Shown: one piece after another, positions 1 to 64,000 of the stretch
Numbering within the stretch: position 1 is the stretch's first letter
Layout: every line of letters starts with the position of its first letter
Virus record (IMG/VR): IMGVR_UViG_3300042691_008527
Location: 1 to 64,000 of that record
Source of the DNA: a virus
DNA: 64,000 nucleotides
Direction: 5' to 3' (one strand)
Program-made: the position numbers and the translations under genes
Notes under the pieces: generated by a model
Told to the model about the DNA's origin: nothing
The model's database searches: none
Seen by the model: the letters and a program-made list of their open reading frames with translations, nothing else

Positions 1-97
1 TACGGATAGGTGTGAAAGAGTTGATTCTTCCAGTTACTCCCACTTTGCTAGTAGTGAAGAGATCTCCTACTTGATAGGTATATCCTCCGAGAGTCAT
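1..97 (-). CDS. Small KOW/SH3-like protein, 3' part cut by window edge
   Basis: The N-terminal 32 residues are visible; the gene runs off the left edge of the window. The ATG at 97 follows an AGAAAGG Shine-Dalgarno sequence about 8 bases upstream. The visible part contains YQVGDLFTTSKVGVTGRIN, which matches YKVGDTYTSQKSKVTGVIK in the 54-aa protein at 698-862 and resembles VGDRIAMTKSSSLIKGGII in the protein at 4771-4998. A V-G-D start followed by a G-x-I turn is typical of small SH3/KOW beta-barrels. Function unknown. It is the leftmost visible member of the leftward early gene block. Confidence 0.7.
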   Translation of the reverse strand, partial: MTLGGYTYQVGDLFTTSKVGVTGRINSFTPIR

Positions 98-166
98 TTG
101 CTTTTCCTTTCTGTTAGTGTTTGGTGGGCAGTTTTACCTTAGGTGATGCCCAGCACCAAGTCTCAT

Positions 167-589
167 TTAGAGATAACGAGCAACTGCCTGATATGTAGAT
201 GTGGAGACTACTTCCTCATCGGTCATCTTGAGAATACGAATCGCATTAGAGATTTCCTCTTTTTGCTGGTCATATTCATAGCGACCAAGAGTTACGAAGT
301 CACGCTTTGGCTCATCAGGAATAGTGATAGTTCCTGCTGGTAGGTTGAAATCAACATTTATTGTGCCGTTCCAACGAGTATTGGCAGACAACTCTGTTGC
401 CTTTGCGATATGTGCTAGAGCCAACTTAGCAACTTCCTTGTTGTGCTTCTCTTGTGCCTTCTTGAACTTTGCCTCATTAGCCTCTTGAGTAGAGTAATCC
501 TTCTCAAGTTTTGCGAGGGCAGATTCAAGTGCCTTGATTACCTTAGTTGTTGCTATCTTTACTGAGATAGCCTTACCTCTGCTTGCCAT
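167..589 (-). CDS. Early hypothetical protein, helical N-terminus (140 aa)
   Basis: Not recognised as a named family. The N-terminal half is Lys/Glu/Ala-rich and strongly helical (a run with LESALAKLEKDY and FKKAQEKHNKEVAKL, likely coiled coil). The C-terminal half is beta-like, with DFNLPAGTITIP and a terminal segment ending QAVARYL. The frame is open to 619, but the start was set at ATG 589 because AGAAAGG lies 8 bases upstream; nothing comparable precedes the upstream ATG. A good promoter lies at 618-646. Probably an early cytoplasmic protein. Confidence 0.8.
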   Translation of the reverse strand: MASRGKAISVKIATTKVIKALESALAKLEKDYSTQEANEAKFKKAQEKHNKEVAKLALAHIAKATELSANTRWNGTINVDFNLPAGTITIPDEPKRDFVTLGRYEYDQQKEEISNAIRILKMTDEEVVSTSTYQAVARYL

Positions 590-617
590 TTGTTTCCCTT
601 TCTGTTTGGTGGTTTCC

Positions 618-646
618 ATCTTAGCATTTTGCTAAGTGAATATCAA
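618..646 (-). promoter_or_regulatory. Early promoter, TTGATA-N17-TAAGAT
   Basis: On the minus strand, TTGATA (641-646) and TAAGAT (618-623) are separated by 17 bases, with TGC just before the -10. This is a sigma70-like promoter for the 140-aa gene at 167-589. It belongs to the early promoter family also seen at 1897, 3921, 4142 and 4746. Confidence 0.7.
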
Positions 647-697
647 GTTGAGCAGTTTATCCTCCACTTGCTCAGGTGGCGTTAGCGTTTGCTAAAC

Positions 698-862
698 CTA
701 CTTTTGCTTCCAAGTAGTCCAACGAGTCTTACCCTCAACATCAAGACGAACACGAACTGTGCCGTTTGCCTGTGGGTTGATTTCCTTGATGACTCCTGTG
801 ACCTTGCTCTTTTGCGAGGTGTAGGTATCGCCTACCTTGTATAGTGCTGTGGCTACTGCCAT
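698..862 (-). CDS. KOW/SH3-like small protein (54 aa)
   Basis: Starts MAVATALYKVGDTYTS, ends WTTWKQK. Paralogue of the partial gene at 1-97 (shared V-G-D...S-K-V-T-G-x-I), and more distantly of 4771-4998. The ATG at 862 follows AAAGGAGAAAGAAA. A beta-rich pattern (VRVRLDVEGKTRW) suggests a single nucleic-acid-binding-type barrel. Binding to nucleic acid or to a host transcription or translation factor is inference from the fold type only. Confidence 0.75.
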   Translation of the reverse strand: MAVATALYKVGDTYTSQKSKVTGVIKEINPQANGTVRVRLDVEGKTRWTTWKQK

Positions 863-899
863 TTTCTTTCTCCTTTGTTTGTTTGTTGCTTACTGTATT

Positions 900-929
900 A
901 TTATCGCATTATTTACTTGTGTCCGTCAA
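900..929 (-). promoter_or_regulatory. Early promoter, TTGACG-N18-GATAAT
   Basis: TTGACG at 924-929 and GATAAT at 900-905 on the minus strand, 18 bases apart, about 40 bases upstream of the 54-aa gene that starts at 862. Confidence 0.6.
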
Positions 930-959
930 GTTATTTCTGATATTTCTCATATTTTGAGA

Positions 960-1028
960 TTATTTATCCCATAGACCTGCTAGCGTTAGGATTAGCAGAA
1001 CAAGGAATAAGATTATTATTATGCTCAC
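960..1028 (-). CDS. Putative 22-aa membrane peptide
   Basis: A GTG at 1028 preceded by AGGGGG at 5-base spacing opens MSIIIILFLVLLILTLAGLW plus DK and stop. It is essentially one transmembrane helix with a short charged tail. It lies immediately downstream of the GP88-like gene, so it would be translated from the same mRNA. Tiny membrane peptides of this kind occur in actinophages, but the ORF is very short and could be chance. A second small membrane protein (35 aa) lies at 3067-3174. Confidence 0.45.
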   Translation of the reverse strand: MSIIIILFLVLLILTLAGLWDK

Positions 1029-1037
1029 CCATGCCCC

Positions 1038-1751
1038 CTACTTTTTCTTAGCAGAGAACACTATATCAGATTTTTGGTATACGCACAAGCCACAAGAGAC
1101 ACAAGCAGATCCCTTCTCAGATATTAGCGGGATAGCCTTTTTATTCTCAGGACACTTTGCCCCTACCCTGCCAATCATGGCTTTCATGTCTGCCTGCCCA
1201 ATAGCGAATGTATCAGCAAGATAAGCTAATCTTACTTCTTTACTAGCTAGGGTAACGGCAATATCTTTATTATCTTGATCTGTTGAGAAATAGAGAGATA
1301 GGTTATCAATACCCTTGAGGATATTAGTTGCGGAGGGTACACGAGTATAAACCCAGAATCTAATATCAGGATTATCTAGAATCGTGTTCCTCCATGCCCA
1401 TGTATATGAATCATTGAAGAAGTCCCCGTCCCAGTGAATACGGAAGAGTTTTTCAGCATTGCGCTTATCACAATCTTTGCGGAAGTCTTCAATCATTTCT
1501 GACAATAGATCTTCCATAGTATCTTGATCTGCGTCTTTCAATAGATCCCAGTTATGGATTAGAACATTTCTAACACCCTTATAGATCTTTTCTAACTTAC
1601 CCGCATAGCAGACTTTGGCGCATGTAGGTGTTTGACCAGGGCATGAATATTCTTTCCCTGCGGGTAGTCCGAATGTATTAGCAATAGTAGGTGTCTTGCC
1701 ATTAGGTGAAACGGCATTAGTAACTTTTCTGTCCTTAGATCTAATAAGCAT
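1038..1751 (-). CDS. GP88-family Cys-rich protein
   Basis: Resembles the actinophage gene product 88 family. An N-terminal cluster CPGQTPTCAKVCYAGK has three closely spaced cysteines, a central RIHWDGDFFN block follows, and the C-terminus carries CVSCGLCVYQK. Cysteine sets at both ends suggest a bound metal or iron-sulfur cluster; the activity of the family is not established. The frame opens at ATG 1760, but GGAG sits only one base from that ATG and 10 bases from the ATG at 1751, so 1751 was chosen (237 aa). It overlaps the end of the 43-aa gene, which points to coupled translation. Confidence 0.8.
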   Translation of the reverse strand: MLIRSKDRKVTNAVSPNGKTPTIANTFGLPAGKEYSCPGQTPTCAKVCYAGKLEKIYKGVRNVLIHNWDLLKDADQDTMEDLLSEMIEDFRKDCDKRNAEKLFRIHWDGDFFNDSYTWAWRNTILDNPDIRFWVYTRVPSATNILKGIDNLSLYFSTDQDNKDIAVTLASKEVRLAYLADTFAIGQADMKAMIGRVGAKCPENKKAIPLISEKGSACVSCGLCVYQKSDIVFSAKKK

Positions 1752-1872
1752 AATAGTCATTCTCCATTTCTAGCCATACTGTTTCCTTGATTGATTGATC
1801 AGATCCGTATAGAGATCCATTACAATCATTCATTTCATGACCGCAACATGGAAAGTCTTCACAAGTATTCAT
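1741..1872 (-). CDS. CEDFPCCGHE small zinc-binding-type protein (43 aa)
   Basis: MNTCEDFPCCGHEMNDCNGS at the N-terminus carries four cysteines and a histidine in 13 residues, a signature I recognise from very small actinophage proteins. The pattern suggests a zinc knuckle; function unknown. Start ATG 1872 follows AGAAAGGG. A promoter lies at 1897-1925, so this is the first gene of the operon that continues with the GP88-like gene. Confidence 0.8.
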   Translation of the reverse strand: MNTCEDFPCCGHEMNDCNGSLYGSDQSIKETVWLEMENDYYAY

Positions 1873-1896
1873 TTTATTCCCTTTCTGAATAATCCA

Positions 1897-1925
1897 AGTC
1901 TAGCATTTCAGGGAAAAAATATCAA
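1897..1925 (-). promoter_or_regulatory. Early promoter, TTGATA-N17-TAGACT
   Basis: TTGATA at 1920-1925 and TAGACT at 1897-1902 on the minus strand, exactly 17 bases apart, with TGC before the -10. Drives the 43-aa and GP88-like genes. Confidence 0.7.
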
Positions 1926-1935
1926 CTTAGCGTAA

Positions 1936-1985
1936 TAGGGTGTTTCTACGTAAATAGGGCAAAACGGACAGCGGCCGGGCCCCTT
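1936..1985. repeat. Intergenic regulatory module, copy A (partial)
   Basis: Contains CTACGTAAAT, then CAAAACGGACAGCG and CCGGGCCCC. These elements recur in the same order in modules C (4180-4300) and D (5062-5230), and in weaker form in B (2960-3062). No gene is seen here; it separates two leftward operons. Confidence 0.6.
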
Positions 1986-1993
1986 TCGGAGCT

Positions 1994-2221
1994 TTACTCT
2001 ACATAGACATAGAGTTCAATTTTTTCATCATCAAAGAAGAATGTATCAATAACTTCTTCATATTCATCAATAATGGCAACATTACATCCTTCTTCGCCTT
2101 CATTGATATTTTTGATAGTGAAGAACTCTCCATCAACTTTTATTAGATCGCCTTCCATAAGTTGATTTGGATAGAGTAAGTCAGCAAAGCGTATTTCCAT
2201 ATCCATCATTGTAGCAGTCAT
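1994..2221 (-). CDS. Acidic SH3-like small protein (75 aa)
   Basis: Very acidic, especially in the C-terminal half (EYEEVIDTFFFDDEKIEL). The segment MEGDLIKVDGEFFTIKNI has the G-D-x-I...G-x-F-x-x-I pattern of a small beta-barrel, as in elongation-factor or KOW-like folds. The start overlaps the previous stop by four bases (ATGA), so translation is probably coupled to 2218-2427. An alternative start is the ATG five codons in. Function unknown; acidic barrels could act as DNA mimics, but nothing here proves that. Confidence 0.75.
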   Translation of the reverse strand: MTATMMDMEIRFADLLYPNQLMEGDLIKVDGEFFTIKNINEGEEGCNVAIIDEYEEVIDTFFFDDEKIELYVYVE

Positions 2222-2427
2222 TTTATTACTACCTCGCCATTCGCATAGAAAGTTTTTGTGAACATTTTACCTGTTGGGTCAGTTAGATTATATCTAGCAT
2301 AGACCTTAGCATTTCCATAGTCCTTACACTTAGCCCAAGCGTCATGAGCCTCCATGAAGTCATGAAGTCGCAAGGTAGAAACGAGTTCATCGTCATACCA
2401 AGTTGTTAGTGCGTATGCGTATTCCAT
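2218..2427 (-). CDS. Early hypothetical protein (69 aa)
   Basis: Starts MEYAYALTTWYDDELVSTLR. The ATG at 2427 has GAGAGG about 9 bases upstream; the open frame extends to a TTG at 2448 with no such site. Predicted mixed alpha/beta; DPTGKMFTKTFYANGEVVIK at the end looks like a beta hairpin. Lies between the 99-aa and 75-aa genes with 1-base spacing upstream and a 4-base overlap downstream. Not recognised as a characterised family. Confidence 0.75.
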   Translation of the reverse strand: MEYAYALTTWYDDELVSTLRLHDFMEAHDAWAKCKDYGNAKVYARYNLTDPTGKMFTKTFYANGEVVIK

Positions 2428-2428
2428 T

Positions 2429-2728
2429 TTAGTATTCCTCTCTCTCAATAATCCAAGCGTCTAGGTGGTGTGCCTCAATAATAGCATGGGCAGGTGCCAT
2501 GTCCTCACCACGCCACGAAACACCCTCTGGTAACTTGATAGGCAAATCCCAAAGTCCTAAGTCATTTACTGCGTCAATAGCCTGAATACATGGCTGAATC
2601 ATAGTGCTAGGAACGGGAGGGTAGTGATTAGATGAGAGATGAATCCCTATCTGTTGCTCAATGCTTAGCATGATACCCATATCTTCTAAGACTCCGCTTG
2701 CCATTTCATTTGCCATATTGCTTCCCAT
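2429..2728 (-). CDS. Conserved actinophage hypothetical protein (99 aa)
   Basis: The core IGIHLSSNHYPPVPSTM, then a PCIQAIDAVND helix, LPEGVSWRG and a terminal AHAIIEAHHLDAWI are features I recognise from a small family widespread in actinobacteriophages; its function is unknown. Start ATG 2728 follows AAGGGG at 7 bases. Second gene of the operon that begins at 2904. Confidence 0.8.
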   Translation of the reverse strand: MGSNMANEMASGVLEDMGIMLSIEQQIGIHLSSNHYPPVPSTMIQPCIQAIDAVNDLGLWDLPIKLPEGVSWRGEDMAPAHAIIEAHHLDAWIIEREEY

Positions 2729-2739
2729 TTTATTTCCCC

Positions 2740-2904
2740 TTATCGTGCTTCTGGTGTAGTGAATAGTTCGCCTACTAAGTATAGGCTATGTTGGTTATAC
2801 TTCTCAAGTCCTGCCTCACAATGGCAATACTCAAAGTCAAACTCCTCGCCAAGGGCAAAGTATATCTCTCCGCTATCATAGCAAAGAAAGCAGTTAGTTT
2901 TCAT
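2740..2904 (-). CDS. Small CxxC zinc-ribbon-like protein (54 aa)
   Basis: MKTNCFLCYDSGEIYFALG with a later CHC gives four cysteine/histidine ligands (C5, C8 and the CHC), a plausible single zinc site. Start ATG 2904 is supported by AAAGGAAATGAA; the frame stays open upstream but without a ribosome site. First gene after the promoter at 2931-2959. Function unknown. Confidence 0.75.
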   Translation of the reverse strand: MKTNCFLCYDSGEIYFALGEEFDFEYCHCEAGLEKYNQHSLYLVGELFTTPEAR

Positions 2905-2930
2905 TTCATTTCCTTTCTTCCAATACGATA

Positions 2931-2959
2931 AACTTATCACAACCCTCCGACAACCTCAA
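2931..2959 (-). promoter_or_regulatory. Early promoter, TTGAGG-N17-TAAGTT
   Basis: TTGAGG at 2954-2959 and TAAGTT at 2931-2936 on the minus strand with a 17-base spacer containing TGTCGGAGGG, a block also present in the promoter regions at 4746 and 5033. Drives the genes from 2904 leftward. Confidence 0.6.
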
Positions 2960-3035
2960 ACCGACACGCCGAGTTCTGCAAAAAATTTCTGGGTCGCCGT
3001 AAAGTGTAACGTAAATCATATTGTGGATAACCTGT
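2960..3035. repeat. Intergenic regulatory module, copy B (diverged)
   Basis: Contains GACACGCCG, TTCTGCAAAAAATTTCTG and TGTAACGTAAATCATA. The last is a two-mismatch version of the TGTGA-N6-TCACA palindrome found in modules C and D. No coding capacity seen. Confidence 0.5.
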
Positions 3036-3062
3036 GGAAAACGCCCCGGCGCCCTCGGGCGT
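3036..3062 (-). terminator. Hairpin terminator after the leftward operon 3893-3067
   Basis: ACGCCC at 3041-3046 pairs with GGGCGT at 3057-3062 around a GC-rich loop; on the minus strand it is followed by TTTTCC. It lies four bases past the stop of the 35-aa gene. Confidence 0.55.
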
Positions 3063-3066
3063 GTTG

Positions 3067-3174
3067 CTATTTCTTTTTTATTTCTCTTTCTGCGATTGAG
3101 ATCTCTAGCAAAGTTACCAAACTATAAGCAAGAATAAAAATCGTTGCCAAAGTTGCGAAGTCACTTATTCCCAT
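3067..3174 (-). CDS. Small membrane protein (35 aa)
   Basis: MGISDFATLATIFILAYSLV plus TLLEISIAEREIKKK: one transmembrane helix (about residues 6-25) and a Lys-rich C-terminus, likely cytoplasmic. The start codon overlaps the previous stop (TAATG), so it is probably translated by coupling with 3174-3362. Last gene of its operon, ahead of the hairpin at 3036-3062. A role at the host membrane is possible but unproven. Confidence 0.65.
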   Translation of the reverse strand: MGISDFATLATIFILAYSLVTLLEISIAEREIKKK

Positions 3175-3362
3175 TATGCTAAAACCTTTCCTAGTTCATC
3201 AACACCGCAGGCTTTTTCAAACCTTGCTTTATCAAAGTTTTCATTATCACTCTGAAACCAATCAGCAAATAAATCTACCATATCCTCAAACACTCTCGCA
3301 GGAATTTCATCAGCGAAAGAGTTGAGAATGTTGGCGGTCTTTATGTAGTCCTTGCGAGTCAT
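3174..3362 (-). CDS. Conserved actinophage hypothetical protein (62 aa)
   Basis: MTRKDYIKTANILNSFADEI, then a second amphipathic helix and DKARFEKACGV near the end, matches a small all-helical family I recognise from many actinophage early regions (MTRKDYI...IPEDVF...F..ACGV). Function unknown. The start overlaps the upstream stop (TAATGA). Sits in a five-gene chain of one-base overlaps or very short gaps. Confidence 0.8.
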   Translation of the reverse strand: MTRKDYIKTANILNSFADEIPARVFEDMVDLFADWFQSDNENFDKARFEKACGVDELGKVLA

Positions 3363-3613
3363 TAGTTATTTTCTCCTAAGTCTATGAATGCTTCACTACC
3401 ATTTTCATTGATACGCTCTAACTCTGAGATAAGTTGCTCACGAGTTAGTTTTGAAACATTTCCTAGAATACTTCTAAGGCATTCCTTATTCATAGCGATA
3501 AACATTTCCTGAGGAATGCTAGAGATTTGAATTCCCATCGGTGAATCTGGGTTATAGCGTGAGACGAAGTTGATACCATCAACCTCAAACGGAACAGTTA
3601 CGAAGTTAGACAT
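3362..3613 (-). CDS. Early hypothetical protein (83 aa)
   Basis: Beta-rich N-terminus (FVTVPFEVDGINFVSRYN), a short helix with MFIAMNKECLRSI, and a C-terminal helix LTREQLISELERINENG. Start ATG 3613 has GAAAGGAAAACTA upstream, and the start overlaps the stop of 3613-3726. Not recognised. Confidence 0.75.
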   Translation of the reverse strand: MSNFVTVPFEVDGINFVSRYNPDSPMGIQISSIPQEMFIAMNKECLRSILGNVSKLTREQLISELERINENGSEAFIDLGENN

Positions 3614-3726
3614 TAGTTTTCCTTTCTTGTTGTATTATTCATTGTAGCGGTTAGCACCGACAAGGCTTGCGCTTGGCTTTCCTTGCGTTGCTGGATTACA
3701 TGCTGGCGGAATTCTTCTAGATTCAT
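3613..3726 (-). CDS. Small helical protein (37 aa)
   Basis: MNLEEFRQHVIQQRKESQAQ begins a single amphipathic helix; a similar short protein occurs next to the MTRKDYI family in other actinophages as I recall. Start ATG 3726 has GGAGG at 7 bases. It overlaps the next gene by one base (TAATG). Function unknown. Confidence 0.65.
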   Translation of the reverse strand: MNLEEFRQHVIQQRKESQAQALSVLTATMNNTTRKEN

Positions 3727-3728
3727 TT

Positions 3729-3893
3729 CTAGTCCTCCTCTATTTCTGTAACTTTGATTAGGTGAATGCCAAAGGCAGGATTACTTAGCGCATCAAGACG
3801 CCTTAGCATATTCTCGTAGTTTTCTTCATAGGATAGAAACTCGTCAAAGTCTCCTTCGATATGAAACTCAGCGGTTAGTGTATAAGTAGGCAT
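3729..3893 (-). CDS. Early hypothetical protein (54 aa)
   Basis: MPTYTLTAEFHIEGDFDEFL followed by a helix and a beta strand ending IHLIKVTEIEED. The acidic beta-alpha-beta layout suggests a compact single domain. Start ATG 3893 follows AAAGGGGCAAAA. First gene of the operon driven by the promoter at 3921-3949. Not recognised. Confidence 0.7.
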   Translation of the reverse strand: MPTYTLTAEFHIEGDFDEFLSYEENYENMLRRLDALSNPAFGIHLIKVTEIEED

Positions 3894-3920
3894 TTTTGCC
3901 CCTTTCTTTTTGTTGAGATA

Positions 3921-3949
3921 ATCTTATCGTATTCAGTTATTTATAGCAA
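3921..3949 (-). promoter_or_regulatory. Early promoter, TTGCTA-N17-TAAGAT
   Basis: TTGCTA at 3944-3949 and TAAGAT at 3921-3926 on the minus strand, 17 bases apart. It drives the operon 3893 to 3067. A CRP-type palindrome lies exactly 10 bases upstream of the -35 box. Confidence 0.7.
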
Positions 3950-3951
3950 GC

Positions 3952-4110
3952 CTAAGCGTTGTGAGGTTGGTCACATGGACACTTAGGATTAGTCTTAGCA
4001 AAGTAGCGAATCAACATCATTCGCTCATTAGTAGTTAGTCCAAATACTGAGCGGATACCGCCGTCATTGTATTCATGGATTAGCTTTATTACTTTTTCAT
4101 CAGTGAGCAT
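3952..4110 (-). CDS. Early hypothetical protein (52 aa)
   Basis: Two helices, then a Cys-containing tail KCPCDQPHN (two cysteines and a histidine, possibly a weak metal site). Start ATG 4110 follows GAAAGGGGCAAAA. The tail codons carry the palindrome at 3960-3975, so this gene's 3' end doubles as control sequence for the next operon. Not recognised. Confidence 0.7.
   Translation of the reverse strand: MLTDEKVIKLIHEYNDGGIRSVFGLTTNERMMLIRYFAKTNPKCPCDQPHNA
3960..3975. promoter_or_regulatory. CRP-type operator TGTGA-N6-TCACA
   Basis: TGTGAGGTTGGTCACA, an exact match to the consensus of CRP/GlxR-type regulators. It is 10 bases upstream of the -35 of the promoter at 3921-3949; its centre would lie near -53. 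Confidence 0.6.
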
Positions 4111-4141
4111 TTTTGCCCCTTTCTTATTTTCTTACTCTGTA

Positions 4142-4170
4142 AGTTTATCACTTTGGTCTGACAATATCAA
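4142..4170 (-). promoter_or_regulatory. Early promoter, TTGATA-N17-TAAACT
   Basis: TTGATA at 4165-4170 and TAAACT at 4142-4147 on the minus strand, 17 bases apart. Drives the 52-aa gene at 3952-4110. A CRP-type palindrome lies 41 bases upstream of the -35 box. Confidence 0.7.
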
Positions 4171-4179
4171 CTTAGAAAT

Positions 4180-4300
4180 GCGGATAAATCGGACAATCTG
4201 CAAAATATTTTTGTGAGTCGTATCACATCGTACGTAAATGGTACAAAACGGACATAGGGCCCGGCATTTTTCGGCGCATTGTCAAATCAACACGCCGATT
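4180..4300. repeat. Intergenic regulatory module, copy C
   Basis: In order: AAATCGGACAATCTGCAAAA, the palindrome at 4212-4227, TACGTAAAT, CAAAACGGACATA, GGGCCCGGC and ACACGCCG. Module D at 5062-5230 has the same elements in the same order. No gene is seen between 4111 and 4313. Confidence 0.65.
4212..4227. promoter_or_regulatory. CRP-type operator TGTGA-N6-TCACA
   Basis: TGTGAGTCGTATCACA, an exact palindromic match. It is 41 bases upstream of the -35 box at 4165-4170, three helical turns further out than the sites at 3960, 4785 and 5289. Confidence 0.6.
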
Positions 4301-4313
4301 TTTTATTTATTTT

Positions 4314-4502
4314 TTATGGATATTTCTTTTCATCTTCATCAACTAGAAACGAGATGTATTCAGAGAATCCAATATCATACGCAATCGGATCAACTGCTTT
4401 CAGAACATCAGACGGGGAATAAAGAAGATTCCCAATCACTATCTGCTCATTCGTTTCATCTAACATCTGGTCATACAGCGGAAGAAGTAAATCTTCATTC
4501 AT
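4314..4502 (-). CDS. Acidic early hypothetical protein (62 aa)
   Basis: MNEDLLLPLYDQMLDETNEQ then a second half ending FLVDEDEKKYP. Strongly acidic and mostly helical. Start ATG 4502 has GGAGG at 7 bases and overlaps the upstream stop (ATGA), so translation is coupled to 4499-4651. Not recognised. Confidence 0.75.
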   Translation of the reverse strand: MNEDLLLPLYDQMLDETNEQIVIGNLLYSPSDVLKAVDPIAYDIGFSEYISFLVDEDEKKYP

Positions 4503-4651
4503 CGCTTTACCTCCATTACTGAATAACTAGCCTTAGGGTCTAGTTGCTTTACAATATCCATGAACTCATTTAGTTCTTTTACACTTGCGAATGTCTCCTT
4601 AGCAATAGCCTTAGAGATAAGTCCGTCAAATACGATGACCTTGATTTCCAT
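4499..4651 (-). CDS. Early hypothetical protein (50 aa)
   Basis: MEIKVIVFDGLISKAIAKET followed by an amphipathic helix KELNEFMDIVKQL and ASYSVMEVKR. A beta-alpha-beta arrangement is likely. ATG 4651 has AAGGAAAACTGAA upstream. Overlaps the next gene by four bases. Not recognised. Confidence 0.7.
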   Translation of the reverse strand: MEIKVIVFDGLISKAIAKETFASVKELNEFMDIVKQLDPKASYSVMEVKR

Positions 4652-4670
4652 TTCAGTTTTCCTTTCTTAG

Positions 4671-4712
4671 TTGAGAGTTATTACTTAGGACATTAGGCGA
4701 GAACACTCTCAA
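4671..4712 (-). promoter_or_regulatory. Leader hairpin in the 5' UTR of 4651
   Basis: TTGAGAGT (4671-4678) and ACTCTCAA (4705-4712) are perfect 8-base inverted repeats around a 26-base loop, inside the roughly 88-nt leader between the promoter at 4746 and the start at 4651. It could tune mRNA stability or act as a protein site. Confidence 0.45.
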
Positions 4713-4745
4713 ACTGCCTCTGTTTCCTTATTTAGTTATGAGATA

Positions 4746-4774
4746 AGCCTAGCACTACCCACCGACAATATCAA
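4746..4774 (-). promoter_or_regulatory. Early promoter, TTGATA-N17-TAGGCT
   Basis: TTGATA at 4769-4774 and TAGGCT at 4746-4751 on the minus strand with 17 bases between them and TGC before the -10. The spacer starts TTGTCGGTGGG, shared with other members of the family. A near-perfect CRP-type palindrome lies 10 bases upstream. Confidence 0.7.
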
Positions 4775-4998
4775 GCGGTAGGGATGTGATTTCTATCACG
4801 ATAGATTTCATAGTCATTAGGACTCCACCTAGTGATATGAAACACACCGCCATTTGATGTCTTGATGGTCTTGGCGTATTGATTCACGCCCTTGATTTCG
4901 GTGATGATTCCACCCTTGATTAGTGATGAAGATTTGGTCATTGCGATTCTATCGCCAACTCTCATCATGTTGTATTTACTTAGGGTTACAGTTGCCAT
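4771..4998 (-). CDS. KOW/SH3-like small protein (75 aa)
   Basis: Third member of the family at 1-97 and 698-862: MRVGDRIAMTKSSSLIKGGI, then IKTSNGGVFHITRW, a beta-barrel-like pattern. The start was set at ATG 4998, ten bases after AAGGA; the GTG three codons upstream is too close to that site. Transcribed from 5033-5061. Its last codons contain the operator at 4785-4800. Function unknown. Confidence 0.75.
   Translation of the reverse strand: MATVTLSKYNMMRVGDRIAMTKSSSLIKGGIITEIKGVNQYAKTIKTSNGGVFHITRWSPNDYEIYRDRNHIPTA
4785..4800. promoter_or_regulatory. CRP-type operator, one mismatch (TGTGA-N6-TCACG)
   Basis: TGTGATTTCTATCACG, within the 3' end of the 75-aa gene and exactly 10 bases upstream of the -35 box at 4769-4774, the same offset as the sites at 3960 and 5289. 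Confidence 0.5.
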
Positions 4999-5032
4999 GT
5001 TTGGCACTTCCTTTCTTTCTGCTTACTCCGTA

Positions 5033-5061
5033 AGTCTAACACACACCTCCGACATTACCTA
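5033..5061 (-). promoter_or_regulatory. Early promoter, weak -35, -10 TAGACT
   Basis: TAGACT at 5033-5038 with TAGGTA at 5056-5061 (17-base spacing; poor -35) on the minus strand. The spacer contains ATGTCGGAGG, as in the other early promoters. Drives 4771-4998. A poor -35 with a CRP-type palindrome upstream would fit an activator-dependent promoter. Confidence 0.55.
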
Positions 5062-5288
5062 ATCAGAAATGCATACAAAATGGACATTTTGCAAACTATT
5101 TTTTGTGAGTATAATCACATCATACATAAACGGACAAATCGGACATCGGCCCGGCGCCTATGGACAAATCGGACATTTCGGACTGTGGCAAAGATCACAT
5201 GCGACACGCCGTGTTTGAGTTTGCTTTTTTTCTGAGGGTGTGGGATACTTGCTGCCATGAACGGACAACAGGAAGGTAGTAGTTACGG
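5062..5288. promoter_or_regulatory. Divergent control region, module D with CGGACA iterations
   Basis: This is the core of the 374-base stretch without a convincing gene between 4998 and 5373. It holds the operator at 5104-5119, a one-mismatch site TGTGGCAAAGATCACA at 5184-5199, CGGACA at 5131, 5140, 5170 and 5262, and a duplicated 15-mer GGACAAATCGGACAT at 5132 and 5162. It also has GGCCCGGCGCC and ACACGCCGTGT. The iterated repeats between divergent operons suggest a regulatory hub or replication-related element. Confidence 0.6.
5104..5119. promoter_or_regulatory. CRP-type operator TGTGA-N6-TCACA
   Basis: TGTGAGTATAATCACA, exact. It lies 42 bases upstream of the -35 box at 5056-5061, matching the spacing seen in module C. 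Confidence 0.6.
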
Positions 5289-5304
5289 TGTGAGGCATAT
5301 CACA
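5289..5304. promoter_or_regulatory. CRP-type operator TGTGA-N6-TCACA
   Basis: TGTGAGGCATATCACA, exact, and extended by a flanking G and C to GGTGTGA...TCACACC. It lies 10 bases upstream of the rightward -35 box at 5315-5320. Confidence 0.6.
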
Positions 5305-5314
5305 CCACGATAAC

Positions 5315-5344
5315 TTGACCAGCAAAAAGAGGGTGTGCTAAGAT
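5315..5344 (+). promoter_or_regulatory. Rightward early promoter, TTGACC-N18-TAAGAT
   Basis: TTGACC at 5315-5320 and TAAGAT at 5339-5344 with an 18-base spacer and TGTGC before the -10. Drives the operon 5373-5888. Confidence 0.7.
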
Positions 5345-5372
5345 TCACCCATTGAAAGAAAGGAGTCATCAA

Positions 5373-5600
5373 ATGTATGACTACGCAGAAGAAATCAGAA
5401 GCGATGTTCGCTATTATCATGGTGAGCGATTCGCACCAAAGAATCCACCTAAGGATTACAAGAAAGAAATCGCAGAGGCTATCGCAGTAACAGATGCGAT
5501 GACGCAAGATGAGAGAAATGCGATTCGCTATCTCTCAGAGAATAACAGAGAAGAGTTACACGCTCTCTATGTGCGAGTGAAAGAAAGGGCAGGTCTATAA
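5373..5600 (+). CDS. Early hypothetical protein (75 aa)
   Basis: MYDYAEEIRSDVRYYHGERF at the N-terminus, a Lys-rich middle, then two helices with TQDERNAIRYLSENNREEL. Start ATG 5373 has AAAGGAG at 7-base spacing; the open frame reaches a TTG at 5352 that lacks a site. All-helical and charged; could bind DNA or protein. Not recognised. First gene of the only rightward early operon. Confidence 0.75.
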   Translation: MYDYAEEIRSDVRYYHGERFAPKNPPKDYKKEIAEAIAVTDAMTQDERNAIRYLSENNREELHALYVRVKERAGL

Positions 5601-5601
5601 C

Positions 5602-5709
5602 ATGGCTAAGTGCTCAATGTGTGGGGGTAGTGGTAGAATCTATTACTACCTAGCAGGAGAACATGAAGTCACACCTTGTGACCATGTAGCAGAAAGGAAA
5701 ACAAAGTGA
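5602..5709 (+). CDS. CxxCxGSG zinc-finger-like small protein (35 aa)
   Basis: MAKCSMCGGSGRIYYYLAGE then HEVTPCDHVAERKTK. CSMCGGSG is a DnaJ-type zinc-finger half; C26 and H28 may complete the site. Similar tiny proteins occur in actinophage early regions. The start lies one base after the upstream stop. Confidence 0.7.
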   Translation: MAKCSMCGGSGRIYYYLAGEHEVTPCDHVAERKTK

Positions 5710-5888
5710 GACTACGGATTACTAACATGGCAGGCGATACGCACGACATGGAAATGAAATCAAAAGAAGAGGTTAGTTATTTTATTGAGATGTATCGCAA
5801 GAACCTGCGAAGAAATCAAAGAGTAAAAGTTACTTGCGATATTCTAGGTATTGACGGATACTTACAAGGAACGCTAACTAATCGCTAG
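5706..5888 (+). CDS. Early hypothetical protein (60 aa), GTG start
   Basis: GTG at 5706 overlaps the previous stop (GTGA) and has AGAAAGGAAAACAAA upstream, so GTG rather than the internal ATG is the likely start. MRLRITNMAGDTHDMEMKSK, a helix EVSYFIEMYRKNL, and a beta-rich end (VKVTCDILGIDGYLQGTL). Followed directly by the terminator at 5897. Not recognised. Confidence 0.7.
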   Translation: MRLRITNMAGDTHDMEMKSKEEVSYFIEMYRKNLRRNQRVKVTCDILGIDGYLQGTLTNR

Positions 5889-5896
5889 ATAAATAA

Positions 5897-5940
5897 AGTG
5901 AGCACATCTCAGACAGTGTGCTCACTATTTTTTTTATTTT
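5897..5940 (+). terminator. Strong intrinsic terminator of the rightward early operon
   Basis: AGTGAGCACA (5897-5906) and TGTGCTCACT (5917-5926) form a perfect 10-base stem with a 10-base loop, followed by a long T-rich tract. Confidence 0.9.
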
Positions 5941-6025
5941 ATTTTTTTCAAAACATGCATCATACATCTTAGAAAAATATTCAGATTTTGGTAAAACCAA
6001 AAAATAAAAATTTTTTCAGATTTCA

Positions 6026-6412
6026 CTAAAGTGGAAGATGTCCGCTTTGCTCAAGGACAAACCCATTAGCCCTATCGAACAGCTCATAATCAAGCTCTAC
6101 AATATTAAAAGCCTTTGCGAACTCTTCAAAAACAATCGGTACATCTAAAGCACCACATGTATAAAGATCGAACTGAACTAACGAAGGATCTCCCTCATCC
6201 CAAATATGAAATGCAATGTGGCTAGTCTCAATCATGACAATAGCCGTAAGACCACGATTTCCTTCTTTGTCGACATAGCTAGCAAATGGACCCTTAATAA
6301 TCTTCATATCAATTTTCTCAACTAGGCGGGTAAGGAAATCAATAGCCTCTTCCTCTGATCGCATAGGATTATGCACCTTAGCATTAACAAGCAGGTGTTT
6401 GTGAAATAACAT
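6026..6412 (-). CDS. speD: SpeD-like pyruvoyl decarboxylase (AdoMet decarboxylase family), 128 aa
   Basis: Family resemblance to class 1b S-adenosylmethionine decarboxylase, a self-cleaving pyruvoyl enzyme that makes decarboxylated AdoMet for spermidine. IETSHIAFHIW (61-71) aligns with the ESH..IH cleavage segment: S64 would become the pyruvoyl group, H69 matches the processing histidine, and C86 in DLYTCG the catalytic cysteine. Unlike typical members, the residue before the serine is Thr63 rather than Glu, and two extra residues lie between S64 and C86. Some SpeD relatives decarboxylate ornithine or arginine instead, so the substrate is open. ATG 6412 follows AGAGGAGAGAT. Single-gene leftward unit. 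Confidence 0.85.
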   Translation of the reverse strand: MLFHKHLLVNAKVHNPMRSEEEAIDFLTRLVEKIDMKIIKGPFASYVDKEGNRGLTAIVMIETSHIAFHIWDEGDPSLVQFDLYTCGALDVPIVFEEFAKAFNIVELDYELFDRANGFVLEQSGHLPL

Positions 6413-6438
6413 ATCTCTCCTCTGTTTGACGAATTACC

Positions 6439-6467
6439 ATTATAGCGTATATGATAGAATAAAACAA
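6439..6467 (-). promoter_or_regulatory. Promoter for the SpeD-like gene, TTGTTT-N17-TATAAT
   Basis: TTGTTT at 6462-6467 and TATAAT at 6439-6444 on the minus strand with a 17-base spacer. The -35 overlaps the first base of the divergent FkbM gene, so the two promoters physically overlap. Confidence 0.7.
6453..6460 (+). promoter_or_regulatory. Extended -10 promoter for the FkbM gene (predicted leaderless)
   Basis: TGATAGAAT (TGN plus TAGAAT, hexamer 6455-6460) is followed by six bases and then ATG 6467, so transcription would begin at or next to the start codon. No Shine-Dalgarno sequence is present. Confidence 0.55.
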
Positions 6468-7111
6468 TGTTTGTCCATGCAGAGTTTGCTAATAAATATT
6501 ATAAAATTTTAAATAGAATAAAGCCAGACGTTGCTATTGAAATTGGAGCATATGATGGAGAATTTTCTCAATATATGGCAACCGTTATTGATCCTAAAAA
6601 TGTTTGGGCATTTGAAGCAAATCCAGATACTTACAACAAATACAAAGATTCTTTATATCATATAAATTATATAAATATAGCTATATCTGACAAACAAGAA
6701 GAAACTGCTTTATATATAGTAGATACTGAAGAAATATGGGCTCCTGGAGCGGTAAGTATTAAAAATAGAAATGATGGACAACAAGAAAAAATAATATCTT
6801 TAATACAAACAAACACATTGGATAGTTTTGTAAAAGAAAATAATATCTCAGGAAATATATCATTATGGGTAGATGTCGAAGGTGCAAATAAAGAAGTTTT
6901 ATTAGGATCTATTGAAACACTAAAAAATGTAACATCAATATATATCGAAGTAGAAACATATGAATTTTGGAAGAACATATGGTTTAAAGATGATGTTTTA
7001 AACTTTTTGCAAGGATATAATTTTACTGCAATAGATCAGTCTACTGACTGGAAGCAGCATGATGTAATTTTTATTAGAAATGACTATTTAGAAATGGCAG
7101 GGTATAAATGA
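6467..7111 (+). CDS. FkbM-family SAM-dependent methyltransferase (214 aa)
   Basis: Probable O-methyltransferase acting on sugars or small molecules. IEIGAYDGEFS (24-34) is the SAM-binding motif I, FEANP (49-53) the second SAM-contact region, TLDSF (117-121) and LWVDVEGANKEVL (133-145) the FkbM signature. Length is normal for the family. The ATG lies six bases after a TGATAGAAT box, so the mRNA is probably leaderless. Its stop overlaps the start of the glycosyltransferase gene (ATGA), implying joint expression. The pair is unusually AT-rich and may have been acquired. Targets could be virion glycans, host wall glycans or modified DNA; the sequence does not decide. Confidence 0.85.
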   Translation: MFVHAEFANKYYKILNRIKPDVAIEIGAYDGEFSQYMATVIDPKNVWAFEANPDTYNKYKDSLYHINYINIAISDKQEETALYIVDTEEIWAPGAVSIKNRNDGQQEKIISLIQTNTLDSFVKENNISGNISLWVDVEGANKEVLLGSIETLKNVTSIYIEVETYEFWKNIWFKDDVLNFLQGYNFTAIDQSTDWKQHDVIFIRNDYLEMAGYK

Positions 7112-7839
7112 TCTCAAAGTTAGAGGGCATGCCAAAAATAGTTTACATAAACATATATTCACAATATAAAAGACGTGAACATATGGAGTCTATGTTTGCA
7201 AAGTATCAGATAGATGACTATCAACACTTTAATGCTATAACTCCATCAAAATCTCATCATCAATATTTAAACAAGGGGGAGTTTGGATGCATGCTTTCCC
7301 ACTTGATGATCATATCTGACTTTTATAAAAATAGCCCAGATGATATGTTGATCGTAATGGAAGATGATGTTGATATTTCTAGCATAGATAATTGGGATTT
7401 TTCTTGGCGGGAATTCATAGAGGCAATGCCTAACTTTGAAATATTACAACTTATTAGAAACCAAGAACACCAACAATACGCCAAACTCAAACAATGGCAT
7501 TGGAGAGATAAATCAACAGCTGGATATCTAATCACAAAAGACTATGCTAAAAAAATATATGATATGTACATGTATTCTCAAAAAAATTTGTCGGGGTTTC
7601 CAAATCTCCATGACGATCCTGAATTTCCATGGACACACAAAGTAGGCCCAGTAGCCGATTATGCTCTATATAAAAACTTTAACTCTTGGTCAATAGGTAT
7701 TTTTACTTACCTATTAAATACTGAAATAGGCTGGAGTTCTACATCTCCTGATAAAGAACCACCCAATTGGCTTGTCAAATATAACACTGAAATAAACGAA
7801 TATTGGTCAAAGCCACATAGCCTCAAAGATATTTTATAA
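7108..7839 (+). CDS. Glycosyltransferase family 25-like protein (243 aa)
   Basis: GT25 (LPS-biosynthesis type) features: N-terminal PKIVYINIYSQYKRREHM, GEFGCMLSHLMII (58-70) and the metal/nucleotide-sugar site IVMEDDVDIS (82-91). Such enzymes transfer galactose, glucose or similar sugars to glycans or proteins. Overlaps the FkbM gene by four bases; with it forms a two-gene glycan-modifying cassette. The appendage genes start about 0.9 kb downstream, so decoration of virion proteins is attractive but unproven. AT-rich like its partner. Ends against the convergent zinc-binding gene with no terminator between them. Confidence 0.8.
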   Translation: MISKLEGMPKIVYINIYSQYKRREHMESMFAKYQIDDYQHFNAITPSKSHHQYLNKGEFGCMLSHLMIISDFYKNSPDDMLIVMEDDVDISSIDNWDFSWREFIEAMPNFEILQLIRNQEHQQYAKLKQWHWRDKSTAGYLITKDYAKKIYDMYMYSQKNLSGFPNLHDDPEFPWTHKVGPVADYALYKNFNSWSIGIFTYLLNTEIGWSSTSPDKEPPNWLVKYNTEINEYWSKPHSLKDIL

Positions 7840-8001
7840 TTACCATTTCCCAATAGGACAATGAGAGTTTTCTAGACGTGTTTTGATTTTCATAAAGCAC
7901 CCGCACTTTTTACAGACTTCTTTGCGTTTATTAAAAAATGGGCATTCACGACATATTTGCATACGCCTATCAAATTCTTCTTCAGATATTTCTTTGCCCA
8001 T
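7840..8001 (-). CDS. Small zinc-binding protein, CxxCP...CxxCGCFM type (53 aa), copy 1
   Basis: CRECPFFNKRKEVCKKCGCF followed by MKIKTRL and HCPIGKW near the C-terminus: six cysteines fit two zinc sites. Paralogue of 16174-16407. The ATG at 8001 was chosen over the upstream in-frame ATG at 8037 because TATAAT lies at 8009-8014, seven bases before it, predicting a leaderless mRNA. Similar short proteins accompany structural genes in many phages; function unknown. Confidence 0.75.
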   Translation of the reverse strand: MGKEISEEEFDRRMQICRECPFFNKRKEVCKKCGCFMKIKTRLENSHCPIGKW

Positions 8002-8008
8002 ATGTTTA

Positions 8009-8014
8009 ATTATA
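8009..8014 (-). promoter_or_regulatory. -10 box TATAAT, predicted leaderless transcript
   Basis: TATAAT on the minus strand, seven bases upstream of ATG 8001. No Shine-Dalgarno sequence in between. Confidence 0.55.
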
Positions 8015-8041
8015 GCGGATACTGAGAATACTAACAAATAC

Positions 8042-8079
8042 TAGACCATGTTTGTATGTTTCATACATGTATTGGTCTA
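8042..8079. promoter_or_regulatory. Large inverted repeat between divergent genes
   Basis: TAGACCATGTTTGTATG and CATACATGTATTGGTCTA form an imperfect hairpin around TTT. It sits between the divergent genes at 8001 (left) and 8150 (right). Without a T-tract on either strand it looks more like an operator or bidirectional RNA element than a terminator. Confidence 0.5.
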
Positions 8080-8133
8080 TGGGGTGTTTGGTGTTCTATT
8101 TAGCGCTTCGCTTTAAATTCCCGCATAAAAAAA

Positions 8134-8142
8134 TGCTATAAT
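8134..8142 (+). promoter_or_regulatory. Extended -10 promoter TGCTATAAT, leaderless
   Basis: Seven bases separate the box from ATG 8150; no -35 or Shine-Dalgarno sequence is evident. Confidence 0.65.
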
Positions 8143-8149
8143 ATTGCTT

Positions 8150-8446
8150 ATGTCCGTCAACGAATGGCTAGGCGTAATCATAAGTGTGATGTCAATCATA
8201 GGATCCTTTGTATTGGCCATACGTTGGCTTGTAAAGCACTATTTCGAGGAGATGCGGGCGGAACTTAAACCCAACTCGGGAAAGAGCCTTAAAGACCAAG
8301 TAAGCCGTTTAGAAGAACGTGTCAATGAAGCTGAATATCTTCGCCGAGACATGAATGAAAAAATTGACAAAATGTATTTGATTTTGATTGACTATATCGC
8401 TGGACAAAATTCTAAGAAACGATCTAAATCTAAATCTGAATTCTAG
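8150..8446 (+). CDS. Membrane-anchored coiled-coil protein (98 aa)
   Basis: MSVNEWLGVIISVMSIIGSF and onward forms one N-terminal transmembrane helix (about residues 6-28). A basic stretch, then LKDQVSRLEERVNEAEYLRR and DMNEKIDKMYLILIDYI make a coiled coil, and the tail is Lys/Ser-rich. The layout (short outer N-terminus, one helix, cytoplasmic coiled coil) would fit a holin-like or membrane-tethered accessory protein. It is not close to the endolysin, so a lysis role is only a guess. The leaderless promoter at 8134 fixes the start; a TTG two codons earlier is rejected. Confidence 0.7.
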   Translation: MSVNEWLGVIISVMSIIGSFVLAIRWLVKHYFEEMRAELKPNSGKSLKDQVSRLEERVNEAEYLRRDMNEKIDKMYLILIDYIAGQNSKKRSKSKSEF

Positions 8447-8699
8447 TATATACTATATATAAGATATATAGATATTATATATATTAGATATATCTTTTAT
8501 CTTTATATATTTAAATTATACACATTGATTTGATAGTTGTCAAGTTTTAATACCTTTTGAACTATAACGATTTGATAAACTTTTATATACTTGTACCTTT
8601 TGTCCTATTATGATATAATTTCTTAGTTGGCCCCTGAGTCTCTACCCCACCCCTCTGCAGCTCAGGGGCTGACCTTTATTATGGTATAATTTTCACATA
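8447..8699. promoter_or_regulatory. AT-rich spacer with hairpin and two extended -10 promoters
   Basis: No gene seen. After an almost pure A/T tract (8447-8520) come TGATATAAT at 8611-8619, then a hairpin GCCCCTGAG (8630-8638) / CTCAGGGGC (8661-8669), and a second promoter TGGTATAAT at 8682-8690, nine bases before ATG 8700. The first promoter would put the hairpin near the 5' end of its transcript, either as an attenuating/terminating element or as a short RNA. Confidence 0.5.
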
Positions 8700-9116
8700 A
8701 TGTCATGTGCAACATGCCCCCCAGATATTGAAAAAATTGGTGCTAATCCATCAAATATTCAGTGGTGCGTAGTTCGTGGCGATACCGCAACTTTAAGAAT
8801 TGACTTTGTTGAAGATGATGAGGTTACTTATTTAGATACTTCGACTTGGTCCTATGATGCTACAGCATATGATCCATCTACAGATATTTCTTTTACTTTG
8901 ACTACAGAAGATGAACCAGGATATGTTTTAATTACCGCTCCAGCTAGTATGACTGAAGACTGGGGAAATATATATTCTTCAGTTGTAGCAGAACTTATTT
9001 TTGATTTACAGGTAACAATACCATCTGACCTTATTGGAGGTCTAGATACAATTTGGACCCCAGTTATTGGTACAATATCAGTACTAGGTGATGTTACTCT
9101 AGGAGGAAGTTTATGA
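8700..9116 (+). CDS. Virion appendage protein with BppU-like N-terminal motif (138 aa)
   Basis: Begins MSCATCPPDIEKIGANPSNI. The segment VVRGDTATLRIDF (24-36) is like the R-G-D-T/S motif at the start of phage baseplate/upper-fibre adaptor domains; a similar segment YYRGDTFQFIVRP occurs in the protein at 12659-13003. The remainder is beta-rich. Likely an adaptor that links a fibre to the tail or baseplate. Predicted nearly leaderless from TGGTATAAT (8682-8690). Overlaps the collagen-like gene by four bases. Confidence 0.65.
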   Translation: MSCATCPPDIEKIGANPSNIQWCVVRGDTATLRIDFVEDDEVTYLDTSTWSYDATAYDPSTDISFTLTTEDEPGYVLITAPASMTEDWGNIYSSVVAELIFDLQVTIPSDLIGGLDTIWTPVIGTISVLGDVTLGGSL

Positions 9117-9958
9117 CAGTTATAAAAGTTGTTCCAATGCCAGGAGTTGAGGGTCCACAGGGACCAGTAGGTGCAACAGGTGCCACTGGTGCTACAGGTC
9201 CACAAGGAGCAACAGGGGCTACGGGTACAGCTGCCACAATAAGCGTTGGGTCTGTTACAACTGGAGCGCCTGGATCTTCTGCAACAGTAACAAATGTTGG
9301 AACATCTAGTGCTGCAGTATTTAATTTTTCAATACCACAAGGAGATACTGGCGCAACAGGTGCAACTGGAGCAACAGGTGCAACTGGCCCTGCTCCCTGG
9401 ACTTTAATTGGTGCATACGATAATGGATATAGTTATAACATTGGTGATGCAGTAACTTATCAAGGTGGATTTTATTATAGAACTGGTAATCCATTGAACC
9501 CAGGATATCCACCAACACCAGGCTCTATAAACGCATCATGGACTCCAGTTGCAGATAGGGGAGAGCAGGGAATACAAGGAATACAGGGAATACAGGGAAA
9601 TACTGGTCCACAAGGTGCAACTGGGAATGTTTTTGCATATACAATTAATTCACAAACTGGAGTATCATATACCGCACAATCTGGTGATGAGCAAGCAATT
9701 ATTAGAATGAATAACGGTTCTCCAAATGTTGTTTATATACCAACAAATACAACTTGGCCAGTAGCAATAGGATCATCTATAACTGTAGTTAGAACTGGTT
9801 CAGGATCTACTAAAATTCAAGCAACAACTCCAGGAACTACAACTATTGTTTCTACTGGTGCTACCGCTGCACAACCAGCAGCTAGGGCTCAGTACTCTTT
9901 TATGACAGCTGTAAAAGTTGAAAGCGATGTTTGGTACGTTACTGGAGACATTTCTTAA
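9113..9958 (+). CDS. Collagen-like tail fibre protein (281 aa)
   Basis: Gly-X-Y repeats near residues 9-40 (PQGPVGATGATGATGPQGAT), again around 82-98 and 147-168 (QGIQGIQGIQG), separated by compact beta domains; one contains YNIGDAVTYQGGFYY, resembling a small carbohydrate-binding domain. Collagen-like segments form trimeric rods in phage fibres. Start has GGAGGAAGTTT upstream and overlaps the preceding stop. The C-terminal part (about 175-281) is a beta-rich tip domain. A surface appendage is likely. Confidence 0.85.
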   Translation: MTVIKVVPMPGVEGPQGPVGATGATGATGPQGATGATGTAATISVGSVTTGAPGSSATVTNVGTSSAAVFNFSIPQGDTGATGATGATGATGPAPWTLIGAYDNGYSYNIGDAVTYQGGFYYRTGNPLNPGYPPTPGSINASWTPVADRGEQGIQGIQGIQGNTGPQGATGNVFAYTINSQTGVSYTAQSGDEQAIIRMNNGSPNVVYIPTNTTWPVAIGSSITVVRTGSGSTKIQATTPGTTTIVSTGATAAQPAARAQYSFMTAVKVESDVWYVTGDIS

Positions 9959-10872
9959 TGCAATCAATTATAGGAATTAACTCTGCATCATTTAGAGTTC
10001 CACCTAAACCAATAGTTACAGGTGGAACTTTATATTCTGATTCTACATATTATTATAGAAAGTTTACTTCTTCAGGAACTTTAACAGTATCAGAAGTGCC
10101 ATTATCACCAATAGATATTATTCTAATTGGAGGTGGTGGTGGAAGCTCCTCTGGTGGTGGAGGTGGTGGTGGAATTTATGATCCAGTAGCACTTGATTCC
10201 TATACTATTACTGTACCAATAGGATCTACAACTGTAACTATTGGTGCTGGAGGAGCTGTTCAGTCAAAGGGTGGAGATACTTCCTGCCCAGTGTTAAGAA
10301 ATGGTGGACTTCCATTACCTAATCCAGCTTATGGTGGTGGTCAAGGTGGTCTAAGGCTTGGCCCAAGACCATCTTCAACTAATATTGGAGGTGGAGGTGG
10401 CGGAGGTAATGGGTATCTTGGTGGTTTTAGAGGTTATGGTCAAGGAGCTAGTGGAGCTTTTGGAGCAAGTGATTATGCCTATGGTGGTGGTGGCGGCGGA
10501 GGATGGCTTTGTGCACAAGATGGTGGAACAACAACCACTGTAGATGGATATAATGTTCAAGGATCAAAAGGTGGTGATGGATGTAATGCATATGCAACTT
10601 GGGCATCTGTAACATCTTCTGGAGCAGATGGTGGATATTTTGCTGGAGGTGGATCTGGTGGAAATGCTGATTATAATTTATTTAAAGCTCTTGCTGGAGG
10701 ACTAGGTGGTGGTGGCGGTGCATCAAGTGGTAGAGGGAACTATTCTCAAGCTGGAATAGCTAATACTGGCGGTGGTGGCGGAGGAATTATATCTTGGCTA
10801 AATGGAGGTACTGGACAACCTGGTGGATCAGGAATTGTAATTATTAGATATCTTAAATCATTAGTTGACTAA
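9958..10872 (+). CDS. Glycine-rich appendage protein (304 aa)
   Basis: A short N-terminal domain (YYYRKFTSSGTLTVSEVPLS), then ILIGGGGGSS and a long poly-glycine-rich region ending SGIVIIRYLK. The Y/F-x-F-T-S-S-G-T opening and V-I-I-R-Y close are hallmarks of the glycine-rich fibre domain found in many aquatic phages. Five more copies of this domain occur in the window. The start overlaps the upstream stop (TAATG). The glycine-rich sheet is thought to form a sandwich of polyglycine helices; receptor binding is inferred. Confidence 0.8.
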   Translation: MQSIIGINSASFRVPPKPIVTGGTLYSDSTYYYRKFTSSGTLTVSEVPLSPIDIILIGGGGGSSSGGGGGGGIYDPVALDSYTITVPIGSTTVTIGAGGAVQSKGGDTSCPVLRNGGLPLPNPAYGGGQGGLRLGPRPSSTNIGGGGGGGNGYLGGFRGYGQGASGAFGASDYAYGGGGGGGWLCAQDGGTTTTVDGYNVQGSKGGDGCNAYATWASVTSSGADGGYFAGGGSGGNADYNLFKALAGGLGGGGGASSGRGNYSQAGIANTGGGGGGIISWLNGGTGQPGGSGIVIIRYLKSLVD

Positions 10873-10877
10873 TAATA

Positions 10878-10886
10878 TGTTATAAT
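10878..10886 (+). promoter_or_regulatory. Extended -10 promoter TGTTATAAT, leaderless
   Basis: Six bases from ATG 10893; no Shine-Dalgarno sequence. Confidence 0.65.
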
Positions 10887-10892
10887 AAGTTT

Positions 10893-11162
10893 ATGGCCAG
10901 TACAAAAACAGTTACAATTACATCTACAGCACCAGTAATCCTTACTCCAGCAGCAGTTCATTCTGGCGTTGATATTACTATACAAAATCAAGGTAGTGCA
11001 GATATCTATGTTGGCACATCGTCAGTTACAAGTACAAGTTACGGAGTTAAACTTGCTAGCGGCTCTGGACTTGGACTTACTGTTCCAGCAAGAGATGAAG
11101 TTTATGCAATTACAGCATCTGGAACAGCTACTGTAACAGTCTTGACGATGGGGCTACCATAA
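10893..11162 (+). CDS. Small beta-rich virion protein (89 aa)
   Basis: Thr/Ser/Val-rich: MASTKTVTITSTAPVILTPA, then VDITIQNQGSADIYVG and VYAITASGTATVTVL. The pattern resembles small Ig-like or jelly-roll decoration proteins. It lacks cysteines and charged clusters. Lies in the appendage cluster, one base before the next gene. Exact position on the virion unknown. Confidence 0.65.
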   Translation: MASTKTVTITSTAPVILTPAAVHSGVDITIQNQGSADIYVGTSSVTSTSYGVKLASGSGLGLTVPARDEVYAITASGTATVTVLTMGLP

Positions 11163-11163
11163 A

Positions 11164-11766
11164 ATGGGTCAAATATACGGTCCTAGTGCACAACAAATTA
11201 TTGCAACAATTGTTGATAGCGCCCCAGCAACACTAGATACACTTAAAGAAATTGCAGATTCTATAAATGATGATGCTAACTTTGCAGTTACTGTTACAAA
11301 TGATTTAGCATTAAAAGCTCCATTAGCTTCGCCAACATTTACTGGATCTCCAAGTCTTACTGGTACAACATCAGTTCAACAGCTTTTAGAGAAAGCAACT
11401 GTGTCTGCAACAGCAGCAAACGGTACAATAAATTATGATTTGCTAACAAATGGATCCGTTACATACTACACATCTGATGCTGCTGGTAACTGGACATTGA
11501 ATGTTCGTGGAAATAGCACAACAAAATTAAATGCCTTAATGACTACTAACCAATCATTAACAATAGCATTTTTAGTAACAAATGGAGTATCAGCAAAATA
11601 TCAAACAGCTTTTCAGATTGATGGTGCACCTGTATCTCCAAAATGGCAAGGTGGAGCTGCCCCAACCTCTGGTAATGCAAGTGCTATAGATGTTTATTCA
11701 ATTACAATTATTAAAACAGCTGATACTACTTTTACTGTATTAGCGTCTCAAGTTAAATTTGCTTAG
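11164..11766 (+). CDS. Tail fibre protein with LKEIADSIND / APLASPTFTG repeats (200 aa)
   Basis: LDTLKEIADSINDDANF (24-40) and LALKAPLASPTFTG are motifs widespread in tail-fibre and short-fibre shaft regions, where they form trimeric beta-structure. The C-terminal 130 residues are a beta-rich tip. A single base separates the start from the upstream stop, so translation is probably by re-initiation. Confidence 0.75.
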   Translation: MGQIYGPSAQQIIATIVDSAPATLDTLKEIADSINDDANFAVTVTNDLALKAPLASPTFTGSPSLTGTTSVQQLLEKATVSATAANGTINYDLLTNGSVTYYTSDAAGNWTLNVRGNSTTKLNALMTTNQSLTIAFLVTNGVSAKYQTAFQIDGAPVSPKWQGGAAPTSGNASAIDVYSITIIKTADTTFTVLASQVKFA

Positions 11767-11774
11767 GAGATTAT

Positions 11775-12626
11775 ATGCCATTACTATCTACTCGTGGCGC
11801 AGCATCAGCTAGATCATTTGGATTTTCTGGATCACTTCCTGAAGTTTTAGTTGAATATCTCGTAGTAGCAGGTGGAGGTGGTGGTGGCACAAATATTGGA
11901 GGAGGTGGTGGTGCAGGGGGATATTTAACTAATTATGGATCATCAACACTTTCTTTATCTAGTGGTGTAGCGCACACAGTAACAGTGGGTGGAGGTGGAG
12001 CCTCTGTTAATCCACAAGGTGTACTTGGATCAAGTTCTGTTTTTGCATCTATAACGGCAACTGGTGGTGGAGGTGGTGGAACATGCTGCAGTGGAACTAC
12101 GACTGGTGGAAATGGTGCTTCTGGTGGTGGAGGCAGTACAGCTGTTAGTGGTGGAACTGGAATTCCTGGTCAAGGAACTAATGGTGGAAATGGTGCATAT
12201 GGTGGAGGAGGATTTATTGCAGCAGGTGGTGGTGGAGGAGCTGGGGTGGCTGGAACAGCAGCATCAAATGGCTCAAATGGTGGAAAAGGTGGAAATGGAC
12301 TATCTTCAAGTATCACAGGAACTGCAGTAGTTCGTGCAGGCGGAGGAGGTGGTGGAGCAAATACAACATATTCATATCAGAGCGTTGGTCAGGGTGGTAC
12401 AGGTGGTGGAGGAAATGCTGGAACACCAAATGCAGCTTCTGGTAGCGCTAATACTGGTGGTGGCGGAGGTGGTGGAGGAAATGCAAGTGGCGGTTCAGGA
12501 GGTTCTGGAATAGTTATTATTAGAGCTCCTAAAGCTGCAGTTTCAACAACTGGATCTCCAACATATACAACTTCTGGCGGAAGTCATATTTATCAGTTTT
12601 TAACAAGTGGTAGTATAACATTTTAA
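11775..12626 (+). CDS. Glycine-rich appendage protein (283 aa)
   Basis: MPLLSTRGAASARSFGFSGS is a short leader of the kind that attaches appendages to the virion. EYLVVAGGGGGGTN opens the glycine-rich domain, which closes SGIVIIRAPK and is followed by a second short motif SHIYQFLTSGSITF. Start ATG 11775 has GGAGATTAT upstream. Same domain family as 9958-10872. Confidence 0.8.
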   Translation: MPLLSTRGAASARSFGFSGSLPEVLVEYLVVAGGGGGGTNIGGGGGAGGYLTNYGSSTLSLSSGVAHTVTVGGGGASVNPQGVLGSSSVFASITATGGGGGGTCCSGTTTGGNGASGGGGSTAVSGGTGIPGQGTNGGNGAYGGGGFIAAGGGGGAGVAGTAASNGSNGGKGGNGLSSSITGTAVVRAGGGGGGANTTYSYQSVGQGGTGGGGNAGTPNAASGSANTGGGGGGGGNASGGSGGSGIVIIRAPKAAVSTTGSPTYTTSGGSHIYQFLTSGSITF

Positions 12627-12633
12627 TTCTTTG

Positions 12634-12642
12634 TGCTATAAT
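12634..12642 (+). promoter_or_regulatory. Extended -10 promoter TGCTATAAT with 10-nt leader
   Basis: Predicted transcription start near 12649 gives a leader of GGAGGAATCA before ATG 12659: a Shine-Dalgarno sequence at the extreme 5' end. Confidence 0.65.
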
Positions 12643-12658
12643 TTAACTGGAGGAATCA

Positions 12659-13003
12659 ATGGCATTTCCAGGTACATATAATTTTAACTACTATCGTGGC
12701 GATACATTTCAGTTTATCGTAAGACCAAAAGATGCAAATGGTGCTCAGTTTGATTTAACTGGTTATACCGCTGGATTTACTATTGCAAGTTCTCGTGGTG
12801 CAACACCAACATCATTTTATTCTGGTACAACAGTTATCAATACAGTCGATGATATCGTTACTTGTACTATCTCATCTACAGTTGGAAATAACCTTACACC
12901 TGGAACAACATGGGTGTATGATGTTCAAATTACAGACGGCACTGTTGTATACACACTTTTGACTGGATCAATCACAGTAACAGACGATGTAAGGGAGCCA
13001 TAA
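12659..13003 (+). CDS. Virion adaptor protein, BppU-like N-terminal motif (114 aa)
   Basis: NYYRGDTFQFIVRPKDANGA (11-30) then FDLTGYTAGFTIASS: the R-G-D-T, D-x-T-G-Y and x-F-x-I pattern of baseplate upper-protein N-terminal domains. Related in layout to 8700-9116. Likely bridges a fibre to the virion. Followed three bases later by 13007-13543. Confidence 0.65.
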   Translation: MAFPGTYNFNYYRGDTFQFIVRPKDANGAQFDLTGYTAGFTIASSRGATPTSFYSGTTVINTVDDIVTCTISSTVGNNLTPGTTWVYDVQITDGTVVYTLLTGSITVTDDVREP

Positions 13004-13006
13004 ACA

Positions 13007-13543
13007 ATGGCTGAAATCGTTTTAAGCACCGTAGACTTAGATGTTTTTGGTGGCCCCACAAGTCTGGATGTATCTGTTGATTTCGGGGCTCAAGGAGTCC
13101 GTGGAAGCCGTTTCTGGGCAGGTGCCAATGGTCCCACGGTAGATCTAGTAGGCCAAGATGTAGAACTTTATGATGTATATCTTAATACTAATACTGGAGT
13201 ATTTTCACAATATATTTTACAGGTTGGTAGCCCAACATGGACACCATTATTAGATATTGATGTTCCACAATATTCTTTAATTTCTGCCACTACTTTTACT
13301 GCAGGGTCTGGATCGGTAACAATTCCAATTTCAAGCTTAACGTCAGATACTGGAACAACGGCATCAGACTATGTTATTCGATATAATATTTCTAATACAA
13401 ACCCAGTAGCCTCTAGTTTTACATCAAGCATTGTTTCTACAAATATTGTAGTAACACTAAATGCTATTGAATATTCTGGTGGAAGCTGGTCTAATTTATC
13501 AGGAAGTAAGAATGTACACTTGTTCATTTCTTACATAGGATAG
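13007..13543 (+). CDS. Appendage/tail protein (178 aa)
   Basis: MAEIVLSTVDLDVFGGPTSL, then GAQGVRGSRFWAGANGPT with a short collagen-like G-x-x run, and a beta-rich C-terminal half. The GARG(S)-x-x-W type motif is seen in phage fibre connector proteins. Not assignable to a named family. Coupled to 12659-13003 by close spacing. Confidence 0.65.
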   Translation: MAEIVLSTVDLDVFGGPTSLDVSVDFGAQGVRGSRFWAGANGPTVDLVGQDVELYDVYLNTNTGVFSQYILQVGSPTWTPLLDIDVPQYSLISATTFTAGSGSVTIPISSLTSDTGTTASDYVIRYNISNTNPVASSFTSSIVSTNIVVTLNAIEYSGGSWSNLSGSKNVHLFISYIG

Positions 13544-13551
13544 GAGCATAA

Positions 13552-14886
13552 ATGTCAGAGTCAGTAGGTACGCTTTATCCAACACAGATACCATCGCTTT
13601 CTGATGCTGCTGATATTCAAGAAGCTCTTAGGCTTTATCATTATGGCGCATATCCAGGCACAGATCCTGGAGAATATAATCCTACAAACTCAAACCCAGC
13701 AAGCCTTGTATCAAGCTCAATAGCTGGAACATTTAATAGCTTACAAGGTCAAATTACAACTCTTTCTGGCAGCTTAGGTATTCAGCCTAGTACCCTAACC
13801 ACTAAGGGAGATATTCTTGCTGCAACTGCTGCATCTACTGTAACACGTTTTGGTGTGGGAGCAAATGGAACGGTACTAACTGCAAATAGTGCAACTGCTA
13901 CTGGTTTAGAATGGGCTACCCCAGTTGTAACAAACTCAAGCACCAACACGTTTACTAATAAAACAATGAATAATTTTTCTGTTACAGCAGGATCAAGCAT
14001 TCTTGATACCAACACAAATGAGCTTTTGACTTTCCCATCTTTAGTGGCATCAGCAGTTAATAATATACAAATAAATAATTCTGCTACTGGCGTAGCCCCA
14101 AGCCTTCAATCAATTGGAAATGATACAAATGTTGGCTTTAATATTATAACTAAGGGTACTGGATTAGCTCAAGTAAACGGTGTTCCAATTGCAACAACTA
14201 CAGACTCTCAAACTTTAACAAACAAAACTTTAACATCACCTTTGATAACTCTTAGTACAACATCTTCTACAACTGATGCTAGAATTTCTTGGGACACTAC
14301 AAATAAAAAGATTCAAGTTGGTGATGGAACATCTGCAACAGATTTTGCGTCATCGACATTGAGAACAAATGCTGCAACGCTTTCATCTAATAACTATACT
14401 ATAGTTCTTGCTGATAAAGATAAAATGGTTGAAATAGATAATGGTGCCACTGCATCTACTGTTACCATTCCAGCAAATGCAACAACTGCATTTTTACCAG
14501 GAACTCAAATTAATATTATTCAAACTGGAACTGCACAAGTAACTATATTGCCAGCATCTATAACAACTGCAACATTTTCTTCTGGAGGAGCTGCAGCAGC
14601 TACTACTTTTGTTATATCTACGCCAAATGCTAGCATTGCAGTTGGTCAAAAAGTTACGGGTACTGGTTTTGCAGATAATACATATGTTACAAATGTTGCT
14701 GGAACGACAATAACAGTAAGCCCAGCAATATCTTCACAGGTATCTGGAACAGTTACATTTAGTGTTGGAGTTATGGGAACTCCTGGACTTAAACTTAGAT
14801 CACGATGGTCTTCTGCAACTCTTATTAAGCGACCAACAGCAGCTGGTGTAGATGCATGGGTAGCAATTGGAGACCTTAGTGCATGA
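13552..14886 (+). CDS. Long tail fibre protein (444 aa)
   Basis: The N-terminal region (LYPTQIPSLSDAADIQEALR and LYHYGAYPG) looks like a virion-attachment domain. A helical segment GQITTLSGSLG follows, then Thr/Ser/Asn-rich beta repeats with NTFTNKTMNNF and TLTNKTLTSPLI, typical of fibre shafts. A C-terminal domain holds an FVISTPNASIAVGQKVTGTG insert that resembles the beta-domains in 29017-32895 and 54419-55981. Start is preceded by TAGGAGCATAA. Four-base overlap with the next gene. Confidence 0.75.
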   Translation: MSESVGTLYPTQIPSLSDAADIQEALRLYHYGAYPGTDPGEYNPTNSNPASLVSSSIAGTFNSLQGQITTLSGSLGIQPSTLTTKGDILAATAASTVTRFGVGANGTVLTANSATATGLEWATPVVTNSSTNTFTNKTMNNFSVTAGSSILDTNTNELLTFPSLVASAVNNIQINNSATGVAPSLQSIGNDTNVGFNIITKGTGLAQVNGVPIATTTDSQTLTNKTLTSPLITLSTTSSTTDARISWDTTNKKIQVGDGTSATDFASSTLRTNAATLSSNNYTIVLADKDKMVEIDNGATASTVTIPANATTAFLPGTQINIIQTGTAQVTILPASITTATFSSGGAAAATTFVISTPNASIAVGQKVTGTGFADNTYVTNVAGTTITVSPAISSQVSGTVTFSVGVMGTPGLKLRSRWSSATLIKRPTAAGVDAWVAIGDLSA

Positions 14887-16172
14887 AAATAGGCAACTCT
14901 GCTTCTTCATTTTTAAACGCCAATACAGATAGTTTTAATAGGGCTAATGATCCTACATCTCTTGGAATTTCTGATCGTGGAATTAGGTGGGGTGCTGTAA
15001 GAGATACCTGGCAAGTACTAGACAATGAAGCATATTCTGCAGCAAATCAAGCCTCATATGCTTTGGCAGCTGGTAGTGTCGGTATAAATAATATTAATTC
15101 TAGAATTGTAATACCAGACGGTACTTCTGGAGCAGGTTTGGCATTTTGGGTAGAAGATGCAAATAACTGGTATGGTGTATTCCCATATTATAATCAAACA
15201 GGAACTGCTGGATGCTTTGGTAGTGTCGTATATAATAATTCTGGTGCTTGTGGTGGATGTCCTACTACTAGTTATAGCTATCAAGTATGCGATGTTTATA
15301 GTACAGACACTTCTAGCGGTTGCTGTAGCGGCATAACTAATGTTGCATCATCTACATATTGTGCTGGACCTTCCATTACTGGTCCTACATCAACTGGTGT
15401 AATTACACCCGCTGGATGTTGCCCTGGGACTGCAACAACGTCTACATCATCTACTTGTACAACTGGTGGAACTGGGAATGTTTGTAATACTGAAACCACA
15501 TATGTAGAGTCTTGTTCTGGAAGCCAGCTATTTTGTTATCATAGTGGTGGTGGATGTACGCCGTCTGGATGTGGTGGTTGCTATGTCTATGATAGTGGAC
15601 AAACAACATACTATACTTCTACATGTTCATACTCTGGACAATTTGTTAGTGGCAATGCCCCAGGTTGCGGTACATTCGGTGATCAGTGTGATTTTCCAGG
15701 TCAAGTATTTTCATTAACATGTTATGCTAGATATTGTTTTCAGCCAGTATATGAGCCAGTATATACTTATTATTATACTACGCTATACTATACTGTATCT
15801 TGTTCTCAAACACAATATACTAGCCCAGGATATTCATATTGCTATAAGCCAAGGACAGAGAGTGGATATTATTGTAATCCCTATACGACTACAATAACTA
15901 CTACCTATGCTTATAAAGTAATAAAGATGGTTTCTGGTGTAGTTACAGAAATAGCTACTGTAACAGTACCTTCTGCTATACTAGGATTAAGGGCCCAAAC
16001 AAATGGTACCTCAATAAATATAACTGCATATTCTGATGTTAATCTTTCTAACATTATTGGACAGAGTAGCTATTCTGAGCTTTCTGCTACAAGAGGTGTT
16101 GGAGTTGGGGTACTATATGCTCCAACGCTGTATAATGGTTCATCAGTGTTAGATAATTTTGGAGTGGAGTAA
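14883..16172 (+). CDS. Cys-rich LamG-like adhesin (429 aa)
   Basis: The two ends look like one jelly-roll (laminin-G-like) domain: an N-terminal part with SFNRANDPTSLG, GAGLAFWVEDANNWYG, and a C-terminal part with YKVIKMVSGVVTEIATVTV and ending VLDNFGVE. Between them, about residues 110-325, is a low-complexity Tyr/Ser/Thr/Gly region with 24 cysteines, including CC pairs and YC repeats. Such an insertion in a phage surface protein is unusual; cysteines may form disulfides after release or bind metal. Four-base overlap with the previous gene. Confidence 0.7.
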   Translation: MKIGNSASSFLNANTDSFNRANDPTSLGISDRGIRWGAVRDTWQVLDNEAYSAANQASYALAAGSVGINNINSRIVIPDGTSGAGLAFWVEDANNWYGVFPYYNQTGTAGCFGSVVYNNSGACGGCPTTSYSYQVCDVYSTDTSSGCCSGITNVASSTYCAGPSITGPTSTGVITPAGCCPGTATTSTSSTCTTGGTGNVCNTETTYVESCSGSQLFCYHSGGGCTPSGCGGCYVYDSGQTTYYTSTCSYSGQFVSGNAPGCGTFGDQCDFPGQVFSLTCYARYCFQPVYEPVYTYYYTTLYYTVSCSQTQYTSPGYSYCYKPRTESGYYCNPYTTTITTTYAYKVIKMVSGVVTEIATVTVPSAILGLRAQTNGTSINITAYSDVNLSNIIGQSSYSELSATRGVGVGVLYAPTLYNGSSVLDNFGVE

Positions 16173-16173
16173 C

Positions 16174-16407
16174 ATGGAAAAAGGTGCAAGACCGTGGGAT
16201 ATTTTTAATAGAAATATTAAAAAGGTAGATGCAAGTATAGGTGATGAAAGAATGGAGATTTGTAATGCATGTCCATTTTTAATACAGGCGACTAAAACAT
16301 GTACGAAATGCGGATGCTTTATGACTGCTAAAACAAAACTTCCGCATGCTTCATGTCCAGAAGGAAAATGGGGAGCTATCAAGATCTCTTTGAAAGAGGA
16401 TATGTGA
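16174..16407 (+). CDS. Small zinc-binding protein, CxxCP...CxxCGCFM type (77 aa), copy 2
   Basis: CNACPFLIQATKTCTKCGCF, MTAKTKL and CPEGKWG match the protein at 7840-8001. The N-terminal extension (MEKGARPWDIFNRNIKKVDA) is absent there. ATG 16174 is one base after the upstream stop, with GGAG nearby. Overlaps the next gene by one base (TGATG). Being next to adhesin and fibre genes suggests a role in fibre assembly; inference only. Confidence 0.75.
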   Translation: MEKGARPWDIFNRNIKKVDASIGDERMEICNACPFLIQATKTCTKCGCFMTAKTKLPHASCPEGKWGAIKISLKEDM

Positions 16408-16598
16408 TGAATAATATTGCTTTTGTAATTGATGAAGAAATTGTTTCTGTAGTTAACTGTGACGATCAACACGCTGCGGTTTTGTTATCTGAGCCAATTA
16501 TGGTTGATATCACGGATATGCCAAATGTTCATATAGGTTGGAAATATATTAATGGACAGCTTATCGCCCCAGAAATGCCAAGACCTGTAAATTCATAA
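16407..16598 (+). CDS. Tail-fibre-associated small protein (63 aa)
   Basis: MNNIAFVIDEEIVSVVNCDD, a helix, then VDITDMPNVHIGWKYINGQL and a Pro-containing tail. A V-x-I-G-W-x-Y-x-N-G-x-x-x-x-P end is common in small proteins encoded after fibres (fibre assembly or virion accessory). The start is the ATG at 16407, overlapping the upstream stop. Last gene before the bidirectional terminator. Confidence 0.65.
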   Translation: MNNIAFVIDEEIVSVVNCDDQHAAVLLSEPIMVDITDMPNVHIGWKYINGQLIAPEMPRPVNS

Positions 16599-16610
16599 TT
16601 TTAAATATAA

Positions 16611-16644
16611 AAAATACCCCCCGCTTTTAAACAGGGGGTATTTT
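16611..16644. terminator. Bidirectional intrinsic terminator
   Basis: AAAATACCCCC (16611-16621) and GGGGGTATTTT (16634-16644) form an 11-base stem with T-tracts on both strands. It separates the rightward appendage genes from the convergent endolysin gene. Confidence 0.9.
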
Positions 16645-16655
16645 ATTTTTTTATA

Positions 16656-17234
16656 TTATGCAGGGAACTTTTTCATCCACTGCTTAGTTCTTGGAGTCAT
16701 ACCTTTCCAGGCAGTCCAATTTTTACCCCCAGCGCTCATATGATATGCAACCTGTGCATTAATGACAGGGTTCAGCAATTCGCTGGAAAAATTAATACCA
16801 TATTTTTCTCTACGATCGGGACCAAGCATTCCAATCATATTGATTTGGAAAATACCAAAAGAACTGTCTCCAGTATTTGAATTTCCATTAAATGCCAATG
16901 GTCTTCCATTAGATTCTTTTTTTGCTACAGCCCAAGCCTTCTTGAGACCTTCCCCACGAAAACCGACGGCATGTAAAAGTTTCTTCAACTCTCTATCAGT
17001 CAAGCTGGTAGCATTCTGAAATTTATGAAGGTCGTTGAGATCTTTTTTGACCCTAACTAAGCTTTTAGGCTTAGAAACCAAAAAAACCGCCTTAGCGGTC
17101 TTATCAGCAACTACCTTGGTTTCCTGTTTAATAAAATTATTCTCTGAGCTAAGGGCATTAGCCTTATTAGCCAAGATAGCAACTGCAAAAACAGTAGCCA
17201 AGACTCCAATCAGAAATTTTTGATCTTGCTTCAT
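16656..17234 (-). CDS. Endolysin, lysozyme/transglycosylase-like with N-terminal membrane/signal segment (192 aa)
   Basis: Predicted to cut the glycan strands of peptidoglycan. Residues 8-27 (LIGVLATVFAVAILANKANA) form a signal or signal-anchor helix, so export may be host-dependent. Residues about 80-192 resemble a soluble lytic transglycosylase/lysozyme-like fold: AVAKKESNGRPLAFN with candidate catalytic E107, SSFGIFQIN (124-132), then a helix with NAQVAYHM and W173-T-A-W176. Start ATG 17234 has AGGAGG at 9 bases; the open frame runs on to 17255 without one. Transcribed alone, opposite to its neighbours. A tail-associated lysozyme is an alternative. Confidence 0.8.
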   Translation of the reverse strand: MKQDQKFLIGVLATVFAVAILANKANALSSENNFIKQETKVVADKTAKAVFLVSKPKSLVRVKKDLNDLHKFQNATSLTDRELKKLLHAVGFRGEGLKKAWAVAKKESNGRPLAFNGNSNTGDSSFGIFQINMIGMLGPDRREKYGINFSSELLNPVINAQVAYHMSAGGKNWTAWKGMTPRTKQWMKKFPA

Positions 17235-17253
17235 ACTTTTTCCTCCTAGAAAC

Positions 17254-17275
17254 AAAAAACACCTTTTCGGGTGTT
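17254..17275 (-). promoter_or_regulatory. 5'-terminal hairpin with T-tract in the endolysin leader
   Basis: AACACC / GGTGTT form a 6-base stem around a CGAAAA loop, followed on the minus strand by TTTTTT. With a predicted transcription start near 17276, the stem begins within a base or two of the 5' end. It may protect the mRNA or attenuate early transcription. Confidence 0.6.
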
Positions 17276-17282
17276 AAGTATT

Positions 17283-17311
17283 AGTATAACACCTAAAAAT
17301 ATTATTGTCAA
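17283..17311 (-). promoter_or_regulatory. Canonical promoter for the endolysin, TTGACA-N17-TATACT
   Basis: TTGACA at 17306-17311 and TATACT at 17283-17288 on the minus strand, exactly 17 bases apart. This is the best consensus promoter in the window. Confidence 0.8.
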
Positions 17312-17357
17312 ACCAGTTTACGCATGAGTAGGAAAACTTTTTTATTAATTTTGAGCG

Positions 17358-17366
17358 TGGTATAAT
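17358..17366 (+). promoter_or_regulatory. Extended -10 promoter TGGTATAAT, nearly leaderless
   Basis: Nine bases from ATG 17376; no Shine-Dalgarno sequence; predicted leader about 2-3 nt. Confidence 0.65.
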
Positions 17367-17375
17367 TAAATCACT

Positions 17376-18863
17376 ATGGCATCAGGCTTTACACCTACAT
17401 ATCTTATCCCTTATCCACTGCCTACAGATCCAGTCAATGTGGCTTCTGATATGGAAGAAATGGCTGATAGGTTAGAAACTTTATTCACAAATACCGTTCA
17501 GCTATCTGCTGCCAATATATTTACAAATACAAATATTTTTAGTGTTAACTCTTCCTCTGCCGCAGTTAGAATTACACAGGTAGGATCAGGAAATGCCTTC
17601 CTCGTTGAAGATGATGCCAATCCAGACACTAGTGCTTTCGTTATTACAAATGCTGGAGATGTCGGTATTGGAAAGTTATCTCCACAAGAAAAAGTTGATG
17701 TAATAGGAAATATTAAACTAAGCGGTAATCTTATTTTTGAGGGTACTGATGATACTTATGAATTATCATTTGCATACACAGATCCGACAGCAGATAGAAC
17801 TATTACTCTGCCAGATGTAACAGGAACAGTTATAACAAATGGTAATTTGACAGATATTACTACAGTTGGTACTGTGATTGCTGGTTTGTGGAATGCATCA
17901 ACTATTGGTGCAAATTATGGTGGCACTGGTATAAGTACATATTTAACTGGAGATATTTTATATTCTAGCTCAACCAATGTTTTGTCAAAGCTGGCTATTG
18001 GAACATCTGGACAGGTGTTAAGAGTTTCTTCTGGCGGTATACCAGAATGGGCAACAATTTCTGTATCTGCTGCAACACCCACCGTAGCTGGAACAGTATT
18101 TGGATATACAAATGCAGTTGGTGGAAATATTGGTCTTGGATATAGCGCTCTTGGTAGTCAGTCAGCATCAAATGATGAACATATAGCAATTGGATATGAG
18201 GCTCTTTCATCAATAACAAATACCGCATTTGCAGATGTTATGGTTGGATATAGGTCTGGATATGGTCTAACTACTGGCGATTATAATATCGGCATCGGAG
18301 GATTTAATTTTTGGGGAACAACTACTGGAAGCTATAATATAGCAATCGGTTACGAAACACTTCCAGCTTATGCAGTGGGAGGTTTAACATCTAGTCATAA
18401 CATATTTATTGGGCATACATCTGGATATAATGCTGCATCAACTATTGTTGACAATGTTTCTGTAGGTAACGGAAATTTGTATGCTTATCAGGGAGCATAT
18501 ACGGTAGCTATTGGTAATGGAGCTCTTGCAGCAAGCACAACGGGGAATGAAAATACTGCAGTAGGATTTTATGCTGGAGGAGCGATAACAACTGGTGCAC
18601 AAAATACTCTTCTAGGATCACGAGCTGCCAATGATGGTGGTGGACCAAATATAGAGTTAACAACTGGATCTAACAATATTATTATTGGATATGAGTCTGC
18701 CCCTACCTCTTCATCTGTATCAAACGAAATAACTATCGGAAATGCATCTAATAATAGGTTTAGAGTTCCAGGCCTTGGTATTGATTGGACACCAGCAACA
18801 GTTCCTAGTGGATCTGGTGGAGGAGCTTCTCTTTCACAAGTTTTTATGTTGATGGGTGCATAG
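17376..18863 (+). CDS. Tail fibre with YadA-like beta-roll head repeats (495 aa)
   Basis: An N-terminal attachment region with PYPLPTDPVNVASDMEEMAD is typical of phage fibres. A shaft region follows (LSPQEKVDVIGNIKLSG and TLPDVTGTVITNG). Residues about 250-450 contain repeats such as NIGLGYSALGS, HIAIGYEALSS, NIAIGYETL and NTAVGFYAGG, the 14-16-residue pattern of the left-handed beta-roll in trimeric autotransporter heads. Likely a trimeric receptor-binding fibre. Confidence 0.8.
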   Translation: MASGFTPTYLIPYPLPTDPVNVASDMEEMADRLETLFTNTVQLSAANIFTNTNIFSVNSSSAAVRITQVGSGNAFLVEDDANPDTSAFVITNAGDVGIGKLSPQEKVDVIGNIKLSGNLIFEGTDDTYELSFAYTDPTADRTITLPDVTGTVITNGNLTDITTVGTVIAGLWNASTIGANYGGTGISTYLTGDILYSSSTNVLSKLAIGTSGQVLRVSSGGIPEWATISVSAATPTVAGTVFGYTNAVGGNIGLGYSALGSQSASNDEHIAIGYEALSSITNTAFADVMVGYRSGYGLTTGDYNIGIGGFNFWGTTTGSYNIAIGYETLPAYAVGGLTSSHNIFIGHTSGYNAASTIVDNVSVGNGNLYAYQGAYTVAIGNGALAASTTGNENTAVGFYAGGAITTGAQNTLLGSRAANDGGGPNIELTTGSNNIIIGYESAPTSSSVSNEITIGNASNNRFRVPGLGIDWTPATVPSGSGGGASLSQVFMLMGA

Positions 18864-18865
18864 TG

Positions 18866-18871
18866 TATAAT
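18866..18871 (+). promoter_or_regulatory. -10 box TATAAT with 10-nt Shine-Dalgarno leader
   Basis: Predicted start near 18878 gives leader GGAGGAAAAT before ATG 18888, the same layout as at 12634-12659. Confidence 0.55.
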
Positions 18872-18887
18872 AGATCAGGAGGAAAAT

Positions 18888-19127
18888 ATGTCTGAAGAAA
18901 TTTTAACAAAGATTGTAGTTGATTGTTCTACTGGAGAACAAAAGGTGGTTCCTCTTACCCCAGCAGAAATTGCACAGAGGGATCAAGATGCAGCTGCATT
19001 TGCAGAAGCAGAAGCTGCACGAAAAGCAGAGGAAGATAGAATTGCTGCTCTTAAAGAGTCAGCCAAAAAGAAACTAATTGCGGGAACAAAGCTTACTGCT
19101 GAAGAAGCAGAAGTATTGGTAATTTAA
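18888..19127 (+). CDS. Helical fibre-accessory protein (79 aa)
   Basis: MSEEILTKIVVDCSTGEQKV then an Ala/Glu-rich helix (EIAQRDQDAAAFAEAEAARK) and LTAEEAEVLVI. An N-terminal strand with C-S-T-G-E followed by a long charged helix is the usual form of small proteins downstream of fibre genes; such proteins can be chaperones or virion components. Nine bases before the next gene, which has its own GGAG. Confidence 0.65.
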   Translation: MSEEILTKIVVDCSTGEQKVVPLTPAEIAQRDQDAAAFAEAEAARKAEEDRIAALKESAKKKLIAGTKLTAEEAEVLVI

Positions 19128-19137
19128 GGAGAATATA

Positions 19138-19521
19138 ATGGCACACTTTGCAGAAGTAGACGAAAATAATATTGTTACTCGTGTACTAGTTGTTGGAGAT
19201 GATCAAGAGCATCGTGGACATGACTTTCTTGCTAATGACCTTGGTCTTGGCGGTACATGGATTAAAACTTCATACAATACATTAGCTGGACAACATACTA
19301 AGGGTGGAACACCACTTAGATATAATTATGCTGGTATTGGTTATACTTGGGATCCAGGGTTTGGTGAAGATGGAGCATTTATTCCACCAAAGCCTTTTGA
19401 TTCTTGGCTACTTGATAATAATACTGCAACATGGAATCCACCAGTTGCTTATCCAAATGATGGAAAGCTTTATAGTTGGAATGAAAAAGACGGTACTTGG
19501 GATGAGGTTGTAGCAGAGTAA
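19138..19521 (+). CDS. Aquatic-phage structural protein (127 aa)
   Basis: MAHFAEVDENNIVTRVLVVG, LRYNYAGIGYTWDPGFGEDG, AFIPPKPFDSWLLDN and a W-x-P-P-x-x-Y-P end. I recognise this arrangement from a family frequent in cyanophages and other aquatic phages, usually encoded near tail fibres; biochemical role unknown. Start has AAGGAGAATATA upstream. Overlaps the next start by one base. Confidence 0.75.
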   Translation: MAHFAEVDENNIVTRVLVVGDDQEHRGHDFLANDLGLGGTWIKTSYNTLAGQHTKGGTPLRYNYAGIGYTWDPGFGEDGAFIPPKPFDSWLLDNNTATWNPPVAYPNDGKLYSWNEKDGTWDEVVAE

Positions 19522-19883
19522 TGGCAACAGCATACAAGGTATTAGGACAAACTGGATCATCTGGAAATTTTGGTAATGGTGCACAAACATTAACAGCTAA
19601 TACAAATACAAATGTTTACACAGTTCCAGCAGCAACAGAAACAGTTGTTTCTACTATCACGGTATGCAATCAGGCATCTACTGCAGCTACTTTTAGAATT
19701 GCTGTAAGACCAGATGGTGCTGCTATTGCAACGCAACACTATCTTGCGTATGATACCCCAATTGCTGCAAACGATACTGTTGGCTTAACACTTGGTATTA
19801 CAATAAATGCTGCTGATATTATTACAGTTTATGCTTCTGCAGCAACAATGTCATTCTCAGTCTTCGGCTCTGAAACAACGTAA
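19521..19883 (+). CDS. Small beta-sandwich virion protein (120 aa)
   Basis: MATAYKVLGQTGSSGNFGNG, then NVYTVPAATETVVSTITVCN and TFRIAVRPDGA, with the C-terminal VYASAATMSFSVFGSE. The T-V-P-A-x-T...V-S-T-I-x-V-C-N pattern is common in small phage structural proteins with a single beta-sandwich. Start overlaps the upstream stop (TAATG). Function inferred from position. Confidence 0.7.
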   Translation: MATAYKVLGQTGSSGNFGNGAQTLTANTNTNVYTVPAATETVVSTITVCNQASTAATFRIAVRPDGAAIATQHYLAYDTPIAANDTVGLTLGITINAADIITVYASAATMSFSVFGSETT

Positions 19884-19895
19884 GGGGGTAGGCTA

Positions 19896-20483
19896 ATGTC
19901 AGTTAGCAGATTTTCCCAATCATCTTTACAAAATGGTTTTGAAAAATTTAATACCATTTGGGATGGAAAAACTGCTGTTGGCTCAATGGAAGCCATCAGT
20001 TCTGTTACTTTGTCTAGTACTCTTGGATCTGTTAGCTTTAATAATATACCGCAAACATATCAACACTTAGAGCTTAGGACAATGGCTCTTGGAAGTAGCT
20101 CAAATCAGGATATTTTAATTAGATTTGGGTCTTCATCAACCATAGACTCAGGATCTAATTATTCTTGGCACGAACTTCGTGGAACTGGAACAAATCCTGT
20201 ATCATCTACTGCAACTCCAAATGCATCTGCATTATATGTTTCATCTAATGCTATAGATTCAGCATTTCCAGATATTTCTATACTTAGTATTGTAGACTAT
20301 TCAAATATAAATAAATATAAAACTCTCAGGGTTTTACGTGGTGGAGATAGAAATGGTAGCGGTACCATGGGTATCTTCAGTGGTAATTGGAGAAGCTTTA
20401 ATGCAATAGATAGTCTATTAATATATGTATCTGGTGGAAGCTTTAATGCAAATTCAACCTTTTCTTTATATGGGATTAAATAA
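19896..20483 (+). CDS. Short fibre protein of the tandem unit, copy 1 (195 aa)
   Basis: N-terminal extension MSVSRFSQSSLQNGFEKFNT, then a beta domain with SFNNIPQTYQHLELR, NYSWHELRG, a D-Y-S-N-I-N-K-Y-K-T-L segment and a terminal STFSLYGIK. Its partner is 23226-23819. The N-terminal extension is absent from the long forms and may be the virion anchor. No glycine-rich domain. Start has GGGGGTAGGCTA upstream. Confidence 0.75.
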   Translation: MSVSRFSQSSLQNGFEKFNTIWDGKTAVGSMEAISSVTLSSTLGSVSFNNIPQTYQHLELRTMALGSSSNQDILIRFGSSSTIDSGSNYSWHELRGTGTNPVSSTATPNASALYVSSNAIDSAFPDISILSIVDYSNINKYKTLRVLRGGDRNGSGTMGIFSGNWRSFNAIDSLLIYVSGGSFNANSTFSLYGIK

Positions 20484-21853
20484 TGCCTACATATACACCA
20501 ATACAATCTATCACAACATCTTCAGTATCAACTGAGGTAAACTTTTCTAACATTCCTCAAACTTATCAAGATTTAGTTATTGTTGCTTCAATGAAAGGAA
20601 CTACTGGCACTAACTCTGGAGTTGGTCTTCAGTTTAATGGAGACACCTCATCTCTATATTCGTTTACATATGCTCAGGGAACTGGATCAGCAGCAGAAAC
20701 TGCTAGATTGGCAAACTCATCTAGTATAAATGTTGGTCCAGGAAATGCTGGAATACCAACTGCAAGTAATACTTTTGGTCCATCTGTTTTTAGTATTCAA
20801 AACTATTCGAATACAACAACAAATAAAGCAGTTATGCATAGAGGAAACAATTCAGCCAATATGGTTGGTTTATTGACTGGACTATGGAGGTCAACCTCTG
20901 CAATAACAAGTATAAGATTATTCATTTATGCTGGAAATTTTGATTCTGGATGTACTTTTGATCTTTATGGAATATCGCCAGTTGCAGCACAAGCAACAAA
21001 AGCATCTGGTGGCACAGAGATATATTATGATTCAACATATGCTTACCACGTATTTAAGGGATCTGGAATTTTTACACCAAACCAATCATTAAGTGCTGAT
21101 ATTTTAGTAATAGCTGGTGGAGGTGGAGGAGCTGGAGGAGGTGGAGGAGCTGGAGGACTTCTTGAATGGCAGTCTTGGCCCCTTACGGCACAAAGTTATC
21201 CTGTTGTGGTCGGTGCTGGAGGTCCTGGAGGAACAGATACCTTGCAGGGAGGAAATGGTCAAGACTCTCAATTTGGAACATTAGTTTTAGCAGGAACATA
21301 TCCTCGTGGAGGTGGAGGTGGTGGTGCTATAACCACAAATCTTAGTGGTATTACTGGAGGTTCTGGAGGTGGAGGTGGGCCAGCAGATCTAAGTGCTGGT
21401 TCTGGAGGAAGTGGTTTAGCTCCTGGACAAGGCAATTCTGGCGGTACGGCATTTCAAAGACAAGCAGGAAATGGCGGTGGCGGCGGTGGAGGTGGTTGTG
21501 GAAACCAACCTAGTGGAAGTGCTGGTGGTGTAGGAACTGGTGGAACTGCAACATCTGGTGCTGCTGGAAATGGAGGTAGAGGAGCATTATATTACTCTTC
21601 ATGGGGAGCCGTTACTAATACTGGACATAACGTAGGTGGAACATATTATTATTGTGGTGGTGGAGGCGGTGGATCAAACCTTGCAACTCGTGGTACTGGT
21701 GGTCTTGGCGGTGGAGGAGATGGATATAAGCAAACAGGTCCAGTGCTTGGATCAAGTGGTATGACAAATACAGGAGGCGGTGGTGGCGCAGGATGGAACA
21801 CTACTGGATATAATGGTGGTTCTGGTCTTGTAATTGTGAGGTATCCAAAATGA
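20483..21853 (+). CDS. Long fibre protein, NIPQTY domain plus glycine-rich domain, copy 1a (456 aa)
   Basis: Residues 1-170 carry the common beta domain (FSNIPQTYQDLVI ... FDLYGIS). A linker follows (TYAYHVFKGSGIFTPN), then ILVIAGGGGGAGGGGGAGG starts the glycine-rich domain ending SGLVIVRYPK. Closest partner in the second unit is 23819-25141. Start overlaps the stop of the short gene (TAATG). Probably a receptor-binding or virion-surface appendage. Confidence 0.75.
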   Translation: MPTYTPIQSITTSSVSTEVNFSNIPQTYQDLVIVASMKGTTGTNSGVGLQFNGDTSSLYSFTYAQGTGSAAETARLANSSSINVGPGNAGIPTASNTFGPSVFSIQNYSNTTTNKAVMHRGNNSANMVGLLTGLWRSTSAITSIRLFIYAGNFDSGCTFDLYGISPVAAQATKASGGTEIYYDSTYAYHVFKGSGIFTPNQSLSADILVIAGGGGGAGGGGGAGGLLEWQSWPLTAQSYPVVVGAGGPGGTDTLQGGNGQDSQFGTLVLAGTYPRGGGGGGAITTNLSGITGGSGGGGGPADLSAGSGGSGLAPGQGNSGGTAFQRQAGNGGGGGGGGCGNQPSGSAGGVGTGGTATSGAAGNGGRGALYYSSWGAVTNTGHNVGGTYYYCGGGGGGSNLATRGTGGLGGGGDGYKQTGPVLGSSGMTNTGGGGGAGWNTTGYNGGSGLVIVRYPK

Positions 21854-23190
21854 GTATAGAAACAATGACAAAGCTTTCTTCATATACGGTTGGTGTTGGA
21901 GGCATATCAGCTATTGATTTTATAAATATACCACAAGAATATACTGATCTTAAAATTGTTATAAGTGGAAGAACTGACGAATCAAGTGATCGCTCTGTTC
22001 CGTATGTTTATTTTAATAGTGATACTTCTGCAACAACAAACTATTCATATAGAAGGCTTTATGGTATAGCATCAATAGCTACAAGTTCTGACAATGGAGC
22101 AGGAGTTATTGGTGGATATATTTCTGGTGCAACTGCTACGGCAGGAGTATTTGGAAATTTAGAATTTTATATTCCTAATTATAGTCAATATATGCAAAAA
22201 AGTATTACATCAGACGGAGTATCTGAAACTAACGCTTCTCCAGCAGGAATAGCCATAACAGCATCTTTATGGAATCAGGTAGCGCCAATAACATCTATAA
22301 AAATATATGCTGGACTAAACACATCTATAAAGTTTGTTCAACATTCTACTGCTACATTATATGGAGTAAAAAATGCTCGTGCTACTGCAGGTAATTCAAT
22401 AAAAGCAACAGGTGGATCAATTAGTTTTGATGGTACATATGTTTATCATACTTTTAATAATAGTGGTAGTTTTATACCTACAGCTGGACTAACTATTGAT
22501 TATTTAGTTGTTGCTGGCGGTGGGGGTGGAGCAAATGGCGGTGGTGGTGCAGGTGGTTTTAGAACATCTGCTGGAACTTCTGGTGCTAACTCTGCTTCAG
22601 AGTCAAAACTATCTTTATTTGCAAATACCCCATATACAGTTACAATTGGCGCAGGTGGAGCACCAGTTGCTTGGGCTAATAGCGGAAATGATGGAAACAA
22701 TTCTGCTTTTAGCACTATAAGTTCTTTAGGTGGTGGAGGTGGTGGTGGTCCAAATGCAGCTGGTAGAAATGGTGGTTCTGGCGGTGGAGCTGGAAATATT
22801 GCAGCGGGTGGTGCACCAGCTGCTGGAAATGGAACTGCTAATCAAGGCTTAGGCGGTGGTGGTGCAGTAAGTAATGGAAATAATCAAAGCGGAGGAGGTG
22901 GCGGCGGCGGAGCAAGTGTTGCTGGAGCTAGTTTTGGCTCTGGTGGTGCTGGTGGAGCTGGACTTGCTTCCACTATCAGTGGACGTTCTATAGTATATGC
23001 TGGTGGTGGCGGTGCAGCAAATATTGCTGGTGCTGGTGGTTCTGGTGGAGGTGGTGCTGGTGGTAGTGGTACTAATGGCGCTGGAATAAATGGAACTGCT
23101 AATACTGGTGGTGGGGGTGGAGGCTCTATTTTTGGTACGCATGGTGCGGGTGGATCTGGAGTAGTAATTATTCGTTACTTAGCACAATGA
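21850..23190 (+). CDS. Long fibre protein, copy 1b (446 aa)
   Basis: Opens MSIETMTKLSSYTVGVGGIS followed by AIDFINIPQEYTDLKIVI; ends SGVVIIRYLAQ after a glycine-rich domain (from about residue 220). VGxGGxxxIxFxNIPQxYxDLxI and an LYGV...ARAT junction are shared specifically with 25141-26511, not with 20483 or 23819. Overlaps the upstream gene by four bases (ATGA). Confidence 0.75.
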   Translation: MSIETMTKLSSYTVGVGGISAIDFINIPQEYTDLKIVISGRTDESSDRSVPYVYFNSDTSATTNYSYRRLYGIASIATSSDNGAGVIGGYISGATATAGVFGNLEFYIPNYSQYMQKSITSDGVSETNASPAGIAITASLWNQVAPITSIKIYAGLNTSIKFVQHSTATLYGVKNARATAGNSIKATGGSISFDGTYVYHTFNNSGSFIPTAGLTIDYLVVAGGGGGANGGGGAGGFRTSAGTSGANSASESKLSLFANTPYTVTIGAGGAPVAWANSGNDGNNSAFSTISSLGGGGGGGPNAAGRNGGSGGGAGNIAAGGAPAAGNGTANQGLGGGGAVSNGNNQSGGGGGGGASVAGASFGSGGAGGAGLASTISGRSIVYAGGGGAANIAGAGGSGGGGAGGSGTNGAGINGTANTGGGGGGSIFGTHGAGGSGVVIIRYLAQ

Positions 23191-23196
23191 TATAAT
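23188..23196 (+). promoter_or_regulatory. Extended -10 promoter TGATATAAT before the second fibre unit
   Basis: Its TG is part of the stop codon of the preceding gene. The predicted leader of about 23 nt contains TAGGAG before GTG 23226. Gives the duplicated unit its own transcription start. Confidence 0.6.
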
Positions 23197-23225
23197 AGAC
23201 ATGAAATACTTACTAGGAGAAAAAA

Positions 23226-23819
23226 GTGGCATTTAGAAATCTAAGCACATCAAGTATCTTCACTGGTGTTAAAACTAGTAAGCTATGGGATCAAACCACT
23301 TTTCCAGGTACTTTTGAAAGTATACAGACTGTTTATTTAGCTAGTGCTCAAAGTACTATTTCTTTTACTAATATACCCCAGACTTATTCACATTTACAAA
23401 TTAGAGTACTATCTCGTGACAATAGAGCAGCTACTGCTAATAGTGTTTTTTATCGTATTAATGGAGATACAGGTTCTAATTATTCCTACCATATTCTTGC
23501 TGGAGATGGTTCAAATACTAGTGCTGGTGCAGCAAGTTCCACTACTTTTACTTATGGAATGATACAAACATCAGCCAGCACAACTTCTAATATATTTACC
23601 GCTGGTATTATAGATATACTTGATTATTCAAACACAAATAAAAATACTACAATTAGAACTCTTCAGGGTTATGATTCTAATGGTAGCGGTCATATAAGGT
23701 TAAATTCTGGTCTTTGGATGAATACTGCTGCTGTAACCTCATTTTTAATTTATGCTGATGCTAGCGCTAATTTTGTAGCAAATTCACATTTTGCGTTATA
23801 TGGAATTAGGAGCGCATAA
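23226..23819 (+). CDS. Short fibre protein of the tandem unit, copy 2 (197 aa)
   Basis: GTG start with TAGGAGAAAAAA upstream. N-terminal extension MAFRNLSTSSIFTGVKTSKL followed by the beta domain ISFTNIPQTYSHLQIRVLSR ... FALYGIRSA. Aligns along its whole length with 19896-20483, including L-D-Y-S-N-T-N-K-N-T-T-I and N-G-S-G. Probably a virion appendage. Confidence 0.75.
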   Translation: MAFRNLSTSSIFTGVKTSKLWDQTTFPGTFESIQTVYLASAQSTISFTNIPQTYSHLQIRVLSRDNRAATANSVFYRINGDTGSNYSYHILAGDGSNTSAGAASSTTFTYGMIQTSASTTSNIFTAGIIDILDYSNTNKNTTIRTLQGYDSNGSGHIRLNSGLWMNTAAVTSFLIYADASANFVANSHFALYGIRSA

Positions 23820-25141
23820 TGCCAGCAGGAGAAACATATATAAAACTTAGGTCTACTACGCTGAGTAGCACTGCTTCATCTGTGGTTTTTTCTAACATCC
23901 CACAAACATTTACAGACCTTATCATAGTATTCAATGGAACTTTGAGTTCTGGAACAAGCGTTTATGGATTGCGATACAATTCAGATAGTTCAGGCCTTTA
24001 TTCTTGGACTTCGCTTCGTGGTGATGGATCTGCCGCAAGTAGTGCAAGAGACACCAACTCTTCTCGAATTTTATGTGGATGGATTGGAACAAGTCAAGTA
24101 ACTGAAATAATACAGATTCAAAATTATTCAAATAGCACAACGAATAAAACAAACATTACCCGCAACAATTCAACTGTTGCAAGCACTTATGTTTCCGCAA
24201 ACGTTGGTCTATGGAGAAACACTGCTGCAATTACGTCTGTAACTTTATTGCCAGATAGCAGCACGTTTGCCTCTGGCTCTACCTTTACGCTCTACGGCAT
24301 AGCAGCATCTGCTTCACCACAAGCATCTGGTGGAACTATTACAACTGATGGAACATATTGGATACATACATTTACAAGTTCTGGAGTTTTTACCCCAATA
24401 AATGGTTTACAGGATGTTGACTATATGGTTCTTGCTGGTGGAGGCGGAGGAGCAGCAGGTGGTGGTGGTGCGGGGGGTTTACGCTCTACTGTAACAGCTT
24501 CTGGAAGAGGGTCTTCAGTTGAGTCAAGAATAAATTTAAGCCCTGGATCTTATGTTGTAACTGTAGGGGCTGGCGGTAACGGTAACAATTCTTATAGCGG
24601 TGGTGCTGCTACTAAAGCAGGTGACAATGGTAGTGATTCAGTATTTGCAAGCATTACATCTTTAGGCGGCGGCGGTGGTGGTTCTGCTGGAAATAATTCT
24701 TTCCCATATGTAGCAAAGAACGGTGGTTGTGGTGGTGGCGCCTCTTATTCATCAGGAACTGCAAATAGAGGTTTAGGAACAGCTGGACAAGGATATGATG
24801 GTGGTGCAGATACTATTGATGCAGCACCTTACCCTGGTCCTGGCGGTGGTGGTACTGGTCAAGATGGTCAAAGTCCACCAAACTCAAGCACTGCTGGAGC
24901 TGGTGGTAATGGAACCGCAGTAGCTATAAGTGGTTCATCTGTAACTTATGGTGGCGGTGGCGGAGGCGGCGTTTATGGAGGTGGCAGCGGTGGTGCTGGA
25001 GGATCAGGTGGTGGAGGAAGTTTTAGTAATCCAGGAGGAAATGGAACAGTTAATCTTGGCGGAGGTGGAGGAGGTACAGTAAATAATGCTGTTGGAGGTA
25101 ATGGTGGAAGCGGTATTGTAATTGTGAGGTATCCACGATAA
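23819..25141 (+). CDS. Long fibre protein, copy 2a (440 aa)
   Basis: MPAGETYIKLRSTTLSSTAS, VVFSNIPQTFTDLIIVFNG and FTLYGIA mark the common domain. TYWIHTFTSSGVFTPI and DYMVLAGGGGGAAGGGG start the glycine-rich domain, ending SGIVIVRYPR. Partner of 20483-21853 (shared R-N-N-S and G-L-W-R region). One-base overlaps on both sides. Confidence 0.75.
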   Translation: MPAGETYIKLRSTTLSSTASSVVFSNIPQTFTDLIIVFNGTLSSGTSVYGLRYNSDSSGLYSWTSLRGDGSAASSARDTNSSRILCGWIGTSQVTEIIQIQNYSNSTTNKTNITRNNSTVASTYVSANVGLWRNTAAITSVTLLPDSSTFASGSTFTLYGIAASASPQASGGTITTDGTYWIHTFTSSGVFTPINGLQDVDYMVLAGGGGGAAGGGGAGGLRSTVTASGRGSSVESRINLSPGSYVVTVGAGGNGNNSYSGGAATKAGDNGSDSVFASITSLGGGGGGSAGNNSFPYVAKNGGCGGGASYSSGTANRGLGTAGQGYDGGADTIDAAPYPGPGGGGTGQDGQSPPNSSTAGAGGNGTAVAISGSSVTYGGGGGGGVYGGGSGGAGGSGGGGSFSNPGGNGTVNLGGGGGGTVNNAVGGNGGSGIVIVRYPR

Positions 25142-26511
25142 TGGCTAAAACATATAAAGCATTACAGACTGTTGTTGTAGGAGCAGGAGGTGCTGCAAGC
25201 ATTAATTTTACAAACATTCCACAGAACTATGATGATCTTATTATAAAACATAGTCTTAGATCTAATCATGCACAAATTTATGAATATTGTGGGGTAAGGT
25301 TTAATAGTAACAGTTCATCAATTTATAGTCTTAAAAATCTTCGTGGTAATGGCTCTACCGTAATTAGTCAAACTCTTACCAATCAGACAAGATTTGAGTT
25401 TGAAATGGCGGAAGGAAATACAGCAACATCAAACACATTTAGTAATGGTGAGTTTTATATCCCAAATTATAGAGGAAGTGCAAATAAGTCTGTAAGTTCT
25501 GAATCGGTCCAAGAAACAAATGCCACCCTTGCTTATTCTGCTATGGATGCTGGAATCTGGGCAAGCACTGCAGCAATTACAGATATTCAAATTTTTCCTA
25601 CTGTTGGAACTTTATGGAATCAATATTCTATGGCTACTCTCTATGGCGTAGGTGGTGCTCGTGCAACTGGTGGTACTATAACTGCTGATGGATTATATAC
25701 ATATCATACTTTTACATCAAGTGGAGCTTTTATACCTCTTGAAAATATAGAAGGAATTGATTATCTTGTTGTTGCAGGTGGTGGAGGCGGAGCTGGATGG
25801 TACGGTGGCGGAGGTGGAGCTGGAGGTCTTAGATCTAGTAGAGTAAGAACTGGTGGTGGGGGATCAGTTCAAAATCAAATTAATGCTATTGCTGGAACAA
25901 CATATTCGGTAACTGTTGGTTCTGGAGGTGCATCTCAAACAAATGGAAATAACTCTATATTTGCTAATGTAATGTCTACTGGAGGAGGACGTGGTGGAAG
26001 CTATCAGTCTAATGCTCCTGGTGGTAACGGAGGTTCTGGAGGAGGTGGTGGTGCTGGTAATGCTGTAGGTGGTGTTTGGCTTCCAGGAGGAACTGGAACT
26101 GCAAATGAAGGATATGGCGGTGGTACTGGACATGCATCTAATGCTGGTGCTCCAGGAGGCGGTGGTGCAGGTGCTGCTGCTAGTAATGCACCAGCTTCTC
26201 CAAATGGAACTGCTACAGATGGTGGCATAGGTGTTGAGCTTGCTGTTTTTGCTAATCCAACAGGAACTGGCTCTAATAATTATTATGCAGGTGGTGGAGG
26301 TGGTGGCTCTACTGTTGGCGGTGGTAATGGAGTATATGCTGGAGTTGGCGGTCTTGGTGGTGGAGGCGCTGGCTCTCTTGTTGCAAACAGTGGAACTGGT
26401 GTGGCTGGAACTGCTAATACTGGTGGTGGGGGTGGAGGATCTGCCTACAATGTAAACTCTGGTGGAGCTGGTGGATCTGGTATAGTAATTGTTAGATATC
26501 CAAACACTTGA
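25141..26511 (+). CDS. Long fibre protein, copy 2b (456 aa)
   Basis: MAKTYKALQTVVVGAGGAAS, INFTNIPQNYDDLIIKHSLR and TLYGVGGARATGG parallel 21850-23190. DYLVVAGGGGGAGWYGGGGG opens the glycine-rich domain, ending SGIVIVRYPNT. Last gene of the duplicated array. The long reading frame on the opposite strand (25864-26514) is a by-product of glycine codons. Confidence 0.75.
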   Translation: MAKTYKALQTVVVGAGGAASINFTNIPQNYDDLIIKHSLRSNHAQIYEYCGVRFNSNSSSIYSLKNLRGNGSTVISQTLTNQTRFEFEMAEGNTATSNTFSNGEFYIPNYRGSANKSVSSESVQETNATLAYSAMDAGIWASTAAITDIQIFPTVGTLWNQYSMATLYGVGGARATGGTITADGLYTYHTFTSSGAFIPLENIEGIDYLVVAGGGGGAGWYGGGGGAGGLRSSRVRTGGGGSVQNQINAIAGTTYSVTVGSGGASQTNGNNSIFANVMSTGGGRGGSYQSNAPGGNGGSGGGGGAGNAVGGVWLPGGTGTANEGYGGGTGHASNAGAPGGGGAGAAASNAPASPNGTATDGGIGVELAVFANPTGTGSNNYYAGGGGGGSTVGGGNGVYAGVGGLGGGGAGSLVANSGTGVAGTANTGGGGGGSAYNVNSGGAGGSGIVIVRYPNT

Positions 26512-26527
26512 CAATAAATAATCTTAA

Positions 26528-26536
26528 TGCTACAAT
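26528..26536 (+). promoter_or_regulatory. Extended -10 promoter TGCTACAAT, about 15-nt leader
   Basis: Predicted start near 26543; the leader contains AAAGGAG before ATG 26558. Confidence 0.5.
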
Positions 26537-26557
26537 ATAGAAAACAAAGGAGAAATA

Positions 26558-26797
26558 ATGACAATTGATTTTGCATCAATGTTATCAAATGATCAAAAGC
26601 GACAACTTATTCTTAATCGTATTCAGCAGTTTGTTGCTGAGGGGTATCAATTAACTCTTAATAAACGTACCGCTGAAAGTCTGGGATCTAATACACAAGT
26701 AGAGTCTACAGAAAAAGCAATTGCAGTTCTTGAAGAAGCAATTCGTGTTCATAAAGAAGAGCTTGATAAGATTCCATCTACTGAAGAACAGGCATAG
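26558..26797 (+). CDS. Helical hypothetical protein (79 aa)
   Basis: MTIDFASMLSNDQKRQLILN and later VESTEKAIAVLEEAIRVHKE: three amphipathic helices, no cysteine, acidic tail. Shine-Dalgarno AAAGGAGAAATA. Last gene of the appendage block, ahead of the terminator at 26822. Could be a virion accessory protein or chaperone; not recognised. Confidence 0.7.
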   Translation: MTIDFASMLSNDQKRQLILNRIQQFVAEGYQLTLNKRTAESLGSNTQVESTEKAIAVLEEAIRVHKEELDKIPSTEEQA

Positions 26798-26821
26798 TTA
26801 GCACTTTAAAAAACTTATAGT

Positions 26822-26857
26822 CCTATACCTATACAAAAGGTATAGGCTTTAGTTTTT
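26822..26857 (+). terminator. Intrinsic terminator after the appendage block
   Basis: CCTATACC (26822-26829) pairs with GGTATAGG (26839-26846), followed by CTTTAGTTTTT. Confidence 0.85.
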
Positions 26858-26861
26858 ACGT

Positions 26862-26890
26862 TTGCAACTTAATAAATAAAGTGATATACT
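26862..26890 (+). promoter_or_regulatory. Promoter for ribonucleotide reductase, TTGCAA-N17-TATACT
   Basis: TTGCAA at 26862-26867 and TATACT at 26885-26890, 17 bases apart, with TGA before the -10. Both -35 and -10 boxes, unlike the structural-gene promoters. Confidence 0.75.
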
Positions 26891-26895
26891 TAGGG

Positions 26896-26920
26896 AGTAC
26901 TTGCAAAAAGTTCAAGTACT
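26896..26920 (+). promoter_or_regulatory. 5'-terminal hairpin in the ribonucleotide reductase leader
   Basis: AGTACTTG (26896-26903) and CAAGTACT (26913-26920) form a perfect 8-base stem around a 9-base loop. Predicted transcription start is about 26897, so the RNA would begin with the stem, as in the endolysin leader. Confidence 0.6.
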
Positions 26921-26959
26921 ATCATTATAAATCTAAAATTTGAAAGGTAAGTGTTATAA

Positions 26960-28990
26960 ATGTCAGAGTTCTTTTCTTTTCGTTTGCTAGATGAGTTTGT
27001 TTCAAAATATGAATCAACTCCCGCCCCATTTGGTTTTGCCGATGCAGGGGGTAACTCTTTAGGAGAAATTACGTTTATTCGTACATATTCTCGTGTAAAG
27101 GAGGATGGCACAAAGGAAAAATGGCATGAGGTATGTCGTCGTGTTATTGAAGGCATGTATTCAGTTCAAAAAAATCACGCTAAAGAAAATCGTTTGCCTT
27201 GGAATGATAATAAGGCTCAGAAGTCTGCTCAGGAAGCCTATGATCGTATGTTTAATCTTAAGTGGACTCCCCCAGGTCGTGGCCTATGGGCATTTGGTAC
27301 CCCTATGACAATGGAGAAGCGTAACTCTGCTTCTCTACAAAACTGCGCTATGGTCTCTACTCGTGACCTTGATAGAAATGATCCAGGGGCATTATTTGCT
27401 TGGGTTATGGATGCTTTAATGCTTGGTATTGGTGTTGGGTTTGATACTGTTGGTCAGGATAAGGATCTTCTTATCTATGCCCCCACAGAACCAGCGGTAG
27501 TGTATGAAATCCCAGACACAAGAGAAGGATGGGTAGAAGCAACAAGACTGCTTATAAACTCATTTTTAAGGCAAAATCAGCCTATACAGGATTTTGACTA
27601 TAGCCTTATCCGACCCATGGGTGCCCCAATTAAGGGCTTCGGAGGCGTTGCAAGCGGTCCACAACCACTCATTGACCTCCATACACGGATTCGTAAAGTT
27701 ATTGGCTCCAGAGCTGGAGAAAAGCTAGACTCTCGTGCAATTGTTGATATCGTAAATCTTATTGGAACATGTGTTGTTTCTGGAAATGTTCGTAGATCAG
27801 CAACTCTTGCTTTAGGTGCTGCTGGCGATGATGCATTTATTAATCTTAAGAATGCAGAAATATTCCCAGATCGTAACTCGTTTGATCCAGAAAATCCAGG
27901 GTGGGCATGGATGTCAAATAATTCTATCTCTGCTACTGTAGGAACAAAGTATGAAGACTATGTTGATCTTATTGCAAATAATGGAGAGCCAGGTTTTATT
28001 TGGCTTGATGTTGCTCGTAATTTTGGTCGCCTTGCAGATCCAGCAGATGGAAAAGACTATCGTGTTATGGGATTCAACCCATGTGCTGAACAGCCACTAG
28101 AATCATATGAGCTTTGTACTCTAGTTGAGGTTCATCTTAATAGGCATGACTCAAAAGAAGACTTTCTACGAACATTAAAATTTGCATATTTGTATGGCAA
28201 GACGGTAACTCTTATGCCTACACACTGGCCTACAACAAATGGCATTATGCAGCGCAATCGTCGTATTGGAACATCTCTTACTGGTATTGCATCTTTTGCA
28301 GATACCCACGGTATGCCAACGACTCGTGAATGGATGGATGAGGGATATAAGACCATCCGTAAATACGATCACTCATATTCTGAGTGGCTTTGTGTTCGTG
28401 AATCAATTCGTGTTACAACCGTAAAGCCATCTGGCTCTGTCTCAATTCTTTCTGGTGCTACCCCTGGAGTTCACTGGGGACCTGGAGGAAACTACTTCCT
28501 TCGTGCCATTAGATTTGGTGATGCAGATCCTATGCTTCATTTATTTAAAGCCGCAGGGTACAAGATTGAAAAAGATCTAGTATCTGCCAATACTCAAGTA
28601 GTATATTTCCCAGTAGCATCTGGACATCCAAGATCAGAAAAAGATGTAAGCCTATTTGAAAAAATTGGTCTTGCTGCCAGCACACAAAAATATTGGTCAG
28701 ATAATGGTGTTTCTGTCACATTATCTTTTGATAAAGAAACAGAGACTAAGCACATTGCTCCAGCTCTTCATATGTACGAAGGGCAGCTAAAAGCAGTTTC
28801 ATTCTTGCCAATGGGCAACACTGTTTATCCTCAGCAACCATATACTCAAATTACAAAAGAAGAGTATGAGTCATATATCGGAAAGATTGCAAAGATTAAT
28901 TTTAATGCAATTTACGACGGTGTTGAAAATCTTGAGGCTCAGGGAGAAATGTACTGCACTACAGATGCATGTGAGATAAAAATATCTTAA
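26960..28990 (+). CDS. nrdJ: Class II (cobalamin-dependent) ribonucleoside-triphosphate reductase (676 aa)
   Basis: Converts ribonucleotides to deoxyribonucleotides using an adenosylcobalamin-generated thiyl radical; supplies dNTPs for phage replication. Layout matches the monomeric Lactobacillus-type enzyme. LQNCAMVST holds C129, NPCAEQ holds the radical cysteine C375 with E377, C386 in YELCTL is the redox partner of C129, and the C-terminal shuttle pair is C666/C671. Slightly shorter than the 739-residue archetype. No NrdF-type subunit is seen, as expected for class II. The gene interrupts the structural cluster and has its own promoter with a 5' hairpin. The Shine-Dalgarno sequence (GAAAGG, 12 bases away) is weak. 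Activity depends on host-supplied cobalamin. Confidence 0.93.
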   Translation: MSEFFSFRLLDEFVSKYESTPAPFGFADAGGNSLGEITFIRTYSRVKEDGTKEKWHEVCRRVIEGMYSVQKNHAKENRLPWNDNKAQKSAQEAYDRMFNLKWTPPGRGLWAFGTPMTMEKRNSASLQNCAMVSTRDLDRNDPGALFAWVMDALMLGIGVGFDTVGQDKDLLIYAPTEPAVVYEIPDTREGWVEATRLLINSFLRQNQPIQDFDYSLIRPMGAPIKGFGGVASGPQPLIDLHTRIRKVIGSRAGEKLDSRAIVDIVNLIGTCVVSGNVRRSATLALGAAGDDAFINLKNAEIFPDRNSFDPENPGWAWMSNNSISATVGTKYEDYVDLIANNGEPGFIWLDVARNFGRLADPADGKDYRVMGFNPCAEQPLESYELCTLVEVHLNRHDSKEDFLRTLKFAYLYGKTVTLMPTHWPTTNGIMQRNRRIGTSLTGIASFADTHGMPTTREWMDEGYKTIRKYDHSYSEWLCVRESIRVTTVKPSGSVSILSGATPGVHWGPGGNYFLRAIRFGDADPMLHLFKAAGYKIEKDLVSANTQVVYFPVASGHPRSEKDVSLFEKIGLAASTQKYWSDNGVSVTLSFDKETETKHIAPALHMYEGQLKAVSFLPMGNTVYPQQPYTQITKEEYESYIGKIAKINFNAIYDGVENLEAQGEMYCTTDACEIKIS

Positions 28991-28993
28991 GCA

Positions 28994-29002
28994 TGGTAAA
29001 AT
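28994..29002 (+). promoter_or_regulatory. Extended -10 promoter TGGTAAAAT with 8-nt Shine-Dalgarno leader
   Basis: Predicted start near 29009 gives leader GGAGCAAA before ATG 29017. Confidence 0.5.
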
Positions 29003-29016
29003 AGGGTAGGAGCAAA

Positions 29017-32000
29017 ATGACTATCCAATCTAACCTGTATGTAGAAAAAGTAAATTCGGAGCATCCGCTTGCAGTATGGATGCTTAATGATCAGCTTGAC
29101 TATATTCAGTTAGTTACTGAGGCTGAAAGATACTTTGAAGACTCTGGAGAGTGGACATTAACAAATGCCACGGCATCAGCAGAACCATTAAGCTCAAATA
29201 CTCCATTTAGGGATAGTCACTCAAGTAGAATAATTGGCTCTGTTCCATCTGGGCCAACTATGACTATACAAGCCCTTAGTGTATTTGAACAGGACCTAGC
29301 AGATTATAATAATGATCTTGCTAATTTTGCTATGGCATTTCATATATATTTTGATACAACATATCAAACATCTCTAACTTATGGGTATCAATATTATGAT
29401 CCAATCTCATTACTTACTGTTGAGGTAACAACATCTGATAGTCTTAACTCATCAGATTCTAATATATGGAAGTTTTTTTCTCATACTTTTGAAAATCCTC
29501 CAGCAACAGCTCAAAATATAAAATTAATTATTAGAGTTAATGTTGACTCTGGTGGATCTGCTGGAGAATATGATTTTATTATAAACGGATTAACTCTAGG
29601 TCAATGGTCAGAAGAATTTAATAGAACTTCTTTGGGTGTAAATCCAACACCTCTACCAGCAGGAATTGCATTCAATGGTTCTCCAGACTGTATAGAGGCT
29701 CTTCCATATGGAACATCCTCCCTGAGTGGATACTATATAGCGCATGATGATAAGTTGTATGCAATTAACTATGGCATTCCTTTAGTTTATGGATCATCAA
29801 ATGTGACTAGAACTGCCCCACATGAACACAGCGGTGAGTATTGGCCAAGCGTTATTTTTCCAGGGTACGGATTTTTAAATGAACGTGGCAAGTTTAATGA
29901 ATATACAGTAGAGATGTGGGTAAGTCTTAATAGTGATGCAATTGCTCCAAGAAAATTTTTCGGTCCAATTACTGGCAATGATGGCTTGTATGTAGAAGAT
30001 GGATTCTTGACAATGGTTGTTGGCAAAAACTTTGGATCTTACTTTGTTGGCGAGTGGTCTAGGCCAATGCTTATTCAAATACGATATGTACAAAATAATA
30101 TATCTATGCTTGTAAATGGTGAGCAGGTTGTATCTTTTGATTTTGTTGAGTCAGACTTAATTCTTCCAGATGAATATAATTCTTCTAATGAAAGCCAAGA
30201 TTGGTTAGCATTTTACTCCTATGAAGACTTAAGGAATATTGATATTGACTCTTTTGCCATTTATCCATATTCTGTGCCAGTTGAAGTAGCAAAACGTAGG
30301 TGGGTTTGGGGTCAGGGTGTGGTAGCTCCAGAAACTACTAATGCATCTCTTAATGCTACTACAGCTTTTAACGATTATGCATTTGCCGACTATTCTGTAA
30401 ACTATAATTATCCAGACTTTGCTTCATGGAGGCAGGCATATTTTTCTAATGTTGAAACATCTTCAAATTATCTTAGTCTTCCAAATTATGCAAAGCCAGA
30501 GGTGTATACTCAAGATTTTACAGAGCAAGAGTGGTATGATGATAATCAAGCTGCACAAACATCGAATGCTTTGAAGTATTATACCTTTAGACCAAATGCT
30601 GGATGGAACTCAAAAACCTGCTATATCTACTTTGATAATTTTGCAGTATTAAATGATCGGGTAGAGTCATTTTATGGAATATTTGAGTCTGATGGAACAT
30701 CTGTAAATGAGCCGTTATTTAAAATACAAAACACAGTAACCAAAGATTATTTAACGTGTAGTATCAATTCAACAACTGTTACATATACTATAAATATAAG
30801 TGGAACAAATACTACACTAGCAACTAAAACAATTACCGCCAATAATAAATTTGTTGTTGGTTTTAATATTCCACTGCTTTCATTGAGAGCAATAACTGGA
30901 ATTAATAAATTCTTTACAAACCAATCCTTGCTTAATCTTTATGTTCATGGCGATGGTACTACAACATTTAAAGGCAAAGGATATGCTATAGGCTTTAATA
31001 ATGTTTATAATAATAAAAAAATACAGAATGCTTATGACTCTACTGGTATTTTTAAAATATCTGATACCGAATCAATAACAAATGCTGTAGCATCCAATAA
31101 TCAGATAACGTTTACAGCAAACAATACTTTTATTTTAGGAGACAAGGTTACAACGTCTGGTGTAACATCCTCGCCAGCTGGAAACTTTAATTTATCAGAT
31201 CAAACCATAGTAAAAAGATCAGATGCCAACTTTATAATTTCTAATGCTGCAACCGGAACTTATACGTCTGGAGGTACAGCCACGGTATCTCAAGAAAACA
31301 GAGCAATGAATATCCTAAACTATAAGGCAAACTATACCTTTATCCCATTGGAACAATATAATATATTTTTTACTGACATTGCTGTATCTGGATATTGGGA
31401 AGACTATATGCCATTGTCATATTTTGGCAGGTTTACTGAAGACTATGATGGAGAAACATACTACGATGTTGACTCAATTCAGGTAAATCTTGATTACCCA
31501 GAACCTTTAGAGATTGACTCTATCGAATCTACAGCTTCGTGGATATATAGTGACCTTGAAGCAAGATATGATTCTCCAGTTCAGCAAACATATTCTGAGT
31601 TAGATAATAACGTTTATTCTGGCTGGGATGATTATGAAGATATGGAAGAAGATTCTACTAAATATTATTATTATCCTACAACAGATAATACAGTTAGGTC
31701 GTTTGTTTCATTTCAAAGAATTTCTCAGGGTGTAAATAAAAAACTAATAGATTTTGAAAACTTTGATGTGGCACGAGTAAAGGGAGTTGTTGATCCAAGC
31801 CTTGTTTCAACTCCATGGGAAACCACAGCCTTTGAGTTTGTTGACGGCTCTGTTATTTATCCACCTACCGTTGATCAAAACAACGATCCAGTTGACTTTA
31901 ATGATTTAGCTCTCGTATATCATTTAGATTTTAATTGTCAGGGTATCGTGCATCATCCAATTATATTTAGAGAGCTTCAATTTGCATCAGAAGTTCTAGA

Positions 32001-32895
32001 AAGACAAGAGTTTACTCCAATAGGAACAAAGTTTGGTGCACAGGTCTACCCATATAGCCGCCTTGGTCTTTATTTTAATTTTAAAGAAAAAAATCCAATA
32101 TCTATTTATAAAGGAAGCACCCCACACTTATATCTAAATAGACACTCTGGTTGGAGAATACGTGGAGACTTCAATTTCTTAGTTGATAGAGGGGTATCAT
32201 TGCCAGTAAATCCACAAGGAGGTATTGATATAGACGTAAGTGCTATTCAGATGTGGATTCGTTTTGCAGACAGGGTATTTCCAACTGCTGATCTAGAAAT
32301 ATTTTCTATAGATTTTAAAGATGCTATTTATGATTTTTATATTCATGCAGATGAAAGCACACAGCGTGGATATATTTATGCAAAGAATAGAGAAACTAGT
32401 GCGATAGTGGATACTATTCAGTATTATGTTAATGGTCAATATGTGGATACCCCATATATTGTAAACGAACAATGGACAGTCCTTGGTATGTCGTTTCCTG
32501 CATTGCTCAGCTTTGATTCCTATGTTGGAAGAATTAATCTAAATGGCCCACTGACATATAATAATATTTCTTATTATTTATCAACTAATCTCCAGCAAAC
32601 CCAGCAGGTTATTTCTAGAATCTGGGGAGACGTAAATAATGAAACATGGAACTATTGGAAGAACCTTCCTATCATAGAGCCTGACGGATCTACACATTTA
32701 GCATATTGGAATAATATTAGTGTACTTAGTTCTACAAATATTTATGATATTAATCCAGAATTTATCTATAAAAAGTATGTTGGAACTGATCGAATAATAA
32801 TTGATGACAATAGTGGCCCCCTGTCGCTTGAACCAGAAGAATTTACATTCTATAATGAGGTAATTTGGTCAACTTCAGTATCTAACGCTGTATAA
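29017..32895 (+). CDS. Large minor tail/appendage protein with LamG-like domains (1292 aa)
   Basis: MTIQSNLYVEKVNSEHPLAV followed by WMLNDQLDYI is the opening of large actinophage structural proteins encoded before the portal. Residues about 290-400 (EYTVEMWVSLNSD, DGFLTMVVGKNFG, MLVNGEQVVSFDF) look like a concanavalin/LamG jelly-roll. Residues about 680-765 are a small beta-domain ending NAATGTYTSGGTATV, also found in 54419-55981. A further jelly-roll-like stretch lies near 1080-1180. Likely a virion surface protein, possibly carbohydrate-binding. Predicted leader is 8 nt with GGAG. Confidence 0.75.
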   Translation: MTIQSNLYVEKVNSEHPLAVWMLNDQLDYIQLVTEAERYFEDSGEWTLTNATASAEPLSSNTPFRDSHSSRIIGSVPSGPTMTIQALSVFEQDLADYNNDLANFAMAFHIYFDTTYQTSLTYGYQYYDPISLLTVEVTTSDSLNSSDSNIWKFFSHTFENPPATAQNIKLIIRVNVDSGGSAGEYDFIINGLTLGQWSEEFNRTSLGVNPTPLPAGIAFNGSPDCIEALPYGTSSLSGYYIAHDDKLYAINYGIPLVYGSSNVTRTAPHEHSGEYWPSVIFPGYGFLNERGKFNEYTVEMWVSLNSDAIAPRKFFGPITGNDGLYVEDGFLTMVVGKNFGSYFVGEWSRPMLIQIRYVQNNISMLVNGEQVVSFDFVESDLILPDEYNSSNESQDWLAFYSYEDLRNIDIDSFAIYPYSVPVEVAKRRWVWGQGVVAPETTNASLNATTAFNDYAFADYSVNYNYPDFASWRQAYFSNVETSSNYLSLPNYAKPEVYTQDFTEQEWYDDNQAAQTSNALKYYTFRPNAGWNSKTCYIYFDNFAVLNDRVESFYGIFESDGTSVNEPLFKIQNTVTKDYLTCSINSTTVTYTINISGTNTTLATKTITANNKFVVGFNIPLLSLRAITGINKFFTNQSLLNLYVHGDGTTTFKGKGYAIGFNNVYNNKKIQNAYDSTGIFKISDTESITNAVASNNQITFTANNTFILGDKVTTSGVTSSPAGNFNLSDQTIVKRSDANFIISNAATGTYTSGGTATVSQENRAMNILNYKANYTFIPLEQYNIFFTDIAVSGYWEDYMPLSYFGRFTEDYDGETYYDVDSIQVNLDYPEPLEIDSIESTASWIYSDLEARYDSPVQQTYSELDNNVYSGWDDYEDMEEDSTKYYYYPTTDNTVRSFVSFQRISQGVNKKLIDFENFDVARVKGVVDPSLVSTPWETTAFEFVDGSVIYPPTVDQNNDPVDFNDLALVYHLDFNCQGIVHHPIIFRELQFASEVLERQEFTPIGTKFGAQVYPYSRLGLYFNFKEKNPISIYKGSTPHLYLNRHSGWRIRGDFNFLVDRGVSLPVNPQGGIDIDVSAIQMWIRFADRVFPTADLEIFSIDFKDAIYDFYIHADESTQRGYIYAKNRETSAIVDTIQYYVNGQYVDTPYIVNEQWTVLGMSFPALLSFDSYVGRINLNGPLTYNNISYYLSTNLQQTQQVISRIWGDVNNETWNYWKNLPIIEPDGSTHLAYWNNISVLSSTNIYDINPEFIYKKYVGTDRIIIDDNSGPLSLEPEEFTFYNEVIWSTSVSNAV

Positions 32896-32897
32896 TC

Positions 32898-32906
32898 TGG
32901 TATACT
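32898..32906 (+). promoter_or_regulatory. Extended -10 promoter TGGTATACT, leaderless
   Basis: Seven bases before ATG 32914. A second TATAAT lies at 32891-32896, overlapping the upstream stop. Confidence 0.55.
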
Positions 32907-32913
32907 TGTGGTT

Positions 32914-33312
32914 ATGAATCCGCTTATTAGTCAAAAAACTGGTAAACCACTTGTTAGTAATGTCAGAAAAAAAGTTATTGATAAGAGCTATGACTGGGGT
33001 CTATATGTATATAAGAAGTCTACTGGAAAATGGTTTACAGACGGAGAAGGAAATGTTTTAAATATCCCTTCAATGAAAGGTGATATTTCTAAAATTTCAG
33101 AACTTAAGAAAGCCGCTATGCACTACGGAGATGATGGTCAGGGTGAAGCAATATTTGTTCCAGGCCTTACCAGGATTTCAGATGAAGAATATACAGAGCA
33201 AATGGAAAGAATGAAGCAAGGCTTAATCCCATCCATGAATGATCTCGGTGCTTGGCATGCTGCACAACAAACTTTAGACACACACGGGAGAGATATTTAC
33301 GAAAATGGATAG
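32914..33312 (+). CDS. Conserved hypothetical protein encoded before the portal (132 aa)
   Basis: MNPLISQKTGKPLVSNVRKK, a Tyr/Trp-rich middle (WGLYVYKKSTGKWFTDGEG), then helices with EEYTEQMERMKQGL and a terminal LDTHGRDIYENG. The start was set at ATG 32914, seven bases after the TGGTATACT box; a GTG two codons earlier is less likely. Overlaps the portal gene by eight bases. Role unknown; position suggests head or packaging. Confidence 0.7.
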   Translation: MNPLISQKTGKPLVSNVRKKVIDKSYDWGLYVYKKSTGKWFTDGEGNVLNIPSMKGDISKISELKKAAMHYGDDGQGEAIFVPGLTRISDEEYTEQMERMKQGLIPSMNDLGAWHAAQQTLDTHGRDIYENG

Positions 33313-34918
33313 AGACTACAATTATATTGAAGCTAGCATAAATACTCAGTCTGAAGATGACAATATTTTTAGGGGTCAGGATCCGTTTAGCAAAAGCTGG
33401 TCAGACCTAAAAGAACTAACTGGTATGGACGCTAATTTTAAGCGTAGAACTGTTAGGAGTATGTCAAAATATGTTAATACTACTAATCCATCTCCAAAGT
33501 ATTTAGAAGATGCACTTAGCACTTCCACTGGTCGGGATGGTACAAAGTCTAAGCAACTAAATCCAGGAACAATATATCAAAACGGATATGGCATGTTTGA
33601 TGTTATTACCCCACCATATAATATGTATGAGCTTTCTAGCTTTTATGATACATCTTTTGCCAACCATGCAGCTATTGATGCTAAGGTAGAAAATACAGTA
33701 GGCCTTGGATATCGCTTTGATCTAACAGATAAAACAATGCTTAGGTTTGAAATGAATGACGATGCAGATGCAGTAAATCGTGCAAGAAAGCGCATTGAAA
33801 GACTTAAGATCGAACTTCGTGATTGGCTTGAATCATTAAATGATGATGATAGTTTTCAGAAGACAATGGAAAAGTTTTATACAGATGTTCAAGCTACTGG
33901 AAATGGATATCTTGAAATAGGTCGTACAGTAAGTGGAGAAATCGGATATGTTGGTCATATCCCTGCAACTACGGTTCGTGTTCGCAGACTTAGGGATGGT
34001 TTCGTTCAGATTATTGGTCAGAAGCTAGTTTACTTCCGTAATTTTGGAGCTACAAACACTAATCCAATAACATCAGATCCAAGACCAAATGAAATTATCC
34101 ATTATAAAGAGTACTCCCCATTAAACACATTCTATGGTGTTCCAGATATTATTGCTGCTATGCCATCTTTAATTGGTGACTCTCTTGCTGCACAATATAA
34201 TATTGATTATTTCCAAAATAAAGCGGTTCCACGATATGTCATCGTAACTAAGGGAGCAAAACTCTCTGCCGATGCAGAAGATAAAATGTTTAGATTTTTG
34301 CAGACTGGGTTAAAGGCTCAAAATCACAGGACTCTGTATATTCCACTTCCTGGCGATACCGATAATAGCAAGGTAGAGTTTAAGATGGAGCCTATTGAAA
34401 ACGGTATACAAGAAGGTTCATTTAAAGAATACCGTAAACAAAATCGTGATGATATTTTAATTGCACATCAAGTTCCTATCTCTAAACTTGGTGGAGCGGA
34501 GTCTGGTGCTATTGCTGCTGCTTTAGCACAAGATAGAACATTCAAAGAGCAAGTATCTAGACCAGCACAGAAGCATTTAGAAAAGGTAGTAAATAAGATT
34601 ATTCGTGAAAAAACAGATATTCTTGATCTTAAATTTAATGAACTTACTTTGACTGATGAAATTACACAATCTCAAATTATTGAAAGATATGTAAAGGCTC
34701 AGGTTATGACTCCAAACGAAGCTCGTGAAAAGCTAGATCTTCCACAGAGGCCAGATGGTGACGATCCATTCGTAATGTCCTCAAGGGAAGCAGCTGATGC
34801 TAGAGCAAATTTTGCTGGGAATCGTGAAAGAGACTCTGAAAGAACAAATAATCAATCAGATGGCGAGGCCACTATATCTGGAAGAAATCCACAGGGAGAG
34901 GGTCGTTCATCCACATAA
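33305..34918 (+). CDS. Portal protein (537 aa)
   Basis: Forms the dodecameric ring at the capsid vertex through which DNA enters and leaves. PPYNMYELSSFYDTSFANHA, then AIDAKVENTVGLGYRF and YGVPDIIAAMPSLIGDSLAAQYNIDY-type helices (split in the central region) match the PBSX/SPP1-like portal fold. GYLEIGRTVSGEIGYVGHIP is the typical wing segment. The C-terminal tail (REAADARANFAG, then acidic and Gly/Ser-rich) is disordered. Order portal-protease-capsid supports the call. No MuF gene follows. Confidence 0.85.
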   Translation: MDRDYNYIEASINTQSEDDNIFRGQDPFSKSWSDLKELTGMDANFKRRTVRSMSKYVNTTNPSPKYLEDALSTSTGRDGTKSKQLNPGTIYQNGYGMFDVITPPYNMYELSSFYDTSFANHAAIDAKVENTVGLGYRFDLTDKTMLRFEMNDDADAVNRARKRIERLKIELRDWLESLNDDDSFQKTMEKFYTDVQATGNGYLEIGRTVSGEIGYVGHIPATTVRVRRLRDGFVQIIGQKLVYFRNFGATNTNPITSDPRPNEIIHYKEYSPLNTFYGVPDIIAAMPSLIGDSLAAQYNIDYFQNKAVPRYVIVTKGAKLSADAEDKMFRFLQTGLKAQNHRTLYIPLPGDTDNSKVEFKMEPIENGIQEGSFKEYRKQNRDDILIAHQVPISKLGGAESGAIAAALAQDRTFKEQVSRPAQKHLEKVVNKIIREKTDILDLKFNELTLTDEITQSQIIERYVKAQVMTPNEAREKLDLPQRPDGDDPFVMSSREAADARANFAGNRERDSERTNNQSDGEATISGRNPQGEGRSST

Positions 34919-34943
34919 TTATCCACATATTGGATAAAATATT

Positions 34944-34952
34944 TGGTATAAT
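34944..34952 (+). promoter_or_regulatory. Extended -10 promoter TGGTATAAT, nearly leaderless
   Basis: Nine bases before ATG 34962; no Shine-Dalgarno sequence. Confidence 0.65.
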
Positions 34953-34961
34953 TGGTTTGAT

Positions 34962-36278
34962 ATGAATATCAATAAAGCACACTGGGTTACTGAAGGAGAT
35001 AATGTCCGTCTATCAATGCCTATTGGCAAGGTAGATGTTGAGCGTAGAATAGTATCTGGTTTTGCAACACTAGACAATATTGATAAGCAAGGCGATATTG
35101 TTACTACAGAAGCTAGCCTAGATGCATTTAGAAAATTTCGTGGCAATCTTCGTGAAATGCATCAACCATTAGCGGTTGGAAAAGTTTTATCTTTTAAGGA
35201 GGATCGCTACTTTGATCCAAATACAAAAAAGTTTTATAGTGGTGTTTATGTTTCATCATATATATCAAAGGGTGCACAAGATACTTGGGAAAAAGTTCTT
35301 GATGGAACACTAACTGGTTTTTCTATCGGCGGGAATATTACAAAGTCCGATGACTCATATGATGATAAGCTAGACAAGTCAATTAGAATTATTAAAGAAT
35401 ATGATCTACACGAGTTATCATTAGTAGATAATCCTGCAAACCAATTTGCCAATGTCGTTTCTATTGAAAAGGTAAATGGAGAAACTAAGATGGGTGGATA
35501 CCTTTCAAAGGCAGAAATTGAAAATGTTTTCTGGGATCAAGATAATGATGTTGTTCTTGTGTCAGCAGCTGATAATGAAGTAAGTCCACACTCTGGTAAG
35601 CCTATGCAGAATATTGGTTTTGTTGAAAAAAGTGATTCAGATAATGTAGAAATAATAAAGTTCTTAGTTGATAGTGCAAAAGGCATTAAGACAATTAAGA
35701 TGCAAAAGGAGGAAAGTCCTATGACAGAAGAAACAACAACAGAAGCAGTTGCTACAGAAGTTACTGCAGAAGAAGTAGTTGAAAATGTTGAGGTCGCTCC
35801 AGAGGCACAGCCAGCAGAAGCTACAGATCCTGTGGTTGAAGAAGCTGCTGCTCCTGCTGAAGAAGGTGCTCCTTCTGAAGAGCCTGCAGTTGAACCTGCA
35901 GCTCCAGAAGTCACAGAGAGTGCAGATGTTGCAAAATCCGAACAGGCTATCGCTGACGCCGTTGCAGACATCAAAAATTCTCTTACTAATGCCTTTGGCG
36001 ATCTAGCAGCAACCGTTAAGTCAATTAACGATAAAGTTGCTGAGTTAAGCAAGTCCCTTGCAGATGTAACAACAAGTGTTGCTGCGGTAACAACTGAAGT
36101 TACAGGTGTAAAGAACGGCTTTAACGAGTTTGGCAAGCGTGTCGATAAAGTTGAGGCTGACACAGCTTTCCGCAAGTCTGGCGATCTTGGCGAGATCGTT
36201 CAGGAATTGGTGGAAACACCAGTTCAAAAATCCCTATGGGGCGGTCGTTTCCTCAAAAATACCGACCTATTTAATTAA
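34962..36278 (+). CDS. Capsid maturation protease fused to scaffold domain (438 aa)
   Basis: Residues 1-170 resemble the prohead serine protease family: RIVSGFATLDNIDKQGDIV, H67 in REMHQP, S121 in GTLTGFSIGG and the ELSLVDNPANQ block (151-161), a His/Ser active site. Residues 255-320 are an acidic Ala/Glu/Pro-rich linker, and 320-410 a coiled coil (VKSINDKVAELSKSLADVTT) of scaffold type. The protease would cleave scaffold and capsid during head maturation. An internal start at 35721 probably makes the scaffold alone. The mRNA is likely leaderless. Confidence 0.85.
   Translation: MNINKAHWVTEGDNVRLSMPIGKVDVERRIVSGFATLDNIDKQGDIVTTEASLDAFRKFRGNLREMHQPLAVGKVLSFKEDRYFDPNTKKFYSGVYVSSYISKGAQDTWEKVLDGTLTGFSIGGNITKSDDSYDDKLDKSIRIIKEYDLHELSLVDNPANQFANVVSIEKVNGETKMGGYLSKAEIENVFWDQDNDVVLVSAADNEVSPHSGKPMQNIGFVEKSDSDNVEIIKFLVDSAKGIKTIKMQKEESPMTEETTTEAVATEVTAEEVVENVEVAPEAQPAEATDPVVEEAAAPAEEGAPSEEPAVEPAAPEVTESADVAKSEQAIADAVADIKNSLTNAFGDLAATVKSINDKVAELSKSLADVTTSVAAVTTEVTGVKNGFNEFGKRVDKVEADTAFRKSGDLGEIVQELVETPVQKSLWGGRFLKNTDLFN
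35721..36278 (+). CDS. Nested in-frame scaffold protein (185 aa)
   Basis: Met254 of the protease-scaffold gene (ATG 35721) is preceded by a consensus Shine-Dalgarno AAAGGAGG at 8-base spacing, in frame with the long product. The product would be MTEETTTEAVATEVTAEEVV onward: acidic linker plus coiled coil, without the protease. This mirrors phages in which a protease gene contains an internal scaffold start. The parent gene lacks any Shine-Dalgarno sequence, so scaffold should be made in excess. Confidence 0.75.
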   Translation: MTEETTTEAVATEVTAEEVVENVEVAPEAQPAEATDPVVEEAAAPAEEGAPSEEPAVEPAAPEVTESADVAKSEQAIADAVADIKNSLTNAFGDLAATVKSINDKVAELSKSLADVTTSVAAVTTEVTGVKNGFNEFGKRVDKVEADTAFRKSGDLGEIVQELVETPVQKSLWGGRFLKNTDLFN

Positions 36279-36300
36279 AAATCACTAGGAGGTGAAATAT

Positions 36301-37443
36301 ATGTCGGAACAAGAAAACAATGAGATCGTAAAGAATTACCCAGGCGCTCCAACAGTTGCACATCAGCATGCTGGAGATGGATCTTTTGCTTCAGGTGGTA
36401 TTGGTGATGCAACAGCAACCAGCCCAACCTCTAACAATATTGGTTCAAACCTTGGTAACATCGCAACACCTTCGTGGGGCGATACTACAGGTCCAAACGC
36501 AGTAAACCCAACTGGTACACCAGGTGGTATTCTGCTTCCAGAGCAGGCTCGTCGCTTCATCGACTATGTGTGGGATGCAACAGTTCTCGCCAAAGATGGA
36601 CGTAGAGTTACAATGCGGGCTAACACCATGGAACTTGAAAAAGTTAACGTGGGTGAGCGAGTAATTCGTGCTGCTGCACAAGCAAGCAACGACTATACAA
36701 ACGCAGGTGCTACATTCACAAAGGTAGAGCTTACAACCAAGAAGATTCGTCTTGATTGGGAAGTTTCAACTGAAGCATTAGAAGACAATATTGAAGGTGG
36801 TGCTCTTGAAGATCACCTCGTTCGATTGATGACAAATGCTTTCGCTAACGATATCGAAGATCTCGCTATCAATGGTGACGGCGTTACTGGTGACTTCCTT
36901 TCCATTATGGAAGGCTTCGTCTATGGTGTAACAACCTCAGGCGACGCTCATGAGGCAGTCGTTTCTGTCACAAATGACAACTGGACAACCGAGGTAATGC
37001 AGGAGATCATCCTTGCAATGCCACGTAAGTATCGTGCCGTAAAGCAGAACCTCAAGTTCTATGCTGGTACAGATGCATTCCAGGGTATTGTCAAGAACAA
37101 CGGTACACTTGCTGATGCAATTGCTGAAGCATTTGCTCCACGCACTGGTGGTACAGAGCGTAACCGTCAAGCATACCTTGATGGCGCTGCTCAGACCTTC
37201 GGTGGAGCACGTACAACCCGTGTTCTCGGTGTTGACGTTATGGAAGTTCCTTACTACCCAGCAGATTATGTCGATTTGACATTCCCTGCTAACCGTGTTT
37301 GGGGTTTCCAGCGAGACATCACTGTGAATCGTGAGTACAAGCCAAAGAAGGATACAATTGAATACACTGTATTCGTCCGCTTTGGTGTGCAATGGGAAGA
37401 GCTTGATGCTGTTTCCTTCGCAGATGTCAGCACAGGTTCATAA
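36301..37443 (+). CDS. Major capsid protein, HK97 fold (380 aa)
   Basis: Builds the icosahedral shell. A Gly/Ala/Ser-rich N-terminal arm is followed by LLPEQARRFIDYVWDATVLA, VRLMTNAFANDIEDLAINGD (spine helix region), VMEVPYYPADYVDLTFP and RDITVNREYKPKKDTIEYTV near the end, typical of actinophage HK97-like capsid proteins. ATG 36301 has a perfect AGGAGGTGA at 7 bases. Codons end in C or G far more often than in neighbouring genes, as expected for a very highly expressed protein. Followed by hairpins at 37445-37495. Confidence 0.9.
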   Translation: MSEQENNEIVKNYPGAPTVAHQHAGDGSFASGGIGDATATSPTSNNIGSNLGNIATPSWGDTTGPNAVNPTGTPGGILLPEQARRFIDYVWDATVLAKDGRRVTMRANTMELEKVNVGERVIRAAAQASNDYTNAGATFTKVELTTKKIRLDWEVSTEALEDNIEGGALEDHLVRLMTNAFANDIEDLAINGDGVTGDFLSIMEGFVYGVTTSGDAHEAVVSVTNDNWTTEVMQEIILAMPRKYRAVKQNLKFYAGTDAFQGIVKNNGTLADAIAEAFAPRTGGTERNRQAYLDGAAQTFGGARTTRVLGVDVMEVPYYPADYVDLTFPANRVWGFQRDITVNREYKPKKDTIEYTVFVRFGVQWEELDAVSFADVSTGS

Positions 37444-37444
37444 T

Positions 37445-37495
37445 TAGTCTTTTAGACTAAAAAAGATAAGGGGAGTGAGTAAAATCGCTCCCCTT
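37445..37495 (+). terminator. Double hairpin after the capsid gene
   Basis: TTAGTC/GACTAA (followed by AAAAAA), then AAGGGGAG (37468-37475) / CTCCCCTT (37488-37495). Likely reduces readthrough from the capsid gene. Confidence 0.65.
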
Positions 37496-37505
37496 AATCA
37501 TATTC

Positions 37506-37514
37506 TGGTATAAT
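37506..37514 (+). promoter_or_regulatory. Extended -10 promoter TGGTATAAT, about 12-nt leader
   Basis: Predicted start near 37521; leader AAAGGAGTGATT before ATG 37533. Confidence 0.65.
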
Positions 37515-37532
37515 TGCTGTAAAGGAGTGATT

Positions 37533-37934
37533 ATGGAAAGTTTAGAAAATAATGAAAATAAAATTTTAGATCAAGAAGATGACGGAAAAACGTTTGCTGG
37601 TGGAGCACTTTTTGGTGATGATGTAGAGTCAGACGAATTAGAGTCAGATTTAGCTGAAGAACCAAAAGTAGAAAATCTTAAAGCTGAAGAGCCTAAAGTT
37701 GAAAAGGTAAAGGAAGAAAAACCTAAAAAGGCTGTTAAAAAAGAAGAACCTAAACCAGAAGAAGTAAAGGAAATAGCTCTTCATGCTGAGGCTAATCTGT
37801 TTAAGTTTGGCCTTGGAGAACTTAAGAAAGGCTATAATATTGTTGATAAAGAAGCAGCAGAGTTTTGGTTAAAACACAGAAAGGTAAGGATTGCAACTCC
37901 AAGAGAGTTAGCAAGATATTACGGTAAAGAATAA
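37533..37934 (+). CDS. Head-associated protein with acidic/Lys-rich linker (133 aa)
   Basis: The N-terminal half alternates acidic and Lys/Pro-rich repeats (EEPKVENLKAEEPKVEKVKE), likely disordered. The C-terminal 50 residues (ANLFKFGLGELKKGYNIVDK and RIATPRELARYYGK) form a small helical domain. Position directly after the capsid gene suggests a head accessory or connector role. ATG 37533 has AAGGAG at 5 bases; a GTG two codons earlier overlaps that site and was rejected. One-base overlap with the next gene. Confidence 0.7.
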   Translation: MESLENNENKILDQEDDGKTFAGGALFGDDVESDELESDLAEEPKVENLKAEEPKVEKVKEEKPKKAVKKEEPKPEEVKEIALHAEANLFKFGLGELKKGYNIVDKEAAEFWLKHRKVRIATPRELARYYGKE

Positions 37935-38902
37935 TGAATGTTCTCAGAGTTCCGCCATACCCACTAACAATATCTTATACTGTTCCAGATCCTAATGAAG
38001 AGTATTACTTAGTCATAAAGGAAAAAGACAGAAATATTATTGAGGATGAGCTTGCTCTGACATCTGATTCTAATAGTGTTATTACTTATACTCTTCCAGA
38101 ATGGTTCTCTGATTATGATGAGTCTTATTATGTAACTATTTATACTACCTTGCTTGGTGATCCAGACGAGGTAGTTATAGAAGATAACTTAAATATTGAA
38201 AGACCATATGTAAATCCAGCAACCCTTGGCACAACTGCAACGGAGATAGCTGAATATACACAGTATGAATTTATTGCTAGGGCACTTATAGATTCTATAG
38301 TTCCAGGTGGATTCTATTATATGACATATTGGTTAGAAACAACTGGACAAAATACAGACTATTTACCAGTTTGGCCAAGAACATATAAAATTCTAAAGGC
38401 TTATGAAAATACAGAATTAGTTTGGGACTCAAGCGAATCCCCATCTGCTTTAGGTGATTGGAACTATATCTTAACTAAAGATAAAACAGCTATATTAAAA
38501 GATCCAGTTCAGGCAGTTGATTCTATTAATTACCTAGCATCTAATCCAGTCGGAGTAGATCTTGCAATTTCAGATTCATTTGCTTTTTATGATACTCAAG
38601 ATAGTGGCAACATGTTTGCAGTTAAGCCAGGTGTAACATTTCCAATGGATGTAGATTATCTTATCTTGCTGGAGACTGGGTATAAAGTTGTTCCATATGA
38701 TATTCAAGAAGCAACTAAACTTTTAATCAACGATATTAAATGTGGAAAGCTAGAATATTTTAAGCGTGGTATTACAAGTTATTCAACTGATCAGTACAGA
38801 ATGCAGATTGATAAATCAGTTTTAGACGGTACTGGCAATATTATTGTTGATAAAATATTAGATAAGTATATAGTAAATGTCAATAAACCTGGGATGTTGT
38901 GA
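37934..38902 (+). CDS. Head-tail connector / adaptor candidate (322 aa)
   Basis: The N-terminal 100 residues are beta-rich (MNVLRVPPYPLTISYTVPDP ... EWFSDYDESYYVTIYTTLL), an Ig-like domain. Then EIAEYTQYEFIARALIDSIV and a helical core, and a C-terminal EATKLLINDIKCGKLEYFKR typical of gp6-like connector helices. Position right after capsid genes supports head completion or adaptor. Start overlaps the upstream stop (TAATG). Confidence 0.7.
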   Translation: MNVLRVPPYPLTISYTVPDPNEEYYLVIKEKDRNIIEDELALTSDSNSVITYTLPEWFSDYDESYYVTIYTTLLGDPDEVVIEDNLNIERPYVNPATLGTTATEIAEYTQYEFIARALIDSIVPGGFYYMTYWLETTGQNTDYLPVWPRTYKILKAYENTELVWDSSESPSALGDWNYILTKDKTAILKDPVQAVDSINYLASNPVGVDLAISDSFAFYDTQDSGNMFAVKPGVTFPMDVDYLILLETGYKVVPYDIQEATKLLINDIKCGKLEYFKRGITSYSTDQYRMQIDKSVLDGTGNIIVDKILDKYIVNVNKPGML

Positions 38903-39348
38903 TGGAATGCGAAACACCAGACTTTATGTTTCCACTTTATGCAGATATTTACTACCCGATAATTACGCAAGGAGCATATAATGAAGTTAAAAAAGAGTGG
39001 GTTTTTGATCGGACTATTATTTGTAACGCTTCCCCTGTTGGTGGTGCTGGCGAAGAAGATATTAAGCCAGCTGAATTTCTCCAATATGAAAATAAACTCG
39101 TGGCACGAAGCAGAACCGACCTCAGAATAACATCTAATGAAAATAAACAAGCAGTAACAAATATTTTAATTACTAATATTAGAAATATGGGCGGCGAATT
39201 AATTTACAAAGAAACTGCTGGCACTAGAAAAGGTCGTGGAACAATATATGAAGTTGCCACCCTAGAACCATTTCTTGGACCATTTAATACTATAGAATAC
39301 TATAAAATGCTATGGAGACGTTCTGAAAATCAGAGCGCTGGAGATTAA
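38902..39348 (+). CDS. Head-tail stopper candidate (148 aa)
   Basis: MECETPDFMFPLYADIYYPI then TQGAYNEVKKEWVFDRTIIC and VARSRTDLRITSNENKQAVT. The order A-D-I-Y-Y-P...G-x-x-x-K-x-W is common in phage head closure/stopper proteins. ATG 38902 overlaps the upstream TGA; GTG one codon before is the alternative start. Inferred from position and size. Confidence 0.65.
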   Translation: MECETPDFMFPLYADIYYPIITQGAYNEVKKEWVFDRTIICNASPVGGAGEEDIKPAEFLQYENKLVARSRTDLRITSNENKQAVTNILITNIRNMGGELIYKETAGTRKGRGTIYEVATLEPFLGPFNTIEYYKMLWRRSENQSAGD

Positions 39349-40037
39349 TGAGAGTAAGAATGAATACCAAAGCGCTTGAAGCAGATCTTGCTAATCTAGT
39401 TGAGTATTCTGTGGGATATCTAGATGGTATACAAAAAGGGAAAAAAGAATTTTTAAATGGGCTTGGGGTTATTACAATCCAGGCATTGGGCCAATACATA
39501 GATGCAAGTGCTAGAGGAAATAGAGAAGCTCTTCATCACGTTTATGAGTGGTATCAAGAAGGCAGCCCTTCTGCAAGACTGTTTGATTTACAATATACTG
39601 TTAGCAATTTAGGTCTTTCAATAGGATCTACGTTTAGACAGTCAAGCACAATGTCTCGTGACGCTAATAAGCCATTCTATGATAAGGCTAGAATTATGGA
39701 GCTCGGTCTCTCTGTAATTGTAAAACCAAAAGGAGATAACCCACTTGTTTTTGAAGCTGGTGGAGAAACAGTTTTTACTAAAAAGCCAGTCACTATTGAG
39801 GCCCCTGGAGGCATAGAAACCCAGGGATCGTATGAAAGAGTATTCGATCAGTTTATGTTACAATATTTTAAGCAATCATTTTTGAAGGCCTCTGGAATTT
39901 ATGATTATATTAAAAAGCCAGTTTTATATAAGAAGAATTTTAAGGCTGGAATTAAAGGCGGAGGCAGATCAAAAGGGTATCAAACAGGATACCGATGGAT
40001 TGCTAATGCTACGACTGGAGTTGATATAAGTGCCTAA
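39348..40037 (+). CDS. Neck/tail-completion candidate (229 aa)
   Basis: MNTKALEADLANLVEYSVGY and LDGIQKGKKEFLNGLGVITI make an N-terminal helix pair like HK97 gp10-type tail-completion proteins, followed by FYDKARIMELGLSVIVKPKG and a basic C-terminus (VLYKKNFKAGIKGGGRSKGY). Lies between the stopper and terminator candidates. Start overlaps the upstream stop. Family assignment tentative. Confidence 0.65.
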   Translation: MRVRMNTKALEADLANLVEYSVGYLDGIQKGKKEFLNGLGVITIQALGQYIDASARGNREALHHVYEWYQEGSPSARLFDLQYTVSNLGLSIGSTFRQSSTMSRDANKPFYDKARIMELGLSVIVKPKGDNPLVFEAGGETVFTKKPVTIEAPGGIETQGSYERVFDQFMLQYFKQSFLKASGIYDYIKKPVLYKKNFKAGIKGGGRSKGYQTGYRWIANATTGVDISA

Positions 40038-40590
40038 TTTAGCAGCAAATCTACCATATCCACCACACTGGATAAATGCATATTTAAGAGCAGAGCTAGA
40101 AAAATATGACGATATTGGTGTAAGTAGCACACAGGCCCTATCTCCTATTTTTGCTACAACTCCTACTAATATAACTGAATTATGGAACCAGATACTCCAG
40201 TCTGGGGAGGTATCTAATCCGCTGCTTATCCAGTATGAGCACTTGATGAGGTTTAGGTCTAGACCATTTTATGGAGTAAGAAAAGAGCAGATTGTCTATT
40301 ATTTATATAGCGATACAACAGCAAATATTTATAATGCAATAAATGTAATAACTTACCTGTTTGACCGAGAAGACGCTGCGGCACAAGATCTAAATAAATG
40401 GGCAGTAGAAAATGCAGCTTCTGTAGGACAGCCACATAATGTATATTTTCACAATATGAAGGTTTACCATATAGATGAATCTAGGGATGTTATTGAGCTT
40501 GGATCTGCAAAGACATTTACTGCAAATAAGATTATTGTTGAGTATGACTATCACCTTTCTGTAGACCCTCAGACTTTTCCATATACCTAA
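40030..40590 (+). CDS. Tail terminator candidate (186 aa), GTG start
   Basis: GTG 40030 lies inside the end of the previous gene (8-base overlap). NLPYPPHWINAYLRAELEKY, FRSRPFYGVRKEQIVYYLYS and IIVEYDYHLSVDPQTFPY. Size and position just before the tail tube match tail terminator proteins that cap the tube. No decisive motif. Confidence 0.65.
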   Translation: MPNLAANLPYPPHWINAYLRAELEKYDDIGVSSTQALSPIFATTPTNITELWNQILQSGEVSNPLLIQYEHLMRFRSRPFYGVRKEQIVYYLYSDTTANIYNAINVITYLFDREDAAAQDLNKWAVENAASVGQPHNVYFHNMKVYHIDESRDVIELGSAKTFTANKIIVEYDYHLSVDPQTFPYT

Positions 40591-40596
40591 AAATGA

Positions 40597-40605
40597 TGTT
40601 ATAAT
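40597..40605 (+). promoter_or_regulatory. Extended -10 promoter TGTTATAAT for the tail tube gene
   Basis: Predicted start near 40612 gives a leader of about 52 nt with AGAGGTG before ATG 40664, longer than for other members of this promoter class. Confidence 0.6.
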
Positions 40606-40663
40606 TGGTGTGAGGAAACACGCCAACAATTTAATAACAATTTAAGAAATAAGAGGTGAAAAT

Positions 40664-41299
40664 ATGCCATATAGCCGTGGTAATTCTAATAATATCATCG
40701 TCGGTGCTGCTGCGTTCTTCGTTGCAGACACAACGCTTGATAATTCCACACTGCCAGCTTTTGTAAGCTCTGAGTCTTATAAGGACACCCTTTCTGACGA
40801 AATCGACTTCACAAACGTTGGTTATACAATGAATGGTCTTGAATTACAATTCCAACCAGATTTCGGTGAAGTTCAGGTTGATCAGCTTCTTGACGTTGCT
40901 AAGCTCTTCAAGCAGGGTATGCAAGTTAATCTTGTTACTGCTTTTGCTGAAGCAACACTTGAAAACCTTCTTCTTGCAATTGCAGGACAGAGCGCTGATC
41001 TTACTGGTACCAAGTCAACATCCGCAGGTCAAGTTCTTAACATGTCCGCAGGAGAGCTTGGTGAATGCCCAGTTGAGCGAGGAATCATTGCAGTCGGTCC
41101 AGGAACTGGAGACTGTGCAGAATCTGATGTGATTGAGCGTGTTTACGCTGCATATCGTGCACTCTCTATTGAGAGCGTTACAGTATCTGCAAAGCGTGAT
41201 GAGCCTTCGATGTTCGAAGTTTCATTCCGTCTTCTTCCAGATGATACAGATGCATCATATGGAAAGCTCATAGACCGTACTTGGACACCAGCTTCGTAA
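40664..41299 (+). CDS. Major tail tube protein (211 aa)
   Basis: MPYSRGNSNNIIVGAAAFFV, ESYKDTLSDEIDFTNVGYTM then NGLELQFQPDFGEVQVDQLL is the typical start of siphovirus tube subunits; VSFRLLPDDTDASYGKLIDR near the end is also typical. GC-rich third codon positions, as in the capsid gene, indicate high expression. AGAGGTGAAAAT precedes the start. A strong terminator follows. Confidence 0.85.
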   Translation: MPYSRGNSNNIIVGAAAFFVADTTLDNSTLPAFVSSESYKDTLSDEIDFTNVGYTMNGLELQFQPDFGEVQVDQLLDVAKLFKQGMQVNLVTAFAEATLENLLLAIAGQSADLTGTKSTSAGQVLNMSAGELGECPVERGIIAVGPGTGDCAESDVIERVYAAYRALSIESVTVSAKRDEPSMFEVSFRLLPDDTDASYGKLIDRTWTPAS

Positions 41300-41321
41300 T
41301 TTAGCTTCCAAGTCCAACATT

Positions 41322-41352
41322 GCCCACCCATAGCGGTGGGCTTTGTTGTTTA
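41322..41352 (+). terminator. Terminator after the tail tube gene
   Basis: GCCCACC (41322-41328) and GGTGGGC (41335-41341) with a 6-base loop, followed by TTTGTTGTTT. Confidence 0.85.
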
Positions 41353-41361
41353 TGATAGAAT
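41353..41361 (+). promoter_or_regulatory. Extended -10 promoter TGATAGAAT, leaderless
   Basis: Seven bases before ATG 41369; no Shine-Dalgarno sequence. Confidence 0.6.
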
Positions 41362-41368
41362 GGTATGA

Positions 41369-42106
41369 ATGGCTACTAAATTATACAAAAATAATTATGT
41401 TCAAACTATTGATGGTAAAAAAATAAAAATAACACCATTAAAGTTAAAATATTTGTATGATTTTATGGACCATTTTGAAACTATAGGTAACAGCAAAAAT
41501 GATGAAGAAGCCATAGAAGTTTTAGTTGAATGTGTCAGAATTTGTATGATGCAGTATTATCCAGAAATATCTAATTCAACTGAAGATATAGAGGATAATT
41601 TTGATATGCCAACAATATATGAAATATTAGATTATAGTGCTGGCATTAAGATGAATAAAAATAAACAAGATAAAGATGTAAAACAGCAAGCTGTAGAAAG
41701 CAAAGATAAAAATGACTGGGCTAGTTTTGATTTATTGTCTATAGAGTCCGAGGTTTTTTTACTCGGTATGTGGAAAAATTTTGATGAAATGGAAGAGTCT
41801 ATTTGTTTGCCAGAACTTATACATTTAATATCTACACAAAGAGATTTAGATTATAAAGAAAAAAGATTTATGGCAGCTCTGCAAGGTGTTGATCTTGATA
41901 AGGGGACAGGGTATTCTGGTGGAGAACAGGCAAAGGGGCAAAAAGAATGGGAAGATCTTAAAGCAAGAGTTTATAGTAAAGGCAAAGCTACAGATAGTAA
42001 TGATATTCTTGCTCTTCAAGGACAAAATGCAAAGAAGGCTGGCTTTGGTATTGGCATGGGGCTAGACTATGAAGATTTAAGAAGTTCTCCAAATAAAAAT
42101 GTTTAG
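41369..42106 (+). CDS. Tail assembly chaperone, long form (245 aa)
   Basis: N-terminal 100 residues: TIDGKKIKITPLKLKYLYDF, ECVRICMMQYYPEIS and MPTIYEILDYSAGIKM. Residues 100-245 (QQAVESKDKNDWASFDLLSI, FMAALQGVDLDKG) correspond to the T-like extension that is usually made by ribosomal frameshift. Here it is one continuous reading frame. Binds the tape measure and recruits tube subunits. The next gene encodes a stand-alone homologue of its N-terminal domain. Confidence 0.8.
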   Translation: MATKLYKNNYVQTIDGKKIKITPLKLKYLYDFMDHFETIGNSKNDEEAIEVLVECVRICMMQYYPEISNSTEDIEDNFDMPTIYEILDYSAGIKMNKNKQDKDVKQQAVESKDKNDWASFDLLSIESEVFLLGMWKNFDEMEESICLPELIHLISTQRDLDYKEKRFMAALQGVDLDKGTGYSGGEQAKGQKEWEDLKARVYSKGKATDSNDILALQGQNAKKAGFGIGMGLDYEDLRSSPNKNV

Positions 42107-42109
42107 CTA

Positions 42110-42118
42110 TGCTATAAT
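42110..42118 (+). promoter_or_regulatory. Extended -10 promoter TGCTATAAT for the short chaperone
   Basis: Predicted start near 42125; leader about 21 nt with ATGGAGGAAAA before ATG 42146. It gives the short chaperone separate transcription. Confidence 0.6.
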
Positions 42119-42145
42119 TGAGTTACCTATATATATGGAGGAAAA

Positions 42146-42472
42146 ATGGCTACAACAACGCATGAGGCTAAGACCCTCACGCTAATCGATGGAACAACCA
42201 TCGAAGTTCGTCCGCTTAAAATATCGCTTCTCAAGCCTTTTATGGCAAAATTTGAGGGCATTGCATCAGTTCAGGAAGACAATGATAAGTCATTAGGTCT
42301 TCTTATGGAGTGTGTACAAATAGCAATGAAACAGTACAAGCCTGAAATGTCTGCTGATATTGCTAAGTTGGAAGATGTTCTTGATCTACCGACTGTGTAT
42401 AAGATTGTCGAAGCAGCTTCTGGAATTAAGCTTTCAGAGGTTACAGACCTTCTTAATACCACAATTGAATAA
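42146..42472 (+). CDS. Tail assembly chaperone, short form (108 aa)
   Basis: LIDGTTIEVRPLKISLLKPF, ECVQIAMKQYKPEMS and LPTVYKIVEAASGIKL align with residues 12-95 of 41369-42106. No slippery sequence and no open extension in another frame is visible at its 3' end. Well-expressed features: GGAGG and GC-richer codons. The pair therefore appears to replace the usual G/GT frameshift by duplicated genes. Confidence 0.85.
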   Translation: MATTTHEAKTLTLIDGTTIEVRPLKISLLKPFMAKFEGIASVQEDNDKSLGLLMECVQIAMKQYKPEMSADIAKLEDVLDLPTVYKIVEAASGIKLSEVTDLLNTTIE

Positions 42473-42492
42473 AAATTAAAAGAGGTGAGTAA

Positions 42493-45400
42493 ATGGCTGA
42501 CGTTAATTCTAATATTAGTATTAATATAGATTCGTCTAAAGCCTTAAGTCAACTCAAATCTTTACAACGACAGATAGCTCAATTTCATCTATCTGTAGCA
42601 AAGTCTAGCGAAGCAGCTGCATTAGCTCAGCGTGACCTGCAGAGAAATCTTATAAATAGTATTAACTCTATTGGAGCTTTCTCTGCAGAGCTTCGTACCG
42701 TAAAAACATCTGCTGAAAACTTTACAACATCGCTTGAAAAGAATAAATTTTCAATGCGGGAATACTTCCGCTATGCTGGTGCATCTACAAAAACATTTGG
42801 CAGACTATTTAAATCTGAATTCGACACAATCGGCAGGGTAGCAGAGGAAAGAGTAAAAAGGCTTCAGACTCAATACATAAAGCTTGGTCGTGATACTACT
42901 GGCGCAATGAAGGCTATTGCTGTCATGCCAACAGAGCTCAATCTTAAAGATCACTCTACACAGCTTCAGCTAACTGCACAAAGACAAGCAATCTTTAATC
43001 AACTTGTAAAACAAGGATCTACTAATCTTCTTAATTTTGGTAAAAATACTCAATGGGCTGGTCGCCAGCTTATGGTTGGTTTTACCATACCAATTACTAT
43101 GCTTGGCACCGCTGCTGCAAAAACATTTATGGATATGGAAACTGCAGCAATTAAATTTAAAAAAGTATATGGAGATTTATTTACACCAGCCGCAGAAACC
43201 CAACAAGCGTTAGATAGCATTCAACAGCTTGGAAATGCTTTTACCAAATATGGTATTGCTGTATCAGATACAGTTTCATTAGCAGCAGAAGCAGCTGCAG
43301 CTGGCTTCCAAGGTTTAGATCTACAAAGACAAACAACAGAAGCAACACGACTACAGGTTCTTGGTCAGATTGATGCACAAAAAGCATTAGAGACGACCAT
43401 ATCTCTTCAGAATGCATTTCAGATGTCATCAGAAGATCTGGCTGAATCTATTAACTTCTTAAACGCAGTAGAAAACCAGACTGTCGTATCTCTTGATGAT
43501 ATTACAACTGCAATACCTAAAGCAGCACCAGTGGTAAAACAACTTGGCGGAGATGTTAAAGATTTAGCATTTTTTATGGCTGCTATGAAAGAGGGTGGTA
43601 TCAATGCATCAGAAGGAGCTAATGCTCTAAAGTCTGGTCTTGCTTCATTAATTAATCCTACTGATAAAGCAAGAGAGATGATGCAAGGATTTGGCATAGA
43701 TATTGATTCTATTGTTAATAAAAATGCAGGCAATGTAAAGCAAACAGTTATAGAGTTTGCAATGGCATTAGACAACTTATCTGATCTTAATAGGCAAAGA
43801 GCTATAGAGCAGTTGTTTGGTAAGTTCCAGCTAGCACGTCTATCAACTTTATTTGAAAATGTTACAAAAAGTGGTAATCAGGCATCAAGAGTATTAGATT
43901 TAGCAACAGCCTCTACTGGTGATTTAGCTGCTATGGCTGAAAAAGAATTAGGAATGACTGCCGAATCAGCAATGAATAAATTTAGAAAAGCAGTTGAAGA
44001 TTTGAAGGTTGCGCTTGTTCCACTTGGCAAGGTATTTCTTGAGACCGTTACTCCAATATTAGAAAGTTTGGGTGGCATACTAGATAAATTTGCTTCATTG
44101 TCAGAGGGTAGCAAAAAGGCTATTGCTATTCTAACCATTGCTGTTGGAGGAATTGCCCCAGTATTACTTATGACATTTGGCTTGCTTGCCAACTTTATCG
44201 CTAATGGAATTAAATTTTTTGCACTACTAAGAAATGGATATTTAAGATTAACTGGACAATCAAAGATACTTGGAGCTCAAACTCAATATCTTACTACAGA
44301 ACAGCTTGATGCGGCGGCAGCAGCACATTCATTAAATCAATCTCATGCTAACTTAACCCAAACATTTAGTGTAGAAACAAAAGCTCTTAATCAACTAATT
44401 GCTGCATATAGATCTGCTGCTACAGCTGCTAGAAATTTTGCACAAACAAATCCAGGAATGATGGCTCCAATTCCAGGCAGACGTGGTGGTAAAAAATACT
44501 CTGACGGAGTCTCAAGTGTTCCAGGACCAAGAGGAGCTGGAGATATTGTTCCTGCGATGCTCTCTCCTGGTGAAGCGGTTATTCCAGCAAAAATGGTTGA
44601 AAAATATGCTCCACTTATTCAGGGAATGGTAGCAGGAAATATTCCTGGATTCCAAAAAGGTCTTTTCCCAGGGTATACAAATGCAGTAACTCTACTAAGC
44701 AGTGCTGCTAATCAAGGATTAAAAGGCAAAAGTGGATATTCTGCATCTGCATTAGCAAAAGAATTTTCGAAAGGTGGAGCTGGGATACAAGCACCAATTG
44801 TTAGAGCAATGGCAGAAGCTATGGGTGCTACAAATGCAAACGATGTTGTTAAAATGATTAAAAATGATCCTAATTTAGCAAAATTTGGAGAAAGCATTTC
44901 TAAGGGTGTTGCAGAAGAGCTTGCTAAAAAAACTGGTAAGGTAACAGATCCAGAATTATCAAAGATATATAATAAAGTAGCTAGAACACAAGCCAAAAAA
45001 TTTGGCAAAACATATCAAGCTGCTACTAATAAATTTTTAACACAAGTAACTACTTTTGAAGATGTAACTAGGACACGAGTTTCACAGTCAACTGGCAGAA
45101 AGCGTTCTATTGGTAGGGCAGCTATTTTCAAAAATGTTGGATCATACAGAGGAAAGGAATTTGGAAAAATTGCTGGAGCTCTTGGACTTTCTAGTATTGC
45201 TGGATTAGTAAAAGCACATATGACTCCAGCACAAGAAATAAATCTTATGGAAATGGCTAAAAGTGGAGAATTGACACCAACAGCTATTGCTGCAGCAGAA
45301 AGAGCTGGAACAGTTATTCCAGTAGAGGTAAAGAAAGAAGTTAAAAAACAAGCTTCAAAGAAAAAAACAACTGCTACAAGAAGACCAACTACTCAATCTG

Positions 45401-48400
45401 GTAAAACAGTTGCACCACCAAAAACAACATTTAGACAAAGAGCTGGAACAGTTGGAAGGAGTCTTGTTGGTGGTAGAGCTGGAATGGCTGCTAGTGCTGG
45501 ACTCATGGCTGCATCATTTTTACCAGGCAAGGTTGGGCAGGTTGCGGGAACTGCTGCAACAGCAGCTTTTGGTATCCAGGCTATAACACAGTTTGCTAAA
45601 ATTCTTCCAATACCACATTTAAAAGTTTTTGCTTTAGGACTAACTGCAACAGTTGGAATTATTAAAGCAGTAAATGCAGCAAGAGAAAGAGAACGAGTTT
45701 CTATAGAAGGCTTATCTGATGCTGCAAGTATAACAGCAGAAAAAACAAAACTTCTAGGTGATTTTTTTGGGGTTGCTGCAACAGAAACACCATTTGAAAA
45801 AGATTTAGTTACTGATGTATTAACTCCACAAACACGATCACAAATCTCTTTACTTAGAGAAAATAAAGATTTTCAAAAACAATATAAGACAGATATTGGT
45901 GTATTAAGAGGTGCTACAGATCAAGAAGCATCAAGAGTTTTCCAGTCATTGGCTATAGGATTACAAGGAAAAGGATTTGCAAAAGAGCAGATAAATGTTC
46001 TTATTGCAGCATTACGTGAAGAATCTGGAAAGACTAATGTAACGCTTGATTTTGAATCATTAGATTTAACCACTAAACAAGGCAGGGCTGGAATAAAGAA
46101 AAGCGTTGATAATTTACTTAAAGATTATCAAAAAGAATTTAAGAGTGGTTTTGTTGAAGATTTAGTTGCAGTTGCTTTAGCTCCATCACCAACTCGCTCT
46201 GGTGGTGCAGGAACAAGAGGTGGTGCACAAGGTGGAATTTCATGGGTAAAGCAACTTGTACCATCAAAAGAACTTAAAAAAGAAACAAAACTTATGGCAG
46301 AAGAATTAAAAAATGTTTTTACTGGACTTAGTGGTGCTTTACAAAATGGAGTTATAACAGGAGATCAATTTAATAATACTTTTGAAAAAATACAAGATAG
46401 CATTATGGCTTTGAATGAAAGTAACCCAGCTGCAGCATTAATGATTATAAACGGTGTAATATCACAAATGCCAAAGAAATTTCAAAAAGCTGTAGAAGGT
46501 GTAGATAGTTTGAAAGGAAAAATGCTTCTTCTTAGAATGCAAGCAGTAGGACTTACCTCTAATCTTGCAGGAGTAGCAGAAGCATTAAGGCTAATTGCTA
46601 ATCCAAATGCAGACGTAAGCGATAGAGTTAAGGCTCAGCTTTTGGTAGAAAAAACAATGAAGCAGGTTGCAGAAGCTGCAAAGATAACAGAAAAAGAACT
46701 TAAGAAACTATTTGCTACAGAATCTGCTGGTGGTGGAGGTGGGGGTAAGAAATTTAACCTACTTAAATCCTTAGAGGATAGAATTAAAGCTACACAAAAT
46801 CAAACAAAAGCTTTAAAGGCAATGGAAAAAGCAGGAATTGCTGCATCAGTAGCTACCCAGCTAGCTTCTGATCCAGAAACTGCTGCTGCAATTGCAGCTC
46901 TTGCTGAAAAACCTGGCAAAAAATGGGATGAAGCAACGGAAAAAATAAAAGCTTATGCAGAAGCATTAAGAATGTTGAGAAAATTTGAAGAAGAGCAAGA
47001 GGAAAAAGAAAAAACTCAAGTTGAAAGAATGGGCGAGTCTCTTGATAAACTTAATGCATACTATGACTTACAAGAAGAATTAATCAGATTAAACTATGCA
47101 AACGAGCTAGAAAAAGAAACTAAAAATCTTGAAGATCAGCAAACTGTCCTTGATGATATTAATCGATCAATTGAAAGTATCAATAGAACAATTGAACAAA
47201 AGACAGCCCCACTAACTAAGATTTTAGAAAATAATAATTATGAGCTTGAAAGAATATCTTTTATCGAAGATAAAATTAATGAAAAATATGATAAACAAGA
47301 AGAAGCACTTGACAGAATTGCATCACTACAACAAGATATAGCTAATATTCAAAAGGGTAGGCTATCTATAGCAGATGCTTTGACTCGTGGAGATATTTCC
47401 GCTGCCGCTTCTGCTATCCAAGAGCTTAGAGCAACTCAATCATCAGAGCAAATATCTTCTCAAAGAGATGTCATTGCTGTCGCTAGAAAACAAGAAATAT
47501 CTGCACTCAAGAGAGTAGATATTGAAAAAGAAAATAAATTACTTCAGTTTGAAATAGCAACAATTCAAAGGAATACAGATAAAGCAAGACTAGATGCTCT
47601 TGAACTGCAAAAGAAAACGGTAGAGTCTAATATATTTTTAATTGAAGGAAATATTACATCCATAGAGTCTACAATTCAATCTAAGATAGCTGCTATGGCA
47701 ACAAGATTCCAGGCAATGTTTGGTATAACTAAAACTCAAATAGAGGGAATAGTTAAAGCTTTAGACTTAACTGAGGCTGCTGGTATAAAAGGAAATAAAA
47801 AGACACTTGATTTTGTGTTAGGAGCTGCATCTGGTAATGCTACTGCTTTAAACCATGCATTAGAGGACGCTCCAGCATTATTTGATCCAATCTTAACAAA
47901 ATTTGGAAAGCTATATGATTCTATTAAATCTATATTTGATTATGCTGAAGAATCTACCAAGCCTGCAAAACCAAAGGGTGTTGCTGGACAAGAATGGGTA
48001 TGGGAAAATAATAAATGGGTATTAAAGCCATTAATAAAAGATAAAACATCTACACCACAACAAACTACAGCATTAACAAAAACAGAAGAGGAAATATTTA
48101 AACCTAGCGGACAATCTAGCACTTCTGCACCTATAACTTTTAGAGATATGCCAGATATCGGATTTAGCTCGGGAGCATCTTCTGCTTATACTTCGGCACA
48201 AAAAGATATTGCAGAAAGCACTAAAATATTTGACGATAAAATGGAAAAAGCTACTAGCCTTCTTCAAGATATAAATTCTGCACTACAGGCTGCTGCAAAA
48301 GGAACAATTATTGGGAAACTGGAGGCACTAAATATTCTTGCTCCTGAAGACAAGAGTGTGTCTCTTGTTGGAAGTAAGATAGTTGTTGAAGATTATAGCA

Positions 48401-48768
48401 GTAAATCAACTATAACTTCTTCGGGCGGCGGTGGCGGCGGTGGTGGTGGCATGATGCTTATGATGGCAAAGGGTGGTATGGTAAAACCAAGATATTTTGC
48501 TAATGGAGCATTTGCAAGAGGAACAGATACTATTCCAGCAATGCTATCTCCAGGAGAATTTGTTGTTAGAAAATCTGCTGTAGATAATATTGGAGTAAAT
48601 GCACTTAATAGAATTAATGATGGGGCATCTAGTGGCTCAGGGGTGTATAATTATAACCTCAATGTTACACTCAATGGAACTGACATGGATGCAAACGATG
48701 TTGCTAATGTCGTAATGTCTAGAATTAAACAAATTGATGGACAAAGAATTAGAAGGCAGGTGATTTAG
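42493..48768 (+). CDS. Tape measure protein (2091 aa)
   Basis: Determines tail length; at about 0.15 nm per residue it predicts a tail near 310 nm. Order: N-terminal helical region (ISINIDSSKALSQLKSLQRQ); a TP901-type core about 170-470 (WAGRQLMVGFTIPITMLGTA, GINASEGANALKSGL); hydrophobic segment near 550-580 (AIAILTIAVGGIAPVLLMTF); DIVPAMLSPGEAVIPAKMVE near 680, repeated as DTIPAMLSPGEFVVRKSAVD near the C-terminus; a second hydrophobic block near 1000; and long coiled coils about 1490-1740. AGAGGTGAGTAA precedes the start. No lysozyme or peptidase motif seen. Confidence 0.93.
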   Translation: MADVNSNISINIDSSKALSQLKSLQRQIAQFHLSVAKSSEAAALAQRDLQRNLINSINSIGAFSAELRTVKTSAENFTTSLEKNKFSMREYFRYAGASTKTFGRLFKSEFDTIGRVAEERVKRLQTQYIKLGRDTTGAMKAIAVMPTELNLKDHSTQLQLTAQRQAIFNQLVKQGSTNLLNFGKNTQWAGRQLMVGFTIPITMLGTAAAKTFMDMETAAIKFKKVYGDLFTPAAETQQALDSIQQLGNAFTKYGIAVSDTVSLAAEAAAAGFQGLDLQRQTTEATRLQVLGQIDAQKALETTISLQNAFQMSSEDLAESINFLNAVENQTVVSLDDITTAIPKAAPVVKQLGGDVKDLAFFMAAMKEGGINASEGANALKSGLASLINPTDKAREMMQGFGIDIDSIVNKNAGNVKQTVIEFAMALDNLSDLNRQRAIEQLFGKFQLARLSTLFENVTKSGNQASRVLDLATASTGDLAAMAEKELGMTAESAMNKFRKAVEDLKVALVPLGKVFLETVTPILESLGGILDKFASLSEGSKKAIAILTIAVGGIAPVLLMTFGLLANFIANGIKFFALLRNGYLRLTGQSKILGAQTQYLTTEQLDAAAAAHSLNQSHANLTQTFSVETKALNQLIAAYRSAATAARNFAQTNPGMMAPIPGRRGGKKYSDGVSSVPGPRGAGDIVPAMLSPGEAVIPAKMVEKYAPLIQGMVAGNIPGFQKGLFPGYTNAVTLLSSAANQGLKGKSGYSASALAKEFSKGGAGIQAPIVRAMAEAMGATNANDVVKMIKNDPNLAKFGESISKGVAEELAKKTGKVTDPELSKIYNKVARTQAKKFGKTYQAATNKFLTQVTTFEDVTRTRVSQSTGRKRSIGRAAIFKNVGSYRGKEFGKIAGALGLSSIAGLVKAHMTPAQEINLMEMAKSGELTPTAIAAAERAGTVIPVEVKKEVKKQASKKKTTATRRPTTQSGKTVAPPKTTFRQRAGTVGRSLVGGRAGMAASAGLMAASFLPGKVGQVAGTAATAAFGIQAITQFAKILPIPHLKVFALGLTATVGIIKAVNAARERERVSIEGLSDAASITAEKTKLLGDFFGVAATETPFEKDLVTDVLTPQTRSQISLLRENKDFQKQYKTDIGVLRGATDQEASRVFQSLAIGLQGKGFAKEQINVLIAALREESGKTNVTLDFESLDLTTKQGRAGIKKSVDNLLKDYQKEFKSGFVEDLVAVALAPSPTRSGGAGTRGGAQGGISWVKQLVPSKELKKETKLMAEELKNVFTGLSGALQNGVITGDQFNNTFEKIQDSIMALNESNPAAALMIINGVISQMPKKFQKAVEGVDSLKGKMLLLRMQAVGLTSNLAGVAEALRLIANPNADVSDRVKAQLLVEKTMKQVAEAAKITEKELKKLFATESAGGGGGGKKFNLLKSLEDRIKATQNQTKALKAMEKAGIAASVATQLASDPETAAAIAALAEKPGKKWDEATEKIKAYAEALRMLRKFEEEQEEKEKTQVERMGESLDKLNAYYDLQEELIRLNYANELEKETKNLEDQQTVLDDINRSIESINRTIEQKTAPLTKILENNNYELERISFIEDKINEKYDKQEEALDRIASLQQDIANIQKGRLSIADALTRGDISAAASAIQELRATQSSEQISSQRDVIAVARKQEISALKRVDIEKENKLLQFEIATIQRNTDKARLDALELQKKTVESNIFLIEGNITSIESTIQSKIAAMATRFQAMFGITKTQIEGIVKALDLTEAAGIKGNKKTLDFVLGAASGNATALNHALEDAPALFDPILTKFGKLYDSIKSIFDYAEESTKPAKPKGVAGQEWVWENNKWVLKPLIKDKTSTPQQTTALTKTEEEIFKPSGQSSTSAPITFRDMPDIGFSSGASSAYTSAQKDIAESTKIFDDKMEKATSLLQDINSALQAAAKGTIIGKLEALNILAPEDKSVSLVGSKIVVEDYSSKSTITSSGGGGGGGGGMMLMMAKGGMVKPRYFANGAFARGTDTIPAMLSPGEFVVRKSAVDNIGVNALNRINDGASSGSGVYNYNLNVTLNGTDMDANDVANVVMSRIKQIDGQRIRRQVI

Positions 48769-49448
48769 TGACTACTACTGGATACATGGCTGGACGACAA
48801 AAATGGTATCGACCACAGGCAATGTTGTGGTCAGAAGATCAGGGTACCCTAGTAGATGGTAAATATATTCCTCTAGGAGTAGAAACCTTGTCTGACCTAT
48901 CTGGAGTTCAACCAGCAAATAGATTCTTAATTTTATCAGATCATAATCGTGCACCAATTGATATTTATCCAGAAAGAATAGAGCAAAAGCGTAGAATGGT
49001 CAATGGGACTTTACGATCATATCATATAGCCGATAAATTAAAAATTTCAACCTCATGGTCGTTATTACCATCACGAAGCTTTTCTTTTAGACCAGATTTT
49101 AATCAATCTACTGGATTACCAGATACTACATCTACTATTGCAAATCCTAATCCGCCACCAGCATTTTATCCAGTAGAAGAATATACTGCAGATGGTGGTG
49201 CAGGTGGAGTGGAAATGTTATCTTGGTATCAGTCTCATACTGGACCATTTTGGGTATTCTTAGCGTACGATAAATATATTAATTTTGGTGTAACAGATAC
49301 AGCATATACAAACTTACCTAATTATAATCAAATTGTACAAATGCAAATATCATCTTTTGATTACTCTATTATAAAAAGAAGCGGAGCTAACGCTAGTTTT
49401 AACGGTTACGACATGTGGAATGTCTCCGTAACATTGGAAGAGGTATAG
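48768..49448 (+). CDS. Distal tail protein candidate (226 aa), GTG start
   Basis: Directly after the tape measure, as distal tail (Dit-like) genes are. MLWSEDQGTLVDGKYIPLGV, RRMVNGTLRSYHIADKLKIS (a G-x-x-R-x-Y segment typical of such proteins), SWSLLPSRSF, and MWNVSVTLEEV as the closing strand. GTG 48768 overlaps the upstream stop by one base, with CAGGTG upstream. Would form the ring at the tube end. Confidence 0.7.
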   Translation: MTTTGYMAGRQKWYRPQAMLWSEDQGTLVDGKYIPLGVETLSDLSGVQPANRFLILSDHNRAPIDIYPERIEQKRRMVNGTLRSYHIADKLKISTSWSLLPSRSFSFRPDFNQSTGLPDTTSTIANPNPPPAFYPVEEYTADGGAGGVEMLSWYQSHTGPFWVFLAYDKYINFGVTDTAYTNLPNYNQIVQMQISSFDYSIIKRSGANASFNGYDMWNVSVTLEEV

Positions 49449-49449
49449 T

Positions 49450-52400
49450 ATGTTTCAAGATGAAGATTTAAAGGATCATCTTGAATCCTCATTTAGTATT
49501 AATACTGGGTCTTTATTAACTGCAGAATGGAATATGAATATTCCTGGCAATATTTTTAAATTAGGTAATTATAGATATCGTAAAAATTCTGCACAGTTTT
49601 CTGCATTGCCAAATATATTTGATAGGAATGATGCTGGTGGATTTTATACTGGTGCAACAGATGCTGATATAACAATAGAATCGGGTCTTGAAAGTGATGG
49701 TATTACACCAATGCTATTTACATACAATAAAGAAAAAGAAAAGCTTTATTATTCTTTAGAGGATTGCATTAAACCATTTAGGCCAAGATCTGGAATAAAC
49801 AAAGCTTCATTTTTTACAAATAATTATTTTGCCCATGCAAATCAAAATATGTATCAAAGACCAAGATTTTATATGCCAGATAAAGAAGATCAGTTTAAAT
49901 ATTGGAGATCATACAGAACAGAAAGTTCTGGTTCCACTATTCAGTCAAGCAATAAAGAATATGGGATATCTAAAAATGATAGCAATGGTTTATTTACGAT
50001 TGATGATGCAGTTCCATTTGTTGTATATAAAAATGAAGTTCCAACTAATAGAATTATTTTAAAAACTCAAACATATGTTGGCAACGTAAACCTTGGTCCT
50101 TTTACAACTCAAACAGCTGTTAATGCTACAGATCCATTCTACGGTGAAGAAAATAAAAGGGTGCCAGTTAGGTTTATTGTTCAATATCTTGATAGCGATA
50201 ATAAATGGAATGATGCTTATGAATTTGATGAAAATAGTTTACGTCCAGATAATATAAGTCCAATATTTAATTCAGATGGATATTTAAGTTTAGAGTATGG
50301 ACTAAGCGTTCCAGAACAATATCAAGAAAACTTTGTATTTGTTGGAACAGTTTACGATACTTCTGCATTGCCAACAACAACTACTATTGGTCACGCATAC
50401 CTATATACCGCAGAATTATTTACCCGTGGAACTTTATATATTTATAACGGAGTTACATATGATACTTTTACTCCAGAATATATATGGCAGATAGGATCAG
50501 ATTCTGTTGGGGAGTCAACCCCATTTGTATCTGATTTAACTGATCCAGATTATTTTTCTAATCCAGGCGATGGTAAAAAAATATACCGTGAAATGGTATT
50601 TATCAAAGGTATTCGTATAGTTGTAGAAACAATGTCATTGCCAAATATACCGTTTGAATTGATTGAAATGTCACCTAGACTTGTAGTAGATCTTAGTGAA
50701 AGATTAACTAATTTTGAGGTAAACAAAGTGTTATCAGATATAGGAATAACTGGATTACCAGTTGGACAAATTAATGCTTCTACTGGAAGTTTAGAACTAT
50801 TTGATGATGATAGCGCTTTTAATGTGAATAATGCCTGGAATGGTACCACTGGTAGTATCATTTCTGGATATTTAGATACAAATATAAAATTTGTTTTTTA
50901 TGAAATAATTAAAAATGTTAATAATGTTAATTATTTAATTCCTATCAAAACATTGTACTCAGAAGGTATCCCGCAGGTTGACCAATCAAATGGGACTATC
51001 TCTGTTGATCTTAGAGACTTATTTTTTTACTTTGAGTCATTAGATGCTCCGCAAGTTTTACTATCTGAAATATCTTTGAGTCAGGCTATTTGTATATTAT
51101 TAGATTCTATTGGATTTTCTAATTATATTTTTAAAAGATTATCTGATGAGTCAGATCCAGTAATACCATTCTTTTTTGTAGCACCAAATCAAAATGTTGC
51201 AGAGGTATTAAATGAACTTGCCATAGCAACACAATCTGCAATGTTTTTTGATGAATATAATAATTTTGTCATAATGTCTAAAGATTATCTTTTAGATGAT
51301 ACTGGAGAAAGACCAGTAGATTTAGTTCTATATGGATCAAGCAATCCAACAATGACGGGCATTGTAGAAAATAACTATACTGCACCACTTTCTAATATTG
51401 CTGCCATAGCATCTGATGAAAGAAAAGTTTTTAATGATGGACAAATTAATTATACTTCAAGATATATCCAAAGATCTTACGGAAGCTTAAAACAAGCTCA
51501 ACTTGCTGATCAAGATAGAACATGGATATATAAACCAGTTCTTTTGTGGGAGGTTGCTGGAACAGAGGCAACAAAAAGCTTAAATAATGAAAGACAAGAA
51601 AAGTATACTCTTGGAGCAATGCCGCTAAACTCTGATTTATCTATTCAAGTACCATATGTACAAAATAGAGAGTTAAAGTCAAACGTTATGGATTTCGGTG
51701 AGAACATCTATTATATAACCAGATTTCAAGGTTATTTTTATTCTAGTGGAGAAATAATCAAATATGATGCTGTTCAGCATAACATCACTTTGCCAGTCTG
51801 TTATCCAAAAAATACTGATGGGTCTATAAATACAAATAAACCATTAATATTGACAAGAGACCAATCTGTTCCCGCTGGATATGTTATTGGAAGCAGTAAC
51901 GTCTGGATTACAAACAATCTTGATTATCAAAAATATTTTTCATCATTACCATTTAATGGAAAAATGTATCCAACTGGTCTAGTTAGAATATATGCTGAGC
52001 CGTACTATGAAACGATTGATGGAATTACAAAGATAAAAAATGGACCAGTTGCAGAGCATGGTCGTGGTCAGTTTGGAACCCCAATTGTTGCACACAGCGC
52101 TGGGCTGGATTCATATTGGACTAACAATGCATATGTGCAAGGATGTCAGATGGCATCACAGTACTTGTATACAACAGACCTTGACCCAACATCTAATCCA
52201 TCATTTCCTAGCATTACAACAGGAGTAGCAGGACTTAGTACAAATATTGCAGCTAAATCTCAAAGAAATGGAATTATTAGAAACTTTTTATCATCTGGAT
52301 ATTCTACAGAAACTAGCGTTTCATTTCTTAAAACAGCACAAACTGGAACAGTCCAATCTTCAGCTTTGGTATTTAATGGACCTTCATTTGAAGCAACAGA

Positions 52401-53916
52401 AAATCCAAGAAATTTTATAAGTTATGCATGGAAAACCTTGGCTGGAGCATATAAACATTTTGGTACGAGAATGAGAATTGTTGGCAAGGTAGAGTCAGCG
52501 TCTGATAATGCTCAAAGTCCAGTTGGCGGCATGACATATTATAGTGTTACTAGTACAGATCCAACCCAGCCAATTACAATTGGTGGTGGTTCTGGCGGTG
52601 TAGCAATTGTTAATCCACTTACAAATAATGGTTACTTTTTTGAAATTGCTGCATTAACATCTGCAGACATAACATCATATTTAAACCTTGATCAGGAAGG
52701 TCAGCCAAGTATAGCAATTGATAATATTATGTTTTATAAAATACAGCAGCAAACATCGACTACAAATGCAATACCATATAAACTTTGGGGCGGAAATGGT
52801 AAGATTTTGGTAGATGATGGTAGCTTTGTTGGTCAATACAGATTTATTGGTGATGAAAATCCAACAGTATACGATCTTGCTATAGAGTATGTTGATATTA
52901 ATGAAACAACTAGGGTATTTTATTTATATATTAATCAAAGGCTTATTCGTGTAGTTACTGATACAAATCCAATACCGCTTATTAATACATCTGTAGCTAT
53001 GTTTGTTCGTGGCACATCTAAGATTATGTTTGAAAATATTTATGCTCTCAGTAAAAACTATGCAGACAATTCAGTATATGATCTTAATGCCCCGATAGCC
53101 TCGGCGTTTATCGGGTTTGATGACAAAGAAATTGACGCAAGCGAAGCATTAACAAAATATGCAATAAGCGGTGTTGTACAAAAAACATATTTAAGTGGAA
53201 TTAACACTTCTACCACAAAAAGCTTTGACATGTATTATGATGAGTTTGGTTCTATAATGAGAGAGTGTGCATACTTTAATGTTAAATATGATCGTGCATT
53301 CCCTGCTCTTTACGCACAGATAGCTCCAACATTTAATAAGATTCGTGGGTATACAATATCAGGGTTTTTGGCTGGGGCATATGGAGCAGAATTCTTAGTA
53401 TTTAATAATACAGATACACTACTTAACCTAGATGAAACAACTGGAAACTATCTAAGAATTCTTGGTGTTACTTTTACCCAAGACACAACTAATACAATAA
53501 CGGTTGATGATTATTTTAAGAAAATAGGTAATTTTTCTAATCCAATGCTACAAGGAGATGTTGTTTTGCAATCTCCATATAGAGTTTTACAAGATTATGA
53601 CCAAGTTAGAACTAGTAGAATTCTTTATGGCAAAAGTAGCTTCGCAATTGAAAGCATGTATATTCAAGATCAAGATACTGCTGAAAATCTCATTGGATGG
53701 ATTGTCGGCAAAAGCTTAAGGCCTAGAAAAGTTGTTGGCATTGACTTATTCTCTATGCCAATTCTGCAGCTAGGAGATATAGTAAATATTAACTATAAGA
53801 ATAATGATGATATTGATGTGGTTGCGCCAGCAGATACAAGGTTTGTAGTATATAATATAGACTACTCAAAATCTTTGGAAGGACCTGAGATGACTGTATA
53901 TCTCAGCGAGGTGTAA
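49450..53916 (+). CDS. Large tail hub / minor tail protein (1488 aa)
   Basis: MFQDEDLKDHLESSFSINTG at the N-terminus; middle regions rich in beta strands, one with VFYEIIKNVNNVNYLIPIKT. Segment 530-640 (SEISLSQAICILLDSIGFSN, AEVLNELAIATQSAMFFDEY) resembles tail-hub (Tal-like) domains. Residues about 1000-1220 form a jelly-roll-like region. The end (MTVYLSEV) and the size fit a tail-tip protein of long-tailed actinophages. AGAGGTATAGT precedes the start. No enzymatic motif recognised. Confidence 0.75.
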   Translation: MFQDEDLKDHLESSFSINTGSLLTAEWNMNIPGNIFKLGNYRYRKNSAQFSALPNIFDRNDAGGFYTGATDADITIESGLESDGITPMLFTYNKEKEKLYYSLEDCIKPFRPRSGINKASFFTNNYFAHANQNMYQRPRFYMPDKEDQFKYWRSYRTESSGSTIQSSNKEYGISKNDSNGLFTIDDAVPFVVYKNEVPTNRIILKTQTYVGNVNLGPFTTQTAVNATDPFYGEENKRVPVRFIVQYLDSDNKWNDAYEFDENSLRPDNISPIFNSDGYLSLEYGLSVPEQYQENFVFVGTVYDTSALPTTTTIGHAYLYTAELFTRGTLYIYNGVTYDTFTPEYIWQIGSDSVGESTPFVSDLTDPDYFSNPGDGKKIYREMVFIKGIRIVVETMSLPNIPFELIEMSPRLVVDLSERLTNFEVNKVLSDIGITGLPVGQINASTGSLELFDDDSAFNVNNAWNGTTGSIISGYLDTNIKFVFYEIIKNVNNVNYLIPIKTLYSEGIPQVDQSNGTISVDLRDLFFYFESLDAPQVLLSEISLSQAICILLDSIGFSNYIFKRLSDESDPVIPFFFVAPNQNVAEVLNELAIATQSAMFFDEYNNFVIMSKDYLLDDTGERPVDLVLYGSSNPTMTGIVENNYTAPLSNIAAIASDERKVFNDGQINYTSRYIQRSYGSLKQAQLADQDRTWIYKPVLLWEVAGTEATKSLNNERQEKYTLGAMPLNSDLSIQVPYVQNRELKSNVMDFGENIYYITRFQGYFYSSGEIIKYDAVQHNITLPVCYPKNTDGSINTNKPLILTRDQSVPAGYVIGSSNVWITNNLDYQKYFSSLPFNGKMYPTGLVRIYAEPYYETIDGITKIKNGPVAEHGRGQFGTPIVAHSAGLDSYWTNNAYVQGCQMASQYLYTTDLDPTSNPSFPSITTGVAGLSTNIAAKSQRNGIIRNFLSSGYSTETSVSFLKTAQTGTVQSSALVFNGPSFEATENPRNFISYAWKTLAGAYKHFGTRMRIVGKVESASDNAQSPVGGMTYYSVTSTDPTQPITIGGGSGGVAIVNPLTNNGYFFEIAALTSADITSYLNLDQEGQPSIAIDNIMFYKIQQQTSTTNAIPYKLWGGNGKILVDDGSFVGQYRFIGDENPTVYDLAIEYVDINETTRVFYLYINQRLIRVVTDTNPIPLINTSVAMFVRGTSKIMFENIYALSKNYADNSVYDLNAPIASAFIGFDDKEIDASEALTKYAISGVVQKTYLSGINTSTTKSFDMYYDEFGSIMRECAYFNVKYDRAFPALYAQIAPTFNKIRGYTISGFLAGAYGAEFLVFNNTDTLLNLDETTGNYLRILGVTFTQDTTNTITVDDYFKKIGNFSNPMLQGDVVLQSPYRVLQDYDQVRTSRILYGKSSFAIESMYIQDQDTAENLIGWIVGKSLRPRKVVGIDLFSMPILQLGDIVNINYKNNDDIDVVAPADTRFVVYNIDYSKSLEGPEMTVYLSEV

Positions 53917-53918
53917 TA

Positions 53919-54419
53919 ATGGTTCAAGCAACTCCTTACAGCAGCGGATACTCTGTTTCTCCAGATATAATGAGTCTTTTAAATTTAAATAAAAATGTTA
54001 AAACTGCAACTCCAGACATTATTGAATTTGATGATGCAGATTTAATTGCAAATGCAGAGATTATTGCTGATCTGCTATTTGAAAATATTGGTGGACAAGA
54101 AATTCTTAGCATGGCACGATATGATACTGTAAATGGACAGGATATTGCCTATCAGCCAATAAAAAACTTAAAAATAATTAATCAAGAATTTAGTCCAACC
54201 AACCTACTTAGATTACAAAAAACATCAGATAGAATTTTTGCAAACTTTCCAATTAAACTGCTAACTAAAGTTCCAAATGAGGGAAACGGTCCAGATGGAA
54301 CAAATGTATACAGAAATACAGACGGATCTATTGTTTTAGAATTTGTTAATTTAGCAGAAGATGAGCAAATTGAAATTCAAATAGCTACTAGTGGTACAAT
54401 ATATGAGGCAGGTATATAA
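53919..54419 (+). CDS. Minor tail protein (166 aa)
   Basis: MVQATPYSSGYSVSPDIMSL, then IIADLLFENIGGQEILSMAR and a beta-rich C-terminus (GSIVLEFVNLAEDEQIEIQI). The FENIGGQEIL-type segment is recurrent in small tail-tip proteins of actinophages. One-base overlap with the next gene. Exact position in the tail tip unknown. Confidence 0.7.
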   Translation: MVQATPYSSGYSVSPDIMSLLNLNKNVKTATPDIIEFDDADLIANAEIIADLLFENIGGQEILSMARYDTVNGQDIAYQPIKNLKIINQEFSPTNLLRLQKTSDRIFANFPIKLLTKVPNEGNGPDGTNVYRNTDGSIVLEFVNLAEDEQIEIQIATSGTIYEAGI

Positions 54420-55981
54420 TGATAACTAATACTGGTAAAGAGATTATTGCAAAATATCTTTTGGGCACTGCCCCAGCCTATGCATCTTATATTGCGTTGG
54501 GCTGTGGTGCCAAACCTAGGCCTGCCGCTACAACAATATCTAGCATAAGCTCTGCCTCAACTACATTCACTGTTGGAGGCGGCGGCAATACTGATGCTCT
54601 TTGGGTCGGTGCAAAAATAACAAAGACTAGCGGCACAGGAACACTAAATACATCTGGAGACACTATTGTTACAGCAGTTAATAGTTCTACAACCTTTACA
54701 GTTAATCTTGCCCCATCTGTAGCCCTTTCTGGTGCAACAATTTCAATAATGGCAGACCCATCCACTGAAGTATTAGATTTTGAAATGTTTAGAATTCCTA
54801 TTACTTCTCAAGGATATATTAATGATAGTGGAATCAACAAAATAGTTTTAACTGCAGAGTTACCAACAGAAGAAAGATATGAAATTACTGAAGTTGGTAT
54901 TTTTTCTGCTGGATCAAATTCGCTTGCTGGTGCACAGGATAGCCGAGTAATATATTCTTTCTCGGGGGATGAAAACTGGGAGTATCATGGCCCTGGATCT
55001 GCAATAGATATTCCAACTGTCTTGGCTCCACTAGATTCTGCAAATGATGATGTCATTGACGTTACATATCCAGTATTTGAGACAAATGCAGATAATAGAA
55101 CTTTTAGTTCTCAAGATAGAATAGACAGATATGAAGAGCCAAGATTTTTAAATAATACAATTATCATGATTGGTAATAACTCAAATCTAGGTAAGTCAGT
55201 ATCAGTAACAAATGCAGCAGGAACTGGAGCTGTAGTTACATATACAACTGCTCTACCACATACATTAGTTCCAGGAGATACAATCACAGTAACTGGAGTA
55301 AATCCATCCGCATACAATCTTACTGGTGTAACTGTTGCAACTACCCCAACAAATACAACCTTTACTGTAAACAATGCAGCTACTGGAGCATATGTGTCTG
55401 GGGGCAGCATTGCCACTACACATCTTATAGTTAATAGCGGCTCCTATCATATTCACTTGACTGGTGCAAATGTTAATTTTGATAGAAATTCCCCATCTGA
55501 TCTTATGAAGCTTGCATTTTCTGTTATCAATAAAGATGGGGATAGCCTAGATGTTCCAGATACAGTAAGAATATTATTAGATTTTGCATCAACAGATGTT
55601 GCTGGAACTGGTGAGTTTGCTAGATTTGAAGTAGATATTACAAATGGTACTGGTGTTGGACAATATGATTTAGAAAGTAATAGATATGTGGTTATTGAAA
55701 AACAACTTCAGGAACTATATAAAAGCTCAGGATTTACTTGGGAAGCAGTTGATGTTGTAAAAATTTATGCTTGTGTTATTGATGGCGGATCTCCATCATC
55801 AAATTTCTATGTAGCATTAGACGCAATCAGATTAGATAATGTTGGAACTCCAAACCCACTATATGGAATGACTGGGTATTCAATTGTTCAAGACTCCATT
55901 AATACAATTCCACAACCAGTTGTTAAGTTGTCAAACACTACAAACTTTATTGAATTTAGATTTGGGTTAGAGGTTTCATAA
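54419..55981 (+). CDS. Minor tail protein with inserted beta-domains (520 aa)
   Basis: MITNTGKEIIAKYLLGTAPA followed by YASYIALGCGAKP is the opening of a known actinophage tail-tip family. It is split by a first beta-domain (about 40-115) and a second (about 260-345, ending NAATGAYVSGGSIATT) that also occurs in 29017-32895. The C-terminal DLESNRYVVIEKQLQELYKS to FIEFRFGLEV completes the parent fold. Insertions suggest domain shuffling. Start overlaps the upstream stop. Confidence 0.75.
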   Translation: MITNTGKEIIAKYLLGTAPAYASYIALGCGAKPRPAATTISSISSASTTFTVGGGGNTDALWVGAKITKTSGTGTLNTSGDTIVTAVNSSTTFTVNLAPSVALSGATISIMADPSTEVLDFEMFRIPITSQGYINDSGINKIVLTAELPTEERYEITEVGIFSAGSNSLAGAQDSRVIYSFSGDENWEYHGPGSAIDIPTVLAPLDSANDDVIDVTYPVFETNADNRTFSSQDRIDRYEEPRFLNNTIIMIGNNSNLGKSVSVTNAAGTGAVVTYTTALPHTLVPGDTITVTGVNPSAYNLTGVTVATTPTNTTFTVNNAATGAYVSGGSIATTHLIVNSGSYHIHLTGANVNFDRNSPSDLMKLAFSVINKDGDSLDVPDTVRILLDFASTDVAGTGEFARFEVDITNGTGVGQYDLESNRYVVIEKQLQELYKSSGFTWEAVDVVKIYACVIDGGSPSSNFYVALDAIRLDNVGTPNPLYGMTGYSIVQDSINTIPQPVVKLSNTTNFIEFRFGLEVS

Positions 55982-56538
55982 TGGCTGATGCAGGAATAAA
56001 AAAGGTAACAATTGCTCCACAATCTTTGCCTTATGTAGATATAGATTCTAATGGTTTATTTTATAATATTAGATATAGAGTTATTTCTGAAGATAGAAAC
56101 CGAATTTCACACTGGTCAAAAGTATATCGTGTAGATATGCCCTCAACAACAGACGCAGATCTTCCATATACAACAGATGAAAGAATACATGTTAATAAAG
56201 TGGGTTCAACACCAAAAACTGTTATAGTAACATGGTCGCATCCGCTAGAATCTGGACTTAATCCAGACCCAGTAAAAGCACAACTAGAAAGAATATTTGA
56301 TGAAACAATTGCTTATGATGTTTGGATTAGATGGTCTACATTAAATACTCCAGATCCAAATAATCCAGCTAACTGGGCAACAGATTGGACATATTTTTCT
56401 ACTGTATCTGCTGATACATTTTCTATCTTTGTTCCAACAGGATATAATGCAATCGGGGTAGCTATACAACTTCCTACTGTAGAAAAAACTAGAGATGTTA
56501 GACTTACTCTTTTTCAAACCCAGGGGAATAACTTATAA
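55981..56538 (+). CDS. Minor tail protein (185 aa)
   Basis: IKKVTIAPQSLPYVDIDSNG, YNIRYRVISEDRNRISHWSK and VIVTWSHPLESGLNP: looks like a fibronectin-type-III-like domain (R-Y-R-V-x-S-E-D...S-x-W-S). Start overlaps the upstream stop (TAATG). Probably exposed at the tail tip. Confidence 0.7.
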   Translation: MADAGIKKVTIAPQSLPYVDIDSNGLFYNIRYRVISEDRNRISHWSKVYRVDMPSTTDADLPYTTDERIHVNKVGSTPKTVIVTWSHPLESGLNPDPVKAQLERIFDETIAYDVWIRWSTLNTPDPNNPANWATDWTYFSTVSADTFSIFVPTGYNAIGVAIQLPTVEKTRDVRLTLFQTQGNNL

Positions 56539-56547
56539 AGGAGAATC

Positions 56548-56991
56548 ATGGCTAAAGTACCACTACCAGAACGAGGACAACCACTTGATGTTAGTTATAT
56601 TTATCAAGTAACAAATGCACTAAATCAGTTATCTGATCAAGTATCAAATGCTACTTATAACTATACAACTATCGATACAGTATCTGCTGGCAAGCAAAAT
56701 GTTAAAACTTCTGAAGCTAGAATGATCGGTGGATTTGTTACTGTTGCAAGTAATGCAACTGTTTCAGCATCTAGCACTAAAACTTTTAATTATACATTTC
56801 CAGCAGATTTTAAATATACCCCAATTGTGACGGCTTCACCAATTAATAGTGGAAAAACTGCTGCTGGAGAAAATGTATCAGTTGTATTAACAGATGTTAC
56901 AAGATCAAATGTAAGTGGCCTGGTTAGGTTCAACGCATCTGGTGATGTATCAATAGTTGTAAACCTGATTATCATAGGTATCCCTAACTAA
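56548..56991 (+). CDS. Tail-tip protein (147 aa)
   Basis: MAKVPLPERGQPLDVSYIYQ, VTNALNQLSDQVS (helix), then a beta domain with FVTVASNATVSASSTKTFNY and VVLTDVTRSNVSGLVRFNAS and VVNLIIIGIPN at the end. The P-x-x-G-Q-P-L-D-V-x-Y-I-Y opening is common in actinophage tail-tip genes. AAAGGAGAATC precedes the start. Confidence 0.75.
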   Translation: MAKVPLPERGQPLDVSYIYQVTNALNQLSDQVSNATYNYTTIDTVSAGKQNVKTSEARMIGGFVTVASNATVSASSTKTFNYTFPADFKYTPIVTASPINSGKTAAGENVSVVLTDVTRSNVSGLVRFNASGDVSIVVNLIIIGIPN

Positions 56992-57003
56992 TAGGAGTTT
57001 AAA

Positions 57004-57195
57004 TTGATTACTTGTAATAAATGCAAAAAACGCATGTTTGTTGATAGGCAGTATAGTTCTATTCAGCACCTTGAAATTTTTTGCATTTGCTGCGGATCTC
57101 GTAGATTTTTTCATCCACCAGAGAGCTCAATGGAGGGGCTATGGCTACTTCAAAAAGAAAAGACTTTAGCGAAGAATATAATAGTGAGCCTATAG
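57004..57195 (+). CDS. Zinc-ribbon protein (63 aa), TTG start
   Basis: CNKCKKRMFVDRQYSSIQHL then CICCGSRRFFHPP: two CxxC pairs form a zinc ribbon. I recognise this small family from actinophages (M-I-T-C-N-K-C...R-M-F-V-D-R). The TTG at 57004 is the only start upstream of the first CxxC and has AGGAGTTTAAA at good distance. The 3' end overlaps the next gene by 55 bases. Possibly a transcription-linked or DNA-binding factor. Confidence 0.75.
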   Translation: MITCNKCKKRMFVDRQYSSIQHLEIFCICCGSRRFFHPPESSMEGLWLLQKEKTLAKNIIVSL

Positions 57196-57683
57196 TAAAA
57201 GGAAACAAAAAAGTTTGGTTCCTTAATGGTGATTTGGTAAGACCACATCATCATAGTAGGTCTACTGGCATGGTTACATTCTATAATATAACACAGGATA
57301 GAATGGAAACCTGTTTTATATCTGACTTTAAAAGAAATAGAGAAAAAGCATATACTGTTGGAGAAACGGCTGAACTAGTTCATAGACATAAAAAATATAT
57401 GCCAAGATTAATAAAAAGAGGGGTTATCCCACCACCAACTGGATCTCAAAAGGGTGGCAAGACTGGATGGCAAGTAAGATCATATTATTCTGAATCGCAG
57501 GTAAAAGAGATACGTGATATACTGGCTAGTCTACATATTGGTAGACCACGCAAGGACGGCCTGTTGACAAATAATATGACTCCTAATAAACAAGAGTTGA
57601 CACGTAGAATGGGCGATGGTATACTTACATATACAAAGACTGAGGATGGTAGATTTATCCCAGTTTGGAATGAAAGCATTTAA
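57141..57683 (+). CDS. Helix-turn-helix DNA-binding protein (180 aa)
   Basis: KAYTVGETAELVHRHKKYMP (about 70-89), then RLIKRGVIPPP and a wing WQVRSYYSESQVKEI: a MerR/excisionase-type winged helix-turn-helix. The N-terminal part (KKVWFLNGDLVRPHHHSRST) is a small beta domain. Start has GGAGGGGCT. Next to the replication genes, so it may regulate them or act in initiation; unproven. Confidence 0.75.
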   Translation: MATSKRKDFSEEYNSEPIVKGNKKVWFLNGDLVRPHHHSRSTGMVTFYNITQDRMETCFISDFKRNREKAYTVGETAELVHRHKKYMPRLIKRGVIPPPTGSQKGGKTGWQVRSYYSESQVKEIRDILASLHIGRPRKDGLLTNNMTPNKQELTRRMGDGILTYTKTEDGRFIPVWNESI

Positions 57684-57700
57684 TAGTACCTGGAGGGGTA

Positions 57701-57913
57701 ATGGTAGAAAAAGATACAACAAAAGTCTCAGTAACGCTTGGATATACCCTTAATTTGGGCAATTTCCAGTCTTTAAGGCTAGATCTTGGAGTGGTTGACT
57801 ATACCCGTAGTGAAGAGACAACTAACGACGCTATGGACCGTGTATACCAGTTTGTTGAAAACAAGCTGATCTCAAAAATACAAGAAGCGAAAGAACAGCT
57901 GGCTGACGAGTAA
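57701..57913 (+). CDS. Conserved small protein (70 aa)
   Basis: TKVSVTLGYTLNLGNFQSLR, LDLGVVDYTRSEETTND and a C-terminal helix VYQFVENKLISKIQEAKEQL. Beta-beta-alpha layout, seen in actinophage replication regions near DnaB genes. Shine-Dalgarno GGAGGGGTA. One-base overlap with the next gene. Function unknown. Confidence 0.75.
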   Translation: MVEKDTTKVSVTLGYTLNLGNFQSLRLDLGVVDYTRSEETTNDAMDRVYQFVENKLISKIQEAKEQLADE

Positions 57914-58221
57914 TGGCTGACCGCAAAGACCGTATGGCTTTGCTGAGCAGATACTCAAAATTTCATACCCAGCGGTATGAGGCAAAGCCTTCTCTTAATA
58001 TTAATGTAGAGCAGTGGGCTGCTGATGCACTTGTTGAGTCCTATGGACTACACGGCTGTTATGATATTTTAGAGTATTACTTTAATGTAAGCCAAAATCC
58101 TTCTTGGAATTATTTTGCATATAATGCAGAGAAGATTTTACAGGCTAAAAAAGATAAAGAGCAAGATGCTAAAGACAGGGCAGAGCGAAGGAAGATGGCT
58201 AAGGAGTGGTTGAGTGAATAA
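57913..58221 (+). CDS. Conserved helical protein before the helicase (102 aa)
   Basis: MADRKDRMALLSRYSKFHTQ, then WAADALVESYGLHGCYDILE, and a highly charged C-terminal helix KDKEQDAKDRAERRKMAKEW. Position directly upstream of the replicative helicase, with an 8-base overlap, suggests a helicase loader or partner, but no loader ATPase motif exists; inference only. Confidence 0.7.
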   Translation: MADRKDRMALLSRYSKFHTQRYEAKPSLNINVEQWAADALVESYGLHGCYDILEYYFNVSQNPSWNYFAYNAEKILQAKKDKEQDAKDRAERRKMAKEWLSE

Positions 58222-59440
58222 TACAGAGTCAAAACTAATAAGTGCTGTTCTAGAAGATAAGCAGATGCATGTATTATTACAGGCCAATGTGGATAACATC
58301 CTTAGAACTCATAGTGATATTTGGAACTTTATGCGCCGATATTTTGAGAGCAATGGTACAGTTCCTCCTAAAACTCTTGTAGTAGAAAAGTTTAGAGATT
58401 TTGTTCCTGCAGAAGATGTTGGATCTACTAAGCATCATCTAGAAGAGTTACAGTCAGAATATCTTACAGATAGCCTTAAAGATATTATTCGCAATGCTGC
58501 TACAGAAATTCAATCTGGGTCTGGCACAGAGGCATTAAATCAACTTATCACAAAAACTTCTGAGTTAAAGAAAAACACATCTGCAATTAGAGATATTGAT
58601 GCTACTGATCTAGAGTCTGCAGTTGCTTATTTTGAAGAGGTAAAGAAACAAAAAGAAGCAGGTCTTGTTGGTATAAAGACTGGACTTCCAGGATTTGATA
58701 ACTATCTTCCAGCAGGTATTATGCCAGGACAACTTGGGGTATTTTTAGCATATCCAGGAATAGGTAAATCATGGCTTGCTTTATACTTTGCAGTTCAAGC
58801 TTGGAAGCAAGGAAAATCCCCATTAATTATTTCTCTTGAAATGTCTGAAACCGAAGTTCGCAATCGTGTATTCACTATTATGGGTGAAGGCTTGTGGTCG
58901 CATAGAAAGATATCTAACGGAGATATTGAAATAGATATGTTAAAGAAATGGCATGCTGATAAATTAGAGGGCAGGCCAGAGTTTCATATTATTTCAAATG
59001 ACAATGGTGGTGAGATTACGCCATCGGTACTTCGTGGAAAGATTGATCAGTATAAGCCAGACTTTGTTATTGTTGACTATCTTCAGTTGATGTCGCCTAA
59101 TCAAAAGTCAGATAATGAAACTGTTCGTATGAAAAATTTATCTCGTGAGCTTAAGCTTATGGCTATTGGTGAAGAGGTTCCTATTATTGCTATCTCCTCT
59201 GCTACCCCAGACGATGTTACGGATCTGAGTACAGTCCCCACTCTTGGTCAAACGGCGTGGTCTAGGCAGATTGCGTATGATGCTGACTGGGTTATGGCTC
59301 TAGGTCGTAGTGCCAATAGTGACGTGATTGAGTGTGCCTTTAGAAAGAATCGTAATGGATTTATGGGAGATTTCCTAGTTCAAGTCGATTTTGACCGAGG
59401 GTATTATAGATATAAAGATTTTGAAGATAAGCAGGTATAA
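58214..59440 (+). CDS. dnaB: Replicative DNA helicase, DnaB-like (408 aa)
   Basis: Hexameric 5'-3' fork helicase. N-terminal domain 1-130 (helical). The RecA-like ATPase starts with GIKTGLPGFDNYLPAGIMPG (153-172). Walker A is AYPGIGKSW (179-187), the ISLEMSETEVRNR segment follows, Walker B is VIVDYLQLM, and an RKNRNG loop near the C-terminus (AFRKNRNGFMGDF) is typical of DnaB. GTG start overlaps the previous gene by eight bases. Shorter than host DnaB, as usual in phages. Confidence 0.93.
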   Translation: MNNTESKLISAVLEDKQMHVLLQANVDNILRTHSDIWNFMRRYFESNGTVPPKTLVVEKFRDFVPAEDVGSTKHHLEELQSEYLTDSLKDIIRNAATEIQSGSGTEALNQLITKTSELKKNTSAIRDIDATDLESAVAYFEEVKKQKEAGLVGIKTGLPGFDNYLPAGIMPGQLGVFLAYPGIGKSWLALYFAVQAWKQGKSPLIISLEMSETEVRNRVFTIMGEGLWSHRKISNGDIEIDMLKKWHADKLEGRPEFHIISNDNGGEITPSVLRGKIDQYKPDFVIVDYLQLMSPNQKSDNETVRMKNLSRELKLMAIGEEVPIIAISSATPDDVTDLSTVPTLGQTAWSRQIAYDADWVMALGRSANSDVIECAFRKNRNGFMGDFLVQVDFDRGYYRYKDFEDKQV

Positions 59441-59441
59441 T
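59436..59441 (+). promoter_or_regulatory. -10 box TATAAT overlapping the helicase stop
   Basis: TATAAT is followed after five bases by GTG 59447. It could produce an almost leaderless transcript; lacks the TG extension of the main class. Confidence 0.45.
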
Positions 59442-59446
59442 ATTAT

Positions 59447-59773
59447 GTGCGACAATTTCATCATAAACCAATTAAAAGGGTACACCTTAGCGGTGAGATT
59501 TTTGATGAAGCAGCCATCCCTAGACTTAAAAACGAATACATAAGACTTTTATGTTTTCAAATGAAATCGTCTGGCTATGTGATAAGACTTGACATAGAAC
59601 CAGACTTTACAATAGAATATATAGAAGAAAAGAATATATTTAAGTTTAAACTATCAGTATATGGCGTTTATGTAGGGAGAAAGAGTAGCGAATGGATATT
59701 AGGGATAGACGGAACAAAAGTGATATCTATACAAAAGAGCAGATCAAGAGAGTACTCACAGGAGCAGGTATAG
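59447..59773 (+). CDS. Conserved hypothetical protein between helicase and primase (108 aa), GTG start
   Basis: MRQFHHKPIKRVHLSGEIFD then a helix YIRLLCFQMKSSGYVIRLDI and a beta hairpin (YIEEKNIFKFKLSVYGVYVG). The last 82 bases overlap the start of the primase gene. Small proteins at this position occur in related actinophage replication modules; function unknown. Shine-Dalgarno absent, TATAAT close upstream. Confidence 0.7.
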   Translation: MRQFHHKPIKRVHLSGEIFDEAAIPRLKNEYIRLLCFQMKSSGYVIRLDIEPDFTIEYIEEKNIFKFKLSVYGVYVGRKSSEWILGIDGTKVISIQKSRSREYSQEQV

Positions 59774-60636
59774 ATATAGAGAAAGAGATAGACTCTGACT
59801 ATATTATTTTCTGCCCATTTCATCCAAATCATAGAACACCAGCTGGCGAAGTAGATAAAAGCACTGGAATGTTTTACTGTTTTTCTTGTCAAAAGATTGC
59901 TGATATCATAGAGTTTGTTATGTTTGTTTCTGGTAGATCTTATTTTGAATCTATAAGATTTATTAAAGATAAAGAGCAGAATATTGATCTAGAAAAGCAA
60001 ATCAACCAACAGCTTTATGTTAAGCCAGACTATATTCAGTTTGATGAACTATTAATCAAACGACTAAATACTCAGGCACTGGAATCTCCTAGGGCAACCA
60101 CATATTATCATGGTCGCAGAATTACAGAAATGTCTATCAAAAAGTTTCATCTTGGATATTCTGAAAAACAGGACATGGTAACTATACCAGTTCATTCTCC
60201 AGATGGAATGTGTGTTGGCTTTGTTGGAAGATCTATAGAAGGAAAAGATTTTAAAAATACTCCAGGCCTTCCTAAGTCAAAGGTATTGTTCAACCTACAT
60301 AGAATAAAAAATTCTGATAAGGTATACATAGTGGAATCCTCATTTGATGCTATTAGGCTAGATCAGGTCGGGCTACCAGCAATTGCTACGCTTGGTGCCA
60401 ATGTATCAAATACACAAACTGAATTGTTAAAAAAATATTTTAATAACATTATTGTTATAGCTGATAATGATGAAGCTGGTAACAACATGAAACAACGAAT
60501 ATCTGATAAACTTGGTTCAAGGGTATCAGTAATCGAAATTGATCCAAAGTATAAAGACATTGGTGATATGGAAGATGAAGCAATAAAGAAGCTAGAGTAT
60601 AGGTTTGACAACTCAATCATAGCTATGCTAAAATAG
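59692..60636 (+). CDS. dnaG: DNA primase, DnaG-like (314 aa)
   Basis: Makes RNA primers. The CHC2-type zinc domain has C41-x2-H44 (CPFH) and C63-x2-C66 (FYCFSCQ). The TOPRIM domain has VYIVESSFDAIRL (catalytic E215) and VIADNDEAG (D258, D260). GFVGRSIEGKDFKNTPG (about 176-192) matches the RNAP-core segment of DnaG. Shorter than bacterial DnaG and lacking a helicase-binding C-terminal domain. Start ATG 59692 has AGGGAG about 12 bases upstream. Confidence 0.93.
   Translation: MDIRDRRNKSDIYTKEQIKRVLTGAGIDIEKEIDSDYIIFCPFHPNHRTPAGEVDKSTGMFYCFSCQKIADIIEFVMFVSGRSYFESIRFIKDKEQNIDLEKQINQQLYVKPDYIQFDELLIKRLNTQALESPRATTYYHGRRITEMSIKKFHLGYSEKQDMVTIPVHSPDGMCVGFVGRSIEGKDFKNTPGLPKSKVLFNLHRIKNSDKVYIVESSFDAIRLDQVGLPAIATLGANVSNTQTELLKKYFNNIIVIADNDEAGNNMKQRISDKLGSRVSVIEIDPKYKDIGDMEDEAIKKLEYRFDNSIIAMLK
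60626..60634 (+). promoter_or_regulatory. Extended -10 promoter TGCTAAAAT for the ssDNA-binding protein
   Basis: Lies in the 3' end of the primase gene; predicted leader about 22 nt with GAGGAGAAAA before ATG 60663. Confidence 0.5.
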
Positions 60637-60662
60637 AAAAACAGAAACAAGAGGAGAAAAAC

Positions 60663-61316
60663 ATGAGCGTAATTAAGGGACTAAAGAATATTAATACCCT
60701 GCTCGACAAGTCAAAGGTAGAATCATCAGGAATCAAAGTTCGTTGGGTAAAGCTTGCCGACGGACAATCAGCAAAGATTCGTTTCATTGAGGAGTTGGAT
60801 TCAGATTCAGCACACTACAATGAGATTCGTGGTCTTGCTGCAGTAATCTCAGAGCATGTAAATCCAAAGGATTACAAGCGTCGTGCTGCATGCACAATGG
60901 AATCTATGGGTCGTTGCTTTGGTTGTGAAATGGCACGTAAAGAACCAAAGAGTGGCTGGAGAGCAAGACTTCGATTCTATTGCAACGTACTAGTTGATGA
61001 TGGTCTAGAAGATCCATATGTTGCAGTATGGTCTCAGGGTATCAGCAAGCAGTCTGCATTTAATACAATTCGTGAATACGCATTAGAAACTGGAAGTGTT
61101 TCTAACCTTCAGTGGAAGCTAAAGCGTAATGGTCAGGGAACTGAGACTAACTATACCCTCATCCCAACTGCACCAGATGCAGAACCATATAAGTGGGATG
61201 GCATTGAGCCATACAATCTAGATAAGGTTGTTCGTGAAGTACCGTATCCAGAGCAAGAAGCATTTTACTTCGGCTTTGATACGCCTTCTACTACTGCTAC
61301 CAATACAGACTGGTAG
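60663..61316 (+). CDS. Single-stranded DNA-binding protein candidate (217 aa)
   Basis: VRWVKLADGQSAKIRFIEEL, a cysteine-containing region CTMESMGRCFGCEMARKEPK that could hold one zinc, then RARLRFYCNVLVDDGLEDPY and YALETGSVSNLQWKLKRNGQ, an arrangement seen in phage gp32-like SSBs and in actinophage replication modules between primase and polymerase. An acidic/aromatic C-terminus (ATNTDW) fits SSB tails. Codons are GC-richer than neighbours, indicating high expression. Four bases before the polymerase gene. Confidence 0.75.
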   Translation: MSVIKGLKNINTLLDKSKVESSGIKVRWVKLADGQSAKIRFIEELDSDSAHYNEIRGLAAVISEHVNPKDYKRRAACTMESMGRCFGCEMARKEPKSGWRARLRFYCNVLVDDGLEDPYVAVWSQGISKQSAFNTIREYALETGSVSNLQWKLKRNGQGTETNYTLIPTAPDAEPYKWDGIEPYNLDKVVREVPYPEQEAFYFGFDTPSTTATNTDW

Positions 61317-61319
61317 TAG

Positions 61320-64000
61320 ATGAACTACGTAGGCTTACATGTCCACACACACTATTCCTTGATGGATGGTGTCGCTACTCCAGAAGAATACGTGAACCGA
61401 GCAGTTGATCTTGGTATGCCAGCGCTTGCTATCACAGATCATGGTACATTATCTGGGCATAGGGAACTGCACCGTGTTGCAAAAGCAAAGGGTATTAAGC
61501 CTATCCTTGGCGTAGAAGGCTATATGACTACCAATCGCTTTGATAACAGAGCGAAGGCAGATAGAACAGATCCATTAGATCAAAACTATCATCATATAGT
61601 CCTTCTCGCCAAAAATCAAAAAGGTCTAGAGAATCTTAATAAAATAAATGAGATTGGTTGGACTGAGGGATTTTTTAGTAAGCCAAGGTTTGATTTTGAA
61701 ATTTTGTCAAAATACAAAGAAGGAATTATTGTAACATCTGCATGTCTTAGTGGCTGGATAGCAAAGGCTGTAGAACTTGGAGAACTCGCTATCGCCAAAA
61801 AGCATATTACTTGGTTTAAAGAAGAGTTTGGAGATGATTATTATTTAGAGATAATGCCACACAATCCTCCCCATGTTAATAAGGGCATTTGTGATTTAGC
61901 AGATTCTATGGGGGTCAACCTTGTGGTTACACCAGATTGCCACCATTCAGATACCAGCCAAAAAGAAATACAAGAGCTTATGCTTATCCTTAATACACAC
62001 GCAAAGCTTGAAAAAGATGCAACATATGATAAGTCTAAAAAGTTTGATAACTTCATGGAAAGACTTGATTATTTATATGGTGCAGATAGACAAATGAGTT
62101 TTAATAAGTTTGACATTCATCTGCTCTCTTATGATGAAATGAAAGCTGCTATGAAAAAGCAAGGCATTGAAAGAGAAGACATGTTTCAGTCTACCCTAGA
62201 TATAGCCAACAAGGTAGAAGAATATGACATTAGGTCTGGCATGGATCTATTACCAGTGCAATATCGCAAGCCAATGGAGGAGCTTAAAAACCTTGCTTGG
62301 GAGGCAATGGAAGAAAAGAAGCTTACATCTAACTGGATTGGTAATGATGTATATGAACAAAGACTTTATGAAGAGCTTGATATCATTGAGCAAAAGAATT
62401 TTGGTCCATACTTTCTTGTAGTCCGTAATATGATTAATTGGGCTAAGAAGGAAGGAATCATGGTTGGTCCAGGTCGTGGTTCATCTGCTGGCTCTTTGCT
62501 TTGCTACCTTATTGGTATTACAGATATTGATCCAATTGAACATGGTCTTCTGTTCTTCCGATTTATTAACCCAGAGCGTAATGACTTCCCAGATATTGAT
62601 ACAGATATTCAAGATTCTAGACGTGATGAAGTAAAAGATTATTTGGTAAGGCAGTATAAACACGTTGCATCTATTGCTACATTTTTAGAGTTCAAAGATA
62701 AAGGTGTTGTTCGTGACGTAGCAAGATCACTCAATATACCACTAGCAGATGTTAATAAAGTGCTAAAACTTGTAGATACATGGGATGAATTTTGTACATC
62801 TAGAACTACACAATGGTTTAGAGATAAATATCCAGAAGTAGAAAAATATGGAGAACAACTTCGTGGTCGCATTCGTGGAACTGGTATTCATGCTGCTGGT
62901 GTTGTAACAAGTAAAGAGCCTATCTTTAGACATGCTCCATTAGAGACACGATCATCTACTGGCAGTGACGAAAGAATTCCCGTTGTTGCAGTCGATATGG
63001 AAGAAGCTGAACGTATCGGTCTAATTAAGATTGATGCTCTTGGTCTAAAAACACTAAGCGTACTGAAGGACACCTTAAATATCATTGAGGAAAGACACGA
63101 TAAAAAGATTGATCTATTATCTATTGATATGGAAGATGTTAAAGTATATGAGATGCTTTCAGATGGATATACAAAGGGTGTATTTCAATGCGAAGCAACT
63201 CCATATACAAACCTTCTGGTTAAAATGGGTGTGAAAAATTTATCAGAACTTGCTGCATCAAATGCTCTTGTACGCCCTGGCGCTATGAATACTATTGGAA
63301 AAGAATATATTGAGCGTAAGCATGGTAGACATAACATTAATTATTTGCATCAAATTCTTAAGCCATTCACAGAAGAAACATATGGGTGTATCCTATACCA
63401 GGAACAGGTTATGCAGGCTTGCGTTGAATTGGGTGGTATGACAATGGCAGAGGCAGACAAGGTTCGTAAGATCATTGGTAAAAAGAAGGATGCTAAGGAG
63501 TTTAATGTCTTTCAAGATAAGTTTGTTGCTGGTGCTTCTAAGTTTATTAGTCCTAATAATGCTTTGGATCTATGGAAAGACTTTGAGGCGCATGCGGGAT
63601 ATTCGTTCAACAAGTCTCATGCGGTTGCTTACTCTACGCTCTCGTATTGGACGGCATGGCTAAAGTATCATTATCCGCTTGAGTTCATGTATTCTTTATT
63701 AAAAAATGAAAAAGATAAAGATGCAAGAACTGAATACCTTATTGAAGCAAAAAGAATGGGGATTAGCATTAAACTACCTCATATTAATGATTCAGATATT
63801 GATTTTAAGATTGAAGGTAAGGGTATTCGGTTTGGACTTAGTGCTATTAAATTTATATCTGATAAAATTGCAGAAAGATATATTGCAGCACGACCATTTA
63901 GTTCGTATAAAGAACTTGAAGAGTTTACCTTTACTAAAGGAAATGGGGTAAATAGTAGAGCACTGCAGGCATTAAGAGTTATTGGTGCTGCAACATTTAC
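61320..64000 (+). CDS. dnaE: DNA polymerase III alpha subunit (DnaE-type), 3' part cut by window edge
   Basis: Replicative polymerase; 893 codons are visible and the gene runs off the right edge. PHP domain: HVHTHYSLMDG (H7, H9), ITDHGTLSGH (D40, H41), LGVEGY and a DCHHSD segment keep the expected metal ligands, so proofreading may be active as in actinobacterial DnaE1. Palm: GPGRGSSAGS and PDIDTDI with catalytic D425 and D427. Later segments GTGIHAAGVV, GYSFNKSHAVAYS and YWTAWLKYHYP are typical of DnaE. ATG 61320 lies after TAGTAG; no good Shine-Dalgarno, so it is probably coupled to the SSB gene. Confidence 0.95.
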   Translation, partial: MNYVGLHVHTHYSLMDGVATPEEYVNRAVDLGMPALAITDHGTLSGHRELHRVAKAKGIKPILGVEGYMTTNRFDNRAKADRTDPLDQNYHHIVLLAKNQKGLENLNKINEIGWTEGFFSKPRFDFEILSKYKEGIIVTSACLSGWIAKAVELGELAIAKKHITWFKEEFGDDYYLEIMPHNPPHVNKGICDLADSMGVNLVVTPDCHHSDTSQKEIQELMLILNTHAKLEKDATYDKSKKFDNFMERLDYLYGADRQMSFNKFDIHLLSYDEMKAAMKKQGIEREDMFQSTLDIANKVEEYDIRSGMDLLPVQYRKPMEELKNLAWEAMEEKKLTSNWIGNDVYEQRLYEELDIIEQKNFGPYFLVVRNMINWAKKEGIMVGPGRGSSAGSLLCYLIGITDIDPIEHGLLFFRFINPERNDFPDIDTDIQDSRRDEVKDYLVRQYKHVASIATFLEFKDKGVVRDVARSLNIPLADVNKVLKLVDTWDEFCTSRTTQWFRDKYPEVEKYGEQLRGRIRGTGIHAAGVVTSKEPIFRHAPLETRSSTGSDERIPVVAVDMEEAERIGLIKIDALGLKTLSVLKDTLNIIEERHDKKIDLLSIDMEDVKVYEMLSDGYTKGVFQCEATPYTNLLVKMGVKNLSELAASNALVRPGAMNTIGKEYIERKHGRHNINYLHQILKPFTEETYGCILYQEQVMQACVELGGMTMAEADKVRKIIGKKKDAKEFNVFQDKFVAGASKFISPNNALDLWKDFEAHAGYSFNKSHAVAYSTLSYWTAWLKYHYPLEFMYSLLKNEKDKDARTEYLIEAKRMGISIKLPHINDSDIDFKIEGKGIRFGLSAIKFISDKIAERYIAARPFSSYKELEEFTFTKGNGVNSRALQALRVIGAATF

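Follow-up and report, generated by a model that had tools for sequence, protein, structure and literature searches.

Which protein reads the palindromes that are repeated among the small genes of this viral record, and what does it do to those genes? The window analyzed here is the 64,000 nucleotides from positions 1 to 64,000 of IMGVR_UViG_3300042691_008527, part of a viral record of 73,887 bp. We found the TGTGA-N6-TCACA palindromes where the initial annotation had placed them: four exact copies, all inside 1.4 kb, and two with a single mismatch (Table 1). The full 73,887-bp record has just one more site within one mismatch of the palindrome, at 8185. The distances from the sites to the -35 hexamers were also as claimed, at 10, 41, or 42 bp. 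No phased promoter was found near the site at 5184. A separate site and predicted promoter accompany every small leftward gene or gene pair between 3729 and 5007, as well as the rightward operon at 5352-5888. The genes downstream of the sites are probably early genes. Elsewhere in the window, the open reading frame list contains a row of tail-like proteins that are rich in glycine and resemble one another (20483-26511). A class II ribonucleotide reductase, weakly matching a barrel domain, is encoded at 26960-28990, and two genes at 6467-7839 appear by eye to be FkbM-type methyltransferase-like and glycosyltransferase-like.

Table 1. Palindromes, predicted promoters, and associated elements, in window coordinates.
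Feature	Position	Strand	Details
Exact CRP-type palindrome TGTGAGGTTGGTCACA	3960..3975		10 bp between its end and the -35 of a leftward promoter
Exact palindrome TGTGAGTCGTATCACA	4212..4227		leftward -35 41 bp downstream
One-mismatch palindrome TGTGATTTCTATCACG	4785..4800		within 3' end of gene 5007-4771; leftward -35 at 10 bp
Exact palindrome TGTGAGTATAATCACA	5104..5119		leftward -35-like hexamer 42 bp downstream
One-mismatch palindrome TGTGGCAAAGATCACA	5184..5199		
Exact palindrome TGTGAGGCATATCACA	5289..5304		rightward -35 at 10 bp
Predicted promoter	3921..3949	-	-35 TTGCTA, 17 bp, -10 TAAGAT; for gene 3893-3729
Predicted promoter	4142..4170	-	-35 TTGATA, TGTCAG box 4163-4158, extended -10 TGATAAACT; for gene 4110-3952
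Predicted promoter	4746..4774	-	-35 TTGATA, TGTCGG box, extended -10 TGCTAGGCT; for genes 4651-4499, 4502-4314
Predicted promoter	5033..5061	-	weak -35 TAGGTA, TGTCGG box 5054-5049, extended -10 TGTTAGACT; for gene 5007-4771
Predicted promoter	5315..5344	+	-35 TTGACC, 18 bp, extended -10 TGCTAAGAT; for genes 5352-5600, 5706-5888
TGTC[AG]G-N7-TGnTAnnnT	4163-4142, 4767-4746, 5054-5033	-	
TGTCCG box	4195-4190	-	32 bp upstream of TGTCAG box 4163-4158
Terminator-like hairpin and T-run	5897..5926	+	end of rightward operon 5352-5888

With the Gp88-like protein encoded at 1038-1760 as the query, we gathered 80 related IMG/VR loci (1.0 Mb). The claim that the sites exceed chance held in this set: there are 337 exact TGTGA-N6-TCACA sites across 77 of the 80 loci, with none in the other three, whereas control palindromes, which had other spacers or reversed letters, occur 0 to 5 times. 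Across 420 kb of phage DNA, we counted 23 copies of GTGA-Nk-TCAC at k = 6, and 0 to 3 copies at each of the remaining spacers with k between 0 and 15. The sites are grouped in one block per phage genome, and the genes downstream of them, Gp88 among them, encode mostly short proteins without assigned function from many unrelated families. No exact site is present in the 49.9 kb of Streptomyces phage Wakanda that we scanned, and megablast of positions 1-20000 of the window against named phages gave no match.

We located orthologous sites through separate searches with the flanks alone, with no requirement that the palindrome be exact. Identity is 99% in the half-sites, compared with 64% in N6 and 83% in the aligned flanks. 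The exact palindrome is kept in 106 of 112 orthologous sites, and N6 is altered in 76 of these 106. In loci L001-L003, the ortholog of site 3960 is TGTGAGGTTTATCACA, with an altered N6, and that of site 4212 is TGTGAGAAAACTCACA; sites 5104 and 5289 are unchanged in L003. Thus, both half-sites are under strong purifying selection, and the difference in identity between the half-sites and the N6 and flanks points to selection on the two half-sites of a dimeric protein. The GlxR and CRP consensus sequences are the same motif (PMC7999487, PMC4117774). The phage sites match it with its exact half-site spacing and, like CRP/GlxR operators, have constrained half-sites and a free spacer. They do not resemble operators or stoperators of a phage repressor, as they lie in one block and upstream of the -35.

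The initial annotation had predicted that, in related phages, the gaps between sites and -35 boxes would concentrate at 10 and 41-42 bp. We observed clusters at 10, 21, 31, and 41 bp. The same clusters appear when the first T of the predicted -10 is used, which lies 33, 43-44, 54, or 64-65 bp past the site, and the periodicity of these offsets is 10.5 bp. An in-phase promoter is present for 116 of 189 deduplicated sites, compared with 16 to 41 when the offsets are shifted by 3 to 7 bp. Many of the promoters are homologous, and therefore p-values that count single promoters overstate the phasing. Single-linkage DNA clustering of promoters, the harshest treatment, gave no significant phasing; it merged almost every promoter into a single chained cluster and left no power. 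We therefore grouped promoters by downstream-gene family instead (31 families, each with at least 2 members), and with one modal offset per family the phase holds (n = 30, p about 2e-4). By scanning the viral collection, we drew a second sample, used for the phase alone and not for site totals, from which the retrieving sites and anything resembling the first set were taken out. Among the matches listed, 100 disjoint sites replicated the phase (1.68 versus 1.64 of 10.5, p about 3e-7). In a minority class of promoters, with offsets of 49-50, the phase is off by half a turn, and the CRP site abuts a TGTCCG box. Taking the first T of the -10 as -12, we place the site centers at about -53.5, -64.5, -74.5, and -85 from the predicted start site. 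As is seen for CRP/GlxR operators, the sites are thus upstream of the predicted promoters at activating positions.

Does the phage encode the protein that binds these sites? Searches with PF00027 (cNMP-binding) and PF13545 (HTH_Crp) found no match in 48 phage records, which are possibly incomplete. Operators that recur in phage genomes, together with a regulator absent from these records, are what is found in a phage that uses a host regulator of the NtcA or PhoB type. The phages form a large uncultured freshwater group that probably infects Actinobacteria. WhiB, which is encoded in 16 of 27 phage records, is an actinobacterial protein and hence a sign of an actinophage. Judged by capsid and Gp88, the nearest named phages have Streptomyces and Mycobacterium as hosts, and a related phage contig lies inside an Actinomycetota MAG (G048). 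On the basis of this one 4.7-kb contig and WhiB, we presume that the host order is the order of that MAG. Genomes of the order are mostly 1.0-2.2 Mb, and it is likely Nanopelagicales, which are streamlined Actinobacteria (compare PMC10202952). Matches in MAGs (L083 and L082) had pointed to cyanobacteria or planctomycetes as hosts, a reading that we rejected. The match in the cyanobacterium-labeled MAG is a 110-kb actinophage-like contig with WhiB (G049:C31, L083), and it is probably misbinned because the only WhiB match in that MAG is on this contig itself.

The initial annotation had suggested looking for a CRP/GlxR homolog in candidate hosts, and the presumed order has one. A single CRP ortholog is present in 58 of its 61 genomes, and the recognition helix GASRETVNKALADF, found in 10 of the 10 CRPs that we read from the order, is that of M. 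tuberculosis CRP. In a full-length alignment, one of these proteins matched 3i54 and 3d0s, both structures from M. tuberculosis, with the same helix sequence.

The chromosomes of the presumed host order avoid the site. In G069, a complete genome, the count of GTGA-Nk-TCAC is 2 at k = 6, compared with an average of 19 at other k (P about 1e-6). Summed over 61 genomes of the order, there are 430 copies of GTGA-N6-TCAC and 1453 of the reversed control, with the count below the control in 61 of 61; for the exact ten-base form, the sum over 101 genomes is 15, against 38. Near-consensus sites in G069 are too few to test the site geometry on chromosomal promoters. This avoidance is consistent with a CRP at work in the cell and selection against its stray sites. 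Restriction is an alternative explanation for it, yet restriction leaves the enrichment in phages unexplained. In searches with working controls, we detected no class III adenylate cyclase (PF00211) in 61 genomes of the order and no class I (PF01295) or class IV/CYTH (PF01928) cyclase in 31. A cAMP-dependent regulon calls for an adenylate cyclase in the host, and with none found among classes I, III, and IV, the involvement of cAMP is doubtful. Either another class of cyclase exists or the CRP of the presumed order works without cAMP; this CRP may be constitutively active.

From these comparisons of sequence, we think it probable that the palindromes are operators of a host CRP/GlxR-type regulator and that host CRP activates small phage genes that are probably early. 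The phage would encode no CRP of its own and would rely on host protein already in the cell at infection. This protein would bind the perfect sites upstream of the promoters, always on the same side of the helix, and once bound would help RNA polymerase start transcription of the short genes in the early-looking block. It had been proposed that the early operons answer the host's cAMP/CRP-type regulator. The phasing, the lack of a CRP in the phage records searched, and the recognition helix in the presumed host order argue for the CRP half of this proposal, while the cAMP half is weakened, as no class I, III, or IV cyclase was found.

A second set of sequences is present in these promoters. 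Many of the CRP-site promoters contain TGTC[AG]G-N7-TGnTAnnnT. In phage loci L001-L080, the two parts occur 386 times at a gap of 7 and at most 13 times at any other gap, and there is 1 occurrence in G069. A TGTCCGnTTT box is found 271 times in the phage loci and 4 times in G069, and in many promoters the TGTCCG box precedes the TGTC[AG]G box by exactly 32 or 23 bp. Because a host genome has almost none of either box, there is probably at least one phage-linked regulator. A 180-amino-acid protein encoded at 57141-57683 (phrog_9440) is MerR-like by eye and is a candidate regulator. It has 72 to 77% identity to its counterparts in six larger relatives; in a seventh the match is distant (28%).

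These phage-specific boxes raise the question of whether TGTGA-N6-TCACA could itself be read by a phage-encoded DNA-binding protein that lacks the CRP fold. In favor of this, the boxes share promoters with the palindromes, and exact sites are below chance in the presumed host order. However, the motif equals the CRP/GlxR consensus, spacing included, none of the 48 phage records has a CRP-family gene, and the presumed hosts have a CRP with the matching recognition helix and avoid exactly the N6 spacing. We therefore regard a phage-encoded reader as unlikely. Binding by host CRP could also have the opposite outcome, with CRP repressing the phage genes as a silencer or a physiological brake, and M. 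tuberculosis CRP does repress when bound near the start site (PMC4117774). The positions of the phage sites argue against this, as they are phased upstream of the -35 at whole-turn spacings and not over the core promoter. Phages would also be expected to shed sites for a host repressor, but instead the half-sites are strongly conserved. Repression thus seems quite improbable.

It is very improbable that the palindromes are kept as a modification or restriction motif, as replication iterons, or as a structural element, with the promoter phasing secondary. The palindrome is bipartite, and avoidance in host genomes could stem from a restriction site; however, phages would avoid such sites rather than be enriched for them. 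The sites also adjoin promoters of many unrelated families with helical phasing, and they cluster near promoters with no tandem array. Returning to activation by host CRP, we tentatively suggest a fuller version. It is possible that streamlined freshwater Actinobacteria retain a CRP but no cyclase, that this CRP is cAMP independent and always on, that its consensus has been purged from the chromosome, and that the phages exploit it with helically phased perfect sites in composite promoters that also need a phage-linked reader of TGTC[AG]G near an extended -10.

If host CRP does activate these genes, expression in an abundant, mostly uncultured phage group would be tied to a global regulator of the host. 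The sites would provide a sequence signature for recognizing such phages, and a phased promoter architecture would be defined that is open to testing in vitro. The avoidance of sites in host genomes and the missing cyclases raise the question of what role CRP plays in streamlined freshwater Actinobacteria.

The CRP/GlxR regulons of M. tuberculosis and C. glutamicum share their operator consensus with the phages. M. tuberculosis genes whose expression falls in a crp mutant have sites at -44.5, -54.5, -57.5, -59.5, and -88.5 (PMC4117774), and the activating sites near -55 to -60 and at about -88 are like those of the phages, a provisional comparison because the phage start sites are predicted only. 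In C. glutamicum, perfecting a GlxR site raised expression (PMC7999487), which fits the use of perfect sites by the phages. These regulons differ in that they consist of chromosomal genes, whereas the genes here belong to phages, and in that cAMP control may be absent here, with no cyclase detected in the presumed host order. Class I CRP sites in E. coli center at -61.5, -71.5, or -82.5; the centers that we deduced from predicted starts are about 3 bp off these positions.

The use of a host CRP-family regulator by phages is already known from NtcA in cyanophages. T4-like marine cyanophages carry predicted NtcA sites (GTA-N8-TAC), 1 to 16 per genome with an average of 8.9, and this recurrence of a host CRP-family operator upstream of phage genes is the closest precedent (PMC3037559). 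The regulator, host phylum, and phages are different there, and the signal is nitrogen status; unlike that report, the present case has perfect palindromes, helical phasing, and purifying selection on half-sites. In the literature searched we found no description of CRP sites in actinophages, although this does not prove that there is none. Phage promoters also read a host regulator in the case of PhoB, whose binding to cyanophage genes was observed by gel shift (PMC10976474). PhoB, a two-component response regulator, controls selected genes that respond to stress, while the sites here serve a block of small genes without assigned function. Middle promoters of T4 consist of a MotA box and an extended -10. 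The TGTC[AG]G box lies just upstream of an extended -10, as the MotA box does, and this is no more than a resemblance: the box is different, no activator is assigned to it, and the phage promoters described here have a CRP site upstream.
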